Source of the DNA: an uncultured Prevotella sp.
GTDB taxonomy: Bacteria; Bacteroidota; Bacteroidia; Bacteroidales; Bacteroidaceae
Length of the DNA stretch: 64,000 nucleotides
Assembly (NCBI GenBank): GCA_900314935.1
Contig: OMXE01000014.1
Coordinates: 1-64,000, forward strand
Direction: 5' to 3'
The position numbers were made by a program, and so were the translations under genes. The stretch's first letter is position 1, and every line of letters begins with the position of its first letter. This document shows, piece by piece, positions 1 through 64,000 of this stretch. Below the pieces are notes generated by a model, which was given only the letters and a program-made list of their open reading frames with translations, searched no databases and was not told where the DNA came from.

Positions 1-145
1 TCTATAATTGTAGTATTTAACGTTTTATATTTAAGAGTTCTTAAGACTCTTGGTATTCAGCTGCAAAGTTAAAGTGAAGGAGGAAGACGAAAGTCAAATT
101 ATCGGAAAATAAACGGAAAAGGCAATGTATTCCGTATCAAATAAT

Positions 146-184
146 ATTTCTGGAATAATTATAATAATTATGATAATTTCTTTC
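146..184. repeat. Left copy of a 39-bp direct repeat bracketing a toxin-antitoxin pair
   Basis: A 39-bp A/T-rich sequence that recurs at 1220-1258 in the same orientation with two mismatches by eye. The two copies enclose about 1.07 kb that contains the toxin-antitoxin genes and little else. No transposase or clean target duplication is visible, so the repeat may be a recombination scar or a dispersed intergenic element. Confidence 0.7.
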
Positions 185-241
185 AGAGACAAAACGGAAA
201 AGAAATTCTGTAAAATTTTGAATTTAATTATGTACAATGTC

Positions 242-307
242 TCCGCGTAGCGGATCCATAACCACATCGCCGTAGGCGATAATAAGTAAGGGATGCCCTA
301 AAGGGCA
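242..307. repeat. Cluster of three small perfect hairpins
   Basis: Three short perfect palindromes follow one another: TCCGC-GTA-GCGGA (242-254), ATCGCC-GTA-GGCGAT (266-280) and TGCCCT-AA-AGGGCA (294-307). The first two share a GTA loop, which looks like a REP-type element rather than a terminator because no T-run follows. The rest of 1-437 is A/T-rich and holds no gene that I can support. Confidence 0.55.
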
Positions 308-439
308 GAAATTGAACAAATTTATTTCAAATTAAACATATTATTTTTTTATAACGGAAGAATCGGAAAAAATCCGTGGGAACTGTGCGATCTGTGAGAG
401 ATTATTTTGTAAGACTTTGTTCATTTTATTGTATTTTAA

Positions 440-470
440 TTTGTTTATTAAGAATTTATGCTTATCTTTG
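440..470 (+). promoter_or_regulatory. Bacteroidota-type promoter of the toxin-antitoxin pair
   Basis: TTTG at 440-443 and TATCTTTG at 463-470 are 19 bp apart, matching the -33/-7 pattern of Bacteroidota sigma-ABfr promoters. The antitoxin ATG is at 492, giving a leader of roughly 15 nt. Confidence 0.65.
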
Positions 471-491
471 CAGTATCTAATGTAAAGATGT

Positions 492-800
492 ATGGAAGAA
501 AAACATTATCCAGTGATTGAAGGAGAGGATGGAGCCGACAAATGCAGTGAGCCTGCTGTTGGCTATGCTGCAACAGGTAGTGGCTATGCCAACACGGTTG
601 AGCAGGATGAGGAATCTCCACAAATACCCGTTGGTAAGTTGGGCTTCTATACAGACAACCCTGATGAGTTTGAAGCTCGTGTGTCAGAGATTGAGGCTGA
701 TCTTGATGAGGTTGAGACTGGTCACGAAGATCCCGAAAAGTGGATGACGTCAGAACAGTTTAATCAAGAACTTTTCAGGGTATTTCCGTGGCTACAATAA
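492..800 (+). CDS. Probable antitoxin of a type II toxin-antitoxin pair
   Basis: A 102-residue acidic protein directly upstream of a RelE/ParE-like toxin, whose start lies 13 bp inside this gene. That arrangement (antitoxin first, overlapping toxin) is the usual type II layout. The N-terminal half is low-complexity and Glu/Asp/Gly-rich. The C-terminal segment (about residues 83-102, containing WMTSEQFNQEL) is the part most like antitoxins that pair with ParE-like toxins; it would wrap the toxin. No clear DNA-binding fold is visible. The call rests on gene order and on the neighbour. ATG 492 is chosen because it follows a good promoter. Confidence 0.6.
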   Translation: MEEKHYPVIEGEDGADKCSEPAVGYAATGSGYANTVEQDEESPQIPVGKLGFYTDNPDEFEARVSEIEADLDEVETGHEDPEKWMTSEQFNQELFRVFPWLQ

Positions 801-1108
801 AATGGAACAAGAAAGCAAGGCAATTGTTTGTTGAGCATGTTAATTATGCTCGACAAGAATTTGGTATGACTACAGCCTTGCGATGGTTCAGAAAGAAGAA
901 TTATATAGAGGAAAGGATTAGTAGGTACCCTGAATCATATCCACTTGAAACCCTTTTATGTTCTAAACATCGCACGTATAGACGAGCCATACTAATGAAG
1001 AATTTCAAAATAGTGTATGTCTATTATCCTTCTTCCGATACAGTTCGCATAGTAGATATTTGGGATATGCGAATGAATCCAAAAAATCTAAAGCAAAGGA
1101 TTAAGTAG
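788..1108 (+). CDS. RelE/ParE-superfamily toxin
   Basis: A 106-residue basic protein with a GTG start inside the preceding gene. The pattern W-N-K-K-A near the N-terminus, a central helix pair, then R-R-A-I-L-M-K-N-F-K-I-V-Y and a final strand R-I-V-D-I-W-D-M-R-M-N-P is the usual outline of ParE/RelE family toxins, which either cleave mRNA on the ribosome (RelE) or poison gyrase (ParE). The sequence does not decide between the two. Co-translation with the upstream antitoxin is expected from the overlap. Downstream is A/T-rich repeat sequence. Confidence 0.8.
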   Translation: MATIKWNKKARQLFVEHVNYARQEFGMTTALRWFRKKNYIEERISRYPESYPLETLLCSKHRTYRRAILMKNFKIVYVYYPSSDTVRIVDIWDMRMNPKNLKQRIK

Positions 1109-1219
1109 TAAAATAATAGACATCTTTTATTTATAACAGAAGAAACGGAAATAAAACGGAATAACGGAAAATTTCTGTGATTTCTGTGATTTCTGTGTGA
1201 GATAAAAAGTAAGAGTATT

Positions 1220-1258
1220 ATTTCTGGGATAATTATGATAATTATGATAATTTCTTTC
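1220..1258. repeat. Right copy of the 39-bp direct repeat
   Basis: Matches 146-184 at 37 of 39 positions by eye. It lies in the 326-bp gap after the toxin gene. That gap also holds an array of imperfect CGGAA and TTTCTGTGA-type short repeats (about 1131-1206) that resemble sequence at about 350-416 on the other side of the toxin-antitoxin pair. Confidence 0.7.
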
Positions 1259-1366
1259 CAACCTATTATTCAGATTAGTGGCAAAAATTATCCATATTAT
1301 TCACATTCGTTTCTAAAACTGATTCTCCTGGTGATTAGCGCAACTCATTTCTTAATCCCTAACGAC

Positions 1367-1420
1367 TTGCACAATTCAAGATTTTTATCTACTTTTGCAA
1401 ACATAAATAGAAAGTTCGGA
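1367..1420 (+). promoter_or_regulatory. Promoter of the MBL-GNAT gene
   Basis: A TTG-containing -33 region (about 1368-1376) and a TACTTTTG -7 box (about 1392-1399) precede the ATG at 1435. Confidence 0.55.
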
Positions 1421-1434
1421 TTATATAGATTTTT

Positions 1435-2775
1435 ATGAAATGGACGGTACTTGTTGATAATCGCACAAACAACCCTTCGCTTACAATGACGGAGCATGGC
1501 CTATCAATCCTGTTAGAGACCGAGAAGCTTAGCATCTTGCTCGATACAGGAGCCAGCGACTTACTGATCCGTAACGCAGAGCGATTAGGGAAAGATCTCA
1601 GCAGGGTTGACTATGTGTTTATCTCGCACGGACATAGCGACCATGCGGGAGGCCTCAAGCATTTCATGGCGATCAACAAAAAGGCAAAGATTATTGTCTC
1701 GCCCGATGCCATGAGCGGGAGATTCTTTTCCAAGCGCGGTAATCTGCACAGCATTACCACCGAATGGCCTGTAATTCCACAAGAACGATTGCTGACGATT
1801 GAGCATAGTGGAAACATTGGCGATGACATCTATATCATAGCACACATACCTCAGATTCATCCGATGCCAGAAGGTAATCAGCATCTCTTCGTGCAAGATA
1901 CACAGGGGAAGTACATTCAAGATGATTTCCGACATGAGCTGGCTCTGTACACACATGGCCTATTGTTTACGGGATGTGCTCACAATGGGTTGGAAAACAT
2001 CCTTGCAGCCTGTCCGTTACCGGTTAATACAGTTGTCGGAGGATTTCATCTGCTCGACAATCATGAGAGCGAGGCCAAGCTTTCAGATCTTTCACATAGA
2101 CTGGCGGATGCCTATCCTCAGACGCAATTCTATACCAGCCATTGCACAGGCGACTCCGTCTTTACCATCCTGCAAGAAGTGATGGGTGAAGAGTTACATC
2201 CCTTTTCATGCGGAACAACAATTAACGATATGACAGACATTAGCTTAGTTTCAATCACTCCCGACGATAAAGAACAGTTTATCCTCGACAATCAACGGGC
2301 ATTCAAGTATGGAGCGCAGGTAGAGTTTGGCATGCGCGATGACCGCACGGAAGAAGGCGAAGAGGTCATTTCAAGGAAGACCATCGAACGCAGTATGAAC
2401 GGCGAAAAGGCAGAGACCTACCGTATCGTCTGTGACGGGATTGTGGTGGGCGGTCTGATTCTTCAGATTGACCGGCAGCATGCGAAGGGCGAACTGGAAA
2501 TCCTGTTCGTCAATCCCGAAGCACATAGCAAGGGTATCGGTCAGGCGGCATGGAAGGCTGTAGAAGCCATGCATCCCGAAATTCGCGTCTGGGAAACCAT
2601 CACTCCCTATTTCGAGAAGCGCAACATTCATTTCTATGTGAACCGTCTGGGCTTCCATATCGTAGAGTTCTGGAACAAATTCCATCATGGTCCTTCCGTC
2701 CCCGAGGATATTGAAGAGGACTGGAGCGAAGACGACGAGATGTTTGTATTCAGAAAAGTCATTGAATCGGTTTAA
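1435..2775 (+). CDS. Metallo-beta-lactamase-fold hydrolase fused to a GNAT acetyltransferase
   Basis: A 446-residue protein with two domains. Residues 1 to about 265 are an MBL-fold hydrolase with the metal motif H65-x-H67-x-D69-H70, a later G-C-A-H-x-G segment and a T-S-H-C-T-G segment. This arrangement is like the MBL family related to RFA-P (methanopterin/dihydropterin) synthase. After a short linker, about 270-446 look like a GNAT N-acetyltransferase: an E-I-L-F-V-N-P-E strand is followed by S-K-G-I-G-Q-A-A-W, which fits the acetyl-CoA pyrophosphate loop R/Q-x-x-G-x-G/A, and then the typical Y-F-E-K-R-N-I-x-F-Y-x-x-x-G-F. Substrates are unknown. The fusion suggests the two activities act on the same or consecutive metabolites. 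The gene is monocistronic, with its own promoter. Confidence 0.82.
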   Translation: MKWTVLVDNRTNNPSLTMTEHGLSILLETEKLSILLDTGASDLLIRNAERLGKDLSRVDYVFISHGHSDHAGGLKHFMAINKKAKIIVSPDAMSGRFFSKRGNLHSITTEWPVIPQERLLTIEHSGNIGDDIYIIAHIPQIHPMPEGNQHLFVQDTQGKYIQDDFRHELALYTHGLLFTGCAHNGLENILAACPLPVNTVVGGFHLLDNHESEAKLSDLSHRLADAYPQTQFYTSHCTGDSVFTILQEVMGEELHPFSCGTTINDMTDISLVSITPDDKEQFILDNQRAFKYGAQVEFGMRDDRTEEGEEVISRKTIERSMNGEKAETYRIVCDGIVVGGLILQIDRQHAKGELEILFVNPEAHSKGIGQAAWKAVEAMHPEIRVWETITPYFEKRNIHFYVNRLGFHIVEFWNKFHHGPSVPEDIEEDWSEDDEMFVFRKVIESV

Positions 2776-2790
2776 AATAATTATCGTGAT

Positions 2791-2900
2791 ATGGAACAAT
2801 TTAGAGAAATGAGGCGCAAATGCCAACAGCTTTCAGAAGAAGAAAGCAAATGAAATAGAAGCACGCATCATTCTCGACAAGGAGATACAGCAACAACGGA
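2791..2900 (+). pseudogene. Short remnant resembling the N-terminus of a PNPOx-family protein
   Basis: An ATG at 2791 opens a 20-codon reading frame with an M-E-Q-F-R-E-M-R-R-K-type start, which resembles N-termini of pyridoxamine 5'-phosphate oxidase-like (NimA-type) proteins. It hits a stop at 2851, and a different frame then stays open for a few codons. No catalytic or flavin-binding part remains. I read it as a deletion remnant; the family assignment rests on very little sequence. Confidence 0.35.
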
Positions 2901-2907
2901 ATCTCAA

Positions 2908-3335
2908 TTAAAGCCGTCTGAATCTCTCACCGACAAATCCCTGGCCCACATCTCCTGAAATAAGGTCGAAATGCTGGAATACGGGTGGAGTTGGAGATAA
3001 ATCGTAATAGTCCATCTCTGCTATGGGCAGGCAGAAGTATTCCATCTGGTCATAGCTCGTATAAAGACGGGGCAGCACGGGATTATTGTCATATATCCAT
3101 CGCAGCATCTGACGGAAATGTTATCAGCATATGCCAGTATCTCAATATTGGGATTCTGGCGCAACTCCCGATAAACAGCCTTTTGGGCAGAAGTGGCAAA
3201 GTAGAGCACATGCCCTTCCTGCTTCATGATCTGGAAGATGCGCAACTTAGGCAGATTGCCCTCGCTGGTGGCAAGGGCAATCTCTTTGTGGTCTTTCAGA
3301 AACTGAATTGCTTTGTCGAACATATCGCTTACCAT
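2908..3335 (-). pseudogene. Frameshifted pyridoxamine 5'-phosphate oxidase-family protein
   Basis: Two minus-strand frames together give a PNPOx-like flavin-binding protein of the small Bacteroidota type. The N-terminal part (3335 to about 3110) has A-I-Q-F-L-K-D-H-K-E-I-A-L-A-T-S-E-G and Y-F-A-T-S. The C-terminal part (about 3108 to 2908) has R-W-I-Y-D-N-N-P-V-L-P-R-L-Y and ends after F-V-G-E-R-F. At the junction near 3110 the reading frame changes and the stretch expected between N-I-S-V-R and R-W-I-Y-D is missing, so a small out-of-frame deletion has probably broken the gene. The start overlaps the end of the cupin gene, suggesting a former two-gene operon. A sequencing error is an alternative, but a simple indel would not explain the missing residues. 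Confidence 0.65.
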
Positions 3336-3784
3336 TTCAGTTCTTCCTGCAGGATTGTGCCGTCGGTCATAGGGCTGTCGGCCTCAGTAAAGGCATTGGC
3401 CTTGTACTGGATGCAGAGCATGGTCAGATTTTCGTTGCCCGTGTTCTTCAACGCACGCTTGCCATCGGGAGCCACGCGGATGATGGTGCCTTCGCTGACG
3501 GGGAAAATCTCTCCGTCCACCTGATACTGGCCTTCGCCTTTCAGGATGAAATAAAGTTCCTCATGAGTCTTATGCGTGTGCAGGAAACCGCTGTCCTGAC
3601 CAGGAACGAGCGTCTGGAATGAAAACTCGCTGCCCGTAGCACCTACGGCCTGACCTGCGAACACCTTACCCTGAATGGTTACGTTCGGTCCCATGGGAAG
3701 CTCGTGCTCGATAATCTCATTCATCTTACCAACGCTTACTGCGCTGTAGTTCTTACCACTCTTAATTGTCTCAATCTGTTTCAT
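3329..3784 (-). CDS. Small cupin-domain protein
   Basis: A 151-residue single-domain cupin. Cupin motif 1 is seen as H-T-H-K-T-H-E-E-L-Y-F-I-L-K-G-E-G (about residues 69-85) and motif 2 as P-D-G-K-R-A-L-K-N-T-G-N-E (about 106-118), although the motif 2 histidine is replaced, so metal binding may rely on motif 1. Such proteins bind small organic ligands or act as isomerases or oxygenases; the ligand is unknown. The gene is divergent from an HxlR regulator and overlaps the start of the broken PNPOx gene. That places it in a typical HxlR-controlled redox or detoxification set. Confidence 0.8.
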   Translation of the reverse strand: MKQIETIKSGKNYSAVSVGKMNEIIEHELPMGPNVTIQGKVFAGQAVGATGSEFSFQTLVPGQDSGFLHTHKTHEELYFILKGEGQYQVDGEIFPVSEGTIIRVAPDGKRALKNTGNENLTMLCIQYKANAFTEADSPMTDGTILQEELKW

Positions 3785-3826
3785 TGTTCTTATTCGTTTA
3801 AAATGTTATTTACTTGATTTCGACTG

Positions 3827-3986
3827 CAAAGGTATGGCAAGTTTTCCAATCCCACAAGAAGGCACTTTTTGGTGCCATAGTTACCAAAAAGTAGGAATTG
3901 GGATGTTATCGGACTTTCTCGGAAGTGACGTTAACTTAGATTAACCAAGTGTAATTTGGTAATTCAGTAACTATTGGTTACTTTTG
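3827..3986. promoter_or_regulatory. Divergent promoter region between the cupin and HxlR genes
   Basis: Minus strand: a -7 box TACCTTTG (complement of 3827-3834) serves the cupin gene. Plus strand: TTTG at 3955-3958 and TACTTTTG at 3979-3986, 20 bp apart, serve the HxlR gene. Short inverted GTTACC/GGTTAC elements (about 3879-3884 and 3976-3981) sit at both promoters and are candidates for the HxlR operator. Confidence 0.55.
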
Positions 3987-4082
3987 CCGTGCAAACACGG
4001 CGAGAACAGGCTGCACCTCAGCAATCCGAGAAAGCTCGATTGCGTTCGGCTTGCACTGTCCTTGCGGAAAAAATCACGAATT

Positions 4083-4427
4083 ATGGCAGATATTAAGGCT
4101 GAGTACTTGGCTTGTCCAATCAGACAAGTGGTGAGTCGTTTCGGCGACAAGTGGTCTATGTTGGTGCTCTATATGCTTCACACCAGCGAGACGGGTATAT
4201 TACGGTTCAACGAGATCCGTCGGCTGATGACGGACTGTTCCCAGAAGATGCTCTCGCAGACGCTGAAGAATCTGGAACAGAGCCATCTCGTTCACCGTAA
4301 GGTCTATCCTGAGGTTCCTCCTCGAGTAGAATATTCCCTGACAGAGACAGGCAAGTCGCTGATGCCGGCACTCACGGCTTTGATAGCCTGGGGCAAGGAG
4401 CATTTCAATGAAGTGGTGACAGATTAA
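4083..4427 (+). CDS. HxlR-family winged-helix regulator
   Basis: A 114-residue regulator. It has the family hallmark C-P-I-R-Q-V-V-x-R-F-G-D-K-W-S-M-L-V-L near the N-terminus, then F-N-E-I-R-R (helix 2), the recognition helix S-Q-K-M-L-S-Q-T-L-K-N-L-E, and a wing V-P-P-R-V-E-Y-S-L-T-E-T-G. The ATG at 4083 is preferred over upstream non-ATG starts because it gives a normal HxlR length. The cysteine in the CPI motif is the redox or electrophile sensor in several relatives. It probably controls the divergent cupin/PNPOx genes and itself. Confidence 0.88.
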   Translation: MADIKAEYLACPIRQVVSRFGDKWSMLVLYMLHTSETGILRFNEIRRLMTDCSQKMLSQTLKNLEQSHLVHRKVYPEVPPRVEYSLTETGKSLMPALTALIAWGKEHFNEVVTD

Positions 4428-4471
4428 CGACAGGATGACTACAAGACCAGTTAAAAGAATAACTTTATAAT

Positions 4472-5080
4472 TTATGCGAACGCGTAGATAATCGACTGGA
4501 TGAGTTGGGCAGCAAAGAGATAAACAACCCAAAGAGGGAGGGTTTGGCGTATACCCTCGGTCATTCCTTCAAACACTTGCTGCCAAGAGAGGAAATGCGT
4601 ACTCAGCAGTCCATAGACAACCGAAAGGATGGTGACGGTGAAGGCGACAATGGGGATGAGTGCCCTACTGAAACTACTGGGAAAGAGTTTTCCCGTGGCA
4701 CTGAGCAGGACAGCATGTGAGGTGCAAGTAAGGAAGAAAACGACTAATATGACAAGGATGAGCAAGACCATCGAAACGGTCAAGGCGAACCGTTGACGAT
4801 ACGACGGTCGTTTCCCATGTATCATATCGGCAATAGCCTGCGCAAGTCCGCTGGTGCGGAACACCCCATAGGCAATGGCTGCCACGAGCAGCCATACCAG
4901 CACAGGGGTGGCAAGATTCTCAGAAAACCGTCCCATGAACCAGCGAATACCCTCGCTGCTCAACAGAGAGTGTACATAGGTCTGCTGAGTAGCCGAACTA
5001 ACGATCCACGACACCAATATCAACAGGATCTGCAGAGCGGCAAGAACGAGGGTGAGCCAAGCCCAGAACTTAGTCTTCAT
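4472..5080 (-). CDS. Multi-pass membrane protein, AbgT-like N-terminal region
   Basis: About 202 residues with five or so hydrophobic helices. The segment L-L-S-S-E-G-I-R-W-F followed by a hydrophobic helix and R-T-S-G-L resembles the N-terminal half of AbgT/short-chain transporter proteins, but the protein is far shorter than a full AbgT (about 500 residues). It may be a distinct small family. The ATG at 5080 overlaps the last codons of the response-regulator gene, so it is translationally coupled to it. It is the final gene of the kdgK-eda-kinase-regulator run. Function unknown. Confidence 0.6.
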   Translation of the reverse strand: MKTKFWAWLTLVLAALQILLILVSWIVSSATQQTYVHSLLSSEGIRWFMGRFSENLATPVLVWLLVAAIAYGVFRTSGLAQAIADMIHGKRPSYRQRFALTVSMVLLILVILVVFFLTCTSHAVLLSATGKLFPSSFSRALIPIVAFTVTILSVVYGLLSTHFLSWQQVFEGMTEGIRQTLPLWVVYLFAAQLIQSIIYAFA

Positions 5081-5795
5081 CAGGAACAAGATTGTCTATA
5101 TCAATAATACGCAGCTCAAGGGCACGTACCACCAGACGGGTGGCATTGATTCCTATGCCTCCATTACCGTTGGGGAACAGTTTCTGAATGAGCTCGTTCT
5201 GACGTTTCTCCAAGCTCTTTACACCGAATGGCATACCGCGCAGGTTGGTGATCTGCTCCTTGGTATAACCCAATGCCAGATGACGGAGGAAACGCTCGTC
5301 GTATTCATCGATCTCGTAATCAACGATGGCTTCCTGCTTGGCCAGCTGACTGCCCACGCTGTGTTTGAAGCGGTCGATGATCTTCTCGAGGATGGGTTGG
5401 TTGAACACCATCTTCTTTCCCGACATCACACTCGACACATCGCCACGGGTAAGCAACTCGCCGCTCTTCAGACAGATACCGTCGCATCCTGCATCGAGCA
5501 CATCTACCCACAGCTTTTCGTTCAGGATCTCACCCGTGAAGATCAGTACCTTCACATCCGGGTAAGCCTCCTTGGTATGACGGCAGATCTCTACGCCTAC
5601 GGTGGTAGAACCACCCAGTCCGAGGTCAAGGAGCACCAGATCGGGCTTGGTCTGCTTAATCAATCGCCAATAGGCGGGTTCGTTCTCTGCAGTACCGATA
5701 ATCTCGGCTTCAGGGATTTCGTTACGGAAGATTCCTTCTGTGCCCTTCAGTTCCAGGGCTACGTCTTCGACAATGATGACTTTGAATGGATTCAT
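5070..5795 (-). CDS. Two-component response regulator
   Basis: 241 residues. The receiver domain (1 to about 120) has the acidic pair E10-D11, phosphoacceptor D57 (in L-L-D-L), T87 and K110 (in C-L-K-S-G), all in place. The C-terminal domain (about 150-241) carries a LuxR-like helix-turn-helix region: D-E-R-F-L-R-H-L-A-L-G-Y-T-K-E-Q-I, then a longer spacer to the second helix than in canonical NarL types. The start overlaps the stop of the sensor kinase by 4 bp (ATGA), so the pair is co-translated and cognate. Targets are unknown; the neighbouring hexuronate genes are the obvious candidates. Confidence 0.88.
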   Translation of the reverse strand: MNPFKVIIVEDVALELKGTEGIFRNEIPEAEIIGTAENEPAYWRLIKQTKPDLVLLDLGLGGSTTVGVEICRHTKEAYPDVKVLIFTGEILNEKLWVDVLDAGCDGICLKSGELLTRGDVSSVMSGKKMVFNQPILEKIIDRFKHSVGSQLAKQEAIVDYEIDEYDERFLRHLALGYTKEQITNLRGMPFGVKSLEKRQNELIQKLFPNGNGGIGINATRLVVRALELRIIDIDNLVPDED

Positions 5796-8700
5796 GATGG
5801 GTTAATGGTTTTATGAGGTTCTTGGTTATTACTGGGTTGAAGTGTTCCTGCCAAGGTGACATGCAATAGTGTACTACCATCGGCAGCTTTCTCAGCCGTG
5901 ATGCCGCATCCGCGAAGATTAGTGGCCTCGCCGTTATCTCGGGCTATCTGACGACAGATAAGGAACGGGATATTCTCTAACGAGGGTACGAACAGATCGC
6001 GGAACGGTAATTGTTTCATTTGGATATGGAAGGTAACATACCTGCCGTCTTTCTCTGATGCTTCCATGGTGAGGGCTTTCTCTCCACTCTGCTTCTGGAT
6101 GAGTTCGAAGAGGTAGCGCAGCAGACTCTCATCGCCTGTAAGACGGGCACCATGAAGAACCACCGCCTTACATTCCTGACGCACCGTTTCCATCTGTCGC
6201 ATGGCCTGTGCCGAAAGGAGTGTATGGAGGTCTTTGTAGTAAGACACCAGTTCGTCGATGGCCGACAGATGGGTATCGGTACCATCTATCAGCTGACGGA
6301 TGCGGGAGGGGTAATACATGGTTTCATGTTTTAACGTACTCAGACAGTTGTCCATGACATTATTACTGATGTACAGCTTCTGCTGTTCATACTCTGTTCG
6401 GCGCAACTCATCCTCAGAGAGCTCAATGGTGAGGTGCTGCGTCTGGTTGAATGCCACACTATCCTGCAGCGCATGCTGGATCTGTTCCACGACCGACAAC
6501 AGGTTCTGCGGCCATTTCGAGTTTCCAACCGTCATGATCTTGTTCAGCATCTCCAGTTTCGTCTCGTCGTTCTCCTTGCTCAACAGCATGGAGTTGATCT
6601 GTTCCACCTGCTCCAAGCAGAAACGATAATGGATGAGATGACGGTAATAGAGGAAATAGTAGGCCACGAGAATGAGCAGGAGGAAGAGAATGAGCAGGAC
6701 CATGGCAATCGACTTGTTCGACTCCGACCGCTGCATGACACTGACGTAGGATTCAAGTCGGTCATCAGCCGACTTCTCCTTATACAACTGCGTATATACC
6801 TTGTTGTTATACTGATACAGTTGCCAGTCGTGTAACGCCAAAGCAGCCACGGCAATCTCATTGCGAAGGAAGACAATCATGTCGTAATCTGCCGTGAGAT
6901 GACGGTGGAACCAATTGATCTCGGCAGGTTCTGAGGCATTCAGCTCTAATAAGTACAGATACTGTTCATCATCCGGATACACCTGATGATGATGACGGTT
7001 CAGACGGGTGATGGCACTATCGGCAAAGACAATGCTCTTTCTGTATTCTTTCTTGATATTGCTTGCATACACGCTATCGGTATAGGCCGACGCCTTCATG
7101 ATATCCGTGTTATCTGCAGAGGCAGAAAGAGAACAGAGACACAACAGGGGCAGAAGAAGGCGGAGAACACCCTTGGGCAGACGGAAGGAGAAACGGCTCC
7201 CCTCCCCTTTCTTGCTTTCTGCCTGTATGGTACAAACCTGGAATATCTGACTGATCTTCCTATATTTCTCGATGATGCCCTTACAGTTCAGTAATCCGAA
7301 GCCATGACCGCCACTGATCTTATGCTTGAAGATACCTTCCAGCTCTTCCTCATCCAAGCCCATTCCGGTATCGGTAATGGAGATCTCCACAGCATCACCT
7401 TTGTCAGAACTCTCAATCGTTACCTCACCACCCTCCGGCGTGAACTTCCTGGCATTGTCGGCCAAGGTGTTGATCATGAAGAGTGTCATGGTCTTATCTG
7501 CCTTCACCACATCAGCCGAGGGATGTACTTGAAGCGTGATACCCTTCAGGTGGAACGACATCCTACTCTTGGCCACGATATCGAACAGCTCCTGTACACG
7601 GAAGCTTTCGATATGCAACGACAGCTGACCTTGCTGAAGCTGGATCCATTGGGTGAGCACATCATTATACTGATGAATGGTATCAGACAGCTCGGCGACA
7701 TAGGCATATCTGCTCTGTCGTTTCTCCTCATCCTCCTTACCGTTCTTCAGCTTCTTCACCTCGTGAATCATACGGTCGATCAACGGGGTGATACTGTTCA
7801 CCAGGAAGAGCTTTGCCCGGTTCTCCTCATGGCGTTTCTTACTGTTATCAATCAGGTTCTCACTGATGGCGCGGGATTCGTTTAATTCTTCATATAATCC
7901 CTTTAAGTCGTTAACATGCTGTTCATTACTGATTCTCCATTCGTTAAGTGGTTCCAGTAATGATGACAGGGAGGAAGAATTGTCTTTTCTTCTGCGGAGT
8001 GAATTGAACAGGAACATGGAAACCATCACCAAAAGGATCATCACCACCACGGCAATAAGCATGGCATTGAGCTGTCTGACGGAATGTCCCAGTTGTTCAG
8101 CACGTGCTTCCAGCATCCTGTCCTGGCGGGTACTGTCCTGCATGTCCAGATAACGGTTCCTGTGGAAATTACTCAGTTCGATACTATCGATGGCGGCATA
8201 GGTCATTGACAACCGTTCGTGGATACTTGCCACCAGGTCAGGGGCCTGGTGTACGGCCTCGTCGGAATGCAGCGCCTTATCCAGGTAATACCCCGCCGCA
8301 TTGTAGTCGCCCAAAGCCCAGTAGCAGGAGGCCAACGTACGGTAAGAACCTGCTATCTGATAGACATCACCATAGCGACTGAATAAGATATGCGATTGCT
8401 CAGCCAGGTTTCCGGCTATCAATGAGTCGGGTAATCCTGCAGGATTGATGAACTTCATAGCCGGCAGGTTATCCCTGATGAGCACTTTCCGGATATCCGG
8501 TTCGAAGAGATGCTCACTGAGGGCTTGCATGGAATTCGCCTCCCAATACACACTACCATGGTGCAAAGCCAGCTGGTAGCACTTCATCAGATAGTCCCAT
8601 TCCTGCTGGTTCACCTCTTCCTTGGTACCTTGTGTAATGATACCACCAGCACCAATCTGATAGAGATAGTTCAGATACTGCGCCGTATCCTTTTCCAGCT

Positions 8701-9280
8701 CGGGATCGTTCTTGATGGTTTCAAGCGCTTCTATCGAAGCTTTCTCCAATCCAATATAATAATAATAGGTGGAAGCGACAATGGCCAGCTCACTTCTGGC
8801 ATAGATCATTCGCTGACGCATTCGAGGAGTAAGGTTGACCGATTCCTCCTCTATTCGTCTTAATGACCTGCGTGCATTCTCATAATATTCGTAGAAGTCT
8901 TTGTTGCGAGACACACGCTGACAAAGGCGCATCTGCTGGATGTCGGCTATCAACAGCTCAATCTGGTTATCCGAAAGCATGGGTATGCTGTCCAGCTGAC
9001 GGTATGCTTCCTGATACCTCATCTTGGCCAGACTGACGAAGGCCATGTTGTTCAGTGCCTCCGCCTTACCGTCGCTATAGTGTTCGGCCAAGGCAAATGC
9101 CTTGTTCGCATAATACCAGGTAGAGTCGAGATTCTTGTAATGGAACGCATAGGATATATCATTCAGCTCATCCACTTCTTTGCGAAGAGAAGAAGAACAG
9201 GCTGAAAGACACAAAAGACCCAATAGGAGGAGTCCTATCGAGCCTTTTCGTAACTTATTATCATGAACGTGCTTCAGCAA
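5792..9280 (-). CDS. Very large sensor histidine kinase with a duplicated membrane/output half (DUF5112/DUF5113 type)
   Basis: 1162 residues. The N-terminal lipoprotein-type signal ends at C28. A long helical, TPR-like periplasmic region (about 30-390) and a TM helix (about 405-427) follow. Next comes a DHp segment with a likely phosphoacceptor in M-I-H-E-V-K-K-L, then a HATPase domain with [11 protein letters not shown] (N box), D-T-G-M-G-L (G1) and G-G-H-G-F-G-L (G2). After about residue 690 a second signal-like hydrophobic stretch, another periplasmic helical segment, a TM near 850 and a C-terminal HATPase-like but motif-poor region follow. The layout fits the Bacteroidota DUF5112/DUF5113 kinases. 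No in-frame ATG exists at the start, so TTG 9280, overlapping the eda stop, is used. Ligand unknown. Confidence 0.8.
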
Positions 9281-9929
9281 TATAGCCTAAAGCCTCCTTG
9301 CACTTATTGGTTATATACTGCCAGTCGTTGGCTTTCACCTTGTCGCCAGGGAACAGCTTGGAGCCCATACCGACGCAATAGACACCGGCTTTGAACCATG
9401 ACTTCAGGTTCTCAGCCTCGGGAGCCACACCACCAGTTACCATGATCTTCGACCAAGGCATCGGCGCCTTGAGTCCTTTCACCATGTTAGGACCTACCAC
9501 ATCACCAGGGAACACCTTTGTCAGGTCGCATCCTAATTCCTGTGCCTTACCGATCTCTGAGACGGTCATACATCCAGGACAATAAGGAACAAGACGACGG
9601 TTGCACACCGGAGCTACATCAGGATTGAACAGCGGACCCACCACGAAGCAGGCGCCTAACTGGATATACATCGCTGCTGTGGGTGCATCTACTACGGAAC
9701 CGATACCTAACGCCAGTTCAGGACATTCCTTGTCGGCCCATTTCACCAACTCGCCAAACACTTCCTGAGCAAAATCACCGCGATTGGTAAACTCAAAGGC
9801 ACGCACACCTCCCTCATAGCAGGCCTTTACCACATTCTTACATGTGTCGAGATCTTTGTGATAGAACACAGGTACCATACCTGTCTCCCCGATCTTCTTC
9901 AATACAGCTATCTTATCAAACTTTGCCAC
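9261..9929 (-). CDS. eda: 2-dehydro-3-deoxy-phosphogluconate (KDPG/KHG) aldolase
   Basis: 222 residues, the normal length. It cleaves 2-keto-3-deoxy-6-phosphogluconate to pyruvate and glyceraldehyde 3-phosphate, the last step of the hexuronate and Entner-Doudoroff routes. Family marks: G-I-G-S-V near the middle, P-Y-C-P-G-C-M-T, then T-K-V-F-P-G-D (the Lys region forming the Schiff base with the substrate) and M-V-T-G-G-V near the C-terminus. It lies between kdgK (upstream) and the sensor kinase (overlapping its 3' end), so all are probably one transcript. Cytoplasmic. Confidence 0.93.
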
Positions 9930-9930
9930 T

Positions 9931-9970
9931 TTGAACTTTAATCTTTAATCTTTAATGTTTAATGTTTAAT
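9931..9970. repeat. Heptad-period A/T repeat between kdgK and eda
   Basis: Five or six units of TTTAATC/TTTAATG with a period of 7 bp. The same pattern occurs in the opposite orientation at 57074-57110. It occupies the position of the eda ribosome-binding region, so it may affect translation of eda relative to kdgK. Confidence 0.7.
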
Positions 9971-9978
9971 CATTATGA

Positions 9979-11001
9979 TTATCTTTGCACGCGTCCGTTT
10001 GCACTACCTCCTGCGAGGGCTTCCACCTCTTCGATGGTAACCATGTTGAAGTCACCATTGATGGTGTGCTTCAAGGCTGAAGCAGCAACGGCGAACTCAA
10101 GCGCCTCACCTTGTGTCTCTTTGGTAAGCAGACCGTGAATCAAGCCACCAGAGAATGAGTCACCACCACCCACACGGTCGATAATCGGATTGATCTCATA
10201 GCGCTTGCTCTGATAGAACTCCTTACCGTCGTAGATCAGTGCCTTCCAACCATTGTAGGTAGCAGAATAAGATTCACGAAGCGTGGAAACCACATACTTG
10301 AAGCCAAACTCCTGCATCATCTGCTTGAAGATTCCTTCGTAACCGGCAGCATCGGTCTTACCACTCTCTACGTCAGCATCTGGCTTGAAGCCCAGACAGA
10401 GTTCTGCATCTTCCTCATTACCGATACATACATCCACGTATTTCATCAACGGGCGCATGATGGAGATGGCCTTTTCTGAAGTCCAGAGCTTCTTACGGAA
10501 ATTCAAGTCAACAGAAACCGTCACCCCATGACGCTTTGCAGCTTCACATGCCAGACGAGTCAACTCAGCAGCCTTATCAGAGATAGCTGGAGTGATACCA
10601 CTCCAATGGAACCACTGAGCACCCTCCATGATGGCATCAAAGTCGAAGTCTGACGCATCAGCCTCGGCAATGGCACTGTTGGCACGGTCGTATATCACCT
10701 TTGAAGGACGCATCGAAGCACCTGTCTCAGCATAGTACAAACCGATACGATTACCGCCGCGAACCACATACTGGGTGTTGACACCATAGCGACGAAGCGC
10801 ATTCACGGCAATCTGACCGATTTCGTGCTTCGGCAGTTTGGTTACATAATAAGCGTCATGACCGTAGTTGGCCAAGCTGATGGCTACATTTGCCTCACCT
10901 CCTCCAGGGATGATGCGGAACGATTCAGTCTGAATAAAACGGTCATTACCTTGCGGTGACAGGCGGAGCATAATCTCGCCAAGGGTTACAATCTTTGCCA
11001 T
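9979..11001 (-). CDS. kdgK: PfkB-family sugar kinase, probable 2-keto-3-deoxygluconate kinase
   Basis: 340 residues from ATG 11001 (the longer upstream frame has no good start). The PfkB/ribokinase fold is shown by G-G-G-E-A-N-V-A-I-S-L-A near the N-terminus (signature 1) and R-V-G-G-G-D-S-F-S-G-G (signature 2, with the catalytic Asp) near residue 290. KDG kinase is inferred from the adjacent KDPG aldolase and the divergent altronate dehydratase: altronate or mannonate to KDG, then KDPG, then pyruvate plus G3P. 2-keto-gluconate or fructokinase activity cannot be excluded by sequence alone. Confidence 0.88.
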   Translation of the reverse strand: MAKIVTLGEIMLRLSPQGNDRFIQTESFRIIPGGGEANVAISLANYGHDAYYVTKLPKHEIGQIAVNALRRYGVNTQYVVRGGNRIGLYYAETGASMRPSKVIYDRANSAIAEADASDFDFDAIMEGAQWFHWSGITPAISDKAAELTRLACEAAKRHGVTVSVDLNFRKKLWTSEKAISIMRPLMKYVDVCIGNEEDAELCLGFKPDADVESGKTDAAGYEGIFKQMMQEFGFKYVVSTLRESYSATYNGWKALIYDGKEFYQSKRYEINPIIDRVGGGDSFSGGLIHGLLTKETQGEALEFAVAASALKHTINGDFNMVTIEEVEALAGGSANGRVQR

Positions 11002-11055
11002 AATTACTATTTCTTTAAATCTTTGACTTTCTATTTGAATGATTTGTTTTGCTGT

Positions 11056-11200
11056 TTGCGTGCACAAAAATACGCTTTCGGCGACAAATTTACAAAGAAA
11101 AATCGAGAAATAATAGGTTTACAAGAAAAAAATGTGTTGTGTGTTCGCACAATTCAACTTTTATTGTTAAATTTGCACACGAAAAGAGAATGTGTTCGCA
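11056..11200. promoter_or_regulatory. Divergent promoters and candidate LacI-type operators
   Basis: The minus-strand -7 box TATTTTTG lies near 11067-11074 and serves kdgK. On the plus strand TAAATTTG near 11168-11175 serves the LacI gene. The decamer TGTGTTCGCA occurs twice, at 11140-11149 (inside the palindromic TTGTG-TGTTCG-CACAA) and at 11191-11200, one upstream and one just downstream of the plus-strand -7 box. This is the arrangement expected for an autoregulating LacI repressor with a central CG operator. Confidence 0.6.
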
Positions 11201-11227
11201 AACAACCAATCATCACAACCCATTACA

Positions 11228-12292
11228 ATGGCACAAAAAGTAAGAATCAAAGACATCGCAGAGAAGTCGGGAGTATCTGTTGGAACCGTTGACCGTATCC
11301 TTCACAACCGTCCGAACGTATCGAAGTCGGCACGTGAGAAAGTGGAAAAGGTACTGAAGGAAATCAACTACCAGCCCAACATGTATGCCAGTGCGTTGGC
11401 ATACAACAAATCGTACACCTTTTATATCATTATGCCTATGCACGAGAGTGAAGCATACTGGCAAGAGATTGAAGAAGGTGCCATGAAGGCCTGCGATGCC
11501 CGACGTGACTTCCACATCGACGTACAGGTGGCTTATTACACAAGGTTAGACACAAAGACCTTCTCGGAGACTTTCCAAGATGTGCTCGACAAGGCCCCGA
11601 ACGGCGTGATTGTAGTCCCCAGCGAGTTCGAGATCACCAAACACTATACCGATCTTCTACACGAACGCAATATTCCATTCATCCTGCTTGACTCTTACAT
11701 GCCTGATTTGAATCCCCTCTCTTTCTTCGGTCAGGATTCGTTCTGCAGTGGATACTTCGCAGCAAAGATGCTGATGCTTGTGGCCGCACAGGAAAAAAGG
11801 ATCATGCTGATGAAGCAGACCAAAGACGGGAAGGTGGCGAGCAAACAGCAGGATAACCGCGAAGTGGGATTCCGTCATTATATGAAAGACCATTTCCCCG
11901 CTGTGCAGATTGTTGAGCTCGACCTTCCGCTCGAAGCCGACAGGAGCGAGTATGATGCGATGATTGAATCTTTCTTCAACAATCATCCTGAAGTACATCA
12001 CTGCATTACCATGTGTTCAAAAGCACATATCGTAGGTGATTTCCTGTTGCGGACAAACCGCAGGAATGTGCAGATCATGGGTTATGATATGGTGGGAAAG
12101 AATGCGAACTGTCTGCGTCAGGGCTCCATCTCGTTCCTCATTGCACAGCATGCCTTCATGCAAGGATATAATTGTGTGGACACCTTGTTCAAGGCCATCG
12201 TCCTGAAACAGAAGGTTGATCCCATCAACTACATGCCTATTGAACTTCTCAGCAAAGAGAATGTGGATTTCTACCGTAGAACACAGTTGTAA
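11228..12292 (+). CDS. LacI-family transcriptional regulator of the hexuronate genes
   Basis: 354 residues from ATG 11228. The N-terminal HTH has V-R-I-K-D-I-A-E-K-S-G-V-S-V-G-T-V-D-R-I-L-H-N-R and the hinge helix precursor K-V-L-K-E-I-N-Y-Q-P-N. The rest is a periplasmic-binding-protein-like effector domain (about 60-354). The recognition helix differs from canonical LacI (V-D-R instead of V-S-R), a variant common in Bacteroidota sugar regulators. It is divergent from kdgK-eda and its stop overlaps the start of the altronate dehydratase gene by one base. The effector is probably a hexuronate or KDG-type intermediate. Confidence 0.9.
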   Translation: MAQKVRIKDIAEKSGVSVGTVDRILHNRPNVSKSAREKVEKVLKEINYQPNMYASALAYNKSYTFYIIMPMHESEAYWQEIEEGAMKACDARRDFHIDVQVAYYTRLDTKTFSETFQDVLDKAPNGVIVVPSEFEITKHYTDLLHERNIPFILLDSYMPDLNPLSFFGQDSFCSGYFAAKMLMLVAAQEKRIMLMKQTKDGKVASKQQDNREVGFRHYMKDHFPAVQIVELDLPLEADRSEYDAMIESFFNNHPEVHHCITMCSKAHIVGDFLLRTNRRNVQIMGYDMVGKNANCLRQGSISFLIAQHAFMQGYNCVDTLFKAIVLKQKVDPINYMPIELLSKENVDFYRRTQL

Positions 12293-13800
12293 TGGTGGTG
12301 TCTATGCAACAGTCGTCAACCATCAGAATCAACCCTGCCGACACCGTTATCGTTTGTCTGCAGCCCATGCATCAAGGGGAAATCATCGAGGTGGATCATC
12401 AACAGATCACCTTATTGGAGGATGTACCCATGGGACATAAGGTGCTAATCCGAGATACGCGGAAAGGCGAAGACATCATCAAATACGGCTACCCTATTGG
12501 TCATACCTGTCAGGATTTGAAAGCTGGTCAATGGGTGAACGAGCATAACCTCGCAACAAACCTGAGCGGTAAGCTCACCTACGAGTATCATCCTGTAGAA
12601 GCAAAGGCAAACGTGCAATCCGACCATCGTACATTCAACGGATATGTCCGTAAGAACGGCGAGGTGGGAATCAGGAACGAAATATGGATTGTGCCCACTG
12701 TGGGATGTGTCAATGGTGTGGCCGAACAACTGGCCCGTCAACTTGAAGAAGAAACCAAGTTGGAAGGTATTGATGCTGTGTTTGCCTGGCATCATAACTA
12801 TGGTTGCTCTCAGTTGGGCGACGATCATGAGAATACCCGTAAAATCTTGCGCGACATTGTCTTACATCCTAATGCTGGAGCAGTACTTGTAGTTTCATTA
12901 GGATGTGAGAACAACCAGCCAGACACCTTTATGCAGTCGTTAGGTGACTACGACCAGGAGCGCATCAAGCTGTTGGTAACACAACAGGTTGAAGGTGATG
13001 AGATAGAAGCGGGTATGAAGATGCTGCGCAAGTTGTATCAAGTGGCGAAAAATGACCAACGACAGGTGTGCCCTATCCATGAGCTGCGCGTAGGATTGAA
13101 ATGTGGTGGTTCAGACGGATTCAGCGGTATCACTGCCAATCCGCTTGTGGGGGCCTTCAGCGACTATCTCGTAGGACAAGGTGGTACGAGTATTCTTACT
13201 GAGGTACCTGAGATGTTTGGCGCTGAGACCATCTTGATGAATCGTTGCGAGACACCAGCGTTATTTGAGCAGACTGTGAAACTCATCAATGATTTCAAGG
13301 ACTATTACCTGAGTCATGGTGAACCTGTGGGTGAAAACCCTTCACCTGGGAACAAGGCCGGTGGCATCTCTACCCTGGAGGAAAAAGCCCTGGGATGTAC
13401 TCAGAAATGCGGAAGTATGACAGTTAAGGGTGTACTCGACTATGGTTGTCGTCTTACCACAAAAGGACTGAATCTTCTTTCTGCTCCGGGAAACGACCTG
13501 GTAGCATCGACAGCATTGGCGGCAGCTGGCTGTCAGATGGTGCTCTTCACAACGGGACGTGGTACGCCTTTCGGCACCTTCATCCCTACCATGAAGATCT
13601 CCACCAACAGCGATCTGTTCAACAATAAGCCGAAATGGATCGACTTCAATGCCGGTGAACTGTTGGAAGGAAAGTCGATGGAAGTCGTTCTCCACGCATT
13701 CATCGACAAGATCATAGCCATTGCCAACGGAGAGAGGACACATAACGAAGAAAATGGCTATCGTGAAATATCTATCTTTAAAAACGGCGTGACATTATAA
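12292..13800 (+). CDS. uxaA: Altronate dehydratase (UxaA family)
   Basis: 502 residues, full length. It dehydrates D-altronate to 2-keto-3-deoxygluconate. The N-terminal SAF-like domain (about 8-95) is followed by the UxaA catalytic region, with H-H-N-Y-G-C-S near residue 164, S-L-G-C-E-N near 203, L-K-C-G-G-S-D-G-F-S-G near 270, and a C-terminal T-G-R-G-T-P-F-G. The conserved cysteines are compatible with the metal-dependent family mechanism. The start ATG overlaps the LacI stop (TAATG); a second in-frame ATG lies at 12304. The product feeds kdgK and eda on the other strand. Galactarate dehydratase (GarD) is a related alternative, less likely given the KDG kinase. Confidence 0.9.
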   Translation: MVVSMQQSSTIRINPADTVIVCLQPMHQGEIIEVDHQQITLLEDVPMGHKVLIRDTRKGEDIIKYGYPIGHTCQDLKAGQWVNEHNLATNLSGKLTYEYHPVEAKANVQSDHRTFNGYVRKNGEVGIRNEIWIVPTVGCVNGVAEQLARQLEEETKLEGIDAVFAWHHNYGCSQLGDDHENTRKILRDIVLHPNAGAVLVVSLGCENNQPDTFMQSLGDYDQERIKLLVTQQVEGDEIEAGMKMLRKLYQVAKNDQRQVCPIHELRVGLKCGGSDGFSGITANPLVGAFSDYLVGQGGTSILTEVPEMFGAETILMNRCETPALFEQTVKLINDFKDYYLSHGEPVGENPSPGNKAGGISTLEEKALGCTQKCGSMTVKGVLDYGCRLTTKGLNLLSAPGNDLVASTALAAAGCQMVLFTTGRGTPFGTFIPTMKISTNSDLFNNKPKWIDFNAGELLEGKSMEVVLHAFIDKIIAIANGERTHNEENGYREISIFKNGVTL

Positions 13801-13803
13801 CCA

Positions 13804-15084
13804 ATGAGTAATAAGAAAGGATTGCTGGCTCTGTCGCCATTACTGGTGTTTATCGCCTTGTATCTGATCACAAGCATCATAGCTCATGACTTTTACAAGG
13901 TGCCCATCACTGTAGCCTTTATGATATCCAGTATCTACGCCGTGGCAACATCATGGAACTTCCCCCTACCCAAGCGTATCGATATGTTCAGCAAGGGAGC
14001 AGGAACGAGTAATATGATGTTGATGCTCTGGATCTTCGTACTGGCAGGGGCCTTTGCCAACTCGGCCAAGGTAATGGGGAGCGTTGATGCCACCGTGAAC
14101 CTCACCTTGATGGTGCTGCCTGGAAGTATGATCATGGCAGGACTTTTCTTGGCTGCGTGCTTCATCTCGCTAAGCATCGGAACAAGTGTGGGAACGATTG
14201 TTGCCTTGGTACCTATTGCCGCAGGACTGGCGGGATCAACGGGTGTCAGCATTCCGATGATGACCGCCGTGGTGGTGGGTGGTGCTTTCTTTGGTGATAA
14301 CCTCTCGTTTATCTCTGATACAACCATTGTGGCAACGAGTACGCAGGGCTGTAGGATGAGTGATAAGTTCCGTGTGAACTTCTTTATCGTCATGCCCGCA
14401 GCGCTGGTCATCTTCATCATCTATATCTTCGCTGGTTCTGGAATACAGTCGCCTACGGATATTCCTGTCGTGGAATTCACCAAGGTAATACCCTACCTTG
14501 TAGTTCTGGTATGTGCCATTTTCGGCATGAACGTGATGGCTGTACTCACCATAGGTATTATTCTGACAGGACTGATTGGAATGATCAATGGCACGTACGA
14601 CATCTATGGTTGGTTCAGTTCCATGGGCGAAGGAATCCTTGGCATGAGTGAACTGATTATTGTGACCATGCTGGCTGGCGGTTTACTGGAGATTGTGAAA
14701 GCCAATGGCGGTATTGACTTTATTATCTCCAGACTATCGGCTCATATCAAATCCAAACGTGGTGCTGAGCTCTCCATCGCCGGGTTGGTTGCCCTTACCG
14801 ATATATGTACGGCCAACAATACCGTTGCCATTATCACCGTAGGAGGTATTGCCAAGCAGATTGGCGATAAGTTCGGAGTGGACAACCGCAAATGCGCCAG
14901 TATTCTCGACACGTTCTCCTGCTGTATGCAGGGATTGATTCCTTATGGGGCGCAGATGCTGATGGCAGCCGGACTGGCACAGCTGAACCCCATACAGATC
15001 ATACCTTATTTATATTACCCTCTCGCCACGGGCATCGTTGCCCTGCTCGCTATTCTTTTCAGGTATCCCAAACGTTATAGCTGA
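13804..15084 (+). CDS. NhaC-type Na+/H+ antiporter-family membrane transporter
   Basis: 426 residues with about eleven TM helices. The segments G-G-A-F-F-G-D-N-L-S-F-I-S-D-T-T-I-V-A-T (near 160-180) and T-A/C-N-N-T-V-A-I match the NhaC/ArsB-like ion transporter family, whose D-N and S-D-T-T motifs sit in the ion path. It starts 4 bp after altronate dehydratase, so it belongs to the hexuronate operon. Family members are Na+/H+ or malate-lactate exchangers. Its position suggests either hexuronate/aldonate transport coupled to Na+, or pH and sodium balance during uronate use. Substrate not determinable here. Confidence 0.85.
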   Translation: MSNKKGLLALSPLLVFIALYLITSIIAHDFYKVPITVAFMISSIYAVATSWNFPLPKRIDMFSKGAGTSNMMLMLWIFVLAGAFANSAKVMGSVDATVNLTLMVLPGSMIMAGLFLAACFISLSIGTSVGTIVALVPIAAGLAGSTGVSIPMMTAVVVGGAFFGDNLSFISDTTIVATSTQGCRMSDKFRVNFFIVMPAALVIFIIYIFAGSGIQSPTDIPVVEFTKVIPYLVVLVCAIFGMNVMAVLTIGIILTGLIGMINGTYDIYGWFSSMGEGILGMSELIIVTMLAGGLLEIVKANGGIDFIISRLSAHIKSKRGAELSIAGLVALTDICTANNTVAIITVGGIAKQIGDKFGVDNRKCASILDTFSCCMQGLIPYGAQMLMAAGLAQLNPIQIIPYLYYPLATGIVALLAILFRYPKRYS

Positions 15085-15090
15085 TCATCC

Positions 15091-15930
15091 ATGAGTAAGT
15101 CAAGTATCATCAATAGGAACTTCTTCCGCATGCTACGTGCTGGAGCATTCGACGATTATGAAGTCGTGGAGCCGATGTCGGCTTTTAAGTGGAAACGACT
15201 GATACAGATCGGTGAGGTACAGCATGTCCTACCCTATTTGTCAAGAGGCTTTTCAAAGCATGCAGACGACCGTCAGCTTACTTACACGGAATCGCTTCGG
15301 CAGGAGGTGGAAAGAATCAGCGACCAACAGATACCTTCGGTTGATGCTTCCTTGCTGACCATCACACAGGAGGAACCGCAACTCACGAATTTCCTGTCGA
15401 AAAGGAAACTGAAGAAACTGCGCAAGCGTGAACTGAACAGCGAGGATTGTTCGGAAGAAACGTTGCAGATGCTCAATATCATCATTCATAATGTGAACCA
15501 GACACTCTCTAAAGGGATTTCTCTTCAGGGAATCATTGAGATGGGAAGGTTCCTGAGAACAAAAGGCGACAAGGTGGATTTCGTGAAACTCGAGCAATGG
15601 TTGCACCAGCTCGGTATTACCCGTCTGGCCAGTCTGCAGGGAAGCATTCTGATTGAGGTGTTCCATTTCGATATGAATGAAATCCCGTTTATGCAGAAAG
15701 AAGAAAAGGCCGCATCGAAACTCACCCAGCGCTCGTTGACACACATGGCGGCCGACACGGCTGAGAACTGGCATTTCAGGATGCGCACCAACGGAATGGT
15801 TGAGAACAACAGCAGGGTGCTGCGTAGAAACCTGCGCAGGAGTATGCGCTATATGAGGTACAATCCCGTTGAAACCATCAGTAGCTTCATGGCGAACTTT
15901 GCCAAGAGTCTATCAGAGATAGAGGAATAA
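15091..15930 (+). CDS. Conserved hypothetical protein
   Basis: 279 residues, soluble and strongly charged, starting 7 bp after the transporter gene. The central part is basic (K-R-K-L-K-K-L-R-K-R, near residue 105), followed by two regions of mostly helical heptads. No signal peptide, TM or recognised catalytic motif is visible. It has the look of a lineage-specific Bacteroidales protein and is probably co-transcribed with the upstream genes, but a link to uronate metabolism is not supported by its sequence. Confidence 0.6.
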   Translation: MSKSSIINRNFFRMLRAGAFDDYEVVEPMSAFKWKRLIQIGEVQHVLPYLSRGFSKHADDRQLTYTESLRQEVERISDQQIPSVDASLLTITQEEPQLTNFLSKRKLKKLRKRELNSEDCSEETLQMLNIIIHNVNQTLSKGISLQGIIEMGRFLRTKGDKVDFVKLEQWLHQLGITRLASLQGSILIEVFHFDMNEIPFMQKEEKAASKLTQRSLTHMAADTAENWHFRMRTNGMVENNSRVLRRNLRRSMRYMRYNPVETISSFMANFAKSLSEIEE

Positions 15931-15991
15931 TCGAACATTGACTGCGTCGAAGGTACTTTCACTCGAAAATAAAAAGAAATTTCATTTTCGT

Positions 15992-16022
15992 TTTGTTTTT
16001 TCCTCACTTATTCGTACCTTTG
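15992..16022 (+). promoter_or_regulatory. Promoter of the GH25 gene with almost no leader
   Basis: TTTG 15992-15995 and TACCTTTG 16015-16022 are 19 bp apart. The ATG at 16029 is only six bases after the -7 box, so the transcript is expected to be leaderless or nearly so. Confidence 0.65.
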
Positions 16023-16028
16023 CAAAAT

Positions 16029-16730
16029 ATGAAGAATTTGAAAAAGCTATTATTGGTCATTTTCACCATGATCTCAGCAAGCATCAGCGCACAGGAAAGC
16101 TATATTCTGTGCGAGGATACCTGTACGCATATTCATGGCATCGACCTCAGTCATTACCAGGGACAGGTGTTCTGGGAGACAGTCGGCGATAACACGAAGA
16201 TGCAGTACGTCTATCTGAAGGCTACTGAGGGTGGTGACCGAATCGATGATAAATACGCACAGAATATTGAACTGGCTCATCGCTACGGACTGAAGGTGGG
16301 AAGCTACCATTTCTTCCGTCCGAAGTCGGAGCTGAAGAAACAACTGGAGAACTTCATGGCGCAATGCCGTCCAGGCGACCAGGATCTGATTCCCATGATT
16401 GATGTGGAGTCAACAGGCGGTCTTTCAGACGAACAGTTCTGCGACTCGCTGATTCGGTTCCTGGAGATGGTGGGACATGCCTACCGGCAGAAACCGCTGG
16501 TCTATACGGGCCGTAACTTCTACAACAAGCATCTCATCGGACAGATTGACGACTATCCGTTGATGGTGGCCATGTATGCCAATGAGCCTCCGGTATTGGC
16601 TGATGATCGTGACTATTTGATATGGCAATATACGGCAAAAGGAAGAATCAACGGCATCAACACCTATGTGGACAAGAGTAGGTTCATGGGTAGGCACAGC
16701 ATGCGCGAAATCCGTTTCCGACACCGATAG
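16029..16730 (+). CDS. Secreted GH25 lysozyme-like muramidase
   Basis: 233 residues. The N-terminal signal peptide ends near S-A-Q (residue 22). Family GH25 marks: H-G-I-D-L-S-H-Y-Q-G (catalytic Asp region), Y-V-Y-L-K-A-T-E-G, G-S-Y-H-F-F-R, P-M-I-D-V-E-S (Asp/Glu pair) and a C-terminal L-I-W-Q-Y. Such enzymes cleave the MurNAc-GlcNAc bond of peptidoglycan; in the periplasm this would serve wall turnover. The ATG at 16029 is chosen over the longer frame because it begins the signal peptide and follows the promoter. No extra binding domains. Confidence 0.92.
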   Translation: MKNLKKLLLVIFTMISASISAQESYILCEDTCTHIHGIDLSHYQGQVFWETVGDNTKMQYVYLKATEGGDRIDDKYAQNIELAHRYGLKVGSYHFFRPKSELKKQLENFMAQCRPGDQDLIPMIDVESTGGLSDEQFCDSLIRFLEMVGHAYRQKPLVYTGRNFYNKHLIGQIDDYPLMVAMYANEPPVLADDRDYLIWQYTAKGRINGINTYVDKSRFMGRHSMREIRFRHR

Positions 16731-16760
16731 ATAAAGCAAAGAATATAAACAACAAACACT

Positions 16761-17942
16761 ATGGCAATCATCAAATGTCCTGAATGCGGACATCAAATCA
16801 GTGACAAGGCGCCCACATGTCCCAGCTGTGGCGTAGAGATCGCCGGCAAGGTGATCAGATGTCCTGAATGCGGTGAGATTTATTTCAAGGAAGAGGACCT
16901 TTGTCCTCATTGCCACCGACCGACACGGGGACAGACCATCATGAATACACCTGTACAACAGGAAGAGGAAACTGTTGCCCCTCCCCCTATAGCTCCAGTG
17001 ATGACTGAGGCAAAGGCTAACGTGCCTGCTACCAAGGTAACACCGCCAGCTCCACCAACACCACCGAAACCCAAGAAGAAAAGTAAGGCAGCTATCATTG
17101 TGTCATTTGTCATTGCCCTTCTGATCTTCGGAACATGCTACTATATGTACAACCAGGCGCAGGAGAACCGTGAGAACGAAGAGTTCAACATAGCTATGCG
17201 CAGCACAGAGCCATTGATTCTTCAAGGCTATCTCGACACTTTCAAGGATGCACCACAGGAACATCGCGACAGTATCGAGGCGCATCTAAAAGCGCTCAAG
17301 CAGGCTGATCTCGACTGGACCAACGCGCTGACTAGTAATTCCAAGGCGCTGTTGATGGAATACCTGAACAAATACCCCAGTACGATACACCGTCAGTTGG
17401 CCATGCACAAGATCGACTCTATCGACTGGGTACAGAGCAATAACATCAATACACCAGAGTCGTATCAGTCGTACATGACCGATCATCCCGATGGCGACCA
17501 CTATGATGAGGCTGAGGAACTGATGAAGAAACTCAAGGCTCAGGATGTAACACCTGAGGAAAAAACACTCGTATCGAATGTGTTCCACAACTTCTTCGTG
17601 GCCATTAACGAGAAGGACGAGACAGCGCTGCAGAATACCGTGGCTGAGGAGATGACACTGCTGAATAAGGAGAACGCTACGAAGGGCGACATCGTTGACT
17701 TGATGGACAAGCTCTATAAGGAAGATGTCGTAAAGATGATCTGGCGACTCCCCGGTAACTACGATATCAAAAAACGCGAAGTGGGTAATGACAGATATGA
17801 GCTGAACGTAAGTTTCTCGGCTAACCAAGACGTGGAATATACTGATGCAGCGAAAAATGGCTCAAACAAGTACAAGATCAATGCTACCGTCAATCCAGAT
17901 GGCAAGATCTCGGTGTTCAAGATGATCAAGATCGTGGAATAA
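16761..17942 (+). CDS. Zinc-ribbon single-pass membrane protein
   Basis: 393 residues. Four C-x-x-C knuckles (C-P-E-C, C-P-S-C, C-P-E-C, C-P-H-C) within the first 55 residues form two zinc ribbons. A Pro/Lys-rich linker (about 75-112) leads to one TM helix (about 113-132). The outer part is helical with short repeats (about 140-270), then an NTF2/SnoaL-like segment (about 275-393) that ends in K-I-S-V-F-K-M-I-K. The topology is ribbons in the cytoplasm and tail outside. Function unknown; similar ribbon-TM layouts occur in the protein at 26616. The gene starts 31 bp after the lysozyme gene. Confidence 0.7.
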   Translation: MAIIKCPECGHQISDKAPTCPSCGVEIAGKVIRCPECGEIYFKEEDLCPHCHRPTRGQTIMNTPVQQEEETVAPPPIAPVMTEAKANVPATKVTPPAPPTPPKPKKKSKAAIIVSFVIALLIFGTCYYMYNQAQENRENEEFNIAMRSTEPLILQGYLDTFKDAPQEHRDSIEAHLKALKQADLDWTNALTSNSKALLMEYLNKYPSTIHRQLAMHKIDSIDWVQSNNINTPESYQSYMTDHPDGDHYDEAEELMKKLKAQDVTPEEKTLVSNVFHNFFVAINEKDETALQNTVAEEMTLLNKENATKGDIVDLMDKLYKEDVVKMIWRLPGNYDIKKREVGNDRYELNVSFSANQDVEYTDAAKNGSNKYKINATVNPDGKISVFKMIKIVE

Positions 17943-17981
17943 TTGTCAGAAGAAAGAATTTTGAAAATATTTCCAAAAATG

Positions 17982-18013
17982 TTTGGTCATGTCAAAATAA
18001 AGCATTACCTTTG
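17982..18013 (+). promoter_or_regulatory. Promoter of the tRNA-Ser/tRNA-Glu pair
   Basis: TTTG 17982-17985 and TACCTTTG 18006-18013 are 20 bp apart. The tRNA-Ser begins at 18062. Confidence 0.6.
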
Positions 18014-18061
18014 CACTCGCATTTGAGGAGATACCCCTCGGTTTCTAACACGAAGCATCTT

Positions 18062-18148
18062 GGAAGGATGGGTGAGTGGCTGAAACCAGCAGTTTGCTAA
18101 ACTGCCGTACGGGTTCCCGTACCGGGGGTTCGAATCCCCCTCCTTCCG
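18062..18148 (+). tRNA. tRNA-Ser (anticodon GCU)
   Basis: A seven-base acceptor stem GGAAGGA/TCCTTCC, an anticodon stem GCAGT/ACTGC with loop TTGCTAA (anticodon GCU, reading AGC/AGU), a long variable arm as expected for serine, and a T arm with GGTTCGAATCC. The 3' CCA is not fully encoded. It pairs with the tRNA-Glu that follows on the same transcript. Confidence 0.93.
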
Positions 18149-18172
18149 CAGGGGTCTTTGAGAATGCCCGTT

Positions 18173-18247
18173 GGTGGATTCATCTAATGGTTAGGATACA
18201 AGATTCTCAATCTTGGCATAGGGGTTCGATTCCCCTATCCACTACCA
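18173..18247 (+). tRNA. tRNA-Glu (anticodon CUC)
   Basis: Acceptor GGTGGAT pairs with ATCCACT (G-U at the first pair). The anticodon stem is CAAGA/TCTTG with loop TTCTCAA, giving CUC. The T loop is GTTCGATTC. CCA is encoded at 18245-18247. Confidence 0.9.
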
Positions 18248-18248
18248 A

Positions 18249-18273
18249 GGGGTTACACAACCCCTTTTTTTAT
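18249..18273 (+). terminator. Terminator after the tRNA pair
   Basis: GGGGTT-ACAC-AACCCC followed by a run of seven T directly after the encoded CCA of tRNA-Glu. Confidence 0.85.
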
Positions 18274-18338
18274 GCCCGAAAATTTGCTCTTTTCATTCCA
18301 ATTGTTTATTTTTGCAGCATCATTGATCAACAATCAAC

Positions 18339-18935
18339 ATGTCTGAAACCAATCATCAAACCGACATCACCAGTCAGGTGCAACTTCTCTGCAAGGCTGT
18401 GGAGGAAGCCATTGGAATTGAACAGCTGACACGAAGCGACTTCGACGTCCTACAACTGCAGATATTCAACCGTCTGCACATTCATATCAGCGCCACGACA
18501 CTCAAGCGTGTATGGGGCTATGTGACCACCGAAAGCGAACCACGCCGCAGAACACTCGACACACTAGCGAGATTCGTAGGCTACAACAGCTTCGACCACT
18601 TCTGCCAAACAAAACACGACGGAGATGTTGAAGCCAGTAACCCTATCCTTTCCAGGAATATCAACGTGGAGAAAGACCTCTCCATCGACGATACTATCAC
18701 CCTGTTCTGGAACCCTGATCGTAAATGTACAGTGAGGTACCTAGGAGACAACCACTTCGTCGTGGTGGAATCAGAGAACACTCGTCTTATCAAAGGAGCC
18801 ACCTTTCAGTGTAGTCTCATCATCGAGGGGGAGCAGCTCTACCTCAACAATCTCATTCTCAACGATCAGCAGCCCATCGCATACGTATGCGGTAAGAAAG
18901 GCGGCATCCGCTACCAGTTCCACAAACACGCATAA
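18339..18935 (+). CDS. Small HTH-like protein upstream of the kinase gene
   Basis: 198 residues. The N-terminal third has a pattern common in uncharacterised Bacteroidota proteins: I-S-A-T-T-L-K-R-V-W-G-Y, then R-R-R-T-L-D-T-L-A-R-F-V-G-Y-N-S-F-D-H-F. It reads as two helix-turn-helix-like units. The C-terminal half (about 110-198) is beta-rich, possibly a small barrel. A promoter TATTTTTG lies near 18307-18314. It is 29 bp upstream of the Ser/Thr kinase gene, so the two are probably co-transcribed. It may be a regulator or kinase substrate; neither is shown. Confidence 0.6.
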   Translation: MSETNHQTDITSQVQLLCKAVEEAIGIEQLTRSDFDVLQLQIFNRLHIHISATTLKRVWGYVTTESEPRRRTLDTLARFVGYNSFDHFCQTKHDGDVEASNPILSRNINVEKDLSIDDTITLFWNPDRKCTVRYLGDNHFVVVESENTRLIKGATFQCSLIIEGEQLYLNNLILNDQQPIAYVCGKKGGIRYQFHKHA

Positions 18936-18964
18936 TATTCAATTCTCCATTTTCAATTTAACAA

Positions 18965-21286
18965 GTGTCTTCATCCATTTCAGAAATCATTACCGCCGAC
19001 TACGAGGGTGTTTCACGTGCCTTCACCGAGATCACTCCATTACCGTCCAAGGGCTATTGCGACCTCTTCAAGGCCAAGCGCTACGGACGGTGGTTCCTGC
19101 TGAAATGCCTCAAGCAGCAACACCATAGCGATCCCACCTACCAACAGCTGCTTAGAAAAGAAATGGAGGTGCTTATGTCTATGCAGCACCATGCCATTAT
19201 ACAGGCATACGGAATGGAGATGGTTAAGTTGTATGAAAGCGACAAACGCACATGCATCATTGCCGAATGGATCGATGGCTCTACCCTCGCCGACTTCCTC
19301 AAGAAAAAGTCCGATCAAGCTACACGTCGAAGGATCGCCGATGAACTTGTAGATGCCGTGGCCTACATACACCAGCAGCAGATTGTACACCGTGACCTCA
19401 AGCCATCGAACATCATGGTAACACATAACGGCTGTAACGTAAAGGTCATCGATTTCGGACTGGCCGACACCGACAGTCATGCCATCCTAAAACAGCCTGC
19501 AGGAACGCTGAAATACATGGCTCCTGAACAAGCCAACACGGCTGCGCCTGATACCCGCAACGATATCTATTCATTAGGAATCATCCTTCAGGAACTACAA
19601 CTTGGTGGAAGAAACTACCGACGGATTATTGACCGATGCCTCAAACCCATTGAACGCAGATATCCCAACGCAGAGGCCTTGAAGAAAGACCTTATCAAAG
19701 CGAGACAAAACAACTGGCGCACAATGGCTTTGGTTATACTGGCACTTGTGGCGCTCGCTGCGGTATTCCTACTCATCAGAGGACTCCGTCAGCGTGCTCA
19801 ACAACTGGAACAAGAGGCGGTACAGATGACCATCAGAATGAAGATTCTCAACCACGAGCTAATTGAATTCGAAGATCCTAACGTGGCACAGATATGCGTC
19901 AGTCAGTGGGATACCGATCATGACGGATATCTCAGTTTTGCAGAAGCACAGGCCGTAACCGATCTCGGCAATGTCTTCACGAACGATGCACTGATCACCT
20001 CCTTCAACGAACTAAAATACTTCACCAGCCTTACCAATATCGCAGCTGATGCTTTCCACAATTGTCACAGTCTCGAAACCATCACGCTACCCAATACTAT
20101 CCGCTTTATACGAAAGAGCGCCTTCCGTCACACGGGCCTCCGCTCCTTTACCTTTCCTGCCACTGTAGCTGGCGTCGGCGACAGCATTCTCAACGATTGT
20201 CCATCACTCGAGACCGTCATTTTCGAGTCGGTGCCGCCCAACATCAACGAAGGCTCAAAACACCTGCAGAACTGTCCGATGCTAACCACCGTTTTCATTC
20301 CACAACACGCTTTCCACAAGAGAATCTATAAACACTCATGGGTAGAGGTTTCACATCTCATGACCGACCATATACTCTTCCAAGACCCCGTTGTGGAAGG
20401 AATATGCCTCGACCATTGGGATGTCAATCACGACCGACAGCTGTCCATCAGCGAAGCCCAGGCGGTGACCGAACTGGGCACGGCCTTCACCCGCAATCCA
20501 CTGATACGCCATTTCCCGGAACTGCGGTTCTTCACGGGACTGCAGACCATCGATGTCAGTGCCTTTGATGAGTGCACTGCCTTGGAAACGATTATTCTTC
20601 CTATCACCATTAAAACCATCGGAGACAGGGCTTTTGGCACATGTACTAAACTGGAGTACATCGAACTGCCGCATCACTTGGAAAAGATTGGCAGTTATGC
20701 TTTCACTGATGCTGCTCTCCGCAGTATCTACCTCCCCAACAACGTTAGTGAATTAGCACTACATGTGTTTTCTTGTTGTAAACAGCTTACTAACGTCACT
20801 GTCAGCCCCAACAACCCCATTTACGACAGTCGCGACAACTGCAACGCCATCATTCACACCGCAACCAACACCATGGTAAGCGGAGGCGTTACAGCCACCG
20901 TCCCCGCCAGCGTTACAGACTTCTCTGATGATGCCCTTGTCGGTACACGCCGTGTAAGCTTCACGATACCGCCGCAAATCCATCACATCGGTCACTGGAG
21001 CCTCAATTTCCAACGTATAAGTTACATTTATTGTCAGTCGCCCGTGCCTCCCACCTACGACTCACAAAACGGCTCCAATGTGATGTTCATCTATCATGAC
21101 GACCAACCCAAAGACCCTATCATCTATGTTCCCTATGGCTCACTCGAAGCCTACCGCGAAGCAGAGGGCTGGAGCTACTATGCCGAATCCATCGTGGAAT
21201 ACCCTGCACCGCCAGCACCCTACTCCACCCTCTTTACTCCCGTATTCCTCACCCTACCTGACCCAGTTCAACACACTTGGCACTGA
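18965..21286 (+). CDS. Transmembrane Ser/Thr protein kinase with EF-hand loops and BspA-type LRRs
   Basis: 773 residues, GTG start. The Hanks-type kinase domain (about 20-240) has K47 in L-L-K, H-R-D144-L-K-P-S-N, I-D163-F-G and G-T-L-K-Y-M-A-P-E. The glycine-rich loop is weak. One TM helix spans about 254-272. Outside are two repeats, each led by a 12-residue EF-hand-type loop: D-T-D-H-D-G-Y-L-S-F-A-E (near 320) and D-V-N-H-D-R-Q-L-S-I-S-E (near 485). Each is followed by LRR_5/BspA-type leucine-rich units such as L-E-T-I-x-L-P. The C-terminus is Pro-rich. The layout suggests a receptor kinase whose outer LRRs sense a surface ligand and may bind calcium. Confidence 0.88.
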   Translation: MSSSISEIITADYEGVSRAFTEITPLPSKGYCDLFKAKRYGRWFLLKCLKQQHHSDPTYQQLLRKEMEVLMSMQHHAIIQAYGMEMVKLYESDKRTCIIAEWIDGSTLADFLKKKSDQATRRRIADELVDAVAYIHQQQIVHRDLKPSNIMVTHNGCNVKVIDFGLADTDSHAILKQPAGTLKYMAPEQANTAAPDTRNDIYSLGIILQELQLGGRNYRRIIDRCLKPIERRYPNAEALKKDLIKARQNNWRTMALVILALVALAAVFLLIRGLRQRAQQLEQEAVQMTIRMKILNHELIEFEDPNVAQICVSQWDTDHDGYLSFAEAQAVTDLGNVFTNDALITSFNELKYFTSLTNIAADAFHNCHSLETITLPNTIRFIRKSAFRHTGLRSFTFPATVAGVGDSILNDCPSLETVIFESVPPNINEGSKHLQNCPMLTTVFIPQHAFHKRIYKHSWVEVSHLMTDHILFQDPVVEGICLDHWDVNHDRQLSISEAQAVTELGTAFTRNPLIRHFPELRFFTGLQTIDVSAFDECTALETIILPITIKTIGDRAFGTCTKLEYIELPHHLEKIGSYAFTDAALRSIYLPNNVSELALHVFSCCKQLTNVTVSPNNPIYDSRDNCNAIIHTATNTMVSGGVTATVPASVTDFSDDALVGTRRVSFTIPPQIHHIGHWSLNFQRISYIYCQSPVPPTYDSQNGSNVMFIYHDDQPKDPIIYVPYGSLEAYREAEGWSYYAESIVEYPAPPAPYSTLFTPVFLTLPDPVQHTWH

Positions 21287-21476
21287 GCCAATATGATACT
21301 CTGTTAGGGTCAGAATTTTCAAAAACACTGCCATTTCTGTCATTACTGTGGAAAATACTACAATTTGGACCACTTTGAACCACTTATTATTGCCCACATA
21401 TCATTATTTATGTATATTTTTGCCATTGTAAATAAAAAAGTCGGCTCACGATGGAACAAGTTTCGAAAAAAAAGCT

Positions 21477-21484
21477 TATCTTTG
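21477..21484 (+). promoter_or_regulatory. Promoter -7 box of the FtsK/WXG-like operon
   Basis: TATCTTTG followed by CAG, typical of Bacteroidota promoters. The -33 region (near 21461) is weak. The first gene starts 286 bp downstream, leaving a long leader. The part of the gap before it (21287-21470) holds no gene. Confidence 0.6.
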
Positions 21485-21489
21485 CAGTA

Positions 21490-21769
21490 GTGTTGATTGA
21501 ATAATCATCCCTTCGAGGGAAGCTATCAAACTTTGACCCGCCAGAGAATCTGCAAATTCAAGGTGAATGGGTAAGAAGTTGAGAAGCTGTTCCTCCTGTT
21601 ATAGTATACGTAGAGTCATTACCCCGCGGTAATACCCTATTGTACATAAACAGGTGTGAGCCGATTTCCATTCTTACATTCACGGGTATTGCAGAACCTT
21701 CTGGCTAAGCGTGGCAAGGAGGTTCACACCTCTGTGGTATACAATTAAAGAACTAATAACAAAAGACAA
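21490..21769 (+). ncRNA. Long structured 5' leader of the FtsK/WXG-like operon
   Basis: About 280 nt between a promoter and the first short ORF, with strong potential structure. A hairpin CCC-TTCGA-GGG lies near 21510. A perfect hairpin ATTACC-CCGC-GGTAAT spans 21618-21633. An 11-bp long-range stem joins 21652-21662 to 21721-21731 (one G-U). The palindrome GTATAC occurs on both sides (21604-21609 and 21737-21742) and could close the whole domain as a multi-branched junction. No known riboswitch core is recognised. It may be a cis-regulatory RNA, an independent small RNA, or both. Confidence 0.5.
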
Positions 21770-21976
21770 ATGAAAACTTACATTTTACAGGCTCCGCGGA
21801 CATTTGTTGATGCGGGAATTCCCAAAGGTTATATCCTTCAAGTCATTTCATCAAGATCTGGCACGCAACCAGATGCCTCAGAGGTTAGAGAGGCATTACG
21901 TAGAGCAGGTTTTAGCAAAAGAGCTGAAAGTTGGGCTGCCCCTGGTAATTGGATTGTAAAAGAGATAAAGATATAA
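21770..21976 (+). CDS. Small protein heading the FtsK/WXG-like operon
   Basis: 68 residues, starting K-T-Y-I-L-Q-A-P-R. It ends 2 bp before the ATG of the ATPase gene. The central region G-I-P-K-G-Y-I-L-Q-V and S-E-V-R-E-A-L-R-R-A-G-F looks like a compact alpha/beta fold of the kind seen in small nucleic-acid or protein adaptors. No family recognised. Its tight coupling to the ATPase argues that it is a component or regulator of the same system. Confidence 0.6.
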   Translation: MKTYILQAPRTFVDAGIPKGYILQVISSRSGTQPDASEVREALRRAGFSKRAESWAAPGNWIVKEIKI

Positions 21977-21978
21977 CT

Positions 21979-24624
21979 ATGGCAAGCTATTACGACACAA
22001 ACAAAGCCACCTCGGCAAACTCCAAAGATTTCATCCCCGATGGTTCTGATCCACAGCACTTTCCATTTGAAGGGTTATACATTGGTGAACTCGGTGGTGG
22101 CGCAGTTCAATTACCTGCCTTAGTAGACATCTGCGAGGTAAAAGCATTCTGCATGCTCTATAACAATGAGGATACACGTACACGTGTCAATCATGTGTTG
22201 GAAAAATTGGCATGGAGAATCGCCATAACTACTCCAGCCAACCTTTGCGACATCGTATTGTATAACGGGGGTAATGCGGGCGATTCTTTCAACACGCATT
22301 CCCGACTGAACAAGTATTTGGTGGATGATCGTCAGGAACGTGTCTTCTTTGATGGCAATGCAGAAGAGTTCACCATGTTGGTAGACGATGCGTATACTTC
22401 AATCGTTCAGCGTATGTCTGCCATCAATTGTGCCGGGAAACACTCGCTGGTTGAATTGAACGAATCACTGGGACGTGATGCCCGACTGAAGTATCAGTTC
22501 TTTATCCTGACAGACTTTCCACACCACATAAAGCCACAAACGTTGCAGAAACTTTCACAGATTATTGACTCTGGCAACCGTGCTGGCATCTATATGATGA
22601 TGAGTTGGGACATAAATGCAGAGTTTGAGGACCAGTCTTTCGATGCCCAATCCATGTTGAAGAAGATGGAACTGCTCTTTCCACAAGGTGATGCCTTCCT
22701 TTTCAACAATTCAGGTCACGATGAGATTCTCAATCGCTTCTCATTGATGCTCGATGATGCTGCTATCGATCCTGCCGAAGCCAGCACTTGGGCTTCATAT
22801 ATTAATAAGGTAGTGGAAGTAGCCAAGAAGAATGCCCGTCCATCAGCCTTAAAGCAGGACTTCAATCTTCTTGAAAGCACACCATACGAACCCGTTATGT
22901 CTGAGATTAGCGTCACAGTCGGTCTGGATATCAATGATAAGCATCCTGTTACCATCCGCTTCAATTCAGGCGACTATATCCACGCTTTCATTCTTGGACA
23001 GTCTGGTTCTGGTAAATCAGTCATGCTGAACAATATCATCAGCAGTGCTATCCTGAAATATTCTCCAGAAGACCTGATGCTTTACTTAATGGACTTCAAA
23101 GGCGTTGAGTTTAACCGTTATCGAGGCATTAAACATACAAAAGCCGTACTCGTTGACAATAGCGATCCACAGATGACACTCGAAGTGCTTCGTGAGTTAC
23201 GCGAAGAGAACAAACGGCGTGTAAAACTCTGGCAGAAAGAATGTGTCAATAATATCAATGGATATAATAAGAAGTACCCCAACAGACGATTACCTCAGAT
23301 TCTCTTTGTCGCTGACGAATGTCAGGTGATGTTCAAAGAGAATGTAAGCAATGGTACAGAGCGTCTGATTCAGCAGGAGATTGCAGAAATACTGAATATA
23401 ATTGCCACACAAGGTCGAAGCCAAGGAATACACATGCTTTTGGCCACTCAGCAACTTGACGAGACGGACATCTCAGGACAGATACTGAAAAATCTCACCG
23501 AATGTTTCTTGCTGATGAGTGCTCCAAGCGATTCCGACCGATTGGTACCCGACAGCAGCGATAAGACCAGCCGTCAGATAACAGGTATGGCTTGCTACTA
23601 CCATAAACGAGAACTGCAGAGCCAGGTCCAGACTTTTTATGCCAACGATGAAGAACTTGCTGATGCCATTGAGTCCGCACAAGCAAAGGCTTTGGATGTT
23701 CCAGGAAATGGCGAACATTATTTCTGTGGCTCGGCACTTTACTACCTTGACCAGAACAAGGAGCTGATCGTACAGAACCAACTTGGCTGTCCCATTGCTC
23801 TCATCGGTCAGAACATCGGCATCAATGCTGGAGCGACAACCATCCCTTTGCGAAAAGATTTCTTTGAACACATTTTGTTCTGGGGAGCCAACAAGGAAGA
23901 ACAGACAACGGGTGTACTGATGAATGCACTGATCTCACTGATGATGTCTTATCAACAGCAAGAGAGAACTTGTCGTTTTCTTGTCATCGACTGTCTGCCT
24001 ACCACGAACAGCCGTTATAAACCCGTGCTTACACACCTTGCAGACAAAGGATTGTGCCAACTGATAGAAAGACAAAGCAGTGGCCATGCGTTGAAGGAAC
24101 TGGTCGATGACGTCAAAGCAGGGTTCGCCATGCCTACTATCCTTGCTATCATAGGTAGCGAACGTTATATCGAAATCAAGAGGAAAATGAAACTTGTACA
24201 AGGAACAGAGACAATGACTGAAGAAACTTCCCTTGATGACGAGATCGGTTTCGACATGGAAGCCCTCGGCGACCTGATGGGTACATCTGATGAAACATCA
24301 TCTGGCGATATGACCTTCCCGCAAGCACTGATGTATCTGCTCGACGAAGGGCCTATGCAGGATGTTCATATACTACTTCAGATTGACAAGCCCAGCAATA
24401 TTCTCTTTGGTGATGAATACGAAGTGGAGGCAGCCAACAAGTTCCGCCACAAAGTGATTCTCCGTTCAGAGAACAAATACATTCAGCCGCTACGCTTCAG
24501 TCAGGACATTGATGTGGAAGTGCTGAGCGATGAAGAAGAGCATCTTCGAGCCTACTATTATCCTGATGGCGACGATCCTGTGCTCTTTACTCCTTATCAG
24601 ATGCCCGATAATGAAATCATTTGA
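21979..24624 (+). CDS. FtsK/SpoIIIE-family ATPase, EccC-like (T7SS-like)
   Basis: 881 residues from ATG 21979. Three ATPase-sized segments can be traced. The N-terminal one (about 40-290) lacks Walker A. The middle one (about 310-570) has Walker A G340-Q-S-G-S-G-K346-S347 and Walker B I-L-F-V-A-D446-E447, then A-T-Q-Q-L as the sensor strand, as in FtsK/SpoIIIE. The third (about 610-800) aligns at F-W-G-A-N-K-E-E-Q-T-T-G (a degenerate Walker A without GKT) and F-L-V-I-D (Walker B-like). No TM helix or gamma winged helix is obvious, unlike FtsK. Multiple ATPase modules plus a neighbouring WXG100-like gene resemble EccC/EssC, but here the middle module is the intact one. Confidence 0.8.
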   Translation: MASYYDTNKATSANSKDFIPDGSDPQHFPFEGLYIGELGGGAVQLPALVDICEVKAFCMLYNNEDTRTRVNHVLEKLAWRIAITTPANLCDIVLYNGGNAGDSFNTHSRLNKYLVDDRQERVFFDGNAEEFTMLVDDAYTSIVQRMSAINCAGKHSLVELNESLGRDARLKYQFFILTDFPHHIKPQTLQKLSQIIDSGNRAGIYMMMSWDINAEFEDQSFDAQSMLKKMELLFPQGDAFLFNNSGHDEILNRFSLMLDDAAIDPAEASTWASYINKVVEVAKKNARPSALKQDFNLLESTPYEPVMSEISVTVGLDINDKHPVTIRFNSGDYIHAFILGQSGSGKSVMLNNIISSAILKYSPEDLMLYLMDFKGVEFNRYRGIKHTKAVLVDNSDPQMTLEVLRELREENKRRVKLWQKECVNNINGYNKKYPNRRLPQILFVADECQVMFKENVSNGTERLIQQEIAEILNIIATQGRSQGIHMLLATQQLDETDISGQILKNLTECFLLMSAPSDSDRLVPDSSDKTSRQITGMACYYHKRELQSQVQTFYANDEELADAIESAQAKALDVPGNGEHYFCGSALYYLDQNKELIVQNQLGCPIALIGQNIGINAGATTIPLRKDFFEHILFWGANKEEQTTGVLMNALISLMMSYQQQERTCRFLVIDCLPTTNSRYKPVLTHLADKGLCQLIERQSSGHALKELVDDVKAGFAMPTILAIIGSERYIEIKRKMKLVQGTETMTEETSLDDEIGFDMEALGDLMGTSDETSSGDMTFPQALMYLLDEGPMQDVHILLQIDKPSNILFGDEYEVEAANKFRHKVILRSENKYIQPLRFSQDIDVEVLSDEEEHLRAYYYPDGDDPVLFTPYQMPDNEII

Positions 24625-24650
24625 ACAAATAACCCTAAAACAATAGTAAT

Positions 24651-24938
24651 ATGGCTGACAACAGTATGATGGGTAATGTTACCCAAGTTGAACAATATGG
24701 AAAAAACCTCGGTAAGGTTCAGCTACAGACACGCGAGATTTTCAAGAAGCTACAACAGCAAACCAAGAGTATCGGTAATGTCTGGAAAGACGACCAGTTC
24801 AAGAATTTCGAACAGGAATTCAATCAGAGTATTGTCAAAAACATCAACGAGATTACCATGAAGATGGAACTCATGGCAAACTATGTGGCCAAGATGGTGG
24901 AGTTCCATCGTCAAGCACAAAACCAGAAAATATATTGA
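24651..24938 (+). CDS. WXG100-like small helical protein
   Basis: 95 residues with no signal peptide, predicted as two long helices joined by a turn at V-W45-K-D-D. Size, helical hairpin pattern and the single Trp at about residue 45 match WXG100/ESAT-6 proteins; the usual W-x-G turn is W-K-D. The N-terminal helix is Gln/Lys-rich, the C-terminal helix M-K-M-E-L-M-A-N-Y-V-A-K-M-V is amphipathic. It directly follows the FtsK/EccC-like ATPase, the classical partner that recognises WXG100 substrates. It could be the secreted or structural substrate. Family call is by eye. Confidence 0.65.
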   Translation: MADNSMMGNVTQVEQYGKNLGKVQLQTREIFKKLQQQTKSIGNVWKDDQFKNFEQEFNQSIVKNINEITMKMELMANYVAKMVEFHRQAQNQKIY

Positions 24939-24959
24939 TCATAACTAAAAACAAAGAAT

Positions 24960-25427
24960 ATGCCAGTAGATTTTTCATTCCTTCAGAATGCGGCACCAGC
25001 AAAGCCAGAACAGCCTGAGCAGAAGCCAGACACTGGTTTTGCTAATGTAACGGTGCGCGTAGATGCCGACTGCTTCATGCAGTGCGACGGAGAGTTTGTG
25101 GATGTTCCTTTGAAAGCGGGACAGGTTACCAAGACAGAATTGCCAACAGGCCAACATCTGCTTGAGTTCTTAAGCACAGAGAACCCAAGCGTAAAGGTAG
25201 AGAAGATGGTGGATTTCCCAGAGTCAGAAAAGAACTATCTCATAGTGATCAATGAACTGAAAGCAGCAGTTGCGCCACCGATGCCTCAGGGACAACCCCA
25301 TCAGGCAGCTCCTCAGAATCCATTCCTGGATCAGCTGAACCAGATACTGTGGAATAATCCGCTTATGCCTCCCCCAATGCCTGGCATGCCGCAGACACCC
25401 CCTCCAATACCTGAAGAAAACAAATAG
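24960..25427 (+). CDS. PEGA-like small protein with Pro-rich tail
   Basis: 155 residues. After a short N-terminal segment, residues about 28-105 form a beta-rich unit (V-T-V-R-V-D-A-D-C-F-M-Q-C-D-G then L-P-T-G-Q-H-L-L-E-F), the pattern of PEGA domains: a D-G-E-x-V-G/D strand followed by L-P-x-G-x-H. The C-terminal 45 residues are Pro/Met/Gln-rich (P-P-M-P, P-G-M-P), which matches the tail of the next protein and may bind its GYF-like domain, a fold that recognises Pro-rich peptides. No signal peptide. Confidence 0.6.
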   Translation: MPVDFSFLQNAAPAKPEQPEQKPDTGFANVTVRVDADCFMQCDGEFVDVPLKAGQVTKTELPTGQHLLEFLSTENPSVKVEKMVDFPESEKNYLIVINELKAAVAPPMPQGQPHQAAPQNPFLDQLNQILWNNPLMPPPMPGMPQTPPPIPEENK

Positions 25428-25456
25428 TATTTGTAAACCATCAAACGATATAAACT

Positions 25457-26533
25457 ATGAGTATTTTCGGATTCAGTTCAAAGAAAGAAGTAGAAGAGAA
25501 AGAACGCTTAGCAAGAGAAGCTGAGAAACGTGCCGTTCTTCAAGGTCAGCAAACAGACCTCTCCAACTTGGCCAAAGGTAGTCAGGTGAAGTTTTCAGTA
25601 CCATTTTTTGATGTCTTCGATCCTCGTTTTGAGAATTTTGGCGTTCCCATAGCAATTCATGGAATGTTGGTCTATGGCGTTGATGATATTTCCCGTTTCA
25701 ACAGTGTCAACAAGACGCAAAATATCAACGATGGCGTTTTCCAACAGAAACTACAGGGACAAGTTACCAAGTATGTCAAGGGCGTGGTAACAAATGCACC
25801 TGCAGACCATCAGATACCTGTAATGCAAATAGAACGAAAGATCTTGGAAATCAGCGAACTTGTTCAGCGATTTGTCACGCCCAAAATTGAGAGTTTATTT
25901 GGTGTTAATGTACGTAGCATTGATATCACCAATATCGTCGTTGATAAGGATAGTCGTGGCTATCGTGAACTGAAAGCCGTTACGACAGATCTTGAAAAAG
26001 ATGCACTACAGACTCGTTCCAGTCTCAACCTCGATGCCATGAAACGTCAGCAGGAAATGAGTCTTGGTGGACAGGAAGAAATGCAACGCATGCAGTTGGA
26101 ACACCAACGTGAGACTATGCGCATTCAGCGTGAAGAGCTGCAACGTGCCTCTCGCCTTCAGACAGAGACCAATTTCCTCGGTGCCCATCAGGCTAACCTC
26201 AATGCGGGAGTACAGACAGCACAGGCACAAGCACGTGGAGGAATGTTTGCGCAGCAAATGCCAGGGATGCCTCCTATGCCAGGGATGGGTGGAATGCCAC
26301 CCATGCCCGGTTCGGTTCCACAAGTAAGTTACATGGTTGGAGTCAATGGACAACAAATTGGCCCTTGCGACTGGAACCAACTGGAGCAGATGGTACAACA
26401 AGGACAGCTCACTCATCAGACATACGTTTGGAAACAAGGCATGCCGCAATGGCAATTCGCCGGTGAAGTGCAGGAACTTACGCCCTTGTTCCAAGGCGAT
26501 GCTCCACAAATGCCGCCCATGCCAAGAATATGA
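25457..26533 (+). CDS. SPFH-domain (YdjI-like) protein with C-terminal GYF-like domain
   Basis: 358 residues. Residues about 35-190 resemble an SPFH/virion-core (YdjI) domain, with G-S-Q-V-K-F-S-V-P and a long helical stretch (about 180-240, E-E-M-Q-R-M-Q-L-E-H-Q-R-E). A Pro/Met/Gly linker (about 255-290) leads to a GYF_2-like domain: Y-M-V-G-V-N-G-Q-Q-I-G-P-C-D-W-N-Q-L-E-Q-M-V, then Q-T-Y-V-W-K-Q-G-M-P-Q-W. SPFH proteins form membrane-associated rings, and YdjI acts with WXG100/T7SS-linked phage-shock proteins in Bacillus. This supports a membrane machine together with the ATPase and the WXG100-like protein. Confidence 0.75.
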   Translation: MSIFGFSSKKEVEEKERLAREAEKRAVLQGQQTDLSNLAKGSQVKFSVPFFDVFDPRFENFGVPIAIHGMLVYGVDDISRFNSVNKTQNINDGVFQQKLQGQVTKYVKGVVTNAPADHQIPVMQIERKILEISELVQRFVTPKIESLFGVNVRSIDITNIVVDKDSRGYRELKAVTTDLEKDALQTRSSLNLDAMKRQQEMSLGGQEEMQRMQLEHQRETMRIQREELQRASRLQTETNFLGAHQANLNAGVQTAQAQARGGMFAQQMPGMPPMPGMGGMPPMPGSVPQVSYMVGVNGQQIGPCDWNQLEQMVQQGQLTHQTYVWKQGMPQWQFAGEVQELTPLFQGDAPQMPPMPRI

Positions 26534-26615
26534 GCCAATTCAGTTATAGCAAAATAGCATCGGTAACAGATATAATTCAATTGAATTTTTCATTAACATT
26601 ATAAAATAATAGATT

Positions 26616-27713
26616 ATGGGACTACTTGATAATTTAAAAGATCAAGCATTAAAGAATGCCAATCTTAACAAACTGACAGAGCAGGCTTTGAAAAAAGCAA
26701 GTGAACTAGTTGACAAAGCTCAGGAAAAACTGGGTGATAATCAGTCGGAGAATGAATCACCAACTAAAGCACCATTAACAGATATCAAACCTTCTATAAA
26801 TGAGCAAATGCCAGACCCAAGGAAAGAAGAAAAGGTTTTTGAGGAAAAAGTTGAAAGGCCAAGTTCTCAAAACCAGATGTTTTCCAAAGAACTAGAAGCT
26901 TTGATACAGGCTACGCTTGAAGATGGTGTCCTTGAGGATTATGAGAAAGCTGCACTTGTTAGGCGCGCTCAAGCTGAAGGTGTAGACCTCGCCGAACTGG
27001 AGATATATATCAACAGTATTCTCCAAAGACGGAAGAAAGAACAGGCAAGAAAAGAAGATGAAAGGCAAGCTGCTATCGACCAGAAGAAGAAAGAAGCGTT
27101 CGGACGAGTATGCCCAAATTGTGGGAAGCAAGTACCTCCTTTAACACTGAAATGCGAATGTGGGTTTGAGTTTACTGCAAAAACTCATATTTCGTCAACA
27201 GAATTGTTATCAAATAAGATAGATGAGATTATGAATCAAGTCGGACTAGCTGATGACAAAATAAATAAAATTTGTGAAACCATAAAACTCTTCCCTGTTC
27301 CAAACTCAAAAGAAGACATTGTTGATTTTCTAGCTCTAAGTGTCCCAAATGCCAGAATTAAAGGCGGAATCCTAAGTACTATTAAGGGACAAGTTTTCGT
27401 TATAATTGCTGCTAGTTGTATTATTGGTATTGTGGTCGGAGGAACCTTGGCCATGGGGTTAAATGATGGATTATCTGGATTTCTCTCAGGGGCTATTTAT
27501 TGTTCTCTTATATTTGGTGCCTGGGGATTAGGCATTTATTTTATTTTACATAAAGTATTTGGCTTAGGTAAAGACACTCTTCGTCACAATAAAAAAGCTA
27601 TGGCGTGGCGATCAAAGTTTGATCAAGTTATGATAAAAGCCAGGAGCCTGCGTGGTGATCCAGAATTCACCCAACAACTTGATTATTATGAGAACTTGTT
27701 AAACAAAAAATAA
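26616..27713 (+). CDS. Zinc-ribbon protein with two C-terminal TM helices
   Basis: 365 residues. The N-terminal 75 residues are amphipathic and charged. Residues about 88-132 (E-L-E-A-L-I-Q-A-T-L-E-D-G-V-L-E-D-Y-E, then A-L-V-R-R-A-Q-A-E-G-V-D) form a short helical, TerB-like unit. A Cys4 zinc ribbon follows at about 166-190 (C-P-N-C, C-E-C), then two TM helices near 260-280 and 290-315. The ribbon and membrane anchor recall the gene at 16761. Codon use is more A/T-rich than the SPFH gene. The 82-bp gap before it may hold its own promoter, so it is either the last member of the operon or the start of a new unit. Confidence 0.6.
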   Translation: MGLLDNLKDQALKNANLNKLTEQALKKASELVDKAQEKLGDNQSENESPTKAPLTDIKPSINEQMPDPRKEEKVFEEKVERPSSQNQMFSKELEALIQATLEDGVLEDYEKAALVRRAQAEGVDLAELEIYINSILQRRKKEQARKEDERQAAIDQKKKEAFGRVCPNCGKQVPPLTLKCECGFEFTAKTHISSTELLSNKIDEIMNQVGLADDKINKICETIKLFPVPNSKEDIVDFLALSVPNARIKGGILSTIKGQVFVIIAASCIIGIVVGGTLAMGLNDGLSGFLSGAIYCSLIFGAWGLGIYFILHKVFGLGKDTLRHNKKAMAWRSKFDQVMIKARSLRGDPEFTQQLDYYENLLNKK

Positions 27714-27719
27714 TCTGTT

Positions 27720-28439
27720 ATGGAATTTGATATCTTGAAACAAAAGGATATTGACACGAGCGACAAAAGAAAATACTACGTGTATCGCCTGATAGACCCA
27801 CGAACTTTTCAAACATTTTATGTAGGAAAAGGTTGTGGCAACAGGGTCTTTCAACATGTGAAAGATGCAAAAATGCTGATTAATAAAGAAGAGGATGAAC
27901 TTTCACTCAAAATTAAGCTGATTACAGAGATTATTGCTTCTGGCAAAGAGGTCATAGCGGTCATTCATAGACGAGGATTAAACAACAAAGAAGCGTTGGA
28001 AGTTGAAGCTGCTCTGATTGATTGTTATCCTAACCTCACCAACATTCAGAGAGGTTACGGGTATGACCGTGGGGCTATTACAATCGATGATCTGAAAATT
28101 TTACAGGAAACAAAAGAATACACGGAACCTTCAGAACAATATATCATTATAAAAACAACCCCAGAAATAATACGTGACCGCGGCGGAATCTACGATGCTG
28201 TTCGATATTGTTGGAGAGCAAGTTTTGATAAAGCGAAAAAATACAAATACGTTTTGGCTGTTGTGAATGGTATCGTTCGAGAAGTCTTCGAAGTAGAACG
28301 TTGGTATCAATATAATGCGACACGAATCGCATTTGAAGGGGCACCGACACAGGATTCTATATCTACGCTAAAAGACTTGCGTATTCCTGATAAGTATAAA
28401 CAGAAAGGAGCTTCAAATCCATTTTTGTATAAGAAATAA
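27720..28439 (+). CDS. GIY-YIG nuclease-domain protein
   Basis: 239 residues, starting 6 bp after the zinc-ribbon gene. The N-terminal part (about 15-110) has Y-Y-V-Y-R-L-I-D-P (GIY-equivalent) and F-Y-V-G-K-G (YIG-equivalent), then N-R-V-F-Q-H-V and an E-A-A-L-I-D segment, the pattern of LEM3/ankyrin-type GIY-YIG nucleases. The rest (about 115-239) is a beta-rich domain that may bind DNA or a partner (A-R-Y-C-W-R-A near the middle). In context it could be an effector of the upstream machine or part of a mobile nuclease cassette. Codon use is A/T-rich. Confidence 0.72.
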   Translation: MEFDILKQKDIDTSDKRKYYVYRLIDPRTFQTFYVGKGCGNRVFQHVKDAKMLINKEEDELSLKIKLITEIIASGKEVIAVIHRRGLNNKEALEVEAALIDCYPNLTNIQRGYGYDRGAITIDDLKILQETKEYTEPSEQYIIIKTTPEIIRDRGGIYDAVRYCWRASFDKAKKYKYVLAVVNGIVREVFEVERWYQYNATRIAFEGAPTQDSISTLKDLRIPDKYKQKGASNPFLYKK

Positions 28440-28545
28440 TAATGGGTTCTGAAAAATACAACAATCTAATGAGGTTTTCGTATAATTTTATCAGCAATAT
28501 GAAAGCCTCATTTGTATTTCCATATAATCTTTCGCTATTTATCTT

Positions 28546-28827
28546 ATGACATACAAATTCACAGCATGCAGAGTATCGGGTGACGGCAATGCCGTGTTTC
28601 CTGATGAGATCATCATCGACGATGAGGAGGAAGTGGTTACGTTCCGTAAACCTCATCTTATCGGTTGCAAGGAGAGCAGAGTAAGATTCGGGGCAATAGG
28701 TAGCGTAACCGTGCAGAAGCACCTGCTCTTTGCCGACATCTATATCGAAACTCGTGGCGGTCGTGATATCATCGCCCATGGCTTCACCCGCTCCGATGCC
28801 GAGAAGATAGCTGCGTTGTTACGATAA
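28546..28827 (+). CDS. Small beta-rich protein, PH-like fold
   Basis: 93 residues, mostly strands with a final helix D-A-E-K-I-A-A-L-L. The pattern E-V-V-T-F-R-K-P then R-V-R-F-G-A-I-G-S-V-T-V-Q and D-I-Y-I-E-T resembles small bacterial PH-like domains. No catalytic residues. Preceded by 106 bp without a gene. Function unknown. Confidence 0.5.
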   Translation: MTYKFTACRVSGDGNAVFPDEIIIDDEEEVVTFRKPHLIGCKESRVRFGAIGSVTVQKHLLFADIYIETRGGRDIIAHGFTRSDAEKIAALLR

Positions 28828-28873
28828 CGGAACAGATCAAAGAACAGTTTCAAAGTATCATATAGTGTAAATA

Positions 28874-29098
28874 ATGACAAACGAACAGATACGACAACTA
28901 ACCAATGAAGCACGGGCGTTGCAGCGAGAGTTACAGACAATAACGGATCCTGCTGAACGAAAAAAGATGGCACGGAAGATGAATGATTTGTTTTCCGAAG
29001 CCAGTGCCATAAGGAAACAGGCGAAACACCGCCATAACTTAGAAGAGAGCATTGAGCGGGAGTTCATCAGCATAAAAGCAAATCTGGAAGATGAATAA
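28874..29098 (+). CDS. Small coiled-coil protein
   Basis: 74 residues, almost wholly helical and charged, with heptads such as I-R-Q-L-T-N-E-A-R-A-L-Q-R-E-L. The middle has D-P-A-E-R-K-K-M-A-R-K-M. No signal or TM. Could be an adaptor or assembly factor. Function not recognisable. Confidence 0.45.
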   Translation: MTNEQIRQLTNEARALQRELQTITDPAERKKMARKMNDLFSEASAIRKQAKHRHNLEESIEREFISIKANLEDE

Positions 29099-29183
29099 AC
29101 AAATAGTTGCTCAAAACATAATCAAGTTGCTCAATTCTTGAATTAATTACCAAACGATACTATATTACAATTACTAATCTAAA

Positions 29184-29207
29184 AACCTCACGAAGTATAG
29201 GGAATCG
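29184..29207. repeat. Shared leader element, copy 1
   Basis: AACCTCACGA then TATAGGGAATCG, ten bases before the ATG of the nuclease gene at 29218. The same 24-mer with two mismatches lies at 35603-35626, at the same distance from the ATG at 35638. The shared position argues for a common translation or transcription signal or a recombination border. Confidence 0.6.
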
Positions 29208-29217
29208 TAAACATATT

Positions 29218-30627
29218 ATGGATTATACTGCAGCAATACAACGGTTCAATGCCGACAAAAGAATCTCTCAGCTTCATACGAAATACGAGTTGGGGTCGTT
29301 TTTGAATTATCTCTCAGTATCACGGCGAGAGATGTCTCATAGCAAATTCTTAGCAGAGTTGCTCAAAGAAGATTCTTTTCATGGAACTGGTGCGCTCCCC
29401 TTGCAGTTGTTTATGGAGGCTATACTCGAACGTGCAATTAAACAGGACACACGATTGATCGAATGTCCTGACAAGAGAGTTGTATTCCCTTCACTCAAGA
29501 GCGCCATCATGAATAGGAACCTCTCCCTCTCTGATATAGAGGTGACTGCCGCGGAGTGTTTTTCTGACAAGGATAGCGACATTGGTCGAGTAGATATTTT
29601 GGTCAAGTGTCGCGTAAAGCCACTCGCGCGTGAGGATGGTAAGACTGTAGAGTACATCAACATTATCATTGAGAATAAATTATATGACCAAGAGTTTGAC
29701 AGACAGACAGAGAAATACTACAAACACTTCAACGCGTTCCTGAAAAACGAAAGTGCAGGACGTGTGGACTCATCAGCACAGAAAGGTGGTCCGCGTGGAT
29801 TATATAATCTGTATGTCTATCTCACTTCTGCTGCTCCTTCAGATATTGATGGACTTAAAGAACCCATCTGTAAATGCAAGGAGTTTGTGCAAATCTGTTA
29901 TCAGGACATACTTGACCGAGTTCTCGACCCCTTGCTTGAACAAAAAACTCTTTCTCTGCGAGGTCGATTCTTTATTGAAGAGTATAAGCGCTCATTAGGT
30001 TTTTCGTATGAAAATTTAGAGATTTACTCATATGAAGGAGGAGGAAAACAATCTTTGAACGTCAAGACAACCATCATGGCAATAAGTAAAAAAGAAAGTG
30101 ATGAACTATACCAATTATGGAGCGACTACAAGGAATTATTCAAAGCTGCTATCAATGAGAAGAATAAACAAGATGACTTTAACGTTGATGTCGACAGTAG
30201 TAACATCACTAACAAACGTACCCTCTACGAATATAAGGGACAACCTTTTACCATGAGTCGTCTCGTTGAAGCAATCATACTTGACCATCTGCCTGAATGC
30301 CGGATGGATGATATGAATCAGCTATTCAAAGATGTTGTAAACTGTGGAATTATAACCGATGATGCAAAATCCTCTTACTTTGAGAGAATTGAGGTAATCA
30401 AGACCAAAGATTATTATCCGGTTTGCGTCTTTAAGCAATGGACAGAAAACGGTCAATATAAGTTCAGCGATTTTTGCAAAAAGGTCAAGGAGTTGGGATG
30501 GTATGACGTGAAAGAATACGAGGAAGAACAACTATCTTATGTGGACTCTCTGATGCTTGTGGAATTCTATACAAAACATGAGAAACTGTTGACAACTGCA
30601 ATGGAGGTCATCCGACACACACAATGA
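29218..30627 (+). CDS. PD-(D/E)XK nuclease-family protein (PDDEXK_4-type)
   Basis: 469 residues. The N-terminal region has a signature common to the family, S-H-S-K-F-L-A-E-L-L (about 40-50). The nuclease core shows R-V-D-I-L-V-K (about residue 126) and I-I-I-E-N-K-L (about 150), the D...E-x-K of PD-(D/E)XK nucleases. A further conserved-looking Y-L-T-S-A (about 200) follows. The C-terminal half (about 270-469) is unrelated to the core and may be the target-recognition part. Related PDDEXK_4 proteins occur in restriction- and defence-like loci. The gene carries the shared leader element. Confidence 0.75.
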   Translation: MDYTAAIQRFNADKRISQLHTKYELGSFLNYLSVSRREMSHSKFLAELLKEDSFHGTGALPLQLFMEAILERAIKQDTRLIECPDKRVVFPSLKSAIMNRNLSLSDIEVTAAECFSDKDSDIGRVDILVKCRVKPLAREDGKTVEYINIIIENKLYDQEFDRQTEKYYKHFNAFLKNESAGRVDSSAQKGGPRGLYNLYVYLTSAAPSDIDGLKEPICKCKEFVQICYQDILDRVLDPLLEQKTLSLRGRFFIEEYKRSLGFSYENLEIYSYEGGGKQSLNVKTTIMAISKKESDELYQLWSDYKELFKAAINEKNKQDDFNVDVDSSNITNKRTLYEYKGQPFTMSRLVEAIILDHLPECRMDDMNQLFKDVVNCGIITDDAKSSYFERIEVIKTKDYYPVCVFKQWTENGQYKFSDFCKKVKELGWYDVKEYEEEQLSYVDSLMLVEFYTKHEKLLTTAMEVIRHTQ

Positions 30628-30758
30628 TGATATCGGAAGTGATGTTGAAGCTCTTTTCAAACGGATCAATTGTCATCGCGACCGTACCACAGAACGCTTT
30701 GAAGGTATATAATCTAAAACTCTGATGACAAGCGAAAAGATACGACATAATATTGAAT
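30624..30758 (+). other. Short open stretch, possible gene remnant
   Basis: Between the nuclease stop and the next ATG are about 130 bp with two competing open frames of roughly 28-33 codons; one overlaps the stop of the nuclease gene (ATGATGA). Neither gives a recognisable product. I see nothing firm here beyond a possible remnant. Confidence 0.25.
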
Positions 30759-32375
30759 ATGAAAGGACTATCAAAATCACGGTACACCGCCTTCTGCCAA
30801 TGCCCGAAGAATCTATGGCTGAAGGTTTATAAGCCTGAGAAGGCAGCTGTCGACGAGGCACTGCAGGCACGTTTCGAGCAAGGAAATGTAGTGGGTGATC
30901 TGGCTATGGGCCTCTTTGGCGACTACAAGGAAGCCCATGCCAAGAAGCCTGACGGCAATCTTGATCTCAGCAAGATGGTGGAGCAGACAAAGCAGTGGAT
31001 GCAGGAAGGAGTGGACAACATCTGTGAAGCCTCGTTCTCGTTAGAAGGACACTACTGTGCTGTCGACATCCTGCGTAAGAACGGCAACGGATGGGACATC
31101 TACGAGGTGAAGAGTACCAGCTTCCCGGAATTCAATGGTCAGGAAGCGAAGTTGGAGAAGTATGCTCCAGATATCGCCTACCAGAAGTGGTTGCTCACCC
31201 AGTGTGATGTCAACGTAACAGGTACTTACCTTGTTTGTCTGAACAGCGACTACGTACGACATGGTGTTCTTGACATTCAGCAGTTGTTTGTCATCAACGA
31301 CATGAAGGAGATGGTGGATAACGAATATCTGAAAGTGCCCGCCAGTGTCAGTCTGGCTATGAAGGTCATCAACAATGAGCAAGAACCTGAAATCGACCTC
31401 ACTGAACACTGCATGAAACCCTACAGATGTGCATTTTTCGACTATTGCAAACGACAGCATGGCATTCCATCGCCATCAGTCTTCGATGTTTATGGTGGCA
31501 AGGGACGCGGTGGTTTCACCTTCAAGAAGAAACTCGACTGCTACAACCAAGGACTCATCACGTTCGATGATTTGCGTACGACGGATATCGGTCGCATCCA
31601 GAACATGCAGATTGAGGGAGCATTGACGGGGAAAGAGTTTATCAATCCTTCAGGTATACGCGAATTCTTGAAGACCCTCTCCTACCCTCTTTACTTCCTC
31701 GACTTCGAGACCATGCAGGATGCAATACCTCAGTACGAAGGAGCGAAGGTCTATGCGCAGATCACCTTCCAATATTCATTGCATATCAAGGCTGCGAGTG
31801 AGCGAGAGCAGAGCGATACTAGCATCGGCTCTGCCGAGCGTGAGCAGGCTCGACCGGAGGTCAAACCCAGCGAAAGTGCCCCTTACGATCATTGTGAGTT
31901 CCTGGCTCCCAGCGATGGCAATGACCCTCGTCGTGCTTTGGCCGACCAGCTATGTAAGGATATTCCCAAGGATGTCTGTACACTGGCATACAATAAACAG
32001 TTTGAGTGCGGACGCATTCGTGAGTTGGCAACGCTCTTTCCTGATCTGAGCGATCACTTGTTGAATATCGCTAACAACATCAAGGATCTGATCGATCCCT
32101 TCCGTGCTGGTGACTACTATGTTCCTGCTATGGGAGGTTCGTTCTCCATCAAGAGTGTGTTGCCAGCCCTCTTCCCTGATGATCCTGAACTCAACTATCA
32201 TAATCTCGATGAGCGTTGTCAGAACGGAGGCGATGCCATGACCATCTTCCCTCGCATCAAGGATATGGAGCCGGCAGAAGCTGAAGCCAGTCGTGAAGCC
32301 CTCCTCCGCTACTGCAAACTCGACACCTGGGCCATGGTGAAGGTGTGGCAGAAATTGAAAGAGATGGCAAAATAG
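30759..32375 (+). CDS. Cas4-like nuclease fused to a DUF2779/DEDD-type exonuclease region
   Basis: 538 residues from ATG 30759 (a TTG two codons upstream is less likely). The N-terminal half is Cas4/RecB-like: C13-x-C15 near the start, D in A-V-D-I-L-R (about 107), E-V-K in I-Y-E-V-K-S-T (about 120), and a C-terminal Cys cluster C-M-K-P-Y-R-C-A-F-F-D-Y-C (about 215-230) that together could hold an Fe-S cluster. The second half begins Y-F-L-D-F-E-T-M (about 310), the D-x-E of DEDD exonucleases (DUF2779), with A-Y-N-K-Q-F-E and a final D in K-L-D-T-W. At about residues 346-376 a repeat-derived segment is inserted in frame. No CRISPR array is nearby. Confidence 0.72.
   Translation: MKGLSKSRYTAFCQCPKNLWLKVYKPEKAAVDEALQARFEQGNVVGDLAMGLFGDYKEAHAKKPDGNLDLSKMVEQTKQWMQEGVDNICEASFSLEGHYCAVDILRKNGNGWDIYEVKSTSFPEFNGQEAKLEKYAPDIAYQKWLLTQCDVNVTGTYLVCLNSDYVRHGVLDIQQLFVINDMKEMVDNEYLKVPASVSLAMKVINNEQEPEIDLTEHCMKPYRCAFFDYCKRQHGIPSPSVFDVYGGKGRGGFTFKKKLDCYNQGLITFDDLRTTDIGRIQNMQIEGALTGKEFINPSGIREFLKTLSYPLYFLDFETMQDAIPQYEGAKVYAQITFQYSLHIKAASEREQSDTSIGSAEREQARPEVKPSESAPYDHCEFLAPSDGNDPRRALADQLCKDIPKDVCTLAYNKQFECGRIRELATLFPDLSDHLLNIANNIKDLIDPFRAGDYYVPAMGGSFSIKSVLPALFPDDPELNYHNLDERCQNGGDAMTIFPRIKDMEPAEAEASREALLRYCKLDTWAMVKVWQKLKEMAK
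31801..31880. repeat. REP-like palindrome inserted in frame in the exonuclease gene
   Basis: GCAGAGCGAT (31808-31817) and ATCGGCTCTGC (31824-31834) form an almost perfect hairpin around a 6-base loop, in a locally GC-rich tract (31795-31880). The frame stays open and adds roughly 30 residues rich in Glu, Arg, Ser (about 346-376 of the protein). Confidence 0.6.
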
Positions 32376-32403
32376 TAATAACTTTTAAATAGAATAATAG
32401 ACT

Positions 32404-33921
32404 ATGTTAGAAAGAAGTATTTTAAGAATTAAAAACAATCCTGTTTATCAAGAGTTAAAAAGCTACTATAGCCAGTCGACAATCTTTAGCGCATTGGGTA
32501 TTGAACGAAATGAGAACAGGCATAGTGCATTTCTTTGCTGGTTGCTTGATCCTAAGTCAGACCATCAACTTGGAGTAGAACCTCTGAAAAAGTTCTTGGC
32601 TTTATATGCAGCCACTAATCAGGATTTAGATATTGAACTGGTAGCAGCTTTCATTACAGGACGATACGAGTTGGAAAATGTACAACTCGATAAAGAGTTG
32701 ACATTAGCAAGATTCTGTGATGAAATGAATACTATTAATCTTGATGAAAAGCAAAAGAGACTGGATATATGGGCAGAATTCTCAGTTGTTCTCCCAGATA
32801 GTAATGACAGTCGTAAAATTGCACTTGTATTAGAAAATAAGATTTATAGCAAAGAAGGGAAGAAAGGCGACAAATTCCAAACAGATGTATACCACAACTG
32901 TCTGAGCAAGTATTATGAAGGCAATACGCTTTTAGAAGTTTTTCTGACTCCTGATGCTGAAGATGGTGCCCATTGCCCTAGTTTTGTTCACCTTACATAT
33001 CAACAATTATTAGACGATGTTTTACTTCCACTATCATCAATAGCAAAATCCCAGCATGCCATGCTCTTCATTAATGACTACATTCGCAATTTAGGGAAAC
33101 CTGCATTAAATGATGAGAATGGCCAGAAGAAGGTGAAAACCTATTCCATTTTGGCGACATCTGAGTTTGAGAAAAAACGATTGCAACAGCTCCTGAAAAT
33201 GGAGGGGATGAAGACAATTGTTGAAAAAGCGTTAGTTGCTGCTTATGGTGATCAGGCAAAAGATATAGTAGGCAAGGATATCATGAAACGAAACGAGGAC
33301 ATGCCCCCTTATGAAACTGCAGTTCTCACAGAATTCTGGAATGACAATACTGACATTCTTAAAGCAATGTTGCATAACCTTGAATTATTCCCAGACAGCA
33401 AAAAGGACGCTATAGACAAGATTTTCAAGGAGAGCAATCGAGATACGACAAAATACGTTGTCGAACGTCAAGCAGGCTCCCAATGGATATTTGCAGATGA
33501 AAAATACAACCGTCCTTTAGCCAAAGGACGTGCTGCTTGTGTGTTTTTTGCTCAATGGATGCAGCTGCATGAAGGCGAGTTCTCGTTGAATGATGTTAGA
33601 AAAGCATTCCCACTCTCCATTAATAAATACTATGAGACCAGCAAGTGGGATTTTATTGACACACTGATATTTGGAAGCGAAACCGATTCGTTAATGGCAA
33701 ATGTAATCAACAAAGCAGGGATAAAGAAGGAATTAGCCAGTGACAAATGGGATTTCTATCCAATAACAATAGGACAAGATAAGTGTGGCTGGGGATATGT
33801 CGATGATGGAAACATGGCGGTTATGCCGAAGATGTGGCGTAAGGAAGACTTCCAGCTTCTGCTTGACCATATTGATGCAAATCCTAAGTTATTCTCAGGA
33901 CTGCGTATCCGACAGATTTAG
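32404..33921 (+). CDS. Second PD-(D/E)XK nuclease-family protein (PDDEXK_4-type)
   Basis: 505 residues. Same layout as the protein at 29218: E-N-R-H-S-A-F-L-C-W-L-L (about 37-50), then R-L-D-I-W-A-E-F (D at about 121) and A-L-V-L-E-N-K-I-Y (E-x-K at about 143), followed by Q-T-D-V-Y. The two proteins differ along their C-terminal halves, so this is a paralogous or parallel nuclease rather than a recent duplicate. The gene starts 28 bp after the Cas4-like/DEDD gene. Together the three nucleases form a likely DNA-processing or restriction module. Confidence 0.72.
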   Translation: MLERSILRIKNNPVYQELKSYYSQSTIFSALGIERNENRHSAFLCWLLDPKSDHQLGVEPLKKFLALYAATNQDLDIELVAAFITGRYELENVQLDKELTLARFCDEMNTINLDEKQKRLDIWAEFSVVLPDSNDSRKIALVLENKIYSKEGKKGDKFQTDVYHNCLSKYYEGNTLLEVFLTPDAEDGAHCPSFVHLTYQQLLDDVLLPLSSIAKSQHAMLFINDYIRNLGKPALNDENGQKKVKTYSILATSEFEKKRLQQLLKMEGMKTIVEKALVAAYGDQAKDIVGKDIMKRNEDMPPYETAVLTEFWNDNTDILKAMLHNLELFPDSKKDAIDKIFKESNRDTTKYVVERQAGSQWIFADEKYNRPLAKGRAACVFFAQWMQLHEGEFSLNDVRKAFPLSINKYYETSKWDFIDTLIFGSETDSLMANVINKAGIKKELASDKWDFYPITIGQDKCGWGYVDDGNMAVMPKMWRKEDFQLLLDHIDANPKLFSGLRIRQI

Positions 33922-33991
33922 TGTGAATTTTTCTAGCAAAGTAACTATATTTTGTTAGAATACAATTATTTAATCTAAAATATTAAATAAC

Positions 33992-34351
33992 ATGGAAGCT
34001 AAAAAGTATTTAAATCAAATTGAAGCCATTGAACAAATGGCCAAAGAAGAAACTATTCAAATCCTTAAGAATAATGCACAAGGACAATGTATTGAATTTG
34101 ACTGTGATAATGATGAAGAGAATGAGGCGTACTGCGAAAGTACGTTTCGTGTAATGACAGGCGATGATGAAATCATATTAATTTGTGCTGTGGGATTAGA
34201 CGAGAATGACCATCTTGTATTTAAAGCCGAAACCTTAAATGGATTCGAATACAATGATGACGAATGGTTTGAATTTGATGAATTCACCCATGGTTATGTA
34301 GATGTTTATAATTTCGTAGTCACAAATCTTCAATACGCTAAAAAGCATTAG
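33992..34351 (+). CDS. Small acidic protein
   Basis: 119 residues, strongly acidic (pI clearly low), e.g. C-D-N-D-E-E-N-E, and D-E-W-F-E-F-D-E-F. No signal peptide. Highly acidic small proteins next to nucleases are often inhibitors or immunity proteins that mask a DNA-binding surface. That would fit here but is inference. Separate start 70 bp after the nuclease. Confidence 0.5.
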   Translation: MEAKKYLNQIEAIEQMAKEETIQILKNNAQGQCIEFDCDNDEENEAYCESTFRVMTGDDEIILICAVGLDENDHLVFKAETLNGFEYNDDEWFEFDEFTHGYVDVYNFVVTNLQYAKKH

Positions 34352-34380
34352 ATAAGGATTAAGGTCGTTTTATCCTCGGT

Positions 34381-34600
34381 TACTACGAACTCGACACCTG
34401 GGCCATGGTGAAGGGTGGGAACGTTTGGAGCAGCGAGCGCAGGACAAACTTGTTTAAGTTTTGCCGAACCGACGCCAAACCGAGAGGATATTCAAGTTTA
34501 CTTAAGCTATTCCGAGGTGCGAAGGAGGAAGACCAAAAGTCAATCGCGACAAACGAAGACGAAGTCAAAAGCTGAAAGAAAAAGAAGGAATTATTTGAAT
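34381..34600. repeat. Duplicate fragment of the exonuclease gene 3' end plus a dispersed-repeat tract
   Basis: 34388-34414 is a 27-base exact copy of 32317-32343, the last codons of the Cas4-like/DEDD gene (the K-L-D-T-W-A-M-V-K region). It is followed by a tract with the palindrome AAACTT-GTTT-AAGTTT (about 34446-34461) and the words GGAGGAAGACCAAAAGTCAA, a near match to 81-99. This 310-bp gap holds no gene; it reads as recombination debris plus a dispersed element. Confidence 0.55.
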
Positions 34601-34661
34601 TTTCAGAGATACATAACTTTATTATAATTGTCGAACAAATAATAACTAAAATATTCATCTT

Positions 34662-35513
34662 ATGAGCGATAGTTATGGAACAACCCTCATACTGAAACGT
34701 CATGAGGACTTTGAAAAAGTAGCTGCGTACGTAAAGCAGCAGGTACGCGAAAAGAGTATTGAACAGGAAGGTGAAAACCTTTCAGAAGACGGAGAACTTG
34801 TAGGGCTTCAGATTAATGAAGATAAGAACTGTATCATCTGGCACGACTATTCGTATCCCGGAGACCATTTTAATTTCAATTCCATCGCAGAAAGTGTCAT
34901 CAAGGAGTTCCCTGGTGTTGAGATGGAACGTCAAGGCTGGTGGGGGCCACAAGACATATGGAACTATGTCATCGTAGATGGCAAATGGCAAGAATATACT
35001 CTTTGGAAGTTTGTCGCATATACTGACGGAAAGGGCGAGGAAGATCAATTGGAGTACAAGCAACTGATAGATGGACGGACCGAGGAAGAAAGACATGAAG
35101 AACGCGACAAGATGTGTAAGGAAATGGCAGAGCGCCTAAGCCGGTTACATCCTGATGTAGAGATTGCGGTATATGCATACGATTGGTATGGGGTTTACAC
35201 AATAGTCGAGGAGTTCTATAGTGCAAAAGACGGACGGGCCACAAAAGAAATGGTGGATCGCGGATTGGTGGAAATAATGGATTACTTCGAAGATATGGAA
35301 TGGGTAGGGAGTCTCGGTCATGTGCTTCTTCACCCGAAGGAATTTGCAACTGAACTCATTAAGCGAGCACGTGAGGGCGATTATCATTGTCGGCGTTTTG
35401 CTCACTACATGCTGATGGATGGCGAAACAACACAAGATACCAGTCTGATAGAACCCACCGATAAGAAATGGCTGATGGCACAGCAATGGGATTACGAGAA
35501 AGGTTGGATTTGA
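34662..35513 (+). CDS. Hypothetical protein
   Basis: 283 residues, acidic, no signal or TM. The N-terminal third (about 1-110) has D-F-E-K-V-A-A-Y-V-K-Q-Q-V and later G-W-W-G-P-Q-D. The middle (about 130-165) is a charged helix, then V-E-I-A-V-Y-A-Y-D-W-Y-G-V-Y. Nothing matches a known catalytic set. It follows the repeat tract and may be a cargo gene of the island. Confidence 0.5.
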   Translation: MSDSYGTTLILKRHEDFEKVAAYVKQQVREKSIEQEGENLSEDGELVGLQINEDKNCIIWHDYSYPGDHFNFNSIAESVIKEFPGVEMERQGWWGPQDIWNYVIVDGKWQEYTLWKFVAYTDGKGEEDQLEYKQLIDGRTEEERHEERDKMCKEMAERLSRLHPDVEIAVYAYDWYGVYTIVEEFYSAKDGRATKEMVDRGLVEIMDYFEDMEWVGSLGHVLLHPKEFATELIKRAREGDYHCRRFAHYMLMDGETTQDTSLIEPTDKKWLMAQQWDYEKGWI

Positions 35514-35596
35514 GTGATCAGATTGCCAATGGGGATTACGATTCCTCTCGATATTATACGCCAAGAGAACTGAAGAAAATGATAATTAACAAATAA
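35504..35596 (+). CDS. Possible 30-codon ORF overlapping the previous gene
   Basis: A TTG at 35504, in another frame than the gene it overlaps, opens 30 codons ending D-Y-D-S-S-R-Y-Y-T-P-R-E-L-K-K-M-I-I-N-K. It could be a shifted C-terminus of the protein at 34662 or an independent micro-ORF. Weak. Confidence 0.25.
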   Translation: MDLSDQIANGDYDSSRYYTPRELKKMIINK

Positions 35597-35602
35597 CAAT
35601 AG

Positions 35603-35626
35603 AACCTCACGATATATAGGGAATCG
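35603..35626. repeat. Shared leader element, copy 2
   Basis: Matches 29184-29207 at 22 of 24 positions. The ATG at 35638 stands at the same distance as in copy 1, which helps choose that start over the ATG at 35632. Confidence 0.6.
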
Positions 35627-35637
35627 CAGAAATGATT

Positions 35638-36321
35638 ATGGGATTAAAACTTTATAAAAACATGAAATCTAGCCCCCGTACATTTAAAGAAATCATGGAG
35701 GAAGAGCAGCAAGATCTATGGCTTCAAGCAACAGAAAGCGTAAAGAAACTGATTGAAATGCAAAAGCGAGTTGTGGTATTATTGCCAGAATATAGGAAAC
35801 AATTGCCTTCAAGTTTTAAGGAGTTGGAAGATTCTAATGCCCAATCTGCATTAAAAACCCATATCCGACTTCGTTCTCTATATGCTCTTTCTGAAAAGAT
35901 ATGGGAAAAGATCGAAAAAGAATGTAAGACTTTGGCTAACTGTTCAGTAAATGGTTCTTCTGAAGAAAGAGACGCACAAGAGGTTCTTCAAGCCACATTA
36001 ACGGCTATCGAAGAGTTCCCTTTTGATTCTATTATTGAAGATAATGTCACAGGTTTGCTTAGAATTAATGATGAACTAAAGAATAAATTCAAGGAAAGCC
36101 TTGATTTTGGTGTCTATAATCCTACTTGCAGATTTAGTGATATTATAGGTGTCATCAACAATAGTGGGCTTCTGGATGAGTGGATTTGGAAAGATGCTAT
36201 CAACAGTCAAGATCCAGATAGTTCAAATTTGAAGGACTTGTTAGATGATGATACGATGGTAGGATCCCTGAGGACATCATTTACTTTGAGTCCGACGAGG
36301 AGTTTACAGATTTCTGCTTAG
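35638..36321 (+). CDS. Hypothetical helical protein with an anomalous C-terminus
   Basis: 227 residues from ATG 35638. Helical and charged from E-E-E-Q-Q-D-L-W through L-L-P-E-Y-R. No known motif. The last 15 or so residues (S-L-R-T-S-F-T-L-S-P-T-R) are unlike the rest. In another frame from about 36252 the DNA encodes an acidic, well-behaved sequence, so the gene may be frameshifted or truncated near 36260 and the true C-terminus may lie in the next open frame. Confidence 0.45.
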   Translation: MGLKLYKNMKSSPRTFKEIMEEEQQDLWLQATESVKKLIEMQKRVVVLLPEYRKQLPSSFKELEDSNAQSALKTHIRLRSLYALSEKIWEKIEKECKTLANCSVNGSSEERDAQEVLQATLTAIEEFPFDSIIEDNVTGLLRINDELKNKFKESLDFGVYNPTCRFSDIIGVINNSGLLDEWIWKDAINSQDPDSSNLKDLLDDDTMVGSLRTSFTLSPTRSLQISA

Positions 36322-36566
36322 CACCTTATGCTGTGGTGAGAGAGACTGCTAAGGGTAATCTGGTAGTGGAAGGTCAGTATTCAGACTTGTACAAGAAGTA
36401 CGTGGAGGAAGGCAAGACATTCATCATCAAAGATGAGAACTCACAGGTTTACAAGCGACTATGTGTGAGTAAACGAGTTCCCATCAAGGTTGAGGGTTTC
36501 CCGGATTACAACCGCTCTACCTTGGTTCAATTACCCGTGGAGAACTTGGAGGAATGGGAACGTTAG
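36252..36566 (+). pseudogene. Detached C-terminal protein fragment (frameshift or deletion product)
   Basis: Open from 36252 with no good start before GTG 36333. It reads P-E-D-I-I-Y-F-E-S-D-E-E-F-T-D-F-C-L-A-P then A-K-G-N-L-V-V-E-G and ends L-P-V-E-N-L-E-E-W-E-R, about 104 codons. The protein-like composition upstream of any start suggests it lost its N-terminus or was continuous with the gene at 35638. Followed at once by a terminator. Confidence 0.5.
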
Positions 36567-36574
36567 CCTCGGAA

Positions 36575-36614
36575 TAATAAGGACTGGTAATTATCATTTT
36601 CAGTCCTTATTTTT
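36575..36614 (+). terminator. Terminator closing the accessory island
   Basis: AATAAGGACT (36575-36584) pairs with AGTCCTTATT (36601-36610), followed by TTTT. Confidence 0.75.
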
Positions 36615-36755
36615 TATGAATATTGCTCCGCTATATTGTGTAATTACATGATTACCAGAAGAATCGGGGCGGAGGAATTTTAATGGGGTTATGTGTTTGA
36701 AAAGGGTGACAACCAATTGTTATAGACACATGGCCCACAACTCACCTTATATAAT

Positions 36756-36809
36756 TGCTCCGCTAACAACTTGTTGATCACTAGTCAATTAAGGGGTATT
36801 AGCGGAGCA
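36756..36809. repeat. 11-bp perfect inverted repeat
   Basis: TGCTCCGCTAA (36756-36766) and TTAGCGGAGCA (36799-36809), separated by 32 bp. A related half (TTGCTCCGCTA) also occurs near 36623. Part of the 566-bp gap 36567-37132, which holds repeats but no gene I can support. Confidence 0.65.
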
Positions 36810-36860
36810 TTCTTTTATTCAAATCCTTCACACCTTCACAACGTCTGTTTACCTTCAAAA

Positions 36861-36967
36861 TCTTACAAGCCTTATAACGCCACTCAACTAGGCTGATAAG
36901 TGGGTCTAACTAGGCTGATAAGTGGGTCTAACTAGGCTGATAAGTAGGTCCAACTAGGCTTGTAAGA
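36861..36967. repeat. 22-bp tandem repeats closed by a 12-bp inverted repeat
   Basis: The 22-bp unit starting AACTAGGCTGATAAG occurs at 36886-36907 and 36908-36929 (identical), at 36930-36951 (two changes) and partly at 36952-36960. The array is bracketed by TCTTACAAGCCT (36861-36872) and its exact reverse complement AGGCTTGTAAGA (36956-36967). Not a CRISPR: there are no spacers. Candidate iteron-like, protein-binding or phase-variable site. Confidence 0.8.
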
Positions 36968-37132
36968 GTTGTTGCGAAGACAAGTGGGAAATATTGGGTA
37001 AATTACAAAAAACAAGTAATTATCTTCGGTTTAATGAATGTTAAAGTGGAAGGAAAGACTAAATAAATGAAGACAAATGACTATATTTGTGGTTGAAAAG
37101 AATTCAGAAACTAAAAACCTTTAATTAACTCC

Positions 37133-37510
37133 ATGATGAAGAAGCTGTTCACTACCCTACTCCTCTTGTTGGCATTGACCGTTCAGGCGCAACGCCAGCA
37201 AAAGATTTCGTATATTGAAGAGACGAAGAATTGGTACTACGTCTATGATGAGCAAGGCAAGAAGATTGGCGGACTGTCGCGTAGCAACGTGGGTGAACTC
37301 AAAGGCTGGGGTGCCGACTTCTTCGTAGCGAAACGCCATTCGTTCTATTTCATCTGCGATGCCAAAGGGAAGACGCTGAAAACCATGAACGTCTCTGTCG
37401 TAGGCGAAATTGTCGGCGTCACCAACACCACCATCACCAGTCGTAAAGGCAGCTGGATCTTCACATGGAACAAAGAGGGAAAGAAAATCAGTGCAAGATC
37501 GGCTAATTAA
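37133..37510 (+). CDS. Small secreted protein
   Basis: 125 residues. The N-terminal signal peptide (M-M-K-K-L-F-T-T-L-L-L-L-L-A-L-T-V-Q-A-Q) is cut near residue 20. The mature part has three similar short beta units (W-Y-Y-V-Y-D-E-Q-G-K-K-I, F-Y-F-I-C-D-A-K-G-K-T-L, W-I-F-T-W-N-K-E-G-K-K-I), so it is an internally repeated beta protein of the W/Y-x-D-x-x-G-K type (propeller- or WG-repeat-like). Periplasmic or secreted. Function unknown. Confidence 0.65.
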   Translation: MMKKLFTTLLLLLALTVQAQRQQKISYIEETKNWYYVYDEQGKKIGGLSRSNVGELKGWGADFFVAKRHSFYFICDAKGKTLKTMNVSVVGEIVGVTNTTITSRKGSWIFTWNKEGKKISARSAN

Positions 37511-37575
37511 TAAACCAAAAGGTGGGATTCGCCACCAACTGCTGAAAATTAGACAAACGTTTTATGTTGCTTCCG

Positions 37576-37610
37576 CCGCACAGTGTGAATCATGCACTGT
37601 GCGGTTTTGT
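37576..37610 (+). terminator. Terminator after the small secreted protein gene
   Basis: CCGCACAGTG (37576-37585) and CACTGTGCGG (37595-37604) form a perfect 10-bp stem followed by TTTTGTTGTT. Confidence 0.85.
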
Positions 37611-37717
37611 TGTTGAAAAACGTTGTTGTTTGGACAGAAAATGAGGACGATTGTCCGTTTTGTCCAAACAACGGTTAGTTGTCCACACAAGTTAAGAAGA
37701 AACTGAAAGGAAAATGA

Positions 37718-37747
37718 TTGACCTGCTAAAAAGGCATATTACCTTTG
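37718..37747 (+). promoter_or_regulatory. Promoter of the large lipoprotein gene
   Basis: TTG 37718-37720 and TACCTTTG 37740-37747, spaced 19 bp. The ATG is at 37853, giving a leader of about 100 nt without a recognised motif. Confidence 0.6.
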
Positions 37748-37852
37748 CTCTCGCAAACAAGTAGCTCAGGTCGTATAGGATGCAAGAAACTCCTCAAAGA
37801 CTACACTACAAGTAATATAATAAATAAGGTAGAAAATCAATCATCAAATAAA

Positions 37853-39943
37853 ATGAAAGCAAAAAAGAATCTGGTAAGACTGGTGCTCATGAGCATCGTT
37901 ACCGTAACAGCAAGTTTTGGTTTCTCCTCTTGTTCTGACGAACTGAGCGAAGAAGCAGTGAACAACAACCAACCGACCGCCGATGGCACCTCAGTGCTCG
38001 AGGCATACGGTTTGACATTCGAGAACTTCGACAACGCCAACGACGTGATCATCATGAATGCCGACACCACGAAGCTGAGCGTGAGCAAGGCCTACGCCGA
38101 CAAGATGGGTATCACCTCGTTCGTGAACCACCCGATGGGTATCTGGCACAATATGAGTCAGCTGCCCTACATCCGTAAGGCGACAGCCCAGAAACTCGAA
38201 GGCGACCGCTACATCCTGGATGTTGTTCCTGCTTCCGTTGCAGAGATTATCGGTGACAAGAAGGTGAACCTGCAGACCGATATCTACGTGAATGATGAGC
38301 CGACCGACATTATGACTCGTGCCGTTGCCTGTAACATTCCCGACTATGCGGCCAAGTATGTCGACCATAACAACGTGATTCACCCAGCAGTGATCCACCT
38401 GACCGACCCCTATGGCTACAAAGACGAATACCACACCAACGAGGACCAGCCTGAGGCTATACAGACCCGTGCTGCCCAGAACGGTGAGTACAAGTACATG
38501 ACAGCAGAGGAACTGGTGGGCGAGACACGTTGGAGCGTCAGCAAGCGACTGCTGGGTGTTGACACCGAGGTGAAGCGTAACTTCAAGTTCGCTGCCAAGG
38601 GATCGAAAGACTCTGTACAAGTGAACTTCAAGGCTGGTGTGAATTTCGAACTGAACTACTTCCTCACCCTCGAAGGCGGTCTGCAGTGGAGCGGTATCCT
38701 TCCTGAACCGTACGTAAAGAAGTTTGAGACCGGTGTTGACGGTAGCTTTGGCGTGGATGCCAGCGTGGAGTTCAGCTTTGAGAAGAAACTGGATCTCGGC
38801 GACAAGCTGAAGTTCGAGCTCGCTAAGTTCAACGGCTATTCGTTCACCTTCTGGGTAGGTCCGGTTCCTGTTCTCATCAGTGTAGATCCGAACATCTTCA
38901 TGAAGTTCGACGGTAGCATCTCTGGTAAGGTTACCACAGGTTTCAAGTATGAGTATGGTAATAAGTTCATGGGTGGTGCCCGCTATACCAGCGGTCATGG
39001 CTGGGAAGGCATGGGTTACTTCAAGGAGACGGCCAACAAGTTCGAGATCATCCCTGCACGTGTAGCGTTCAAGTACACATCTGGTTTAGGCATCTTCCTC
39101 GGTGCAGACATCACCATCTACAAATGTGCCGGTCCTGAGTTAGCCATAGGTCCTCATCTGGGCGGCGAACTGACAGCCACAATCAAGCCTATTGAGGCTC
39201 AGAAGCCAGAAGACCTAGTGGATGTGAAGGGAAAGATCGAGCTGTCCATCAATGCCGAGTTAGGAGCCAAACTGAGTCTGCTGGGTTACAAACTGGCCGA
39301 GACGACAGTCACCATCCCCTTGGCTGGTCCTTGGACACTGGCTAAGTTCCCCAGCGATGGAACAGAGCACAAGGTAGGTGATACCGACGGTGTAGCATCC
39401 TTACCACCATCATGCACTCCTTGGAAGAACTTCTACAATAAGGTGGAAAGCAGCGCCTTCGCCAAAAGCTACAAAGAGGCGATGCAAAAAGTGATCAGTA
39501 TGTTGAAAGAGATGTACAACTACGATGAAGCCAAGGCCCGCCAAATGGCCATCGATAGAATGCAAGAAGGTAGGAACAGCGAGCCCGAAGCTACCTATGC
39601 TGTGATGGATGACGTTGTTGGCAATCTGAAGAATTATATGGAAGAGTTGGAAGTACTGTACTACGACTACAAGTACCAGAAGGCTGGCGAGACAGGCGAC
39701 TACGAGTGGATCAACGCAGAAAACTGGAAACAAATCTGTCAGCTGATGGCATCCAGATATTCATGGTACTGCTACAACACCACCCGTGAACAGGGTGAGG
39801 TGAATATCCACAAGTGGTTTAAGATAGCCTTCAATCGTGAACCGGATTCCTCTTCAGCAGAGGACATGTCATGGATCTCTGAGCGCTACAGAAACTATCC
39901 TGAGTGGGAATACAAGTACAAGAGTCAGTTCCCCAAACCATGA
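37853..39943 (+). CDS. Large lipoprotein of unknown function
   Basis: 696 residues from ATG 37853 (the longer frame has no promoter-consistent start). The lipoprotein signal ends at S-S-C near residue 26, followed by acidic D-E-L-S-E-E, which favours surface export in Bacteroidota. After a mixed region comes a long beta-rich stretch (about 215-530; F-K-F-A-A-K-G then repeated V-N-F-x-L-N and F-E-x-G) with features of a barrel- or jelly-roll-like protein. A helical C-terminal part (about 540-696; E-A-M-Q-K-V-I-S-M-L-K-E-M, Y-D-Y-K-Y-Q) ends it. No recognised family. Monocistronic, with its own promoter and terminator. Confidence 0.65.
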   Translation: MKAKKNLVRLVLMSIVTVTASFGFSSCSDELSEEAVNNNQPTADGTSVLEAYGLTFENFDNANDVIIMNADTTKLSVSKAYADKMGITSFVNHPMGIWHNMSQLPYIRKATAQKLEGDRYILDVVPASVAEIIGDKKVNLQTDIYVNDEPTDIMTRAVACNIPDYAAKYVDHNNVIHPAVIHLTDPYGYKDEYHTNEDQPEAIQTRAAQNGEYKYMTAEELVGETRWSVSKRLLGVDTEVKRNFKFAAKGSKDSVQVNFKAGVNFELNYFLTLEGGLQWSGILPEPYVKKFETGVDGSFGVDASVEFSFEKKLDLGDKLKFELAKFNGYSFTFWVGPVPVLISVDPNIFMKFDGSISGKVTTGFKYEYGNKFMGGARYTSGHGWEGMGYFKETANKFEIIPARVAFKYTSGLGIFLGADITIYKCAGPELAIGPHLGGELTATIKPIEAQKPEDLVDVKGKIELSINAELGAKLSLLGYKLAETTVTIPLAGPWTLAKFPSDGTEHKVGDTDGVASLPPSCTPWKNFYNKVESSAFAKSYKEAMQKVISMLKEMYNYDEAKARQMAIDRMQEGRNSEPEATYAVMDDVVGNLKNYMEELEVLYYDYKYQKAGETGDYEWINAENWKQICQLMASRYSWYCYNTTREQGEVNIHKWFKIAFNREPDSSSAEDMSWISERYRNYPEWEYKYKSQFPKP

Positions 39944-39970
39944 TGCAACTACTAACAGACTAACAAAAAG

Positions 39971-39995
39971 GCTTCCCCAACGGGAAGCTTTTTTT
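39971..39995 (+). terminator. Terminator after the large lipoprotein gene
   Basis: GCTTCCC-CAAC-GGGAAGC followed by seven T. Confidence 0.9.
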
Positions 39996-40015
39996 ATGTT
40001 TTTATCCCAGAATAC

Positions 40016-40046
40016 TTTGCAGTTATCTGAATAATGCATATCTTTG
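40016..40046 (+). promoter_or_regulatory. Promoter of the regulator-ispE operon
   Basis: TTTG 40016-40019 and TATCTTTG 40039-40046 with exact 19-bp spacing. Confidence 0.75.
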
Positions 40047-40067
40047 CAGAAACAATCATGAAGGAAG

Positions 40068-40634
40068 ATGACTGAGAAGGAATACCAACAGCAGTTAGAA
40101 GAGCTGAGGCATCAGGTGGAGGTGCTGCAGAAGGCCAACATCGACCTGATGAACCGCAACATACAGTTAGGACAGCATGTGGATGCTTACTATGATGTTC
40201 GTCGACGCATACAGATGCTCAAGGAGCTCGTCATCCGTCACAAGGAGCTGATCAAGCATGCCGACCTGCGTGACGATGCGGAACTGATGGCACTCATTGA
40301 GACACGACTGGAGCAGGAACTGCCCCATGAGAATCCCGATTTCGGACTGAAGGAACTGGCAGAGTTCATTGGTACCTCGCAAACACGCATCATCGACCTG
40401 TTCCGTCGCTCAATCGTACATAAGAACGTCGACGACTACCTGGACTACCTTCGACTGCTTCGCTCCATGTATTATATACAGAGCAAACCACAATGGGGTA
40501 TCGCTGCCTGTGCGCAGCAGGCCGGCTTTTCTGTCATCCGTACCTTCAACAGGAAATTCCAGGACGCGCTCGGCATGACACCCCATGAGTTCCGCATGAT
40601 CATAGAAAGTAATCAGAACAACGAAACAAAATAA
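40068..40634 (+). CDS. AraC-type HTH regulator with N-terminal coiled coil
   Basis: 188 residues. The first 65 or so form a coiled coil (L-E-E-L-R-H-Q-V-E-V-L-Q-K-A-N). The AraC HTH domain occupies about 95-185: F-G-L-K-E-L-A-E-F-I-G-T-S-Q-T-R-I (first HTH), then G-I-A-A-C-A-Q-Q-A-G-F-S-V-I-R-T-F-N-R-K-F (second HTH), G-M-T-P-H-E-F-R. No ligand domain; dimerisation by coiled coil is expected. Four bases before ispE, so co-transcribed. Target unknown. Confidence 0.82.
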   Translation: MTEKEYQQQLEELRHQVEVLQKANIDLMNRNIQLGQHVDAYYDVRRRIQMLKELVIRHKELIKHADLRDDAELMALIETRLEQELPHENPDFGLKELAEFIGTSQTRIIDLFRRSIVHKNVDDYLDYLRLLRSMYYIQSKPQWGIAACAQQAGFSVIRTFNRKFQDALGMTPHEFRMIIESNQNNETK

Positions 40635-40637
40635 TAT

Positions 40638-41456
40638 ATGAGAATCCAGCCTTGTGCAAAGATCAACTTAGGACTGAACATCGTGGCACGACGTGAAGAC
40701 GGGTACCACCTGCTGGAAACGGTCTTCTACCCTGTGCCTATCCATGATGAGATCTCGATAGAGGAACGCCCGGACGACGGACAGTCGAGGTGTCTGTTGT
40801 CTATCAACGGGAATCCCATCGAGGGTGATCCGGAGAAGAACCTGGTGGTGCGCGCCTACCGACAGCTGGAAAAACAATACGAGCTACCCCCTGTCTCTAT
40901 TACCCTTACCAAGAACATCCCCATGCAGGCTGGTATGGGAGGTGGTTCTGCTGATGGGGCCTTTACGTTGCGACTCCTCAACGAGATGTTCCAGTTGGGA
41001 ATGACGACAGAAGAGTTGGAAGCTGCTGCAGTACCGTTGGGAGCCGACTGTGCTTTCTTTATCCAAGCAAAACCTGCATATGCAGAGGGCATCGGTGAGA
41101 TTCTTCACCCTATTGACCTTTCGTTGGACAAATATTCCTTGGCGATTGTCAAGCCACCCATTGCCGTCTCCACCCGTGAAGCCTTTGCCTTGATCAGTCC
41201 GAAGCGACCTGTTCAATGCTGTCGCGAGGTGGTCATACAGCCCGTAGAGACCTGGCGCGACAGTCTTACCAATGATTTCGAGGAGAGCATCTTCCCCCAA
41301 TATCCTGCTATCGGTGCCATCAAGGAAAAGCTCTATGATCTTGGAGCGGTATATGCCGCCATGAGCGGTAGCGGAAGTGCCCTGTTTGCCCTCTTCGCCA
41401 ACAAGCCAGAATCATTACAAACCTATTTCCCTGACTGCTTCACAGCCGTTCTGTAA
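40638..41456 (+). CDS. ispE: 4-diphosphocytidyl-2-C-methyl-D-erythritol kinase
   Basis: 272 residues. Phosphorylates CDP-ME in the MEP isoprenoid pathway. GHMP-kinase marks: A-K-I-N-L-G-L (N-terminal), the ATP loop P-M-Q-A-G-M-G-G-G-S-A-D-G-A (about 95-108), L-G-A-D-C-A-F-F near 133 and the C-terminal M-S-G-S-G-S-A-L-F (about 237-245). Cytoplasmic. Second gene after the AraC-type regulator. Confidence 0.95.
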   Translation: MRIQPCAKINLGLNIVARREDGYHLLETVFYPVPIHDEISIEERPDDGQSRCLLSINGNPIEGDPEKNLVVRAYRQLEKQYELPPVSITLTKNIPMQAGMGGGSADGAFTLRLLNEMFQLGMTTEELEAAAVPLGADCAFFIQAKPAYAEGIGEILHPIDLSLDKYSLAIVKPPIAVSTREAFALISPKRPVQCCREVVIQPVETWRDSLTNDFEESIFPQYPAIGAIKEKLYDLGAVYAAMSGSGSALFALFANKPESLQTYFPDCFTAVL

Positions 41457-41493
41457 AACTTTAGAAGAAGATTGCAAAAAATACGCTGGAAAA

Positions 41494-41525
41494 TTTGGTG
41501 GTGTGGATAAAAATCACTACTTTTG
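41494..41525 (+). promoter_or_regulatory. Promoter of rho
   Basis: TTTG 41494-41497 and TACTTTTG 41518-41525 (20 bp apart). The leader before the ATG at 41646 is about 115 nt; it may carry rho autoregulation as in other bacteria, but no specific element is recognised. Confidence 0.65.
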
Positions 41526-41645
41526 CAGTCGATTTCAAATTAAGTCGTTTCCGGATTATGGTCGGGGGCTACGCTCCAATGACAAGGTAAACGGCAAGAA
41601 TCAATTATTCAACATCCAATTTTTAAAAATACACATATCCTACGT

Positions 41646-43667
41646 ATGTATAACATAGACGAATTATCATCGAAGAATATCTCCGAACTGGAAGATATTG
41701 CGAAAGAGCTTGGTATATCCATTGACAAGAAATCCTCTCAGCAGGACATCGTTTACACGATTCTTGATGAGCAGGCTAAGATAGGTGCGGCTAAAACGCC
41801 TCTTACTACAAAGCGTAAGCGCGTACGTATCAGTAAGAAAGATACTGACCGCGTTTATTCCGTTAACGGGAAGGAAGGCGAGAACTTCGACTTGAAGAAA
41901 AGCAAGAGTGCTACACCTGAGGTTGCTCCCTTGTTTTCAACCGAAAATGTTGAAATAGCAACAGTACCTGAGCAGGAAGAGGCCCCGGCAGTTGAGGAGC
42001 CCAAGACAGAGAAGCCCAAGGCTGAGAAAAGTAAGAAAGCTGCTGCTGAAGAGATCTTGGCACAGTTCCCCAAGCATCGTGGAAGAAAGTCTAAGGCCGA
42101 GCTGGCAGCCATTGCAGCCGCAGAGGCAGCCCAGAAGGAGCAGGAAGCAGCAGAAAAGGCCGAATCTGTTGAAGAGACCGTTAATGAACCTGAGTCGGTA
42201 GTGGAACAGGAAGATATCATGGATGCTGTTCCTGAGGCAGAGTTTGCTACTGGAGAACCATCGGAATCCGACAATGAAGAGCAGAGTGATCTTCTGGCTC
42301 AGCTTCAGGCCAAGGTAAATGCCCATCATGAAGAAGCCGAACAGTCGTTAGGCTCTAATGGTATTTGGGAAGGTGACCCGGGCGATGGAACCGATTTCAT
42401 TCCTGTGGTCGATCTTCCGATAGAGGATCATTCCGTGCTTCCCAACTACGACATGTTCGACAACCCCACCACACCGATGCCCACAGCACAGCCTTCATTA
42501 CGTCCTGCCGCTGTACAGCAGCAGCCGATGAGTGCCGCATACGACTTCTCTGATATCATCCGAGCCAATGGTGTGCTTGAGGTAATGCCCGACGGATACG
42601 GATTCCTCCGTTCCAGCGACTACAACTACCTCTCTTCACCTGATGATGTGTATGTGTCAGTGGCACAAATCAAGCGTTACGGCTTGAAGACCGGTGATGT
42701 GGTAAACTGTCATGTCCGTCCTCCCCACGATGGTGAGAAGTACTTCCCGCTGACCAGCATTGATCAGATTAACGGACGAGTACCTTCTGAAGTGCGCGAC
42801 AGAATTCCTTTCGAGCACCTCACTCCCCTCTTCCCGGATGAGAAATATACCCTTTGCGGCGACCCGAGGACAACCAACCTCAGTACCCGCGTGGTAGATC
42901 TCTTTGCTCCTATCGGTAAGGGTCAGCGTGCACTGATCGTAGCTCAGCCTAAGACCGGTAAGACCATCTTGATGAAGGACATTGCGAACGCTATTGCAGC
43001 CAACCATCCTGAGGCTTATCTGATGATGCTGCTTATTGACGAGCGTCCTGAGGAGGTTACCGACATGGCTCGTACAGTAAATGCAGAGGTGATTGCTTCT
43101 ACTTTCGATGAGCCAGCTGAGCGTCACGTGAAGATTGCCGGTATCGTCTTGGAGAAAGCCAAGCGAATGGTGGAATGCGGTCATGATGTAGTGATCTTCC
43201 TCGACTCCATTACCCGTCTTGCCCGTGCTTACAACACCGTTGCTCCTGCCAGTGGTAAGGTGCTTACTGGTGGTGTGGATGCTAATGCTCTGCAGAAGCC
43301 GAAGCGTTTCTTCGGTGCTGCCCGTAACATTGAGGGCGGCGGTAGTCTGACGATTGTTGCTACGGCCCTTATCGACACCGGTTCGAAGATGGATGAGGTA
43401 ATCTTCGAGGAGTTCAAGGGTACAGGTAACATGGAGTTGCAGCTTGATCGCTCACTCAGTAATAAGCGTATCTTCCCGGCTGTCAACCTCGTGGCATCAA
43501 GTACACGTCGTGATGATCTGCTCCAGGATAGGACAACACTCGACCGCATGTGGATTCTCCGTAAGTATATTGCTGATATGAATCCGATTGAGGCGATGAA
43601 CACCATTCATGATAGTATGGAACGTACGAAGAGTAATGAAGAGTTCCTGCTGTCGATGAACTCGTAG
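41646..43667 (+). CDS. rho: Transcription termination factor Rho
   Basis: 673 residues, far longer than the usual 420. The Rho N-terminal helical domain (about 1-45) is followed by a low-complexity Ala/Glu/Lys/Pro-rich insertion (about 60-290), as seen in Bacteroidota. The OB-fold RNA-binding domain has [14 protein letters not shown] (about 312-325). The motor has Walker A P-K-T-G-K-T, Walker [11 protein letters not shown] and the R-loop/arginine region S-N-K-R-I-F-P-A-V. It unwinds RNA at termination sites. Monocistronic with a strong terminator. Confidence 0.97.
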
Positions 43668-43690
43668 TTTATAACAATTACGTAAAGTAA

Positions 43691-43736
43691 GAGGGCTTCA
43701 AACGATGACCAAAATCGTTTGCAGCCCTCTTTCTTT
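43691..43736 (+). terminator. Terminator after rho
   Basis: GAGGGCT-TCAAACGAT pairs imperfectly with ATCGTTTG-CAGCCCTC, followed by TTTCTTT. Confidence 0.8.
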
Positions 43737-43808
43737 GCATGTTTTTCCGTCGGGATTGACTCCGTCGATCCCCCACCCTGCCACGGGCCAATCCCCCAGA
43801 AAGAAAAT

Positions 43809-43842
43809 CTCCGAACGCGAAAGTAAACTTTCTCATTCGGAG
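43809..43842 (-). terminator. Terminator of the tRNA-Arg transcript
   Basis: An imperfect hairpin (CTCCGAA...TTCGGAG with GAAAGT/ACTTTC inside) just downstream of the tRNA on the minus strand, followed there by ATTTTCTT. Confidence 0.6.
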
Positions 43843-43854
43843 CTTCTCTTCCTG

Positions 43855-43928
43855 TGATTCCGTCGGGATTCGAACCCGAGACCCACAGCTTAGAAGGCTG
43901 TTGCTCTATCCAGCTGAGCTACGGAACC
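43855..43928 (-). tRNA. tRNA-Arg (anticodon UCU)
   Basis: On the minus strand: acceptor GGTTCCG/CGGAATC (one G-U), D arm AGCTC, anticodon stem ACAGC/GCTGT with loop CTTCTAA (UCU, reading AGA/AGG), and a T arm TCGGG-TTCGAAT-CCCGA. Discriminator A; CCA not encoded. Confidence 0.92.
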
Positions 43929-43984
43929 AAAAGCGGCTGCAAAATTACTCTTTTTTCTTTGAATACCCAAATTTTTTGATAAAA

Positions 43985-44788
43985 TTATGTCAGCTCATAG
44001 ATATCGCTGGGTGTTTTCCTGCGCAGCACATCCAGCAGGAAGTCCTTACCGGGAATAATACCGGCATCTCGCAGAATCATCTCCACCGTCTTTCTGGCCA
44101 GCTCCGGGTGGTTGTTCTCCTCACTGAGATGACAAAGCCATACATGCTTGATGTTCGGTGTGACATTCTCAACCAAAGCCTGCGCGCATGCTTTGTTACT
44201 CAGATGACCGTTCTCGCTGAACACCCTGTCTTTCAAGTACTGCGGGTAAGGACCGTTGAACAGCATCTCCTCATCATGGTTCGCCTCAATCACCAAATAG
44301 TTCGCACGCTGGATATACTGCTTCATCTCTTCGGTAACATGTCCTGCATCAGTCATCAAACAGAACACCGTCCCCTCACACTCAATACAATAGCCAACGT
44401 TGTCATTACTATCATGAGGAACGTCGAACGATGTTACGGTGAAATCACCTAACTGCATCGTCGAACCCTTCTCAATGATTTTTGCATTGATGGGTTGTAT
44501 TTTTCGTCGCACACAATAGTTATGGTCGATACCGCGATGAACCTCACGAGTGGCATAAACTGGAAGATGATATTCACAACTAAAAGAACCTACAGACTTT
44601 ACATGGTCTGCATGATCATGGGTTATGATAATATGGCGGACTTGTGCCATCTTTAGTCCATAATCCTGAAAATATTTCTTTAGTGTACGTACACCTATAC
44701 CAGTATCTATCAATATGCCGTCCGTTTCGGTGAAGAGGAAGTAACAGTTTCCGCTGCTACCGCTCCCGAAGGAAATGAATTTCAGCAT
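43985..44788 (-). CDS. MBL-fold hydrolase of the YycJ/WalJ type
   Basis: 267 residues, one MBL domain. The metal motif T-H-D-H-A-D-H lies near residue 57, with F-C-L-M-T-D-A-G-H downstream and G-H-L-S-N near 195. The start S-F-G-S-G-S-S-G-N-C-Y matches the YycJ/WalJ group, which are probably exonuclease or phosphodiesterase-like enzymes linked in Firmicutes to the WalRK cell-wall system. A minus-strand promoter (TACTTTTG) lies about 25 bp before the ATG. Confidence 0.85.
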   Translation of the reverse strand: MLKFISFGSGSSGNCYFLFTETDGILIDTGIGVRTLKKYFQDYGLKMAQVRHIIITHDHADHVKSVGSFSCEYHLPVYATREVHRGIDHNYCVRRKIQPINAKIIEKGSTMQLGDFTVTSFDVPHDSNDNVGYCIECEGTVFCLMTDAGHVTEEMKQYIQRANYLVIEANHDEEMLFNGPYPQYLKDRVFSENGHLSNKACAQALVENVTPNIKHVWLCHLSEENNHPELARKTVEMILRDAGIIPGKDFLLDVLRRKTPSDIYELT

Positions 44789-44806
44789 GTCTGTGATTAT
44801 TTTAAT

Positions 44807-44856
44807 GCAAAAGTAAGAAAAAAAGAGGGATATACCAAAGATTTTTTATATATTTG
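44807..44856. promoter_or_regulatory. Divergent promoters of the YycJ-like and lipoprotein genes
   Basis: Minus-strand TACTTTTG (complement near 44808-44815) and plus-strand TATATTTG (44849-44856), about 35 bp apart. Confidence 0.55.
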
Positions 44857-44876
44857 CATGATTTTAAACTTTTAAT

Positions 44877-45329
44877 ATGAAAAGGTATAGTTTTCTATTA
44901 CTGGTAATGCCTTTACTCATGGCTTGCGGTGCCAGCAAGGATGGTTCTGAAGACCAGCTGAAGGAGGTGGCCGACAGTTTCTCTGTGGGTTATTTCAACT
45001 ACGATCTTCAGAAAGCAAAGCGTTTCAGCACCGATGATTCCGAGAAGTGGCTACAGTACATTGCCAGTAATATCCAGCAGGAAGATGTGGACATACTGCG
45101 GCAACAGGACTTGCCTGCAACGGTTCAGGTTGGAGAAGTAAGCTATACTGGTGACAGCTCAGCAATAGTGAATATTTCCGTTCAGAATTTCCTGAAGATG
45201 GATTCCATTGGTAAGGCAGGTGTGATGACCGAAGAGGCCGACTTCCGACTGAATGCTCACATCCACAACGGCAGATGGTACATCAGAATGGAAGGCCCAC
45301 TGCGAAGTGAAAAGAGAAGTCACGACTGA
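44877..45329 (+). CDS. Small lipoprotein (NTF2/DUF4878-like)
   Basis: 150 residues. The lipoprotein signal ends L-L-M-A-C-G near residue 17. The rest resembles the NTF2-like/DUF4878 group: K-R-F-S-T-D-D-S-E-K-W-L-Q-Y, then V-G-E-V-S-Y-T-G-D-S-S-A-I-V and a final N-G-R-W-Y-I. Its 3' end overlaps the end of the TamA-like gene on the other strand by 47 bp. Periplasmic function unknown. Confidence 0.65.
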   Translation: MKRYSFLLLVMPLLMACGASKDGSEDQLKEVADSFSVGYFNYDLQKAKRFSTDDSEKWLQYIASNIQQEDVDILRQQDLPATVQVGEVSYTGDSSAIVNISVQNFLKMDSIGKAGVMTEEADFRLNAHIHNGRWYIRMEGPLRSEKRSHD

Positions 45330-47484
45330 ATCGCGGATTCACAATGGGGAAATGTTCCTTACTGTTCTCATACGCCGGGTTCACCGCCTTCATACCCATA
45401 TCAAAGCGCAGCACGAAATAGTCGAAATTCAGTCGTAAGCCAATACCATAAGCCACAGCGATCTGCTTATAGAACTCATCCAGCTTGAACTGACCGCCCG
45501 GCTGTTCCTCATAGTTTCGTAACGTCCATATATTACCAGCGTCCACGAATACCGCCCCATCGAACTTCCAGAACAGGAAAGTACGGTATTCCGCATTCAG
45601 GTCGAGCTTCATATCACCAGTCTGGTTAATAAAGTCGATAGCTCCGTTCGACCCCTTGAACTTTCCTGGTCCTAAGCCCCTTACACTCCATCCTCTTACT
45701 GAGTTCGCACCACCCGAGAAGTAACGTTTCTCGAACGGCAGAATCCTACTGTTGCCATAAGGATAAGCAATACCGAAGCCCGCATGGATAGCCAATTGGT
45801 TACGGCGGTCGAAACGAATCAGGTGGGTATAGTCGAAATCGCCCTTGACATACTGTGCGTAAGCAATATTGAACAAGGTATATTGCCCTCGCTCGTTCTT
45901 ATCTTCGCCTAACAGATGACTGAAGCCATTGAGCAGGTTACCAGCCGTCTCGAGGTTAGCACGGAACGCATGGTGCCTTCCGTTGTGCGCCAACGAGAAT
46001 CCGATCTTCATGATGAACAGGTCTTCGTAGTTATATCGCAGAATGGCGTTCCTGTTACTCACGCTATCGAGATAATCATGCTTGAACGTACCTGAAATCC
46101 ACGGCATGTAGATATAGTTCAAGTCGATTACATCCGCCCGATAAGTGGTATTCCTGTTCGCATCCGTCCACCTGTAACGCCACGCCGCAGAGAAGAGTCG
46201 TCTGTGGAACTCCGGGCGGTTCTGCATATTATAGCTAACAGACAGTTCCGATGCTGCCGAGCTCTTCTTCCTATAGCTCTTCGACACAGGAGCAATGAAC
46301 CTCGGGAACGACAGCTTCGCCTCCATGTTATACTCCTCGTAATCTTGGTTCTGATAACCCTCCAGTCCTGTAATGGCCTCAAAGGCGCCGCGAAGCTGAA
46401 CACTGAATGTCTCCGACCCCTTGAACAGGTTTCGGTTCTCATACGTCAGCGAGGCTGCCGCACCTAAGTCACCTGCGGTATTCGTTCCTTCGGGCTGGAA
46501 ACTCACGCTGTTCGGCTTGTACGTACTGATCTGGATATTACAGTCGAGCAGATTACTATCAGGCACTTCGTTGAACTTAATACTCGTATAGCGCACAGCC
46601 GACAGTCGTCCGAAGCTGTTATACGTACGCTGCAGGTTCTGCGAGCTATAGAAATCCCCCTCCTTCAACCAGGTATTCTCACGAAGCACCGACCGTCTGA
46701 GATGCAGCTTACCGTCGTCACCGCTCATAAAGTTCACCTGTCGTATCTTATACCGCGGATGGAAAGTCACCTCAGCATCGCTATGCGACTGATACGGCAT
46801 CAGCTGCATGGTAAGGTCAACCATTTTCGAGCCACGTGTAGTATCGGCATAGAAACGAATGAAATCCTTGTGGAATCGGTAGAAGCCAGCATGAGTAAGC
46901 TGTTGCGTCATCTGCTTTCGGGCATTATCCAACTCTGAAGCCGAGAACTTCATACCCTCCTTCAGATACAGGTTCTTGGCATGATCAATATCCAGTACCT
47001 TGGCCACACTGTCGTCTTGGATATCATATTTCACCGACCGTATAAAATAAGGAATTCCCGGATGCAAGGTATAGATGGCGGTAAGCTTATGACGATGCGT
47101 TTTGGTATCCAAGGTTACATAACCGTTCATGTAACCCATGTTATGCAACGCATCCTGCAGATCCTCACATGTCTGCTTGGCCAACAGCGAATCATACACC
47201 ACAGGCTCCTCACCGATATTCCGCAGCGTACGGTTCAGCCACTTCGTCGTATCTCTTCCGGCCATGCCATACGTTCCCAAGGGAACCTTGAATAGCGAGA
47301 ACCACTTACTGTTGGCCTGCTGATGGATGTAAGTGGACATCTGCGAAACGTCAATCTCCTTGGCATCAGTCTCCACCCTTACCTTATCCAGCAAATACTC
47401 ACCATCGGAAAGGAATTTCGATGATGAGCACGAAGCCATGAACAGCAGACAAGCAAGTGGTGCGAGTAATTTCCTTGATACCAT
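45283..47484 (-). CDS. TamA/BamA-family outer-membrane barrel lipoprotein
   Basis: 733 residues from ATG 47484. The lipoprotein signal F-M-A-S-C ends near residue 19, followed by POTRA-like segments (about 25-340; Y-L-L-D-K-V-R-V, V-V-Y-D-S, G-Y-M-N-G-Y-V) and a C-terminal barrel (about 370-733) with F-S-G-G-A-N-S-V-R-G-W (the L6 loop V-R-G-W motif of Omp85) and final strands. The lipid anchor and the Bacteroidota setting suggest TamA-like assembly of outer-membrane proteins. The upstream extension in the frame is not needed. Confidence 0.88.
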   Translation of the reverse strand: MVSRKLLAPLACLLFMASCSSSKFLSDGEYLLDKVRVETDAKEIDVSQMSTYIHQQANSKWFSLFKVPLGTYGMAGRDTTKWLNRTLRNIGEEPVVYDSLLAKQTCEDLQDALHNMGYMNGYVTLDTKTHRHKLTAIYTLHPGIPYFIRSVKYDIQDDSVAKVLDIDHAKNLYLKEGMKFSASELDNARKQMTQQLTHAGFYRFHKDFIRFYADTTRGSKMVDLTMQLMPYQSHSDAEVTFHPRYKIRQVNFMSGDDGKLHLRRSVLRENTWLKEGDFYSSQNLQRTYNSFGRLSAVRYTSIKFNEVPDSNLLDCNIQISTYKPNSVSFQPEGTNTAGDLGAAASLTYENRNLFKGSETFSVQLRGAFEAITGLEGYQNQDYEEYNMEAKLSFPRFIAPVSKSYRKKSSAASELSVSYNMQNRPEFHRRLFSAAWRYRWTDANRNTTYRADVIDLNYIYMPWISGTFKHDYLDSVSNRNAILRYNYEDLFIMKIGFSLAHNGRHHAFRANLETAGNLLNGFSHLLGEDKNERGQYTLFNIAYAQYVKGDFDYTHLIRFDRRNQLAIHAGFGIAYPYGNSRILPFEKRYFSGGANSVRGWSVRGLGPGKFKGSNGAIDFINQTGDMKLDLNAEYRTFLFWKFDGAVFVDAGNIWTLRNYEEQPGGQFKLDEFYKQIAVAYGIGLRLNFDYFVLRFDMGMKAVNPAYENSKEHFPIVNPRFSRDFSFHFAVGLPF

Positions 47485-47504
47485 GAATTTTTCTTTTTCG
47501 CTTG

Positions 47505-47532
47505 CAAAAGTAAGAAAAAAAATGTACTTTTG
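47505..47532. promoter_or_regulatory. Overlapping back-to-back promoters (TamA-like / RNA methyltransferase)
   Basis: The minus-strand -7 box (complement of 47505-47512) and the plus-strand TACTTTTG (47525-47532) lie 12 bp apart in a near-perfect inverted repeat (TTGCAAAAGTA ... TACTTTTGCAA). The plus-strand ATG is five bases after its -7 box, so that transcript is likely leaderless. Confidence 0.75.
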
Positions 47533-47536
47533 CAAT

Positions 47537-48307
47537 ATGATAAGCAAAAACTTGTTGAAATACGTACGCAGCCTCGAATACAAGAAGGGGCGCAAGGAGT
47601 TGGGACTCTTCGTTGCTGAAGGAACGAAGATCGTGGGTGACATGATGAAGGTAATGGGTCCCTTCCGAATCTTTGCCACAGAGGAGTGGTGGAAAGAAAA
47701 CGACCTGGCACCCTGCGAGGAGGATAAGGTCCTCTCTGAAGAGGATCTCCGCCGACTCAGTTTCCTGCAGCATCCGCAGCAGGTAATGGCCTTCTTCCTT
47801 CTTCCCGTTAACGAGAATCCGTTTTTAGCTGATCAACAAGATATTACGCCGCTTACCAATGAACTGTTTCTTGCGCTTGATGATGTGCAGGATCCTGGTA
47901 ATCTCGGAACGATTATCCGCATAGCCGACTGGTTCGGCATTTCCACCATCTTCTGTAGTTTGAACACTGCTGATGCCTATAACCCCAAGGTGGTACAGGC
48001 CACCATGGGAAGTATTGCCAGGGTGAAGGTGATCTATACCGATTTGGTAGAGCTGTTCAGTCATCTGCCCCAAGACTTCCCCGTCTACGGCACCTTCCTC
48101 AACGGCACGAATATCTATCAGGAGCCGCTCAGCCACAACGGCATCATTGTGATGGGTAACGAGGGGAAAGGTATCTCCCCAGAAGTAGCAGCCCATATCA
48201 ACCGCCGTCTCCTCATCCCCCACTACCCTGCCGATAAGGCCACTGCAGATAGTCTGAACGTTGCCATTGCAACGGCCATCACCTGCGCAGAGTTTAGGAG
48301 GAGATAA
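47537..48307 (+). CDS. SpoU/TrmH-family RNA 2'-O-methyltransferase
   Basis: 256 residues from ATG 47537. The N-terminal substrate-binding part has R-S-L-E-Y-K-K-G-R-K-E-L-G-L-F-V-A-E-G. The SPOUT knot shows L-D-D-V-Q-D-P-G-N-L-G-T-I-I-R (motif 1), I-V-M-G-N-E-G-K-G-I (motif 2) and I-P-H-Y ... D-S-L-N-V-A-I-A-T-A-I (motif 3). It methylates 2'-OH of tRNA or rRNA; the exact site is not decided by the sequence. Confidence 0.92.
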   Translation: MISKNLLKYVRSLEYKKGRKELGLFVAEGTKIVGDMMKVMGPFRIFATEEWWKENDLAPCEEDKVLSEEDLRRLSFLQHPQQVMAFFLLPVNENPFLADQQDITPLTNELFLALDDVQDPGNLGTIIRIADWFGISTIFCSLNTADAYNPKVVQATMGSIARVKVIYTDLVELFSHLPQDFPVYGTFLNGTNIYQEPLSHNGIIVMGNEGKGISPEVAAHINRRLLIPHYPADKATADSLNVAIATAITCAEFRRR

Positions 48308-48310
48308 TAA

Positions 48311-48341
48311 ATAATCCCAACCCTTGAGGGCTGGGATTATT
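48311..48341 (+). terminator. Terminator after the methyltransferase gene
   Basis: AATCCCAACCC and GGGCTGGGATT form a stem with one mismatch, followed by ATTT. A similar but broken copy lies at about 48415-48430. Confidence 0.65.
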
Positions 48342-48342
48342 T

Positions 48343-48375
48343 AGAAGCAAGAGGCAAGAAGCAAGAAGCAAGAGA
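48343..48375. repeat. Heptad-period repeat (AGAAGCA type)
   Basis: Four or five 7-bp units of AGAAGCA/AGAGGCA, the same period as the arrays at 9931 and 52227. Part of the 372-bp gap 48308-48679. Confidence 0.65.
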
Positions 48376-48422
48376 ATAGTACAGAGTTACTGCATCTCTC
48401 ATCTCCCCTTGAGGTGCTGGGA

Positions 48423-48572
48423 TCATTAAAAAAAGGCGGGTATAGTCTTGCATTGAAACGGGACAGCTGCGGTGAAGCGGCTATCCGCAAAATCATCTCT
48501 CGCTGGCATCGTGACAACTGGATTGAAAGAATCGACAAGATGCACTGGAGAAAGATGAAAGCCGAAATGTGA
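48423..48572 (+). pseudogene. Remnant of a protein C-terminus
   Basis: An open frame without a start, reading G-E-A-A-I-R-K-I-I-S-R-W-H-R-D-N-W-I-E-R-I-D-type residues and stopping at 48570. It looks like the winged-helix tail of a mobile-element replication or regulatory protein. A TGTGACATTT-like short repeat follows. Confidence 0.35.
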
Positions 48573-48654
48573 CATTTGTGACATGTGACATTTGTGACAT
48601 TAAGGAAATGAAAGTGAGGGGTGGCATCATGAAGATATCACCCCTCATTTACGA

Positions 48655-48677
48655 AATCCCCTCAGTGTGAGGGGATT
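48655..48677 (+). terminator. Terminator facing the cysteine desulfidase gene
   Basis: AATCCCCTCA-GTG-TGAGGGGATT, perfect, followed by a T-run on the plus strand. A second stem (GAGGGGTG ... CACCCCTC, 48616-48646) lies beside it and could terminate the minus-strand transcript. Confidence 0.75.
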
Positions 48678-48679
48678 TT

Positions 48680-49954
48680 TTATTTCTTTCGCGTCATGAT
48701 ATTGAGCACCATCTCATCGGTGATGCCCATACCGTCAGCACCAATGGCTGTTAGGTTATGGATGCTCTGATCAACACAATCATCAACGATGCCCTCCTCA
48801 GACGACACACACTTGCCTTCGATGGATAGTAAGGCAGACAACACGGCGGTGCTCACACTGGATGTGATCTTCAAGGAACAGGCGGGCTTGGCACCATCGC
48901 AAATCATACCCGTGAGATTGGCAATCATATTCTTCACGGCATAGCAAACGCGCTCGTAGTCACCACCCATGAGATAGGTAATACCCACGCTGCTGCCTAT
49001 CGAAGCTACCACACAACCGCAGAGTGCAGATAGCTTACCAAGACTCTGTTTGATATAAATGGCTGTGAGATGACTCAGCATCAGTGCACGGATCAATTCT
49101 TCTTCTGTATTCTCGTTCTCCTTGGCATATACACATACCGGATTGGTGGCACAGATGCCTTGATTACCCGAGCCTGAGTTGGACATCACGGGAATCATTG
49201 CTCCACCCATACGGGCATCACATGCTGATGCTGTGCGAGATATGATATGACAGAAGATTGAGTTTCCGAAGATTCCTTTCGCCATCGGGCGGTCGATGGT
49301 TTTTCCGAGATTATGACCGTAGTTGCCTTTCAACGCCTCACGGGCAGCATTCATATTATAGGTACGCGTCTCTTCGATGAAACGGATCTCGTCAATGGGA
49401 GTCGTTGTGGCAAAGTCGTAAACCAATCGCATGTTCAATGCAATCTCAGCATCTTGCTGACCGCTCTCTTTCGTTTGGGTATCCATACGCTGGCTTGCTG
49501 GTTCTATGAAGGTGGTGTGACCGCCGGAGATAACGGCTCTGGATGACTTCTCACCTGCGGAAACGGTTATCTCAACGTAGAGCTTGTCACAGCTTCCGTC
49601 TTTAAGATTGATGTCGATGCGGTTCTCTGCAATATACTGTTTACCTTCTTCGAGCGCCTCGGGCGTAAGATCCTTCAACACCTCCAGCTGATAAGCACTC
49701 TTACCGATGAGAGCTCCTAAGGCAATAGCGATAGGCAGACCAATCATTCCTGTGCCTGGAATGCCTACGCCCATGGCATTCTTCAGGATGTTGGCACTTA
49801 ACTTGGCCTCAATATGCTCCGGACGACAGCCCAGTTGCTCAGTAGCCTTTGCCGTACACAAGGCAACGGACATCGGTTCAGTACAGCCAATAGCGGGAAC
49901 CACTTCCTGATGGATAAGAGAGATAATCCGATTTCGCGTTTCTTTGTCAATCAT
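48680..49954 (-). CDS. L-cysteine desulfidase/UPF0597 (YhaM/CyuA) family protein
   Basis: 424 residues from ATG 49954. Family marks: P-A-I-G-C-T-E-P (N-terminal Cys, Fe-S ligand in the L-serine dehydratase relatives), G-V-G-I-P-G-T, G-S-G-N-Q-G-I in the middle and the C-terminal C-D-G-A-K-P-A-C, cysteines that bind a [4Fe-4S] cluster. The family degrades L-cysteine to sulfide, pyruvate and ammonia (CyuA/CdsB); some members act on serine. Monocistronic on the minus strand. Confidence 0.88.
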   Translation of the reverse strand: MIDKETRNRIISLIHQEVVPAIGCTEPMSVALCTAKATEQLGCRPEHIEAKLSANILKNAMGVGIPGTGMIGLPIAIALGALIGKSAYQLEVLKDLTPEALEEGKQYIAENRIDINLKDGSCDKLYVEITVSAGEKSSRAVISGGHTTFIEPASQRMDTQTKESGQQDAEIALNMRLVYDFATTTPIDEIRFIEETRTYNMNAAREALKGNYGHNLGKTIDRPMAKGIFGNSIFCHIISRTASACDARMGGAMIPVMSNSGSGNQGICATNPVCVYAKENENTEEELIRALMLSHLTAIYIKQSLGKLSALCGCVVASIGSSVGITYLMGGDYERVCYAVKNMIANLTGMICDGAKPACSLKITSSVSTAVLSALLSIEGKCVSSEEGIVDDCVDQSIHNLTAIGADGMGITDEMVLNIMTRKK

Positions 49955-50139
49955 GTCGTATTCTTTAATTCGTTGATTCAGAATTGTTTTAATAGTTCTT
50001 GAGTGCAAAGATAACAAGTTTTTCCGAAACCTGTTTCCTTTTAGGGAAAAAAGACCATAAAAATGATGTGAAAAAGTTGGGGGATTCATGGATTATTATT
50101 AAATTTGCATGCAAGAATCCTAAACAATCCGAAAGAGGG

Positions 50140-51141
50140 ATGGTACATATTAGGTTACCCGATGATAAGAACAGACCACTAAGCTTCTATCTGGCTATGG
50201 AAGAGTACGTTGCACGAAATACCAACGTTGACGACGCCTTCTTTATCTGGCAAGTGGAACCCAGCGTGATATTCGGAAGGAACCAGCTGATTGAGAACGA
50301 GGTGAACATCGAATACTGCAAAAGGAACGGTGTGAAGATGTACCGCAGGAAAAGCGGAGGCGGCTGCGTATATGCTGATATGAGTAATATGATGCTGTCG
50401 TATATCACTAATGGCGACAGCGTGAACTTCACCTACCACAAATATACCACATTGGTGGTTACCGCCCTTCGACAACTGGGTATTCCAGCTACGGCCAACG
50501 GAAGGAACGACATCCTGATAGATGGGAAGAAGGTGAGCGGAAACGCATTCTACCACCTGGGAGCACATCAGACTGCAACGGGTAAAGGGAGGAATATCGT
50601 ACATGGAACGATGCTCTACGACACGGAGATGCGGAATATGCTGGGATGTATTACCCCCGATGACGAGAAGCTGCTGAGCAAAGGAGTGAAAAGCGTTCGA
50701 CAGCGCATCACCTTGTTAAAGGAACATACAACACTGACACTGGAGGAGATTCGCGAAGCACTCATCCGTTTCGCCTGTAATGAGGAACGATTGCTGACTG
50801 CTGAGGAGATACAAAGCATCGAGGAGATGGAAAAGGAGTATCTCTCACCGAAGTTCATCTATGGAAACAATCCGCGCTATACGGTGATAAGGAAACAGCG
50901 CATGGACAATGTGGGGACCATCGAGGTGAGAATGGAGGTGAAGAACGGGGTGATCAGGGATTTCGATATGAAAGGCGACTATTTCCTGACAGGCGACCAG
51001 AATGAACTGTGTAGCCGACTGAAGGGAACACCCTTGAACAAAGAGGCGCTGATGGCCGCAATCCCCCACTCCATCAGTGATATCATAGTAAACTTACAAA
51101 CAACTGATTTAATATCTTTAATCTTAAGCAATGGAGAATAA
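50140..51141 (+). CDS. lplA: Lipoate-protein ligase A
   Basis: 333 residues from ATG 50140. The BPL/LplA catalytic domain has Y-R-R-K-S-G-G-G-C-V-Y-A-D (about 66-78), N-D-I-L-I-D-G-K-K-V-S-G-N-A (Lys that binds lipoyl-AMP) and a later G-T-M-L. The C-terminal accessory domain (about 250-333) is present. It attaches lipoate to the H protein and 2-oxoacid dehydrogenases. Its 3' end overlaps the start of gcvT by 11 bp, directly tying lipoylation to the glycine cleavage genes. Confidence 0.93.
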   Translation: MVHIRLPDDKNRPLSFYLAMEEYVARNTNVDDAFFIWQVEPSVIFGRNQLIENEVNIEYCKRNGVKMYRRKSGGGCVYADMSNMMLSYITNGDSVNFTYHKYTTLVVTALRQLGIPATANGRNDILIDGKKVSGNAFYHLGAHQTATGKGRNIVHGTMLYDTEMRNMLGCITPDDEKLLSKGVKSVRQRITLLKEHTTLTLEEIREALIRFACNEERLLTAEEIQSIEEMEKEYLSPKFIYGNNPRYTVIRKQRMDNVGTIEVRMEVKNGVIRDFDMKGDYFLTGDQNELCSRLKGTPLNKEALMAAIPHSISDIIVNLQTTDLISLILSNGE

Positions 51142-52222
51142 AAGAACTTGTCTGTATGACAAACATGTGGCTCTGGGTGCACTAATCTCACCCTTTGGCG
51201 GCTTTGACATGCCGATACAGTATTCGAACATCATTGATGAGCACAATGCCGTAAGACAGCATTGCGGGGTGTTCGACGTGAGTCATATGGGTGAAGTAAC
51301 CGTCAAGGGTGCTGAGGCGGAACGCTATGTGAACCATATCTTCACCAATGATGTCACGGGTGCGCCCGACGGACAGATTTATTATGGAATGATGTGTTAT
51401 GAGAATGGTGGTACCGTTGACGACCTCTTGGTGTATAAGATGGGCGAACAGGACTACTTCCTGGTGATCAATGCGGCAAACATCGACAAGGACTGGGCAT
51501 GGATGCAGCAGCAGGCCAAGGGGTTCGACATTGATTTGCAGAACCGCTCCGACTACTACGGACAGCTTGCTGTACAGGGACCAGAATCGGAGGCTGTCGT
51601 GGAAGAGGTACTCGGACTTTCTTGTAAGGAACTGGTGTTCTACACAGCCAAGACGATTGACGTTGATGGCGAGACCATTATCATCAGTAGGACGGGTTAC
51701 ACAGGCGAGGACGGCTTCGAGATCTATGGCTCACATGCCTTTATCCAGCGCCAGTGGGACAAACTGATGGCGTGTGGAAGATGTAAGCCCTGCGGACTGG
51801 GTTGTAGGGATACGCTGCGCTTCGAGGTGGGATTGCCACTCTATGGCGACGAGCTGTCTGACGAGATCTCACCAGTCATGGCTGGCTTATCGATGTTCTG
51901 CAAACTCGACAAGGAGGAGTTCATCGGTAAGGAGGCATTGGCACAGCAGAAAGCGGAAGGTGTGAAGCAGCGCGTGATTGGTATTGAATTGAAAGACAAG
52001 GCTATACCCCGTCATGGTTATAGTGTTTTATACCAGGGCGAGAAGGTGGGTGAAGTGACGACAGGTTACAACTCCATCTCCACAGGAAAGAGCGTTTGCA
52101 TGGCATTAGTTGACACAGCGCATGCTAAATTAGGTACGGAACTGGAGATCCAGATACGCAAGAAAACCTTCCCGGGTGTAGTGGTGAAAAAGAAATTCTA
52201 CGAGAAGAGATATAAGAAATAG
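51131..52222 (+). CDS. gcvT: Glycine cleavage system T protein (aminomethyltransferase)
   Basis: 363 residues. Family marks: G-A-L-I-S-P-F-G-G-F-D-M-P-I-Q-Y near the start, G-V-F-D-V-S-H-M-G-E, F-T-N-D-V near 72, R-T-G-Y-T-G-E-D-G-F-E-I (about 177-188) and C-G-L-G-C-R-D-T-L-R-F-E, the substrate region. Transfers the methylene group from the H protein to tetrahydrofolate. First gene of the gcv set, overlapping lplA. Confidence 0.95.
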   Translation: MENKRTCLYDKHVALGALISPFGGFDMPIQYSNIIDEHNAVRQHCGVFDVSHMGEVTVKGAEAERYVNHIFTNDVTGAPDGQIYYGMMCYENGGTVDDLLVYKMGEQDYFLVINAANIDKDWAWMQQQAKGFDIDLQNRSDYYGQLAVQGPESEAVVEEVLGLSCKELVFYTAKTIDVDGETIIISRTGYTGEDGFEIYGSHAFIQRQWDKLMACGRCKPCGLGCRDTLRFEVGLPLYGDELSDEISPVMAGLSMFCKLDKEEFIGKEALAQQKAEGVKQRVIGIELKDKAIPRHGYSVLYQGEKVGEVTTGYNSISTGKSVCMALVDTAHAKLGTELEIQIRKKTFPGVVVKKKFYEKRYKK

Positions 52223-52370
52223 ATGTGAGAGGTGAGAAATTAGAGGTGAGAGAATAGATTCAGAGATAATGATAACATGAAAGAGTATTATGTTCTATAA
52301 CAAGATCATGAGCTCTGACATAAAAGGTTATCTCTCACTTCTCACCTCTCACCTCTTACCTCTAAAAAAT
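52221..52370. repeat. 150-bp palindromic element, copy 1 (gcvT-gcvH gap)
   Basis: Ends in 7-bp-period arms: GAGGTGAGAGGTGAGA-type units at the left and their inverse (TCTCACTTCTCACCTC) at the right, about 30 bp each, around an 85-bp centre. A second copy at 52781-52929 differs at eight or nine positions by eye. Transcribed, it would fold into a long hairpin between gcv genes. Confidence 0.85.
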
Positions 52371-52400
52371 AGAGCGAAGCGAAATTTAAATATTATAACT

Positions 52401-52781
52401 ATGGCAAAAGTAATTGAAGGACTCTATTATTCTGAGAGTCATGAGTATGTGAAAGTGGATGGTGACTTCGGTTTCATCGGTATTACCGACTATGCGCAGA
52501 ACGCATTAGGTAATGTGGTGTATGTGGATATGCCCGAGGTGGATGATGAGGTGACTGCAGGTGAGGAATTCGGTGCTGTGGAGAGCGTGAAAGCTGCCAG
52601 CGACCTGATTTCACCGGTAAGTGGTACGGTGGTGGAAATCAATGAGGCTCTCGAGGATCAGCCGGAACTGGTGAACGAGGATGCTTACGCCAACTGGATC
52701 ATCAAGGTGGAGCTCAGCGACAAGGGTGATCTCGATAACCTGATGGATGCTGCTGCTTACGAAGAATTCTGTAATAAATAA
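52401..52781 (+). CDS. gcvH: Glycine cleavage system H protein
   Basis: 126 residues from ATG 52401 (the longer frame runs into the repeat). Lipoyl-Lys is K64 in V-E-S-V-K64-A-A-S, with G-N-V-V-Y-V-D-M-P before it. It carries the aminomethyl group on its lipoyl arm between P, T and L proteins. Flanked on both sides by near-identical 150-bp palindromic elements. Confidence 0.95.
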   Translation: MAKVIEGLYYSESHEYVKVDGDFGFIGITDYAQNALGNVVYVDMPEVDDEVTAGEEFGAVESVKAASDLISPVSGTVVEINEALEDQPELVNEDAYANWIIKVELSDKGDLDNLMDAAAYEEFCNK

Positions 52782-52929
52782 GAGGTGAGAGGTAAGAAAT
52801 TAGAGGTGAGAGAATAGATTCAGAGATAATGATAACATGAATGAGTATTATGTTCTATAACAAGATCATAAGCTCTAACATAAAAGGTAATCTCTCACTT
52901 CTCACCTCTCACTTCTCACCTCTAAAAAA
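52781..52929. repeat. 150-bp palindromic element, copy 2 (gcvH-gcvPA gap)
   Basis: About 94% identical by eye to 52221-52370 and in the same orientation. gcvH is therefore bracketed by direct copies, which could allow its loss or amplification by recombination. Confidence 0.85.
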
Positions 52930-52938
52930 ATAAATATT

Positions 52939-54267
52939 ATGAACCACAAGTATTTCCCGCATACCGAGGAGGAAATCCAGCAGATGCTCAAGGTGGCTGG
53001 GGTTGACTCGTTAGACGGACTCTACGCGGATGTGCCTGAGGATATCCGCTTCAAAGGCGACTACGAGATCGCTGATGCGATGAGCGAGTTGGAAATCCGT
53101 CAGTTCTTCAACACCTTGGGGATGATGAACGATCAGCTGACATGCTTTGCCGGCGGCGGTGTATATGATCATTATACGCCTTCGGTGATTCCCAGTATCG
53201 TGGAGCGCTCTGAGTTCCTGACCAGCTATACACCGTATCAGGCTGAGATCTCTCAGGGTACGCTGCACTATATCTTCGAGTATCAGAGTATGATGGCGGA
53301 GCTTACCGGCATGGATGTGTCGAACGCATCGATGTACGACGGGGCTACGGCTACTGCCGAGGCGGTGATGATGGCTTTCGCCGCAGGAAAGAAATGCACG
53401 AAGGTATTGGTAAGCAACACCATCGACCCGAAGGTGCGCCGCGTGATTGATACCTATGCGAAGTTCCACGGTATTGAGATCGTAGGGATTGAAGCGAAGG
53501 AGGGTGTGACCGACAAGGCGGACATGGAAAAGAAACTCGCTGAGGGTGGCGTGGCTGGCGTGGTGGTACAGATGCCGAACTATTATGGTATCGTAGAGGA
53601 CTATACCGGCTTTGCTGATGCTATCCATGAGCAGAAAGGGTTGTTCATCATGAACTGCATTGCTGCTGATCTGGCGGTGCTGAAATCGCCTAAGGAATGG
53701 GGCGCAGACATCGCAGCTGGCGACGGACAGAGTTTAGGTATCCCGATGACATTCGGCGGACCGTCGGTGGGTTATCTGTGCTGCACGGAGAAGCTCATCA
53801 GGAAGATGCCAGGAAGAATCGTGGGTATGACTAAGGATAGTCGTGACCAGCGTGCCTTTGTACTGACACTTCAGGCTCGTGAACAGCATATACGCCGACA
53901 GAAGGCTACTTCGAACATCTGCTCGAATCAGAGTCTGATGGCGTTGTTCGTTACCATCTACCTCTCTCTGATGGGTAAGCAGGGCATGAAGGAAGCTGCT
54001 GAGCAGTCGTATGCCGGTGCTCACTATCTGTGCGACAAGCTCATAGAAACTGGCTTGTTTAAGCGTACATTCAACCAGCCGTTCTTCAATGAGTTCTGCG
54101 TTACCTACGAAGGGGATGTGGATGCGCTGCAGAAGAAATGCATGGAACTGGGCTATCTCGCCGGTGTGAAAATCGATGCGCACACGGTGATGTTTGCTGT
54201 TACTGAGAAACGTACCAAAGAGGACATCGACGATCTGGTAGAAATCATCAAGGAGGGTAAGAAATGA
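52939..54267 (+). CDS. gcvPA: Glycine dehydrogenase (decarboxylating) subunit 1
   Basis: 442 residues, the N-terminal half of the PLP-dependent P protein, encoded separately as in many Bacteroidota and Firmicutes. Family segments: Y-T-P-Y-Q-A-E-I-S-Q-G-T-L (about 94-106), M-Y-D-G-A-T-A-T-A-E and G-A-D-I-A-A-G-D-G-Q-S-L-G. Its stop overlaps the start of gcvPB (ATGA), so the two subunits are made in balance. Confidence 0.95.
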   Translation: MNHKYFPHTEEEIQQMLKVAGVDSLDGLYADVPEDIRFKGDYEIADAMSELEIRQFFNTLGMMNDQLTCFAGGGVYDHYTPSVIPSIVERSEFLTSYTPYQAEISQGTLHYIFEYQSMMAELTGMDVSNASMYDGATATAEAVMMAFAAGKKCTKVLVSNTIDPKVRRVIDTYAKFHGIEIVGIEAKEGVTDKADMEKKLAEGGVAGVVVQMPNYYGIVEDYTGFADAIHEQKGLFIMNCIAADLAVLKSPKEWGADIAAGDGQSLGIPMTFGGPSVGYLCCTEKLIRKMPGRIVGMTKDSRDQRAFVLTLQAREQHIRRQKATSNICSNQSLMALFVTIYLSLMGKQGMKEAAEQSYAGAHYLCDKLIETGLFKRTFNQPFFNEFCVTYEGDVDALQKKCMELGYLAGVKIDAHTVMFAVTEKRTKEDIDDLVEIIKEGKK

Positions 54268-55757
54268 ACAACAAATTATATGGAAACCTGATCTTCGAAC
54301 TGTCGAAAGAGGGTCGTAGGGGCTATTCATTGCCTCAGAACAGATATGGAATCTACTCCGTAGAGGAACTGCCGGATGCGCTGAAACGAAAGGAAGAGGC
54401 GCAGTTGCCTGAATGTGATGAGATGACGGTGGTGCGCCATTATACAAACCATAGTGCGAACAATTTCGGCGTGAACAACGGCTTCTATCCCTTGGGTAGC
54501 TGTACGATGAAGTATAACCCGGTGATCAACGAGGAAATTGCGGCTATGAAGGAGTTCGCAGAGCTTCATCCATTACAACCGGCTGAGACGTGCCAGGGCG
54601 CCCTTGAGGTGTACTACTGTGTGCAGCAGGCGTTATCGGAACTGGCAGGACTGAGTGAGTTTACGCTCAATCCTTGTGCCGGAGCGCATGGGGAGCTCAC
54701 AGGACTGATGGTTATACGCGCATATCATGAGAGTCGGGGTGACAGCCAACGTACGAAGGTAATCGTTCCTGACTCGGCGCATGGCACGAATCCGGCTTCG
54801 GCAGCGGTATGCGGACTGGACATCTTGGAAGTGAAGAGTACGGATAAGGGTCTGGTGGACCTGCCTGACCTCATCGCACTGATTGAACAGCACGGACCGG
54901 AGATTGCGGGGATGATGATGACAAACCCGAATACGTTGGGACTGTTCGAGAAGGATATTCCTGAGATTGCCAAGAGGATACACGACTGCGGCGGACTGAT
55001 GTATTACGACGGGGCGAACCTGAATCCGATGCTGGGGGCTTGTCGACCTGGTGACATGGGATTCGACGTGATGCATATCAATCTGCACAAGACATTCTCC
55101 ACACCGCATGGTGGTGGAGGACCAGGAAGCGGTCCTGTGGGCGTAAGGAAAGGTTTGGAGCCCTTCCTCCCTACTCCACGCGTCATCCTGAATGAAGAGG
55201 AGAATATGCTGACTGTTGAGACGGATAATGACCAGTCGTTGGGCAGCATCGGATCGTTCTTCGGAAACTTCGGCGTGATTCTTCGTGCCTTTACCTATAT
55301 TCTTTCTATGGGTAGGCAGCATATCAAGATGGTGGGTCCTTTGGCCACACTGAATGCAAACTATATCAAGGAGAGTCTGAAAGATGTGTACGAACTGCCT
55401 ATTGACGGACTGTGTAAGCATGAGTTTGTGTTCGACGGACTGAAGGATAAGTCAACAGGTGTGACCACCATGGATGTGGCTAAACGGTTGCTCGACTATG
55501 GCTATCATGCTCCAACCATCTATTTCCCGCTGCTCTTCCACGAGAGTCTGATGATTGAGCCTACGGAGAATGAGAGTAAGGAGACCATCGACGGATTTAT
55601 CCAGGTGATGCGGAAGATTGCGCAGGAGGCCAAGGAGAATCCTGAACTGGTGAAGAGCGCACCGCATAACACGCCCATCGGACGGGTGGATGATGTGCTG
55701 GCAGCCAAGCATCCCGTGGTGACCTTCCGTCAAATGAAAAACGAGGAACAGGCATGA
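54264..55757 (+). CDS. gcvPB: Glycine dehydrogenase (decarboxylating) subunit 2
   Basis: 497 residues. Contains the PLP-binding lysine in H-I-N-L-H-K-T-F-S-T-P-H-G-G-G-G-P-G (about residue 276) and D-S-A-H-G-T-N-P-A-S (about 172). With gcvPA it decarboxylates glycine and passes the aminomethyl group to the H protein. Overlaps gcvPA by 4 bp at its start and lpdA by 4 bp at its end. Confidence 0.95.
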   Translation: MNNKLYGNLIFELSKEGRRGYSLPQNRYGIYSVEELPDALKRKEEAQLPECDEMTVVRHYTNHSANNFGVNNGFYPLGSCTMKYNPVINEEIAAMKEFAELHPLQPAETCQGALEVYYCVQQALSELAGLSEFTLNPCAGAHGELTGLMVIRAYHESRGDSQRTKVIVPDSAHGTNPASAAVCGLDILEVKSTDKGLVDLPDLIALIEQHGPEIAGMMMTNPNTLGLFEKDIPEIAKRIHDCGGLMYYDGANLNPMLGACRPGDMGFDVMHINLHKTFSTPHGGGGPGSGPVGVRKGLEPFLPTPRVILNEEENMLTVETDNDQSLGSIGSFFGNFGVILRAFTYILSMGRQHIKMVGPLATLNANYIKESLKDVYELPIDGLCKHEFVFDGLKDKSTGVTTMDVAKRLLDYGYHAPTIYFPLLFHESLMIEPTENESKETIDGFIQVMRKIAQEAKENPELVKSAPHNTPIGRVDDVLAAKHPVVTFRQMKNEEQA

Positions 55758-57064
55758 AGGAATTGATCATCATCGGTAGCGGACCGGGTGGCTACAGAAC
55801 GGCTGCGTATGCCGCAAGGATGGGTATTCATACCACCATCTTCGAAGATAAGGAAGCTGGCGGCACGTGTCTGAACTGCGGATGTATTCCTACCAAAACA
55901 CTCTGTCATGAGGCGGAGATTGTCGACATCTTGAAGGATAAGGGGTTTGACATGGTCGACTTCTCCGCAATCATGGCACGAAAGAATGCGGTGATTGAAC
56001 AGCTGCGTTCGGGGGTGGAAACGGTACTGCAAGGTGAGAACATCTCGTTCGTGAGAGCGCATGCGGCATTCAAGGATGCGAATACGGTGGTGGCTGACGG
56101 TCAGGAATATACGGCCGACAGGATCATCATTGCCACTGGATCGCATGCAAAGATGCTGCCCATCGAGGGAATCGACCAGCCTCATGTCATGACTTCCACC
56201 GAATTGCTGAACATCACCGAGGTACCTAAGCGATTGTGTATCGTGGGTGCCGGGGTGATCGGCATGGAGATGGCTTCGGTGTTCAATAGCTTAGGAAGTG
56301 AGGTAACGGTTGTCGAGTTCCTCAAGGAGTGTCTGCCGATGGTTGACAGTGATATTGCCAAACGACTTCGTCAGACGATTGCCAAACGGGGCGTGAACTT
56401 CTTCATGCAGAGTGGCGTGAAACGAATCGATGGTAACACGGTGTTCTTCGAACGAAAGGGGAAAGAGGAACAGGTGGAAGCGGATATCATCCTCATCGCT
56501 ACAGGACGTGGGGCCAATGTGGATGGTCTCGGATTGGAGAATACTGGTGTGAATTTCTCTCCCAGAGGAATAGAGGTGGATGAAAACATGCAGACCAATA
56601 TCCCGCATATCTATGCCATTGGTGATGTGAATGCAAGGATGATGCTGGCTCATGCGGCTACCTTCCAGGGGATGAAGGCTGTGAACCACATGCTGGGCAT
56701 CGGGGATGAGATCAACTTGGACATGATGCCTGCTGCCATCTTTACAAAGCCTGAGGCGGCTTGTGTGGGACTATCTGAAGATCAGTGCAAAGAGAAAGGT
56801 ATGAGTTTCCTCTGTAAGAAGGGATTCTATCGTGCCAATGGTAAGGCATTAGCAATGGATGAGACCGACGGCTTACTCAAGCTGATGACCGATGAGAACG
56901 GATTGATTCTTGGCTGTCATGTGTTCGGTGCCCACGCAGCGGATATCGTACAGGAAGTGAGCGTGCTGATGTGCAAGCATACGAACGTGAAAGAATTAGC
57001 ACAAATGGTGCATATACATCCCACACTCAGTGAGATCCTATCGGATACGGCGATGATGTTCTGA
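55754..57064 (+). CDS. lpdA: Dihydrolipoyl dehydrogenase (L protein)
   Basis: 436 residues. FAD site G-S-G-P-G-G-Y (about 8-14), redox disulfide in G-G-T-C-L-N-C-G-C-I-P-T-K, NAD site G-A-G-V-I-G-M-E (about 168), A-I-G-D-V-N in the FAD domain, and catalytic H-I-H-P-T-L-S-E at the C-terminus. It reoxidises the dihydrolipoyl arm of the H protein. An extra Cys sits between the two redox cysteines (usually Val/Arg). Being in the gcv operon, it is probably dedicated to this complex. Confidence 0.94.
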   Translation: MKELIIIGSGPGGYRTAAYAARMGIHTTIFEDKEAGGTCLNCGCIPTKTLCHEAEIVDILKDKGFDMVDFSAIMARKNAVIEQLRSGVETVLQGENISFVRAHAAFKDANTVVADGQEYTADRIIIATGSHAKMLPIEGIDQPHVMTSTELLNITEVPKRLCIVGAGVIGMEMASVFNSLGSEVTVVEFLKECLPMVDSDIAKRLRQTIAKRGVNFFMQSGVKRIDGNTVFFERKGKEEQVEADIILIATGRGANVDGLGLENTGVNFSPRGIEVDENMQTNIPHIYAIGDVNARMMLAHAATFQGMKAVNHMLGIGDEINLDMMPAAIFTKPEAACVGLSEDQCKEKGMSFLCKKGFYRANGKALAMDETDGLLKLMTDENGLILGCHVFGAHAADIVQEVSVLMCKHTNVKELAQMVHIHPTLSEILSDTAMMF

Positions 57065-57073
57065 GAAGAATTG

Positions 57074-57110
57074 AAGATTAAAGATTAAAGATTAAACATT
57101 AAACATTAAA
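57074..57110. repeat. Heptad-period A/T repeat after lpdA
   Basis: Units of GATTAAA/CATTAAA with 7-bp period, the reverse complement of the array at 9931-9970. Confidence 0.7.
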
Positions 57111-57146
57111 AAAATAAGGATTAAGAAAGCTCTTAATCCTTATTTT
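57111..57146. terminator. Bidirectional terminator between lpdA and atpG
   Basis: A perfect 16-bp stem (57111-57126 with 57131-57146) around AAGC, T-rich on both sides. It ends the gcv operon and the convergent ATP synthase operon. Confidence 0.92.
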
Positions 57147-57150
57147 TTGA

Positions 57151-58125
57151 TTAGTTGTTGACCGTTCCTCCAACAATATCGAGTAGCTCGGAGGTGATGG
57201 CCTGCTGACGACTCTTGTTGTACTGCAGGTTCAACTCACGAAGCAGCTCATCGGCATTGTCGGTAGCGGTCTGCATGGCCACCATACGGGCGGCATGCTC
57301 CGACGCATTACTGTCGAGCAAGGCCGTATAAAGCATCAGGTGAGCAAGCTTAGGAACAAGCTGTGAGAGCACAGTATCCATGTCTGGCTCCACGATGAAG
57401 TTGTCGTTCAACGGCTTCACTTCTTCCTTCTCGCCTCTTGCCTCTTTCTTCTCACCTCTCTTCTTCAGGTACTCCTGACTCTCCTTCGTGGCAATCACAG
57501 AGGTAAGGTCACGCTCATGATCGCGTTCAAGCTCCTCTTCGATGTCGATAGGAAGGAAGGTCTTACGGGTAAGCACCTGTGAACCGGCACTCTTGAAATG
57601 ATGATAGATCAGTTCCACCTTGTCAATCTCCCCTTCCAGGAACTTCATTCCAAGCTCCCGCGCAATCTCAATACAATCATGCGCATTAGGCTTGTCGGCC
57701 AAGGAAGAATACTCACCCATCGTCTTCAATCCCATCTTGTTGGCCTTCTCATAGACCTTACGACCAATGGGATAGATCTCGATGTTCTCACGACCGATCT
57801 GCTGGGCATATTCATCCACCGCTTGCGTCATCATCTTGATGGTGTTAGCATTGAATCCGCCACAGAGGGAAGAGTTCGATGAAAAGACTACAAGGGCAAC
57901 CCTTTGTACAGGGCGCACCTGGTCGAACGGGGTCTGAGAATCGGCTTCAGCTGCGAGGAACGACTTGAGGATATGCTCCAGCAAGGTCTCGTAAGGCAGC
58001 ATGTTCTGAATGGCCACCTGTGCGTGATGCAGCTTACTGGAGGCTACCATCTTCATCGCCGACGTGATCTTCCGCGTGGAATTGACAGAGGCAATACGAC
58101 CTTTGATTTCTTTCAACGAAGGCAT
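57151..58125 (-). CDS. atpG: ATP synthase gamma subunit
   Basis: 324 residues, longer than the usual 290. Typical N-terminus (R-I-A-S-V-N-S-T-R-K-I-T-S-A-M-K-M-V-A) and C-terminus (S-E-H-A-A-R-M-V-A-M-Q-T-A-T-D-N-A), the two helices of the rotor shaft. Between them (about residues 218-236) a basic/acidic insertion (K-K-R-G-E-K-K-E-A-R-G-E-K) is encoded by 57418-57466, whose DNA has the 7-bp-period GAGGTGA/GAGGCAA pattern of the intergenic repeats. So a repeat element has probably inserted in frame at a surface loop. Last gene of the operon. Confidence 0.94.
   Translation of the reverse strand: MPSLKEIKGRIASVNSTRKITSAMKMVASSKLHHAQVAIQNMLPYETLLEHILKSFLAAEADSQTPFDQVRPVQRVALVVFSSNSSLCGGFNANTIKMMTQAVDEYAQQIGRENIEIYPIGRKVYEKANKMGLKTMGEYSSLADKPNAHDCIEIARELGMKFLEGEIDKVELIYHHFKSAGSQVLTRKTFLPIDIEEELERDHERDLTSVIATKESQEYLKKRGEKKEARGEKEEVKPLNDNFIVEPDMDTVLSQLVPKLAHLMLYTALLDSNASEHAARMVAMQTATDNADELLRELNLQYNKSRQQAITSELLDIVGGTVNN
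57418..57466 (-). repeat. Heptad-period repeat inside atpG
   Basis: On the minus strand about seven units of GAGGTGA, GAAGAAA, GAGGCAA, GAGGCGA and variants, in frame. The same words form the arms of the 150-bp elements at 52221 and 52781. Confidence 0.7.
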
Positions 58126-58128
58126 AGG

Positions 58129-59715
58129 CTAGGCTTTATACGTTCCTGCAATGTCAGCCATGACGGCTTCGATCTTAGCAGTCGTCTCATCGTCAATCTT
58201 ACCGTTGGCAAGGGTTTCGATGACCTCAGGGTTGGCAGAGCGCAACTTATCGAGGAAGGCCGTCTGACACTCACGTACCTTAGGAATGGGTACCTCGCGC
58301 ATCAATCCGTGCACACCGCAATAAAGGATGGCAATCTGCTCGCCTACGGGCATAGGACTGTACTGCGGCTGGATGAGCAACTGGTTGTTCTTTCGTCCAC
58401 GGTCGAGGGTCATGGCCGTCACAGCATCCATATCACTGGAGAACTTCGAGAAGGCCTCGAGCTCACGATACTGCGCCTGGTCGATCTTCAACGTACCGGC
58501 CACTTTCTTCATTGACTTGATCTGTGCCGAACCACCCACACGAGATACGGAAATACCAACGTTGATAGCTGGACGGAAACCTTGGTTGAAGAGGTCGCTC
58601 TCCAAGAAGATCTGTCCGTCGGTGATAGAGATCACGTTCGTGGGGATGTAAGCGGATACGTCACCTGCCTGTGTCTCGATGATTGGCAGAGCTGTCAAAG
58701 AGCCACCACCCTTCACATGTCCCTTCATGCACTCGGGCAGGTCGTTCATCTGCTCAGCCACTTCCTGCTGCTCGTTCATCTTTGCTGCTCGCTCCAAGAG
58801 ACGAGAGTGCAGATAGAACACATCACCAGGATAAGCCTCACGTCCTGAAGGACGGCGGAGAATCAGTGATACCTCACGGTAGGCAACAGCCTGCTTGGAG
58901 AGGTCGTCATATACAACCAGTGCTGGCAGACCGCGGTCGCGGAAATACTCACCGATGGCAGCACCTGCAAAGGGTGCATAGTACTGCATGGCTGCAGGAT
59001 CAGCAGCTGTAGCAGCTACCACGATGGTATAAGGCATGGCCCCATGTTCCTGTAAGGTAGATACGAGGGTGGCAACCGTACTGGCTTTCTGACCAATAGC
59101 CACATAGATACAATAAACAGGCTTACCAGCCTCATAGAAACTCTTCTGGTTGATGATTGTATCCACGGCAATGGCGGTCTTACCTGTCTGACGGTCACCG
59201 ATAATCAGCTCACGCTGACCACGACCGATGGGAATCATCGAGTCGATGGCCTTCAAACCCGTCTGCAGCGGCTCCTTCACCGGCTGACGATAGATCACAC
59301 CCGGAGCCTTACGGTCGAGCGGCATCTCGAAAGCATCGCTCAAGTCAATGTCTCCCTTACCGTCGATGGCCTGACCCAGCGGATTGATGACACGTCCCAG
59401 CATGTTGTCGTTGACACGGATAGAGGCGATACGCTTGGTACGCTTCACCACCATGCCTTCCTTGATGCCTGAGGTAGAACCTAAGAGCACACAACCCACG
59501 TTGTCTTCCTCCAGGTTCATCACGATTGCCATGGTTCCGTTTTCGAATTCCAGCAGCTCGTTCGCCTCGGCATTGCGTAGTCCGTAGATACGGGCCACAC
59601 CATCACTGACGGTCAGCACGGTTCCCACCTCTTCGAACTTCTCGGCATTGGTGATTCCCTTCAGCTGATCGAGCAGTACCTGGGATACTTCGCTTGGTTT
59701 AATCTTATCTGACAT
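58129..59715 (-). CDS. atpA: ATP synthase alpha subunit
   Basis: 528 residues. Walker [10 protein letters not shown] (about 175), the nucleotide-binding V-V-Y-D-D-L-S-K-Q segment, and the family arginine region [11 protein letters not shown] (catalytic-site Arg finger). F1 head subunit. It starts 49 bp after atpH and ends 3 bp before atpG. Confidence 0.97.
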
Positions 59716-59764
59716 TGTTTTCTGTTATTCGTTATTACGTTATTACGTCATGACGTTATTACGT
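59716..59764. repeat. 8-bp-period repeat between atpH and atpA
   Basis: TTATTACG repeated about four times (one unit TCATGACG), in the atpA leader region. Confidence 0.6.
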
Positions 59765-60301
59765 TCATTTACTTAATTGAGTGAGAATGGAATTCAATTT
59801 CGTCTTGACACTCGCATCCATGCGATAGGTGTCGTACTCGAGGATGAAACCACCGATGATATCGGGATCCACCTCCGACTCAAACTCCACTGTTCCATTA
59901 GTCTTGCCCTCCACCATCTGTCGCATCTTCTGCTCTGTGGCAGGTGAAACGGCGGCAGCAGTGATGAGACGTCCACGGATGACATTCTTCTGTTGACGGT
60001 ATAGCGTGACGTACGAATTAGCGATGAACTGCATCACACGCTCCCGATCTTCCTTCAGCACCAGCTTGATGAAAGTCTTGGTAAGGTCGGAAGGCTTCTC
60101 ACCAACGGCAGTCAGCAACAAAGCTTCCTTCTTATCCTTCGAGAGCATCGGATTGTCAATCGTAAACCGTAGCTGCGGCACTTCGACGTAGCTCTTGGCG
60201 AGCTGCTGCATCTCCGTGTACACAGCATCTTCGATTTTCGCTTCGGTCGCACTCTTGAGCAGTGCACGAGCGTATCTTACCGATATGACTCCAATATCCA
60301 T
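59765..60301 (-). CDS. atpH: ATP synthase delta subunit
   Basis: 178 residues, normal for F1 delta (OSCP). N-terminal helical domain (S-V-R-Y-A-R-A-L-L), a middle D-K-K-E-A-L-L segment and the C-terminal D-P-D-I-I-G-G-F-I-L. Links F1 to the b-subunit stator. Between atpF and atpA. Confidence 0.92.
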   Translation of the reverse strand: MDIGVISVRYARALLKSATEAKIEDAVYTEMQQLAKSYVEVPQLRFTIDNPMLSKDKKEALLLTAVGEKPSDLTKTFIKLVLKEDRERVMQFIANSYVTLYRQQKNVIRGRLITAAAVSPATEQKMRQMVEGKTNGTVEFESEVDPDIIGGFILEYDTYRMDASVKTKLNSILTQLSK

Positions 60302-60313
60302 ACGTTAAATACC

Positions 60314-60829
60314 TTAGTTAACAGTAGAAACATCATCCAGCATACGGTCAATCAGATCCATCTGCGACTTGTCGTCTTTCAGGTTCTGCCTGAGAACCTT
60401 CTCGGCGATATCGACACTCAGCGTGGCTACCTGACTGCGGATATCAGCAATGGCGGCCTTCTTCTCCTGTTCGATGGCTGTTTTCGCATCGTCCAGCAGA
60501 CGGGCACCTTCTGCCCTTGCCTTTTCCTGTGCCTTCTCCACAATAGCGTCACGCGTCTCAGCAGCCTCCTTCAGTATCTGAGCCTGCTTCTCACGAGCTT
60601 CTTGCAAGATGGATTCACCTTCTTTCTCGATATTGGCGAGACGCTCCTGAGCTTCGTGAGCCTTGCGGAGACTCTCGTCGATATAGTTCTTGCGTTCCTC
60701 CACCATACCAGTGATGACGGGGAAGCCGAACTTGGCTAGAAGGAGAAAGACCACCAAGAACGCCACCAACATCCAGAAGAATAATCCGAAGTCGGGCGTT
60801 AATATTGATGGTAAGTTAATTGAGCCCAT
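60314..60829 (-). CDS. atpF: ATP synthase b subunit
   Basis: 171 residues from ATG 60829 (a GTG six bases upstream is possible). N-terminal TM helix (F-G-L-F-F-W-M-L-V-A-F-L-V-V-F-L-L-L), then a long charged coiled coil (L-R-K-A-H-E-A-Q-E-R-L through E-K-A-Q-E-K-A-R-A-E). Peripheral stalk of the F-type enzyme. Confidence 0.95.
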   Translation of the reverse strand: MGSINLPSILTPDFGLFFWMLVAFLVVFLLLAKFGFPVITGMVEERKNYIDESLRKAHEAQERLANIEKEGESILQEAREKQAQILKEAAETRDAIVEKAQEKARAEGARLLDDAKTAIEQEKKAAIADIRSQVATLSVDIAEKVLRQNLKDDKSQMDLIDRMLDDVSTVN

Positions 60830-60850
60830 TTGCACAGATGAATTTAATGA

Positions 60851-61105
60851 TTAAAGGAATACGCAGAGTGCGCATACAACGACAGCGAACAGGGCAACAC
60901 CCTCAACGAATGCGGCTGTCAGAATCATGTTCGTACGGATGGTGCCTGCAGCTTCCGGCTGACGAGCGATGGCATCCATGGCGTTTCCACCGATACGACC
61001 GATACCCAGACCGGCACCAATTGCTGCAATACCTGCGCCAAGACCGGCACCAAACTTAGCAAGACCAGCAGAAGCGGCTGCCTGTAAAATCAATGTTGAT
61101 AACAT
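60851..61105 (-). CDS. atpE: ATP synthase c subunit
   Basis: 84 residues, two helices. G-x-G-x-G repeats in helix 1, the polar loop R-Q-P-E, and the ion-binding E68 in A-F-V-E-G in helix 2. The residue after Glu is Gly, not the Ser/Thr of sodium rings, which favours proton coupling (inference). Confidence 0.95.
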   Translation of the reverse strand: MLSTLILQAAASAGLAKFGAGLGAGIAAIGAGLGIGRIGGNAMDAIARQPEAAGTIRTNMILTAAFVEGVALFAVVVCALCVFL

Positions 61106-61147
61106 AATCTTTAATTTTTAATGGTTATTAATTAATGTATTATAGAT

Positions 61148-62206
61148 CTATTCGTGATGCTCAGGATGAGCCAGTCCGATAAAGACGGCACTGAGCATGG
61201 TAAAGACGTATGCCTGAATGAAAGCCACCAGGAACTCCAGACAGTTCATGAAGAGCATCATGACAAAGCTGAGCAAAGTAAGACCAGAGCCGAGGAAGGC
61301 ATTCAACGACCAGCCGATGAAGATGATAGCCGTGAATGACAGGATGATTGCGTGACCTGCCATCATGTTGGCAAAGAGACGGACCATCAGGGCGAAGGGC
61401 TTGGTGATGATACCAAAGACTTCGATAATCGGCATGATGGCTGCAGGATAAGCCTTCAAGAACATAGGTACGTCGGGCCAGAAGATTTCCTTCCAGTATT
61501 CCTTGTTACCGAAGAGGTTCACAGCCAACATCGTACAGAGGGCCAGGAAGAACGTGATATTGATGTTACCCGTTACATTGGCTCCACCGGGGAATATGGG
61601 TAATAACCCCAGCATGTTGGTGATAAGGATGAAGAAGAAGGCCGTCAGCAGATAAGGTGCATAAGGACGGTAGTGCTTCTCTCCAATGGAATCGCGGATA
61701 AGGTCATCGTGAATAGACATCACGAGCATCTCTACCATGCCTACGAATCCCTTGGGCACATCCTTGGTTGGATCATGTTTCTTATACCAACGAGCGCAGC
61801 CCAGGAAGATGACCAGCATGATAATCACCACAATCCATATCTGCAACACACTCTTGGTTATGCTGAGGTCCCACGGACGAACACTTGATCCGTCGGCCAG
61901 ACGTTCGTAGATCTTACCGTTCTTCTCCTCATTGAAGTAGAAGCCCATATAGTCAGCACCCTCTTCTGCTGCTTCCTCGATGCGAGAACTGCAGAAAGCA
62001 TGCCACTTACCAGTGGCCTCGCTTCTGACAATCACTGGCAGAGGAATACTGATATGCTTCCCACCGATAGTGGTGATGTGCCACTCATAAGCATCAGCGA
62101 GGTGACCAAGCACGATCTCTTTCACGTCTATCCCATCACTCTCACTTGCCGACACAGGTGTGGCGGTAGCAAGAAGGAAAGTCAGGCATAAAAGCAAATA
62201 TCTCAT
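61148..62206 (-). CDS. atpB: ATP synthase a subunit with N-terminal extension and signal peptide
   Basis: 352 residues from ATG 62206. The start is preferred because it opens a signal-like peptide (M-R-Y-L-L-L-C-L-T-F-L-L-A) and clears the previous gene. A periplasmic segment (about 25-110) follows, then about six TM helices. The stator Arg lies in A-L-M-V-R-L-F-A-N-M-M-A-G-H (about 275), where protons are passed to the c ring. The extension is usual in Bacteroidales. Confidence 0.92.
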   Translation of the reverse strand: MRYLLLCLTFLLATATPVSASESDGIDVKEIVLGHLADAYEWHITTIGGKHISIPLPVIVRSEATGKWHAFCSSRIEEAAEEGADYMGFYFNEEKNGKIYERLADGSSVRPWDLSITKSVLQIWIVVIIMLVIFLGCARWYKKHDPTKDVPKGFVGMVEMLVMSIHDDLIRDSIGEKHYRPYAPYLLTAFFFILITNMLGLLPIFPGGANVTGNINITFFLALCTMLAVNLFGNKEYWKEIFWPDVPMFLKAYPAAIMPIIEVFGIITKPFALMVRLFANMMAGHAIILSFTAIIFIGWSLNAFLGSGLTLLSFVMMLFMNCLEFLVAFIQAYVFTMLSAVFIGLAHPEHHE

Positions 62207-62216
62207 GTTATTCAGT

Positions 62217-62624
62217 TTATACATTATTTTTAATCTTCTTCTCAATCTTGACGAAATACCATGTATCGTAGATGAGAATCACGAAATAGTAAATCAAGAA
62301 AGTAACGACGAAGAAAAGGATGGAATCCCGATTGTTCGCGACAAGGCAGTAGATGATTACCACCACGATAGCTGCAAACATCCTACAGGCAGACGCTGAC
62401 AGATACAGTGTCGGTAAGCTGGCAGGTGACTTGGATGAAACCCACTTCCACACCATGGCATAGGCGATGCAGGCCACCAGTTGGAACACAGCCGAGATGC
62501 AGATAGGTATCGTCATCCGCTCCACATTGCCCCATACGTTGACATAAAGCAGTGCCAGCAGGGTTATTCCTGCAATCAGACAGATACTCTGTCTCAGATA
62601 TGTGTTCACTACGTCCTTAGTCAT
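62217..62624 (-). CDS. AtpI-like four-helix membrane protein
   Basis: 135 residues with four predicted TM helices, between atpC and atpB, where Bacteroidota carry a small AtpI/unknown membrane gene. It may assist c-ring assembly or Mg2+ handling, as proposed for AtpI. The sequence is not strong enough to assign a name. Overlaps the end of atpC by 8 bp. Confidence 0.65.
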   Translation of the reverse strand: MTKDVVNTYLRQSICLIAGITLLALLYVNVWGNVERMTIPICISAVFQLVACIAYAMVWKWVSSKSPASLPTLYLSASACRMFAAIVVVIIYCLVANNRDSILFFVVTFLIYYFVILIYDTWYFVKIEKKIKNNV

Positions 62625-62868
62625 GTTCGTGAAGTTCTACACACAAACTAACCTGATTCTTCTGTACTGCCACGAAACCACCTGCAATCTTAATGGTATG
62701 CTTACCGTCGGTGGTTTCATACACCACATCACCCACACCCAGCGATGAGATAATCGGTGCATGATTGGTCAGAATCTCGAACTGTCCCATCGTACCAGGC
62801 ACCAATACGTTCTCAACAACTCCGTCGTATTCAACCTTCTCGGGCGAAACTATCTTCAATTGCAACAT
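62617..62868 (-). CDS. atpC: ATP synthase epsilon subunit, short form
   Basis: 83 residues, only the N-terminal beta-sandwich (V-S-P-E-K-V-E-Y-D-G, P-G-T-M-G-Q-F-E-I-L-x-N-H-A-P). The inhibitory C-terminal helices of E. coli epsilon (139 residues) are absent, as known in Bacteroidota. An 8-bp-period repeat (CTATTTTA type) lies just upstream at 62877-62910. Confidence 0.93.
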   Translation of the reverse strand: MLQLKIVSPEKVEYDGVVENVLVPGTMGQFEILTNHAPIISSLGVGDVVYETTDGKHTIKIAGGFVAVQKNQVSLCVELHEHD

Positions 62869-62948
62869 AATGTCATTTTACTATTTTACAATTCTACTAT
62901 TTTACTATTGTCAATGGTCAAATCGTAAATTGTCCAATTGTCAAATGA

Positions 62949-64000
<1,052 letters not shown>

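Follow-up and report, generated by a model that had tools for sequence, protein, structure and literature searches.

We asked whether a compact operon of an uncultured Prevotella sp. encodes a machine related to type VII secretion, a process commonly described from Gram-positive bacteria and mycobacteria. The operon lies in a stretch of 64,000 nucleotides, all of which is referred to here as the window. Positions 21770 to 27713 hold six genes, all on the plus strand, with intergenic gaps of 2, 26, 21, 29, and 82 bp in the 5′ to 3′ direction, which verified the tight packing reported in the initial annotation.

The second gene (21979 to 24624, plus strand) encodes an EccC/EssC-like FtsK-family ATPase of 881 aa. 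The protein matched Pfam FtsK_SpoIIIE (1.3e-27) and the NCBIfam models EccCa (1.1e-24), EssC (7.1e-21), and FtsK (2.1e-15), with scores far under the full-length equivalog cut-offs (87 of 509 and 74 of 778 bits). All 35 aligned ATPases matched the EccCa, EssC, and FtsK models, the best values being 1e-31, 2.8e-28, and 9.7e-20, respectively. The ATPase profile matched T. curvata EccC (6e-39), EccC5 (3.9e-32), YukB (1.2e-28), and FtsK (9.3e-25); the T. curvata entry, titled only ‘Cell divisionFtsK/SpoIIIE’, is taken here to be EccC. By these profile comparisons, the ATPase is nearer to EccC/EssC than to FtsK, in agreement with the EccC-like, multi-module FtsK/SpoIIIE ATPase initially annotated.

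The window ATPase was divided into an N-terminal module (residues ~1–295), an active middle module containing GQSGSGKS (296–600), and a degenerate C-terminal module (601–881). Walker A was present in the middle module only, and 19 of the 19 relatives checked likewise carried a single Walker A of the GK[ST] type. A comparison with hhalign linked the C-terminal module to the middle one (91.9%), and the weak relation of the N-terminal module to the middle one (65.6%) only hints that residues ~1–295 are a degenerate module as well. Hydropathy revealed no transmembrane helix in the window ATPase and no transmembrane segment in 14 of 20 ATPases (13 of 19 relatives and the window).

The third gene (24651 to 24938, plus strand) encodes a WXG100-superfamily protein of 95 aa, a predicted helical hairpin with W45-K-D47. 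The hairpin gene was located directly 3′ of the ATPase gene in all 21 family loci, including the window. Among loci found via the ATPase, window excluded, a W-x-D hairpin was the next gene in 17/17, and an ATPase was adjacent in 3/3 loci found via the hairpin; as a control, 79 other ATPase-profile (FtsK-family) loci on viral contigs had no hairpin (0/79). These counts argue that the pairing is more than chance, and gene order indicates that the EccC-like ATPase and the WXG100-type hairpin are a true pair. Six of the 21 first hairpins (loci L029, L036, L037, L047, L048, and L061) were outside the profile-building set, and that of L036 scored only E 0.0077 against the hairpin profile. Searching 398 genomes of the genus with this profile yielded seven, namely six ATPase genomes (of 200 searched) and one more that was also ATPase-positive.

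The initial annotation had named as an alternative a plain DNA translocase whose neighbours are unrelated to it, and the Pfam label FtsK_SpoIIIE would fit this. The counts of 17/17, 3/3, and 0/79 contradict it, as does the presence of the hairpin at 21/21 family loci, and the ATPases formed a clade apart from the 26 FtsK-family proteins compared (25 from viral contigs plus the FtsK of this genome; support 0.993–1.0). We regard a plain translocase as scarcely credible.

Hairpin identity was correlated with ATPase identity over 20 loci (r 0.70–0.75 by module). The C-terminal module, which presumably lies near the EsxB-binding place of EccC, was considered as the hairpin-binding site and rejected, as it was suggestive in the comparison of the window with L011 but was not singled out over 20 loci. 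Its partial r was 0.10, a value that 234 of 2000 permutations attained, and −0.14 when the four type-A loci were left out. The highest partial correlation was that of the N-terminal module over all loci (0.39) and of the middle module without type A (0.65).

The window hairpin matched Pfam WXG100 at 3.4e-4 (21.3 of 27.3 bits, under the curated cut-off), and 12 of 16 members of the hairpin family matched at 0.01, the best at 1.5e-8. The initial annotation described a two-helix protein with Trp at the turn and named a non-hairpin fold as the alternative; the predicted fold (mean pLDDT 90.5) was a hairpin of the WXG100 kind, with helices at 2–45 and 48–94 and Trp45 at the turn. The hairpin profile found S. 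aureus EsxA (1.1e-7) and SAG1039 (8.9e-7). Further matches above E 0.005 included unrelated helical proteins, and the top match, the designed TIM barrel 7mcd, was discounted as four weak repeat matches. Profile and predicted fold together identify the 95-aa protein as WXG100-type. HP0062 of Helicobacter pylori (PDB 3fx7) is presumably another WXG100-like hairpin of a Gram-negative bacterium.

The literal W-x-G motif was absent. W-x-D was present in 154/154 close homologues that were fetched (at least 77% identical, the best listed among 348 and 391 matches) and in the first hairpins of 21/21 loci. The initial annotation had missed that the motif is WXD, not WXG. The YxxxD/E motif was not found in the last 35 residues of the first hairpins (0/21), the coiled-coil proteins (0/11), or the aligned third hairpins (0/7). 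The hairpin used as a single query had no match in viral contigs. In L037, a coiled-coil gene lies between two hairpins, and its product is prolonged at the C-terminus by a long extension that includes a hydrophobic stretch, a layout that suggests a cargo-like, LXG-like relative; no LXG-like cargo was seen in the window operon.

We searched for the other parts of canonical systems. In the Prevotella genome itself, which is 99.93% complete, neither YukC/EssB (PF10140) nor YukD/EsaB (PF08817) was matched at E 0.1; PF10140 had matches in four control genomes including B. subtilis, and the B. subtilis control for PF08817 was positive. Pfam and NCBIfam detected no EccB, EccD, EccE, EsaA, or EssA among the ten proteins of 16761 to 28439. 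The claim that the set is unlike T7SSa/b stands genome-wide for YukC and YukD, and within those ten proteins for EccB/D/E and EsaA. The genome had one Pfam WXG100 match at E 0.01, located inside the operon and below the cut-off. A degenerate or split T7SSa or T7SSb, with its other core parts elsewhere in the genome, would have the motor type and WXG100-type partner in common with this operon, but the missing YukC and YukD, the single WXG100 match, and the WXD of all listed close homologues make it very improbable.

The operon was compared with described systems. T7SSa/ESX (EccC, EsxA/EsxB) likewise has an EccC-like motor and a WXG100-type partner, whereas the window has a motor with no transmembrane segment, WXD, no YxxxD/E tail, and no YukD match. 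EccC/EssC are membrane-bound according to passages of PMC11217815. The same passages place T7SSb and T7SSc–j in Bacillota and Actinomycetota (Gram-positive), with a core of an ATPase and a small WXG100 protein as in the window; the ATPase of each new subtype has four predicted NTPase domains, and most subtypes have a YukD-like protein. The text of PMC11217815 nowhere uses the words Bacteroid-, GYF, or SPFH.

A closer description is found in footnote 6 of Table 1 of Zhang et al. 2012 (PMC3482391), which mentions ‘mobile versions of T7SS’ in Bacteroidetes with a solo WXG protein and a YueA-like ATPase of three FtsK/HerA modules, the middle alone active. The window similarly has a solo WXG-superfamily protein and a three-module ATPase with an active middle module. 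The footnote has no gene map, and the passages of PMC3482391 on this kind do not include the SPFH-GYF, Pro-rich, zinc-ribbon, or 68-aa parts, the WXD motif, or the coiled-coil/third-hairpin layout; the paper also lists EsaC, which has a PH-like fold, among the T7SS parts. Among the passages retrieved from the literature searched, this footnote alone describes the stripped-down kind, and none demonstrates export for any member. As far as these passages go, the kind has been in print since 2012 and is hardly studied, a precedent that the initial annotation had missed, and this operon is a new variant.

The remaining four genes flank this pair. The first gene (21770 to 21976, plus strand) encodes a conserved 68-aa protein of no known family, with no Pfam match at E 1 and only one genome match at E 0.01. 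It was found directly 5′ of the ATPase gene in the window, L003, and L004 (64 and 69% identity in the latter two), and these 3 of 21 ATPase loci are the three in its profile. The fourth gene (24960 to 25427, plus strand) encodes a 155-aa protein with a conserved start and a Pro-rich tail, present at 4/21 loci, which are the four in its profile. In L004, two copies carry this first part fused to BspA-type LRRs (LRR_5). This protein had been called PEGA-like, a label not borne out by Pfam, which gave no match of any kind for the window protein or its L003 and L011 homologues; solved structures gave no usable match.

The fifth gene (25457 to 26533, plus strand) encodes an SPFH-like protein with a C-terminal GYF_2 domain (5.4e-18), a likely membrane scaffold. 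The GYF part of the initial description was clear, and the SPFH part was sub-threshold in the window (Band_7_1 3.3e-4, 20.8 of 24 bits). GYF_2 was present in 4/4 family members and Band_7_1 in 3/4 at 0.01, with the L028 copy ending at a contig edge. Three weak matches to solved structures were obtained, the sole GYF-like one at 0.12. In L047, the ATPase carries GYF_2 as an N-terminal fusion, which ties GYF to the motor. The sixth gene (26616 to 27713, plus strand) encodes a zinc-ribbon protein, a likely membrane anchor, with two predicted transmembrane helices (hydrophobic segments 260–278 and 289–307), as initially annotated, and a conserved acidic, helical-looking segment. The zinc ribbon was sub-threshold in Pfam (UPF0547, 21 of 29 bits), and its cysteines were kept in 5/5 aligned copies. 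Homologues numbered one in L003 and three in L011, where one of them appears to be split.

The operon may extend past the zinc-ribbon gene, as a GIY-YIG nuclease-like gene (27720 to 28439, plus strand; PD-T4-3 model 8.4e-57) starts 6 bp 3′ of it, and a bacterial PH-domain-like gene (28546 to 28827, plus strand, 93 aa), a possible accessory of the module, recurs in divergent relatives; the initial annotation had missed this possible extension. A GIY-YIG homologue (60%) is directly 3′ of a zinc-ribbon gene in L011, and such a gene was near 2/21 ATPases. bPH_3 matched 4/4 PH family members at E 0.1, with 2.3e-6 as the best value and 0.0053, below the cut-off, for the window copy. The PH gene lay no more than 6 kb from the ATPase gene in the window, L011, L033, and L061. 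The PH family had no match to solved structures, and the coiled-coil partner matched generic coiled coils only.

The initial annotation joined all six products in one complex. This appears too strong, as the variant with SPFH-GYF, Pro-rich, and zinc-ribbon parts occurred at only 4–6 of 21 ATPase loci (GYF 6, SPFH profile 5, Pro-rich 4, zinc-ribbon 4, one weak). The contact of GYF with the Pro-rich protein and export itself, both put forward in the initial annotation, are likewise putative. The core is the ATPase and the hairpin; the SPFH-GYF, Pro-rich, and zinc-ribbon proteins are marks of one variant.

Several flanking features were considered and not counted as parts. A second zinc-ribbon gene (16761–17942) and a GH25 gene (15993–16730) upstream were rejected; their homologues were mutually adjacent in 6/6 relatives, which were chosen among the 22 (of 40) that matched at the DNA level. 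tblastn detected no counterpart of window ORFs of at least 100 aa from 18339 to 41456 in these six relatives; the 95-aa hairpin is under this size, L140 is just 5.7 kb, and flanks are rearranged in some stretches. By this comparison, the pair at 15993–17942 occurs without the module, which is less than a clean empty site. A Ser/Thr kinase with LRRs (18965–21286) matched the Pro-rich-protein profile at 9e-12, probably because the profile includes the LRRs of L004. An inverted repeat upstream (21427–21678) had a 9-bp exact core by eye, which a rough estimate puts at chance level. The only RNA families in 15000–42000 were the two tRNAs.

Distribution of the module appears patchy, judged from genome searches. 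The ATPase was found at E 1e-30 in 6/200 genus and 4/344 order genomes and at E 1e-40 in 10/301 family and 1/345 phylum genomes, and the hairpin profile in 7/398 genus and 1/326 phylum genomes; each count includes the Prevotella genome itself, and the draws overlap. Plasmid records had no ATPase match at 1e-20, and phage records no hairpin match at 1e-5.

Downstream of the GIY-YIG gene are two PDDEXK_4 proteins and one DUF2779/Cas4-like protein, and these nuclease genes also fit a defence island. An FRG domain was found near L026, and ThiF and JAB genes near L047. Together with the apparently patchy distribution, the motor with no transmembrane segment, and the missing YxxxD/E tail, they are compatible with an intracellular conflict or membrane-stress module with no export, in which the ATPase and hairpin would have the inner membrane or incoming DNA as their target, damage to the membrane would be sensed by the SPFH-GYF and zinc-ribbon proteins, and GIY-YIG and other nucleases would be effectors. 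However, the nearest relatives of the motor are export ATPases, its obligate partner is from a family of exported proteins, few ATPases have the GIY-YIG gene nearby, and the L037 layout is LXG-like. We consider such a module possible but doubtful.

We slightly favor a mechanism in which the EccC-type motor binds its partner hairpin, a likely dimer, and drives it across or onto the inner membrane, perhaps together with further proteins. By analogy with type VII secretion, the hairpin would be the substrate or gate of the motor. Because the motor has no helices of its own, separate proteins would dock it at the inner membrane, namely the SPFH-GYF, Pro-rich, and zinc-ribbon proteins, with GYF reading the Pro-rich tail; the GIY-YIG and PH proteins may work with the motor. 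The operon would be a mobile, stripped-down type VII-like module. The missing YxxxD/E tail, YukC/YukD, and LXG-like cargo in the operon, and the 14/20 ATPases with no transmembrane segment, speak against this mechanism, as do the C-terminal module that the correlation did not single out and the nuclease genes downstream. A more elaborate proposal, which we think unlikely, is a diderm type VII lineage with a soluble EccC-type motor docked by SPFH-GYF via Pro-rich tails, the WXD hairpin in place of the WXG substrate, the PH protein in place of EsaC, and exchangeable cargo, exported or displayed, in the form of coiled-coil, LRR, or repeat proteins.

If WXD modules export proteins in Bacteroidales, the type VII core of motor and hairpin would be more widespread and simpler than thought, and a minimal machine made of one soluble ATPase and one hairpin would become open to study. 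Otherwise, an EccC/WXG100 pair would have been turned to an intracellular job, showing the abilities of this pair beyond secretion. Either outcome would inform on the cooperation between ATPase and hairpin.

The six module genes (21770–27713) lie on the plus strand with gaps of 2, 26, 21, 29 and 82 bp, and a GIY-YIG gene starts 6 bp past the sixth. A gene for a 93-aa PH-like protein starts at 28546. The genome containing the window is 3.1 Mb in size, with a completeness of 99.93%. GC content was 0.37–0.42 from approximately 26.5 to 37 kb of the window, except at 31.0–32.5 kb (0.48), and mostly 0.44–0.50 in the flanks; a 22-bp tandem direct repeat of 3–4 copies occurs in low-GC surroundings at 36864–36966. 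Two tRNA genes are located at 18062–18247. A 198-aa protein and, after it, a Ser/Thr kinase with BspA-type LRRs and one transmembrane segment are encoded at 18339–21286; a homologue (35%) of the 198-aa protein was present upstream of the operon in the related locus L003, on the opposite strand. The 74-aa product of 28874–29098 matched Effector-associated domain 9 weakly, with a value of 0.0065 that falls below the cut-off. At 29218–33921, a DUF2779/Cas4-like protein is flanked by two PDDEXK_4 nuclease-like proteins (PADLOC PDC-S26), a possible defence island.

The ATPase (21979–24624, plus strand, 881 aa) was assigned to FtsK_SpoIIIE by Pfam. As a single sequence, it scored higher with the NCBIfam model EccCa (87 bits) than with EssC (74) and FtsK (56), and these models were matched by 35/35 aligned ATPases (best 1e-31, 2.8e-28 and 9.7e-20, respectively). 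When the family profile was compared with solved structures, EccC and YukB ranked ahead of FtsK, and three separate stretches of the best match, an EccC chain, each aligned to the middle module. Exactly one Walker A motif per ATPase was found in all 19 relatives checked. The C-terminal module was related to the middle module (hhalign probability 91.9%), and the relation between the N-terminal and middle modules was weak (65.6%). Hydropathy indicated one transmembrane segment in 6 of 20 ATPases and none in the other 14. A tree built on the active module, with no EccC included, placed the 21 family ATPases apart from the genome's own FtsK and from FtsK-family proteins on viral contigs (the best-scoring 25 of 79), with support of 0.993–1.0.

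We compared the window with 17 loci obtained by ATPase searches (L011, L012, L013, L048, L015, L025–L033, L036, L037 and L061) and three obtained by hairpin searches (L003, L004 and L047). The gene immediately 3′ of the ATPase encoded a W-x-D hairpin in all 21 loci, the window (24651–24938) included. Apart from L061, the gap was 1–33 bp in 18 of 20 loci; it was 139 bp in L029, and in L037 the ATPase is in pieces, with the hairpin 18 bp past the second. Six of the 21 first hairpins were outside the training set of the hairpin profile, the lowest-scoring being that of L036 (E 0.0077). As a control, the same ATPase profile picked 80 viral contigs (best 80 of 140). The sole family member among them was L061, which carries three hairpins, and no hairpin was detected in the other 79 (E 0.01). 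Scanning 398 genus genomes with the hairpin profile alone yielded seven positives, namely the six known ATPase genomes and G1212, whose hairpins also adjoin an ATPase. In NCBI, some homologues of the hairpin carry the title 'WXG100 family type VII secretion target' and are assigned either to a Prevotella sp. or to a Bacteroidaceae bacterium. The two named records that the hairpin retrieved belong to a Bacteroidaceae MAG and to Candidatus Prevotella equi, and the host is accordingly probably related to Prevotella. Between the window and L003, identity was 88% for the hairpin and 52–59% for the ATPase modules, whereas between the window and L011 it was 92% for the active module and merely 46% for the hairpin. 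Hairpin and ATPase divergence is therefore not always in step.

One module type, found in the window, L003, L004 and L011, has an ATPase, a single hairpin and a Pro-rich protein; SPFH-GYF and zinc-ribbon genes accompany these in the window, L003 and L011, and neither was seen in L004. The majority layout of the remaining loci is ATPase, hairpin, coiled-coil protein and a third hairpin-like gene. The coiled-coil protein, mostly ~155–170 aa, was matched by its profile in 13/21 loci (11 of them in the training set), and the third hairpin-like gene was separate in 12/21 (7 in the training set). GYF was detected in six of the 21 loci using a custom profile whose training sequences came from those loci, and Pfam backs five. 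A PH protein was found in four loci, including L061 and L033 with their distant ATPases, and all four proteins matched bPH_3 with E-values of at most 0.1 (best 2.3e-6). PMC3482391 lists EsaC, whose fold is PH-like, among the T7SS parts. GYF is fused to the ATPase in L047, where the ATPase with N-terminal GYF_2 adjoins ThiF (9.8e-24) and Prok-JAB (4.5e-10) genes (4797–13357), ubiquitin-like conjugation parts beside a type VII-like motor. In L011 (2054–8405), the gene for the zinc-ribbon membrane protein, the likely anchor, is multiplied to three copies (one apparently split), interspersed with GIY-YIG and a transposase-like gene (by eye). A SprT-like metallopeptidase is encoded soon 3′ of the hairpin genes in L027 (7043–7480; 5.3e-10) and L013 (3288–3719; by eye).

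L037 (400–2318) encodes a hairpin, a 470-aa coiled-coil protein and a second WXD hairpin, a layout resembling that of LXG proteins, here in Bacteroidales. Its coiled-coil protein has a hydrophobic stretch followed by a long C-terminal extension, with a GNAT-like match (7.9e-4, slightly under the cut-off) and, by eye, a ParB-like end. L004 carries two copies of a fusion between the first part of the Pro-rich protein and BspA-type LRRs. The L037 layout and these fusions may hint at cargo. In L061 (911–10883), on a contig filed as viral, the ATPase is preceded by a membrane coiled coil and, judged by eye, by lipoprotein-like genes and a TPR protein whose end resembles an outer-membrane barrel; these could be envelope parts of a larger machine.

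The following count against a type VII-like reading: no match to YukC or YukD was detected in the genome, the YxxxD/E tail was not found, the test of hairpin–ATPase co-divergence did not single out the C-terminal module, and hairpin and ATPase divergence can be uneven, as in the identities given above. The main rival is that the operon is an intracellular conflict module. On balance, we slightly favor a stripped-down type VII-like module with a presumed role in export. No experimental work on such modules was found in the open-access literature searched. A footnote of 2012 (PMC3482391), under the label 'mobile versions of T7SS', mentions solo WXG proteins in bacteroidetes and other diderms, accompanied by a YueA-like ATPase that has three modules, the middle alone active. 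This kind of module was thus already described in that single footnote; the present analysis adds a map of the genes, WXD as a signature, the pairing together with its control, the variant with SPFH-GYF and zinc-ribbon proteins, and the links to PH and GYF.
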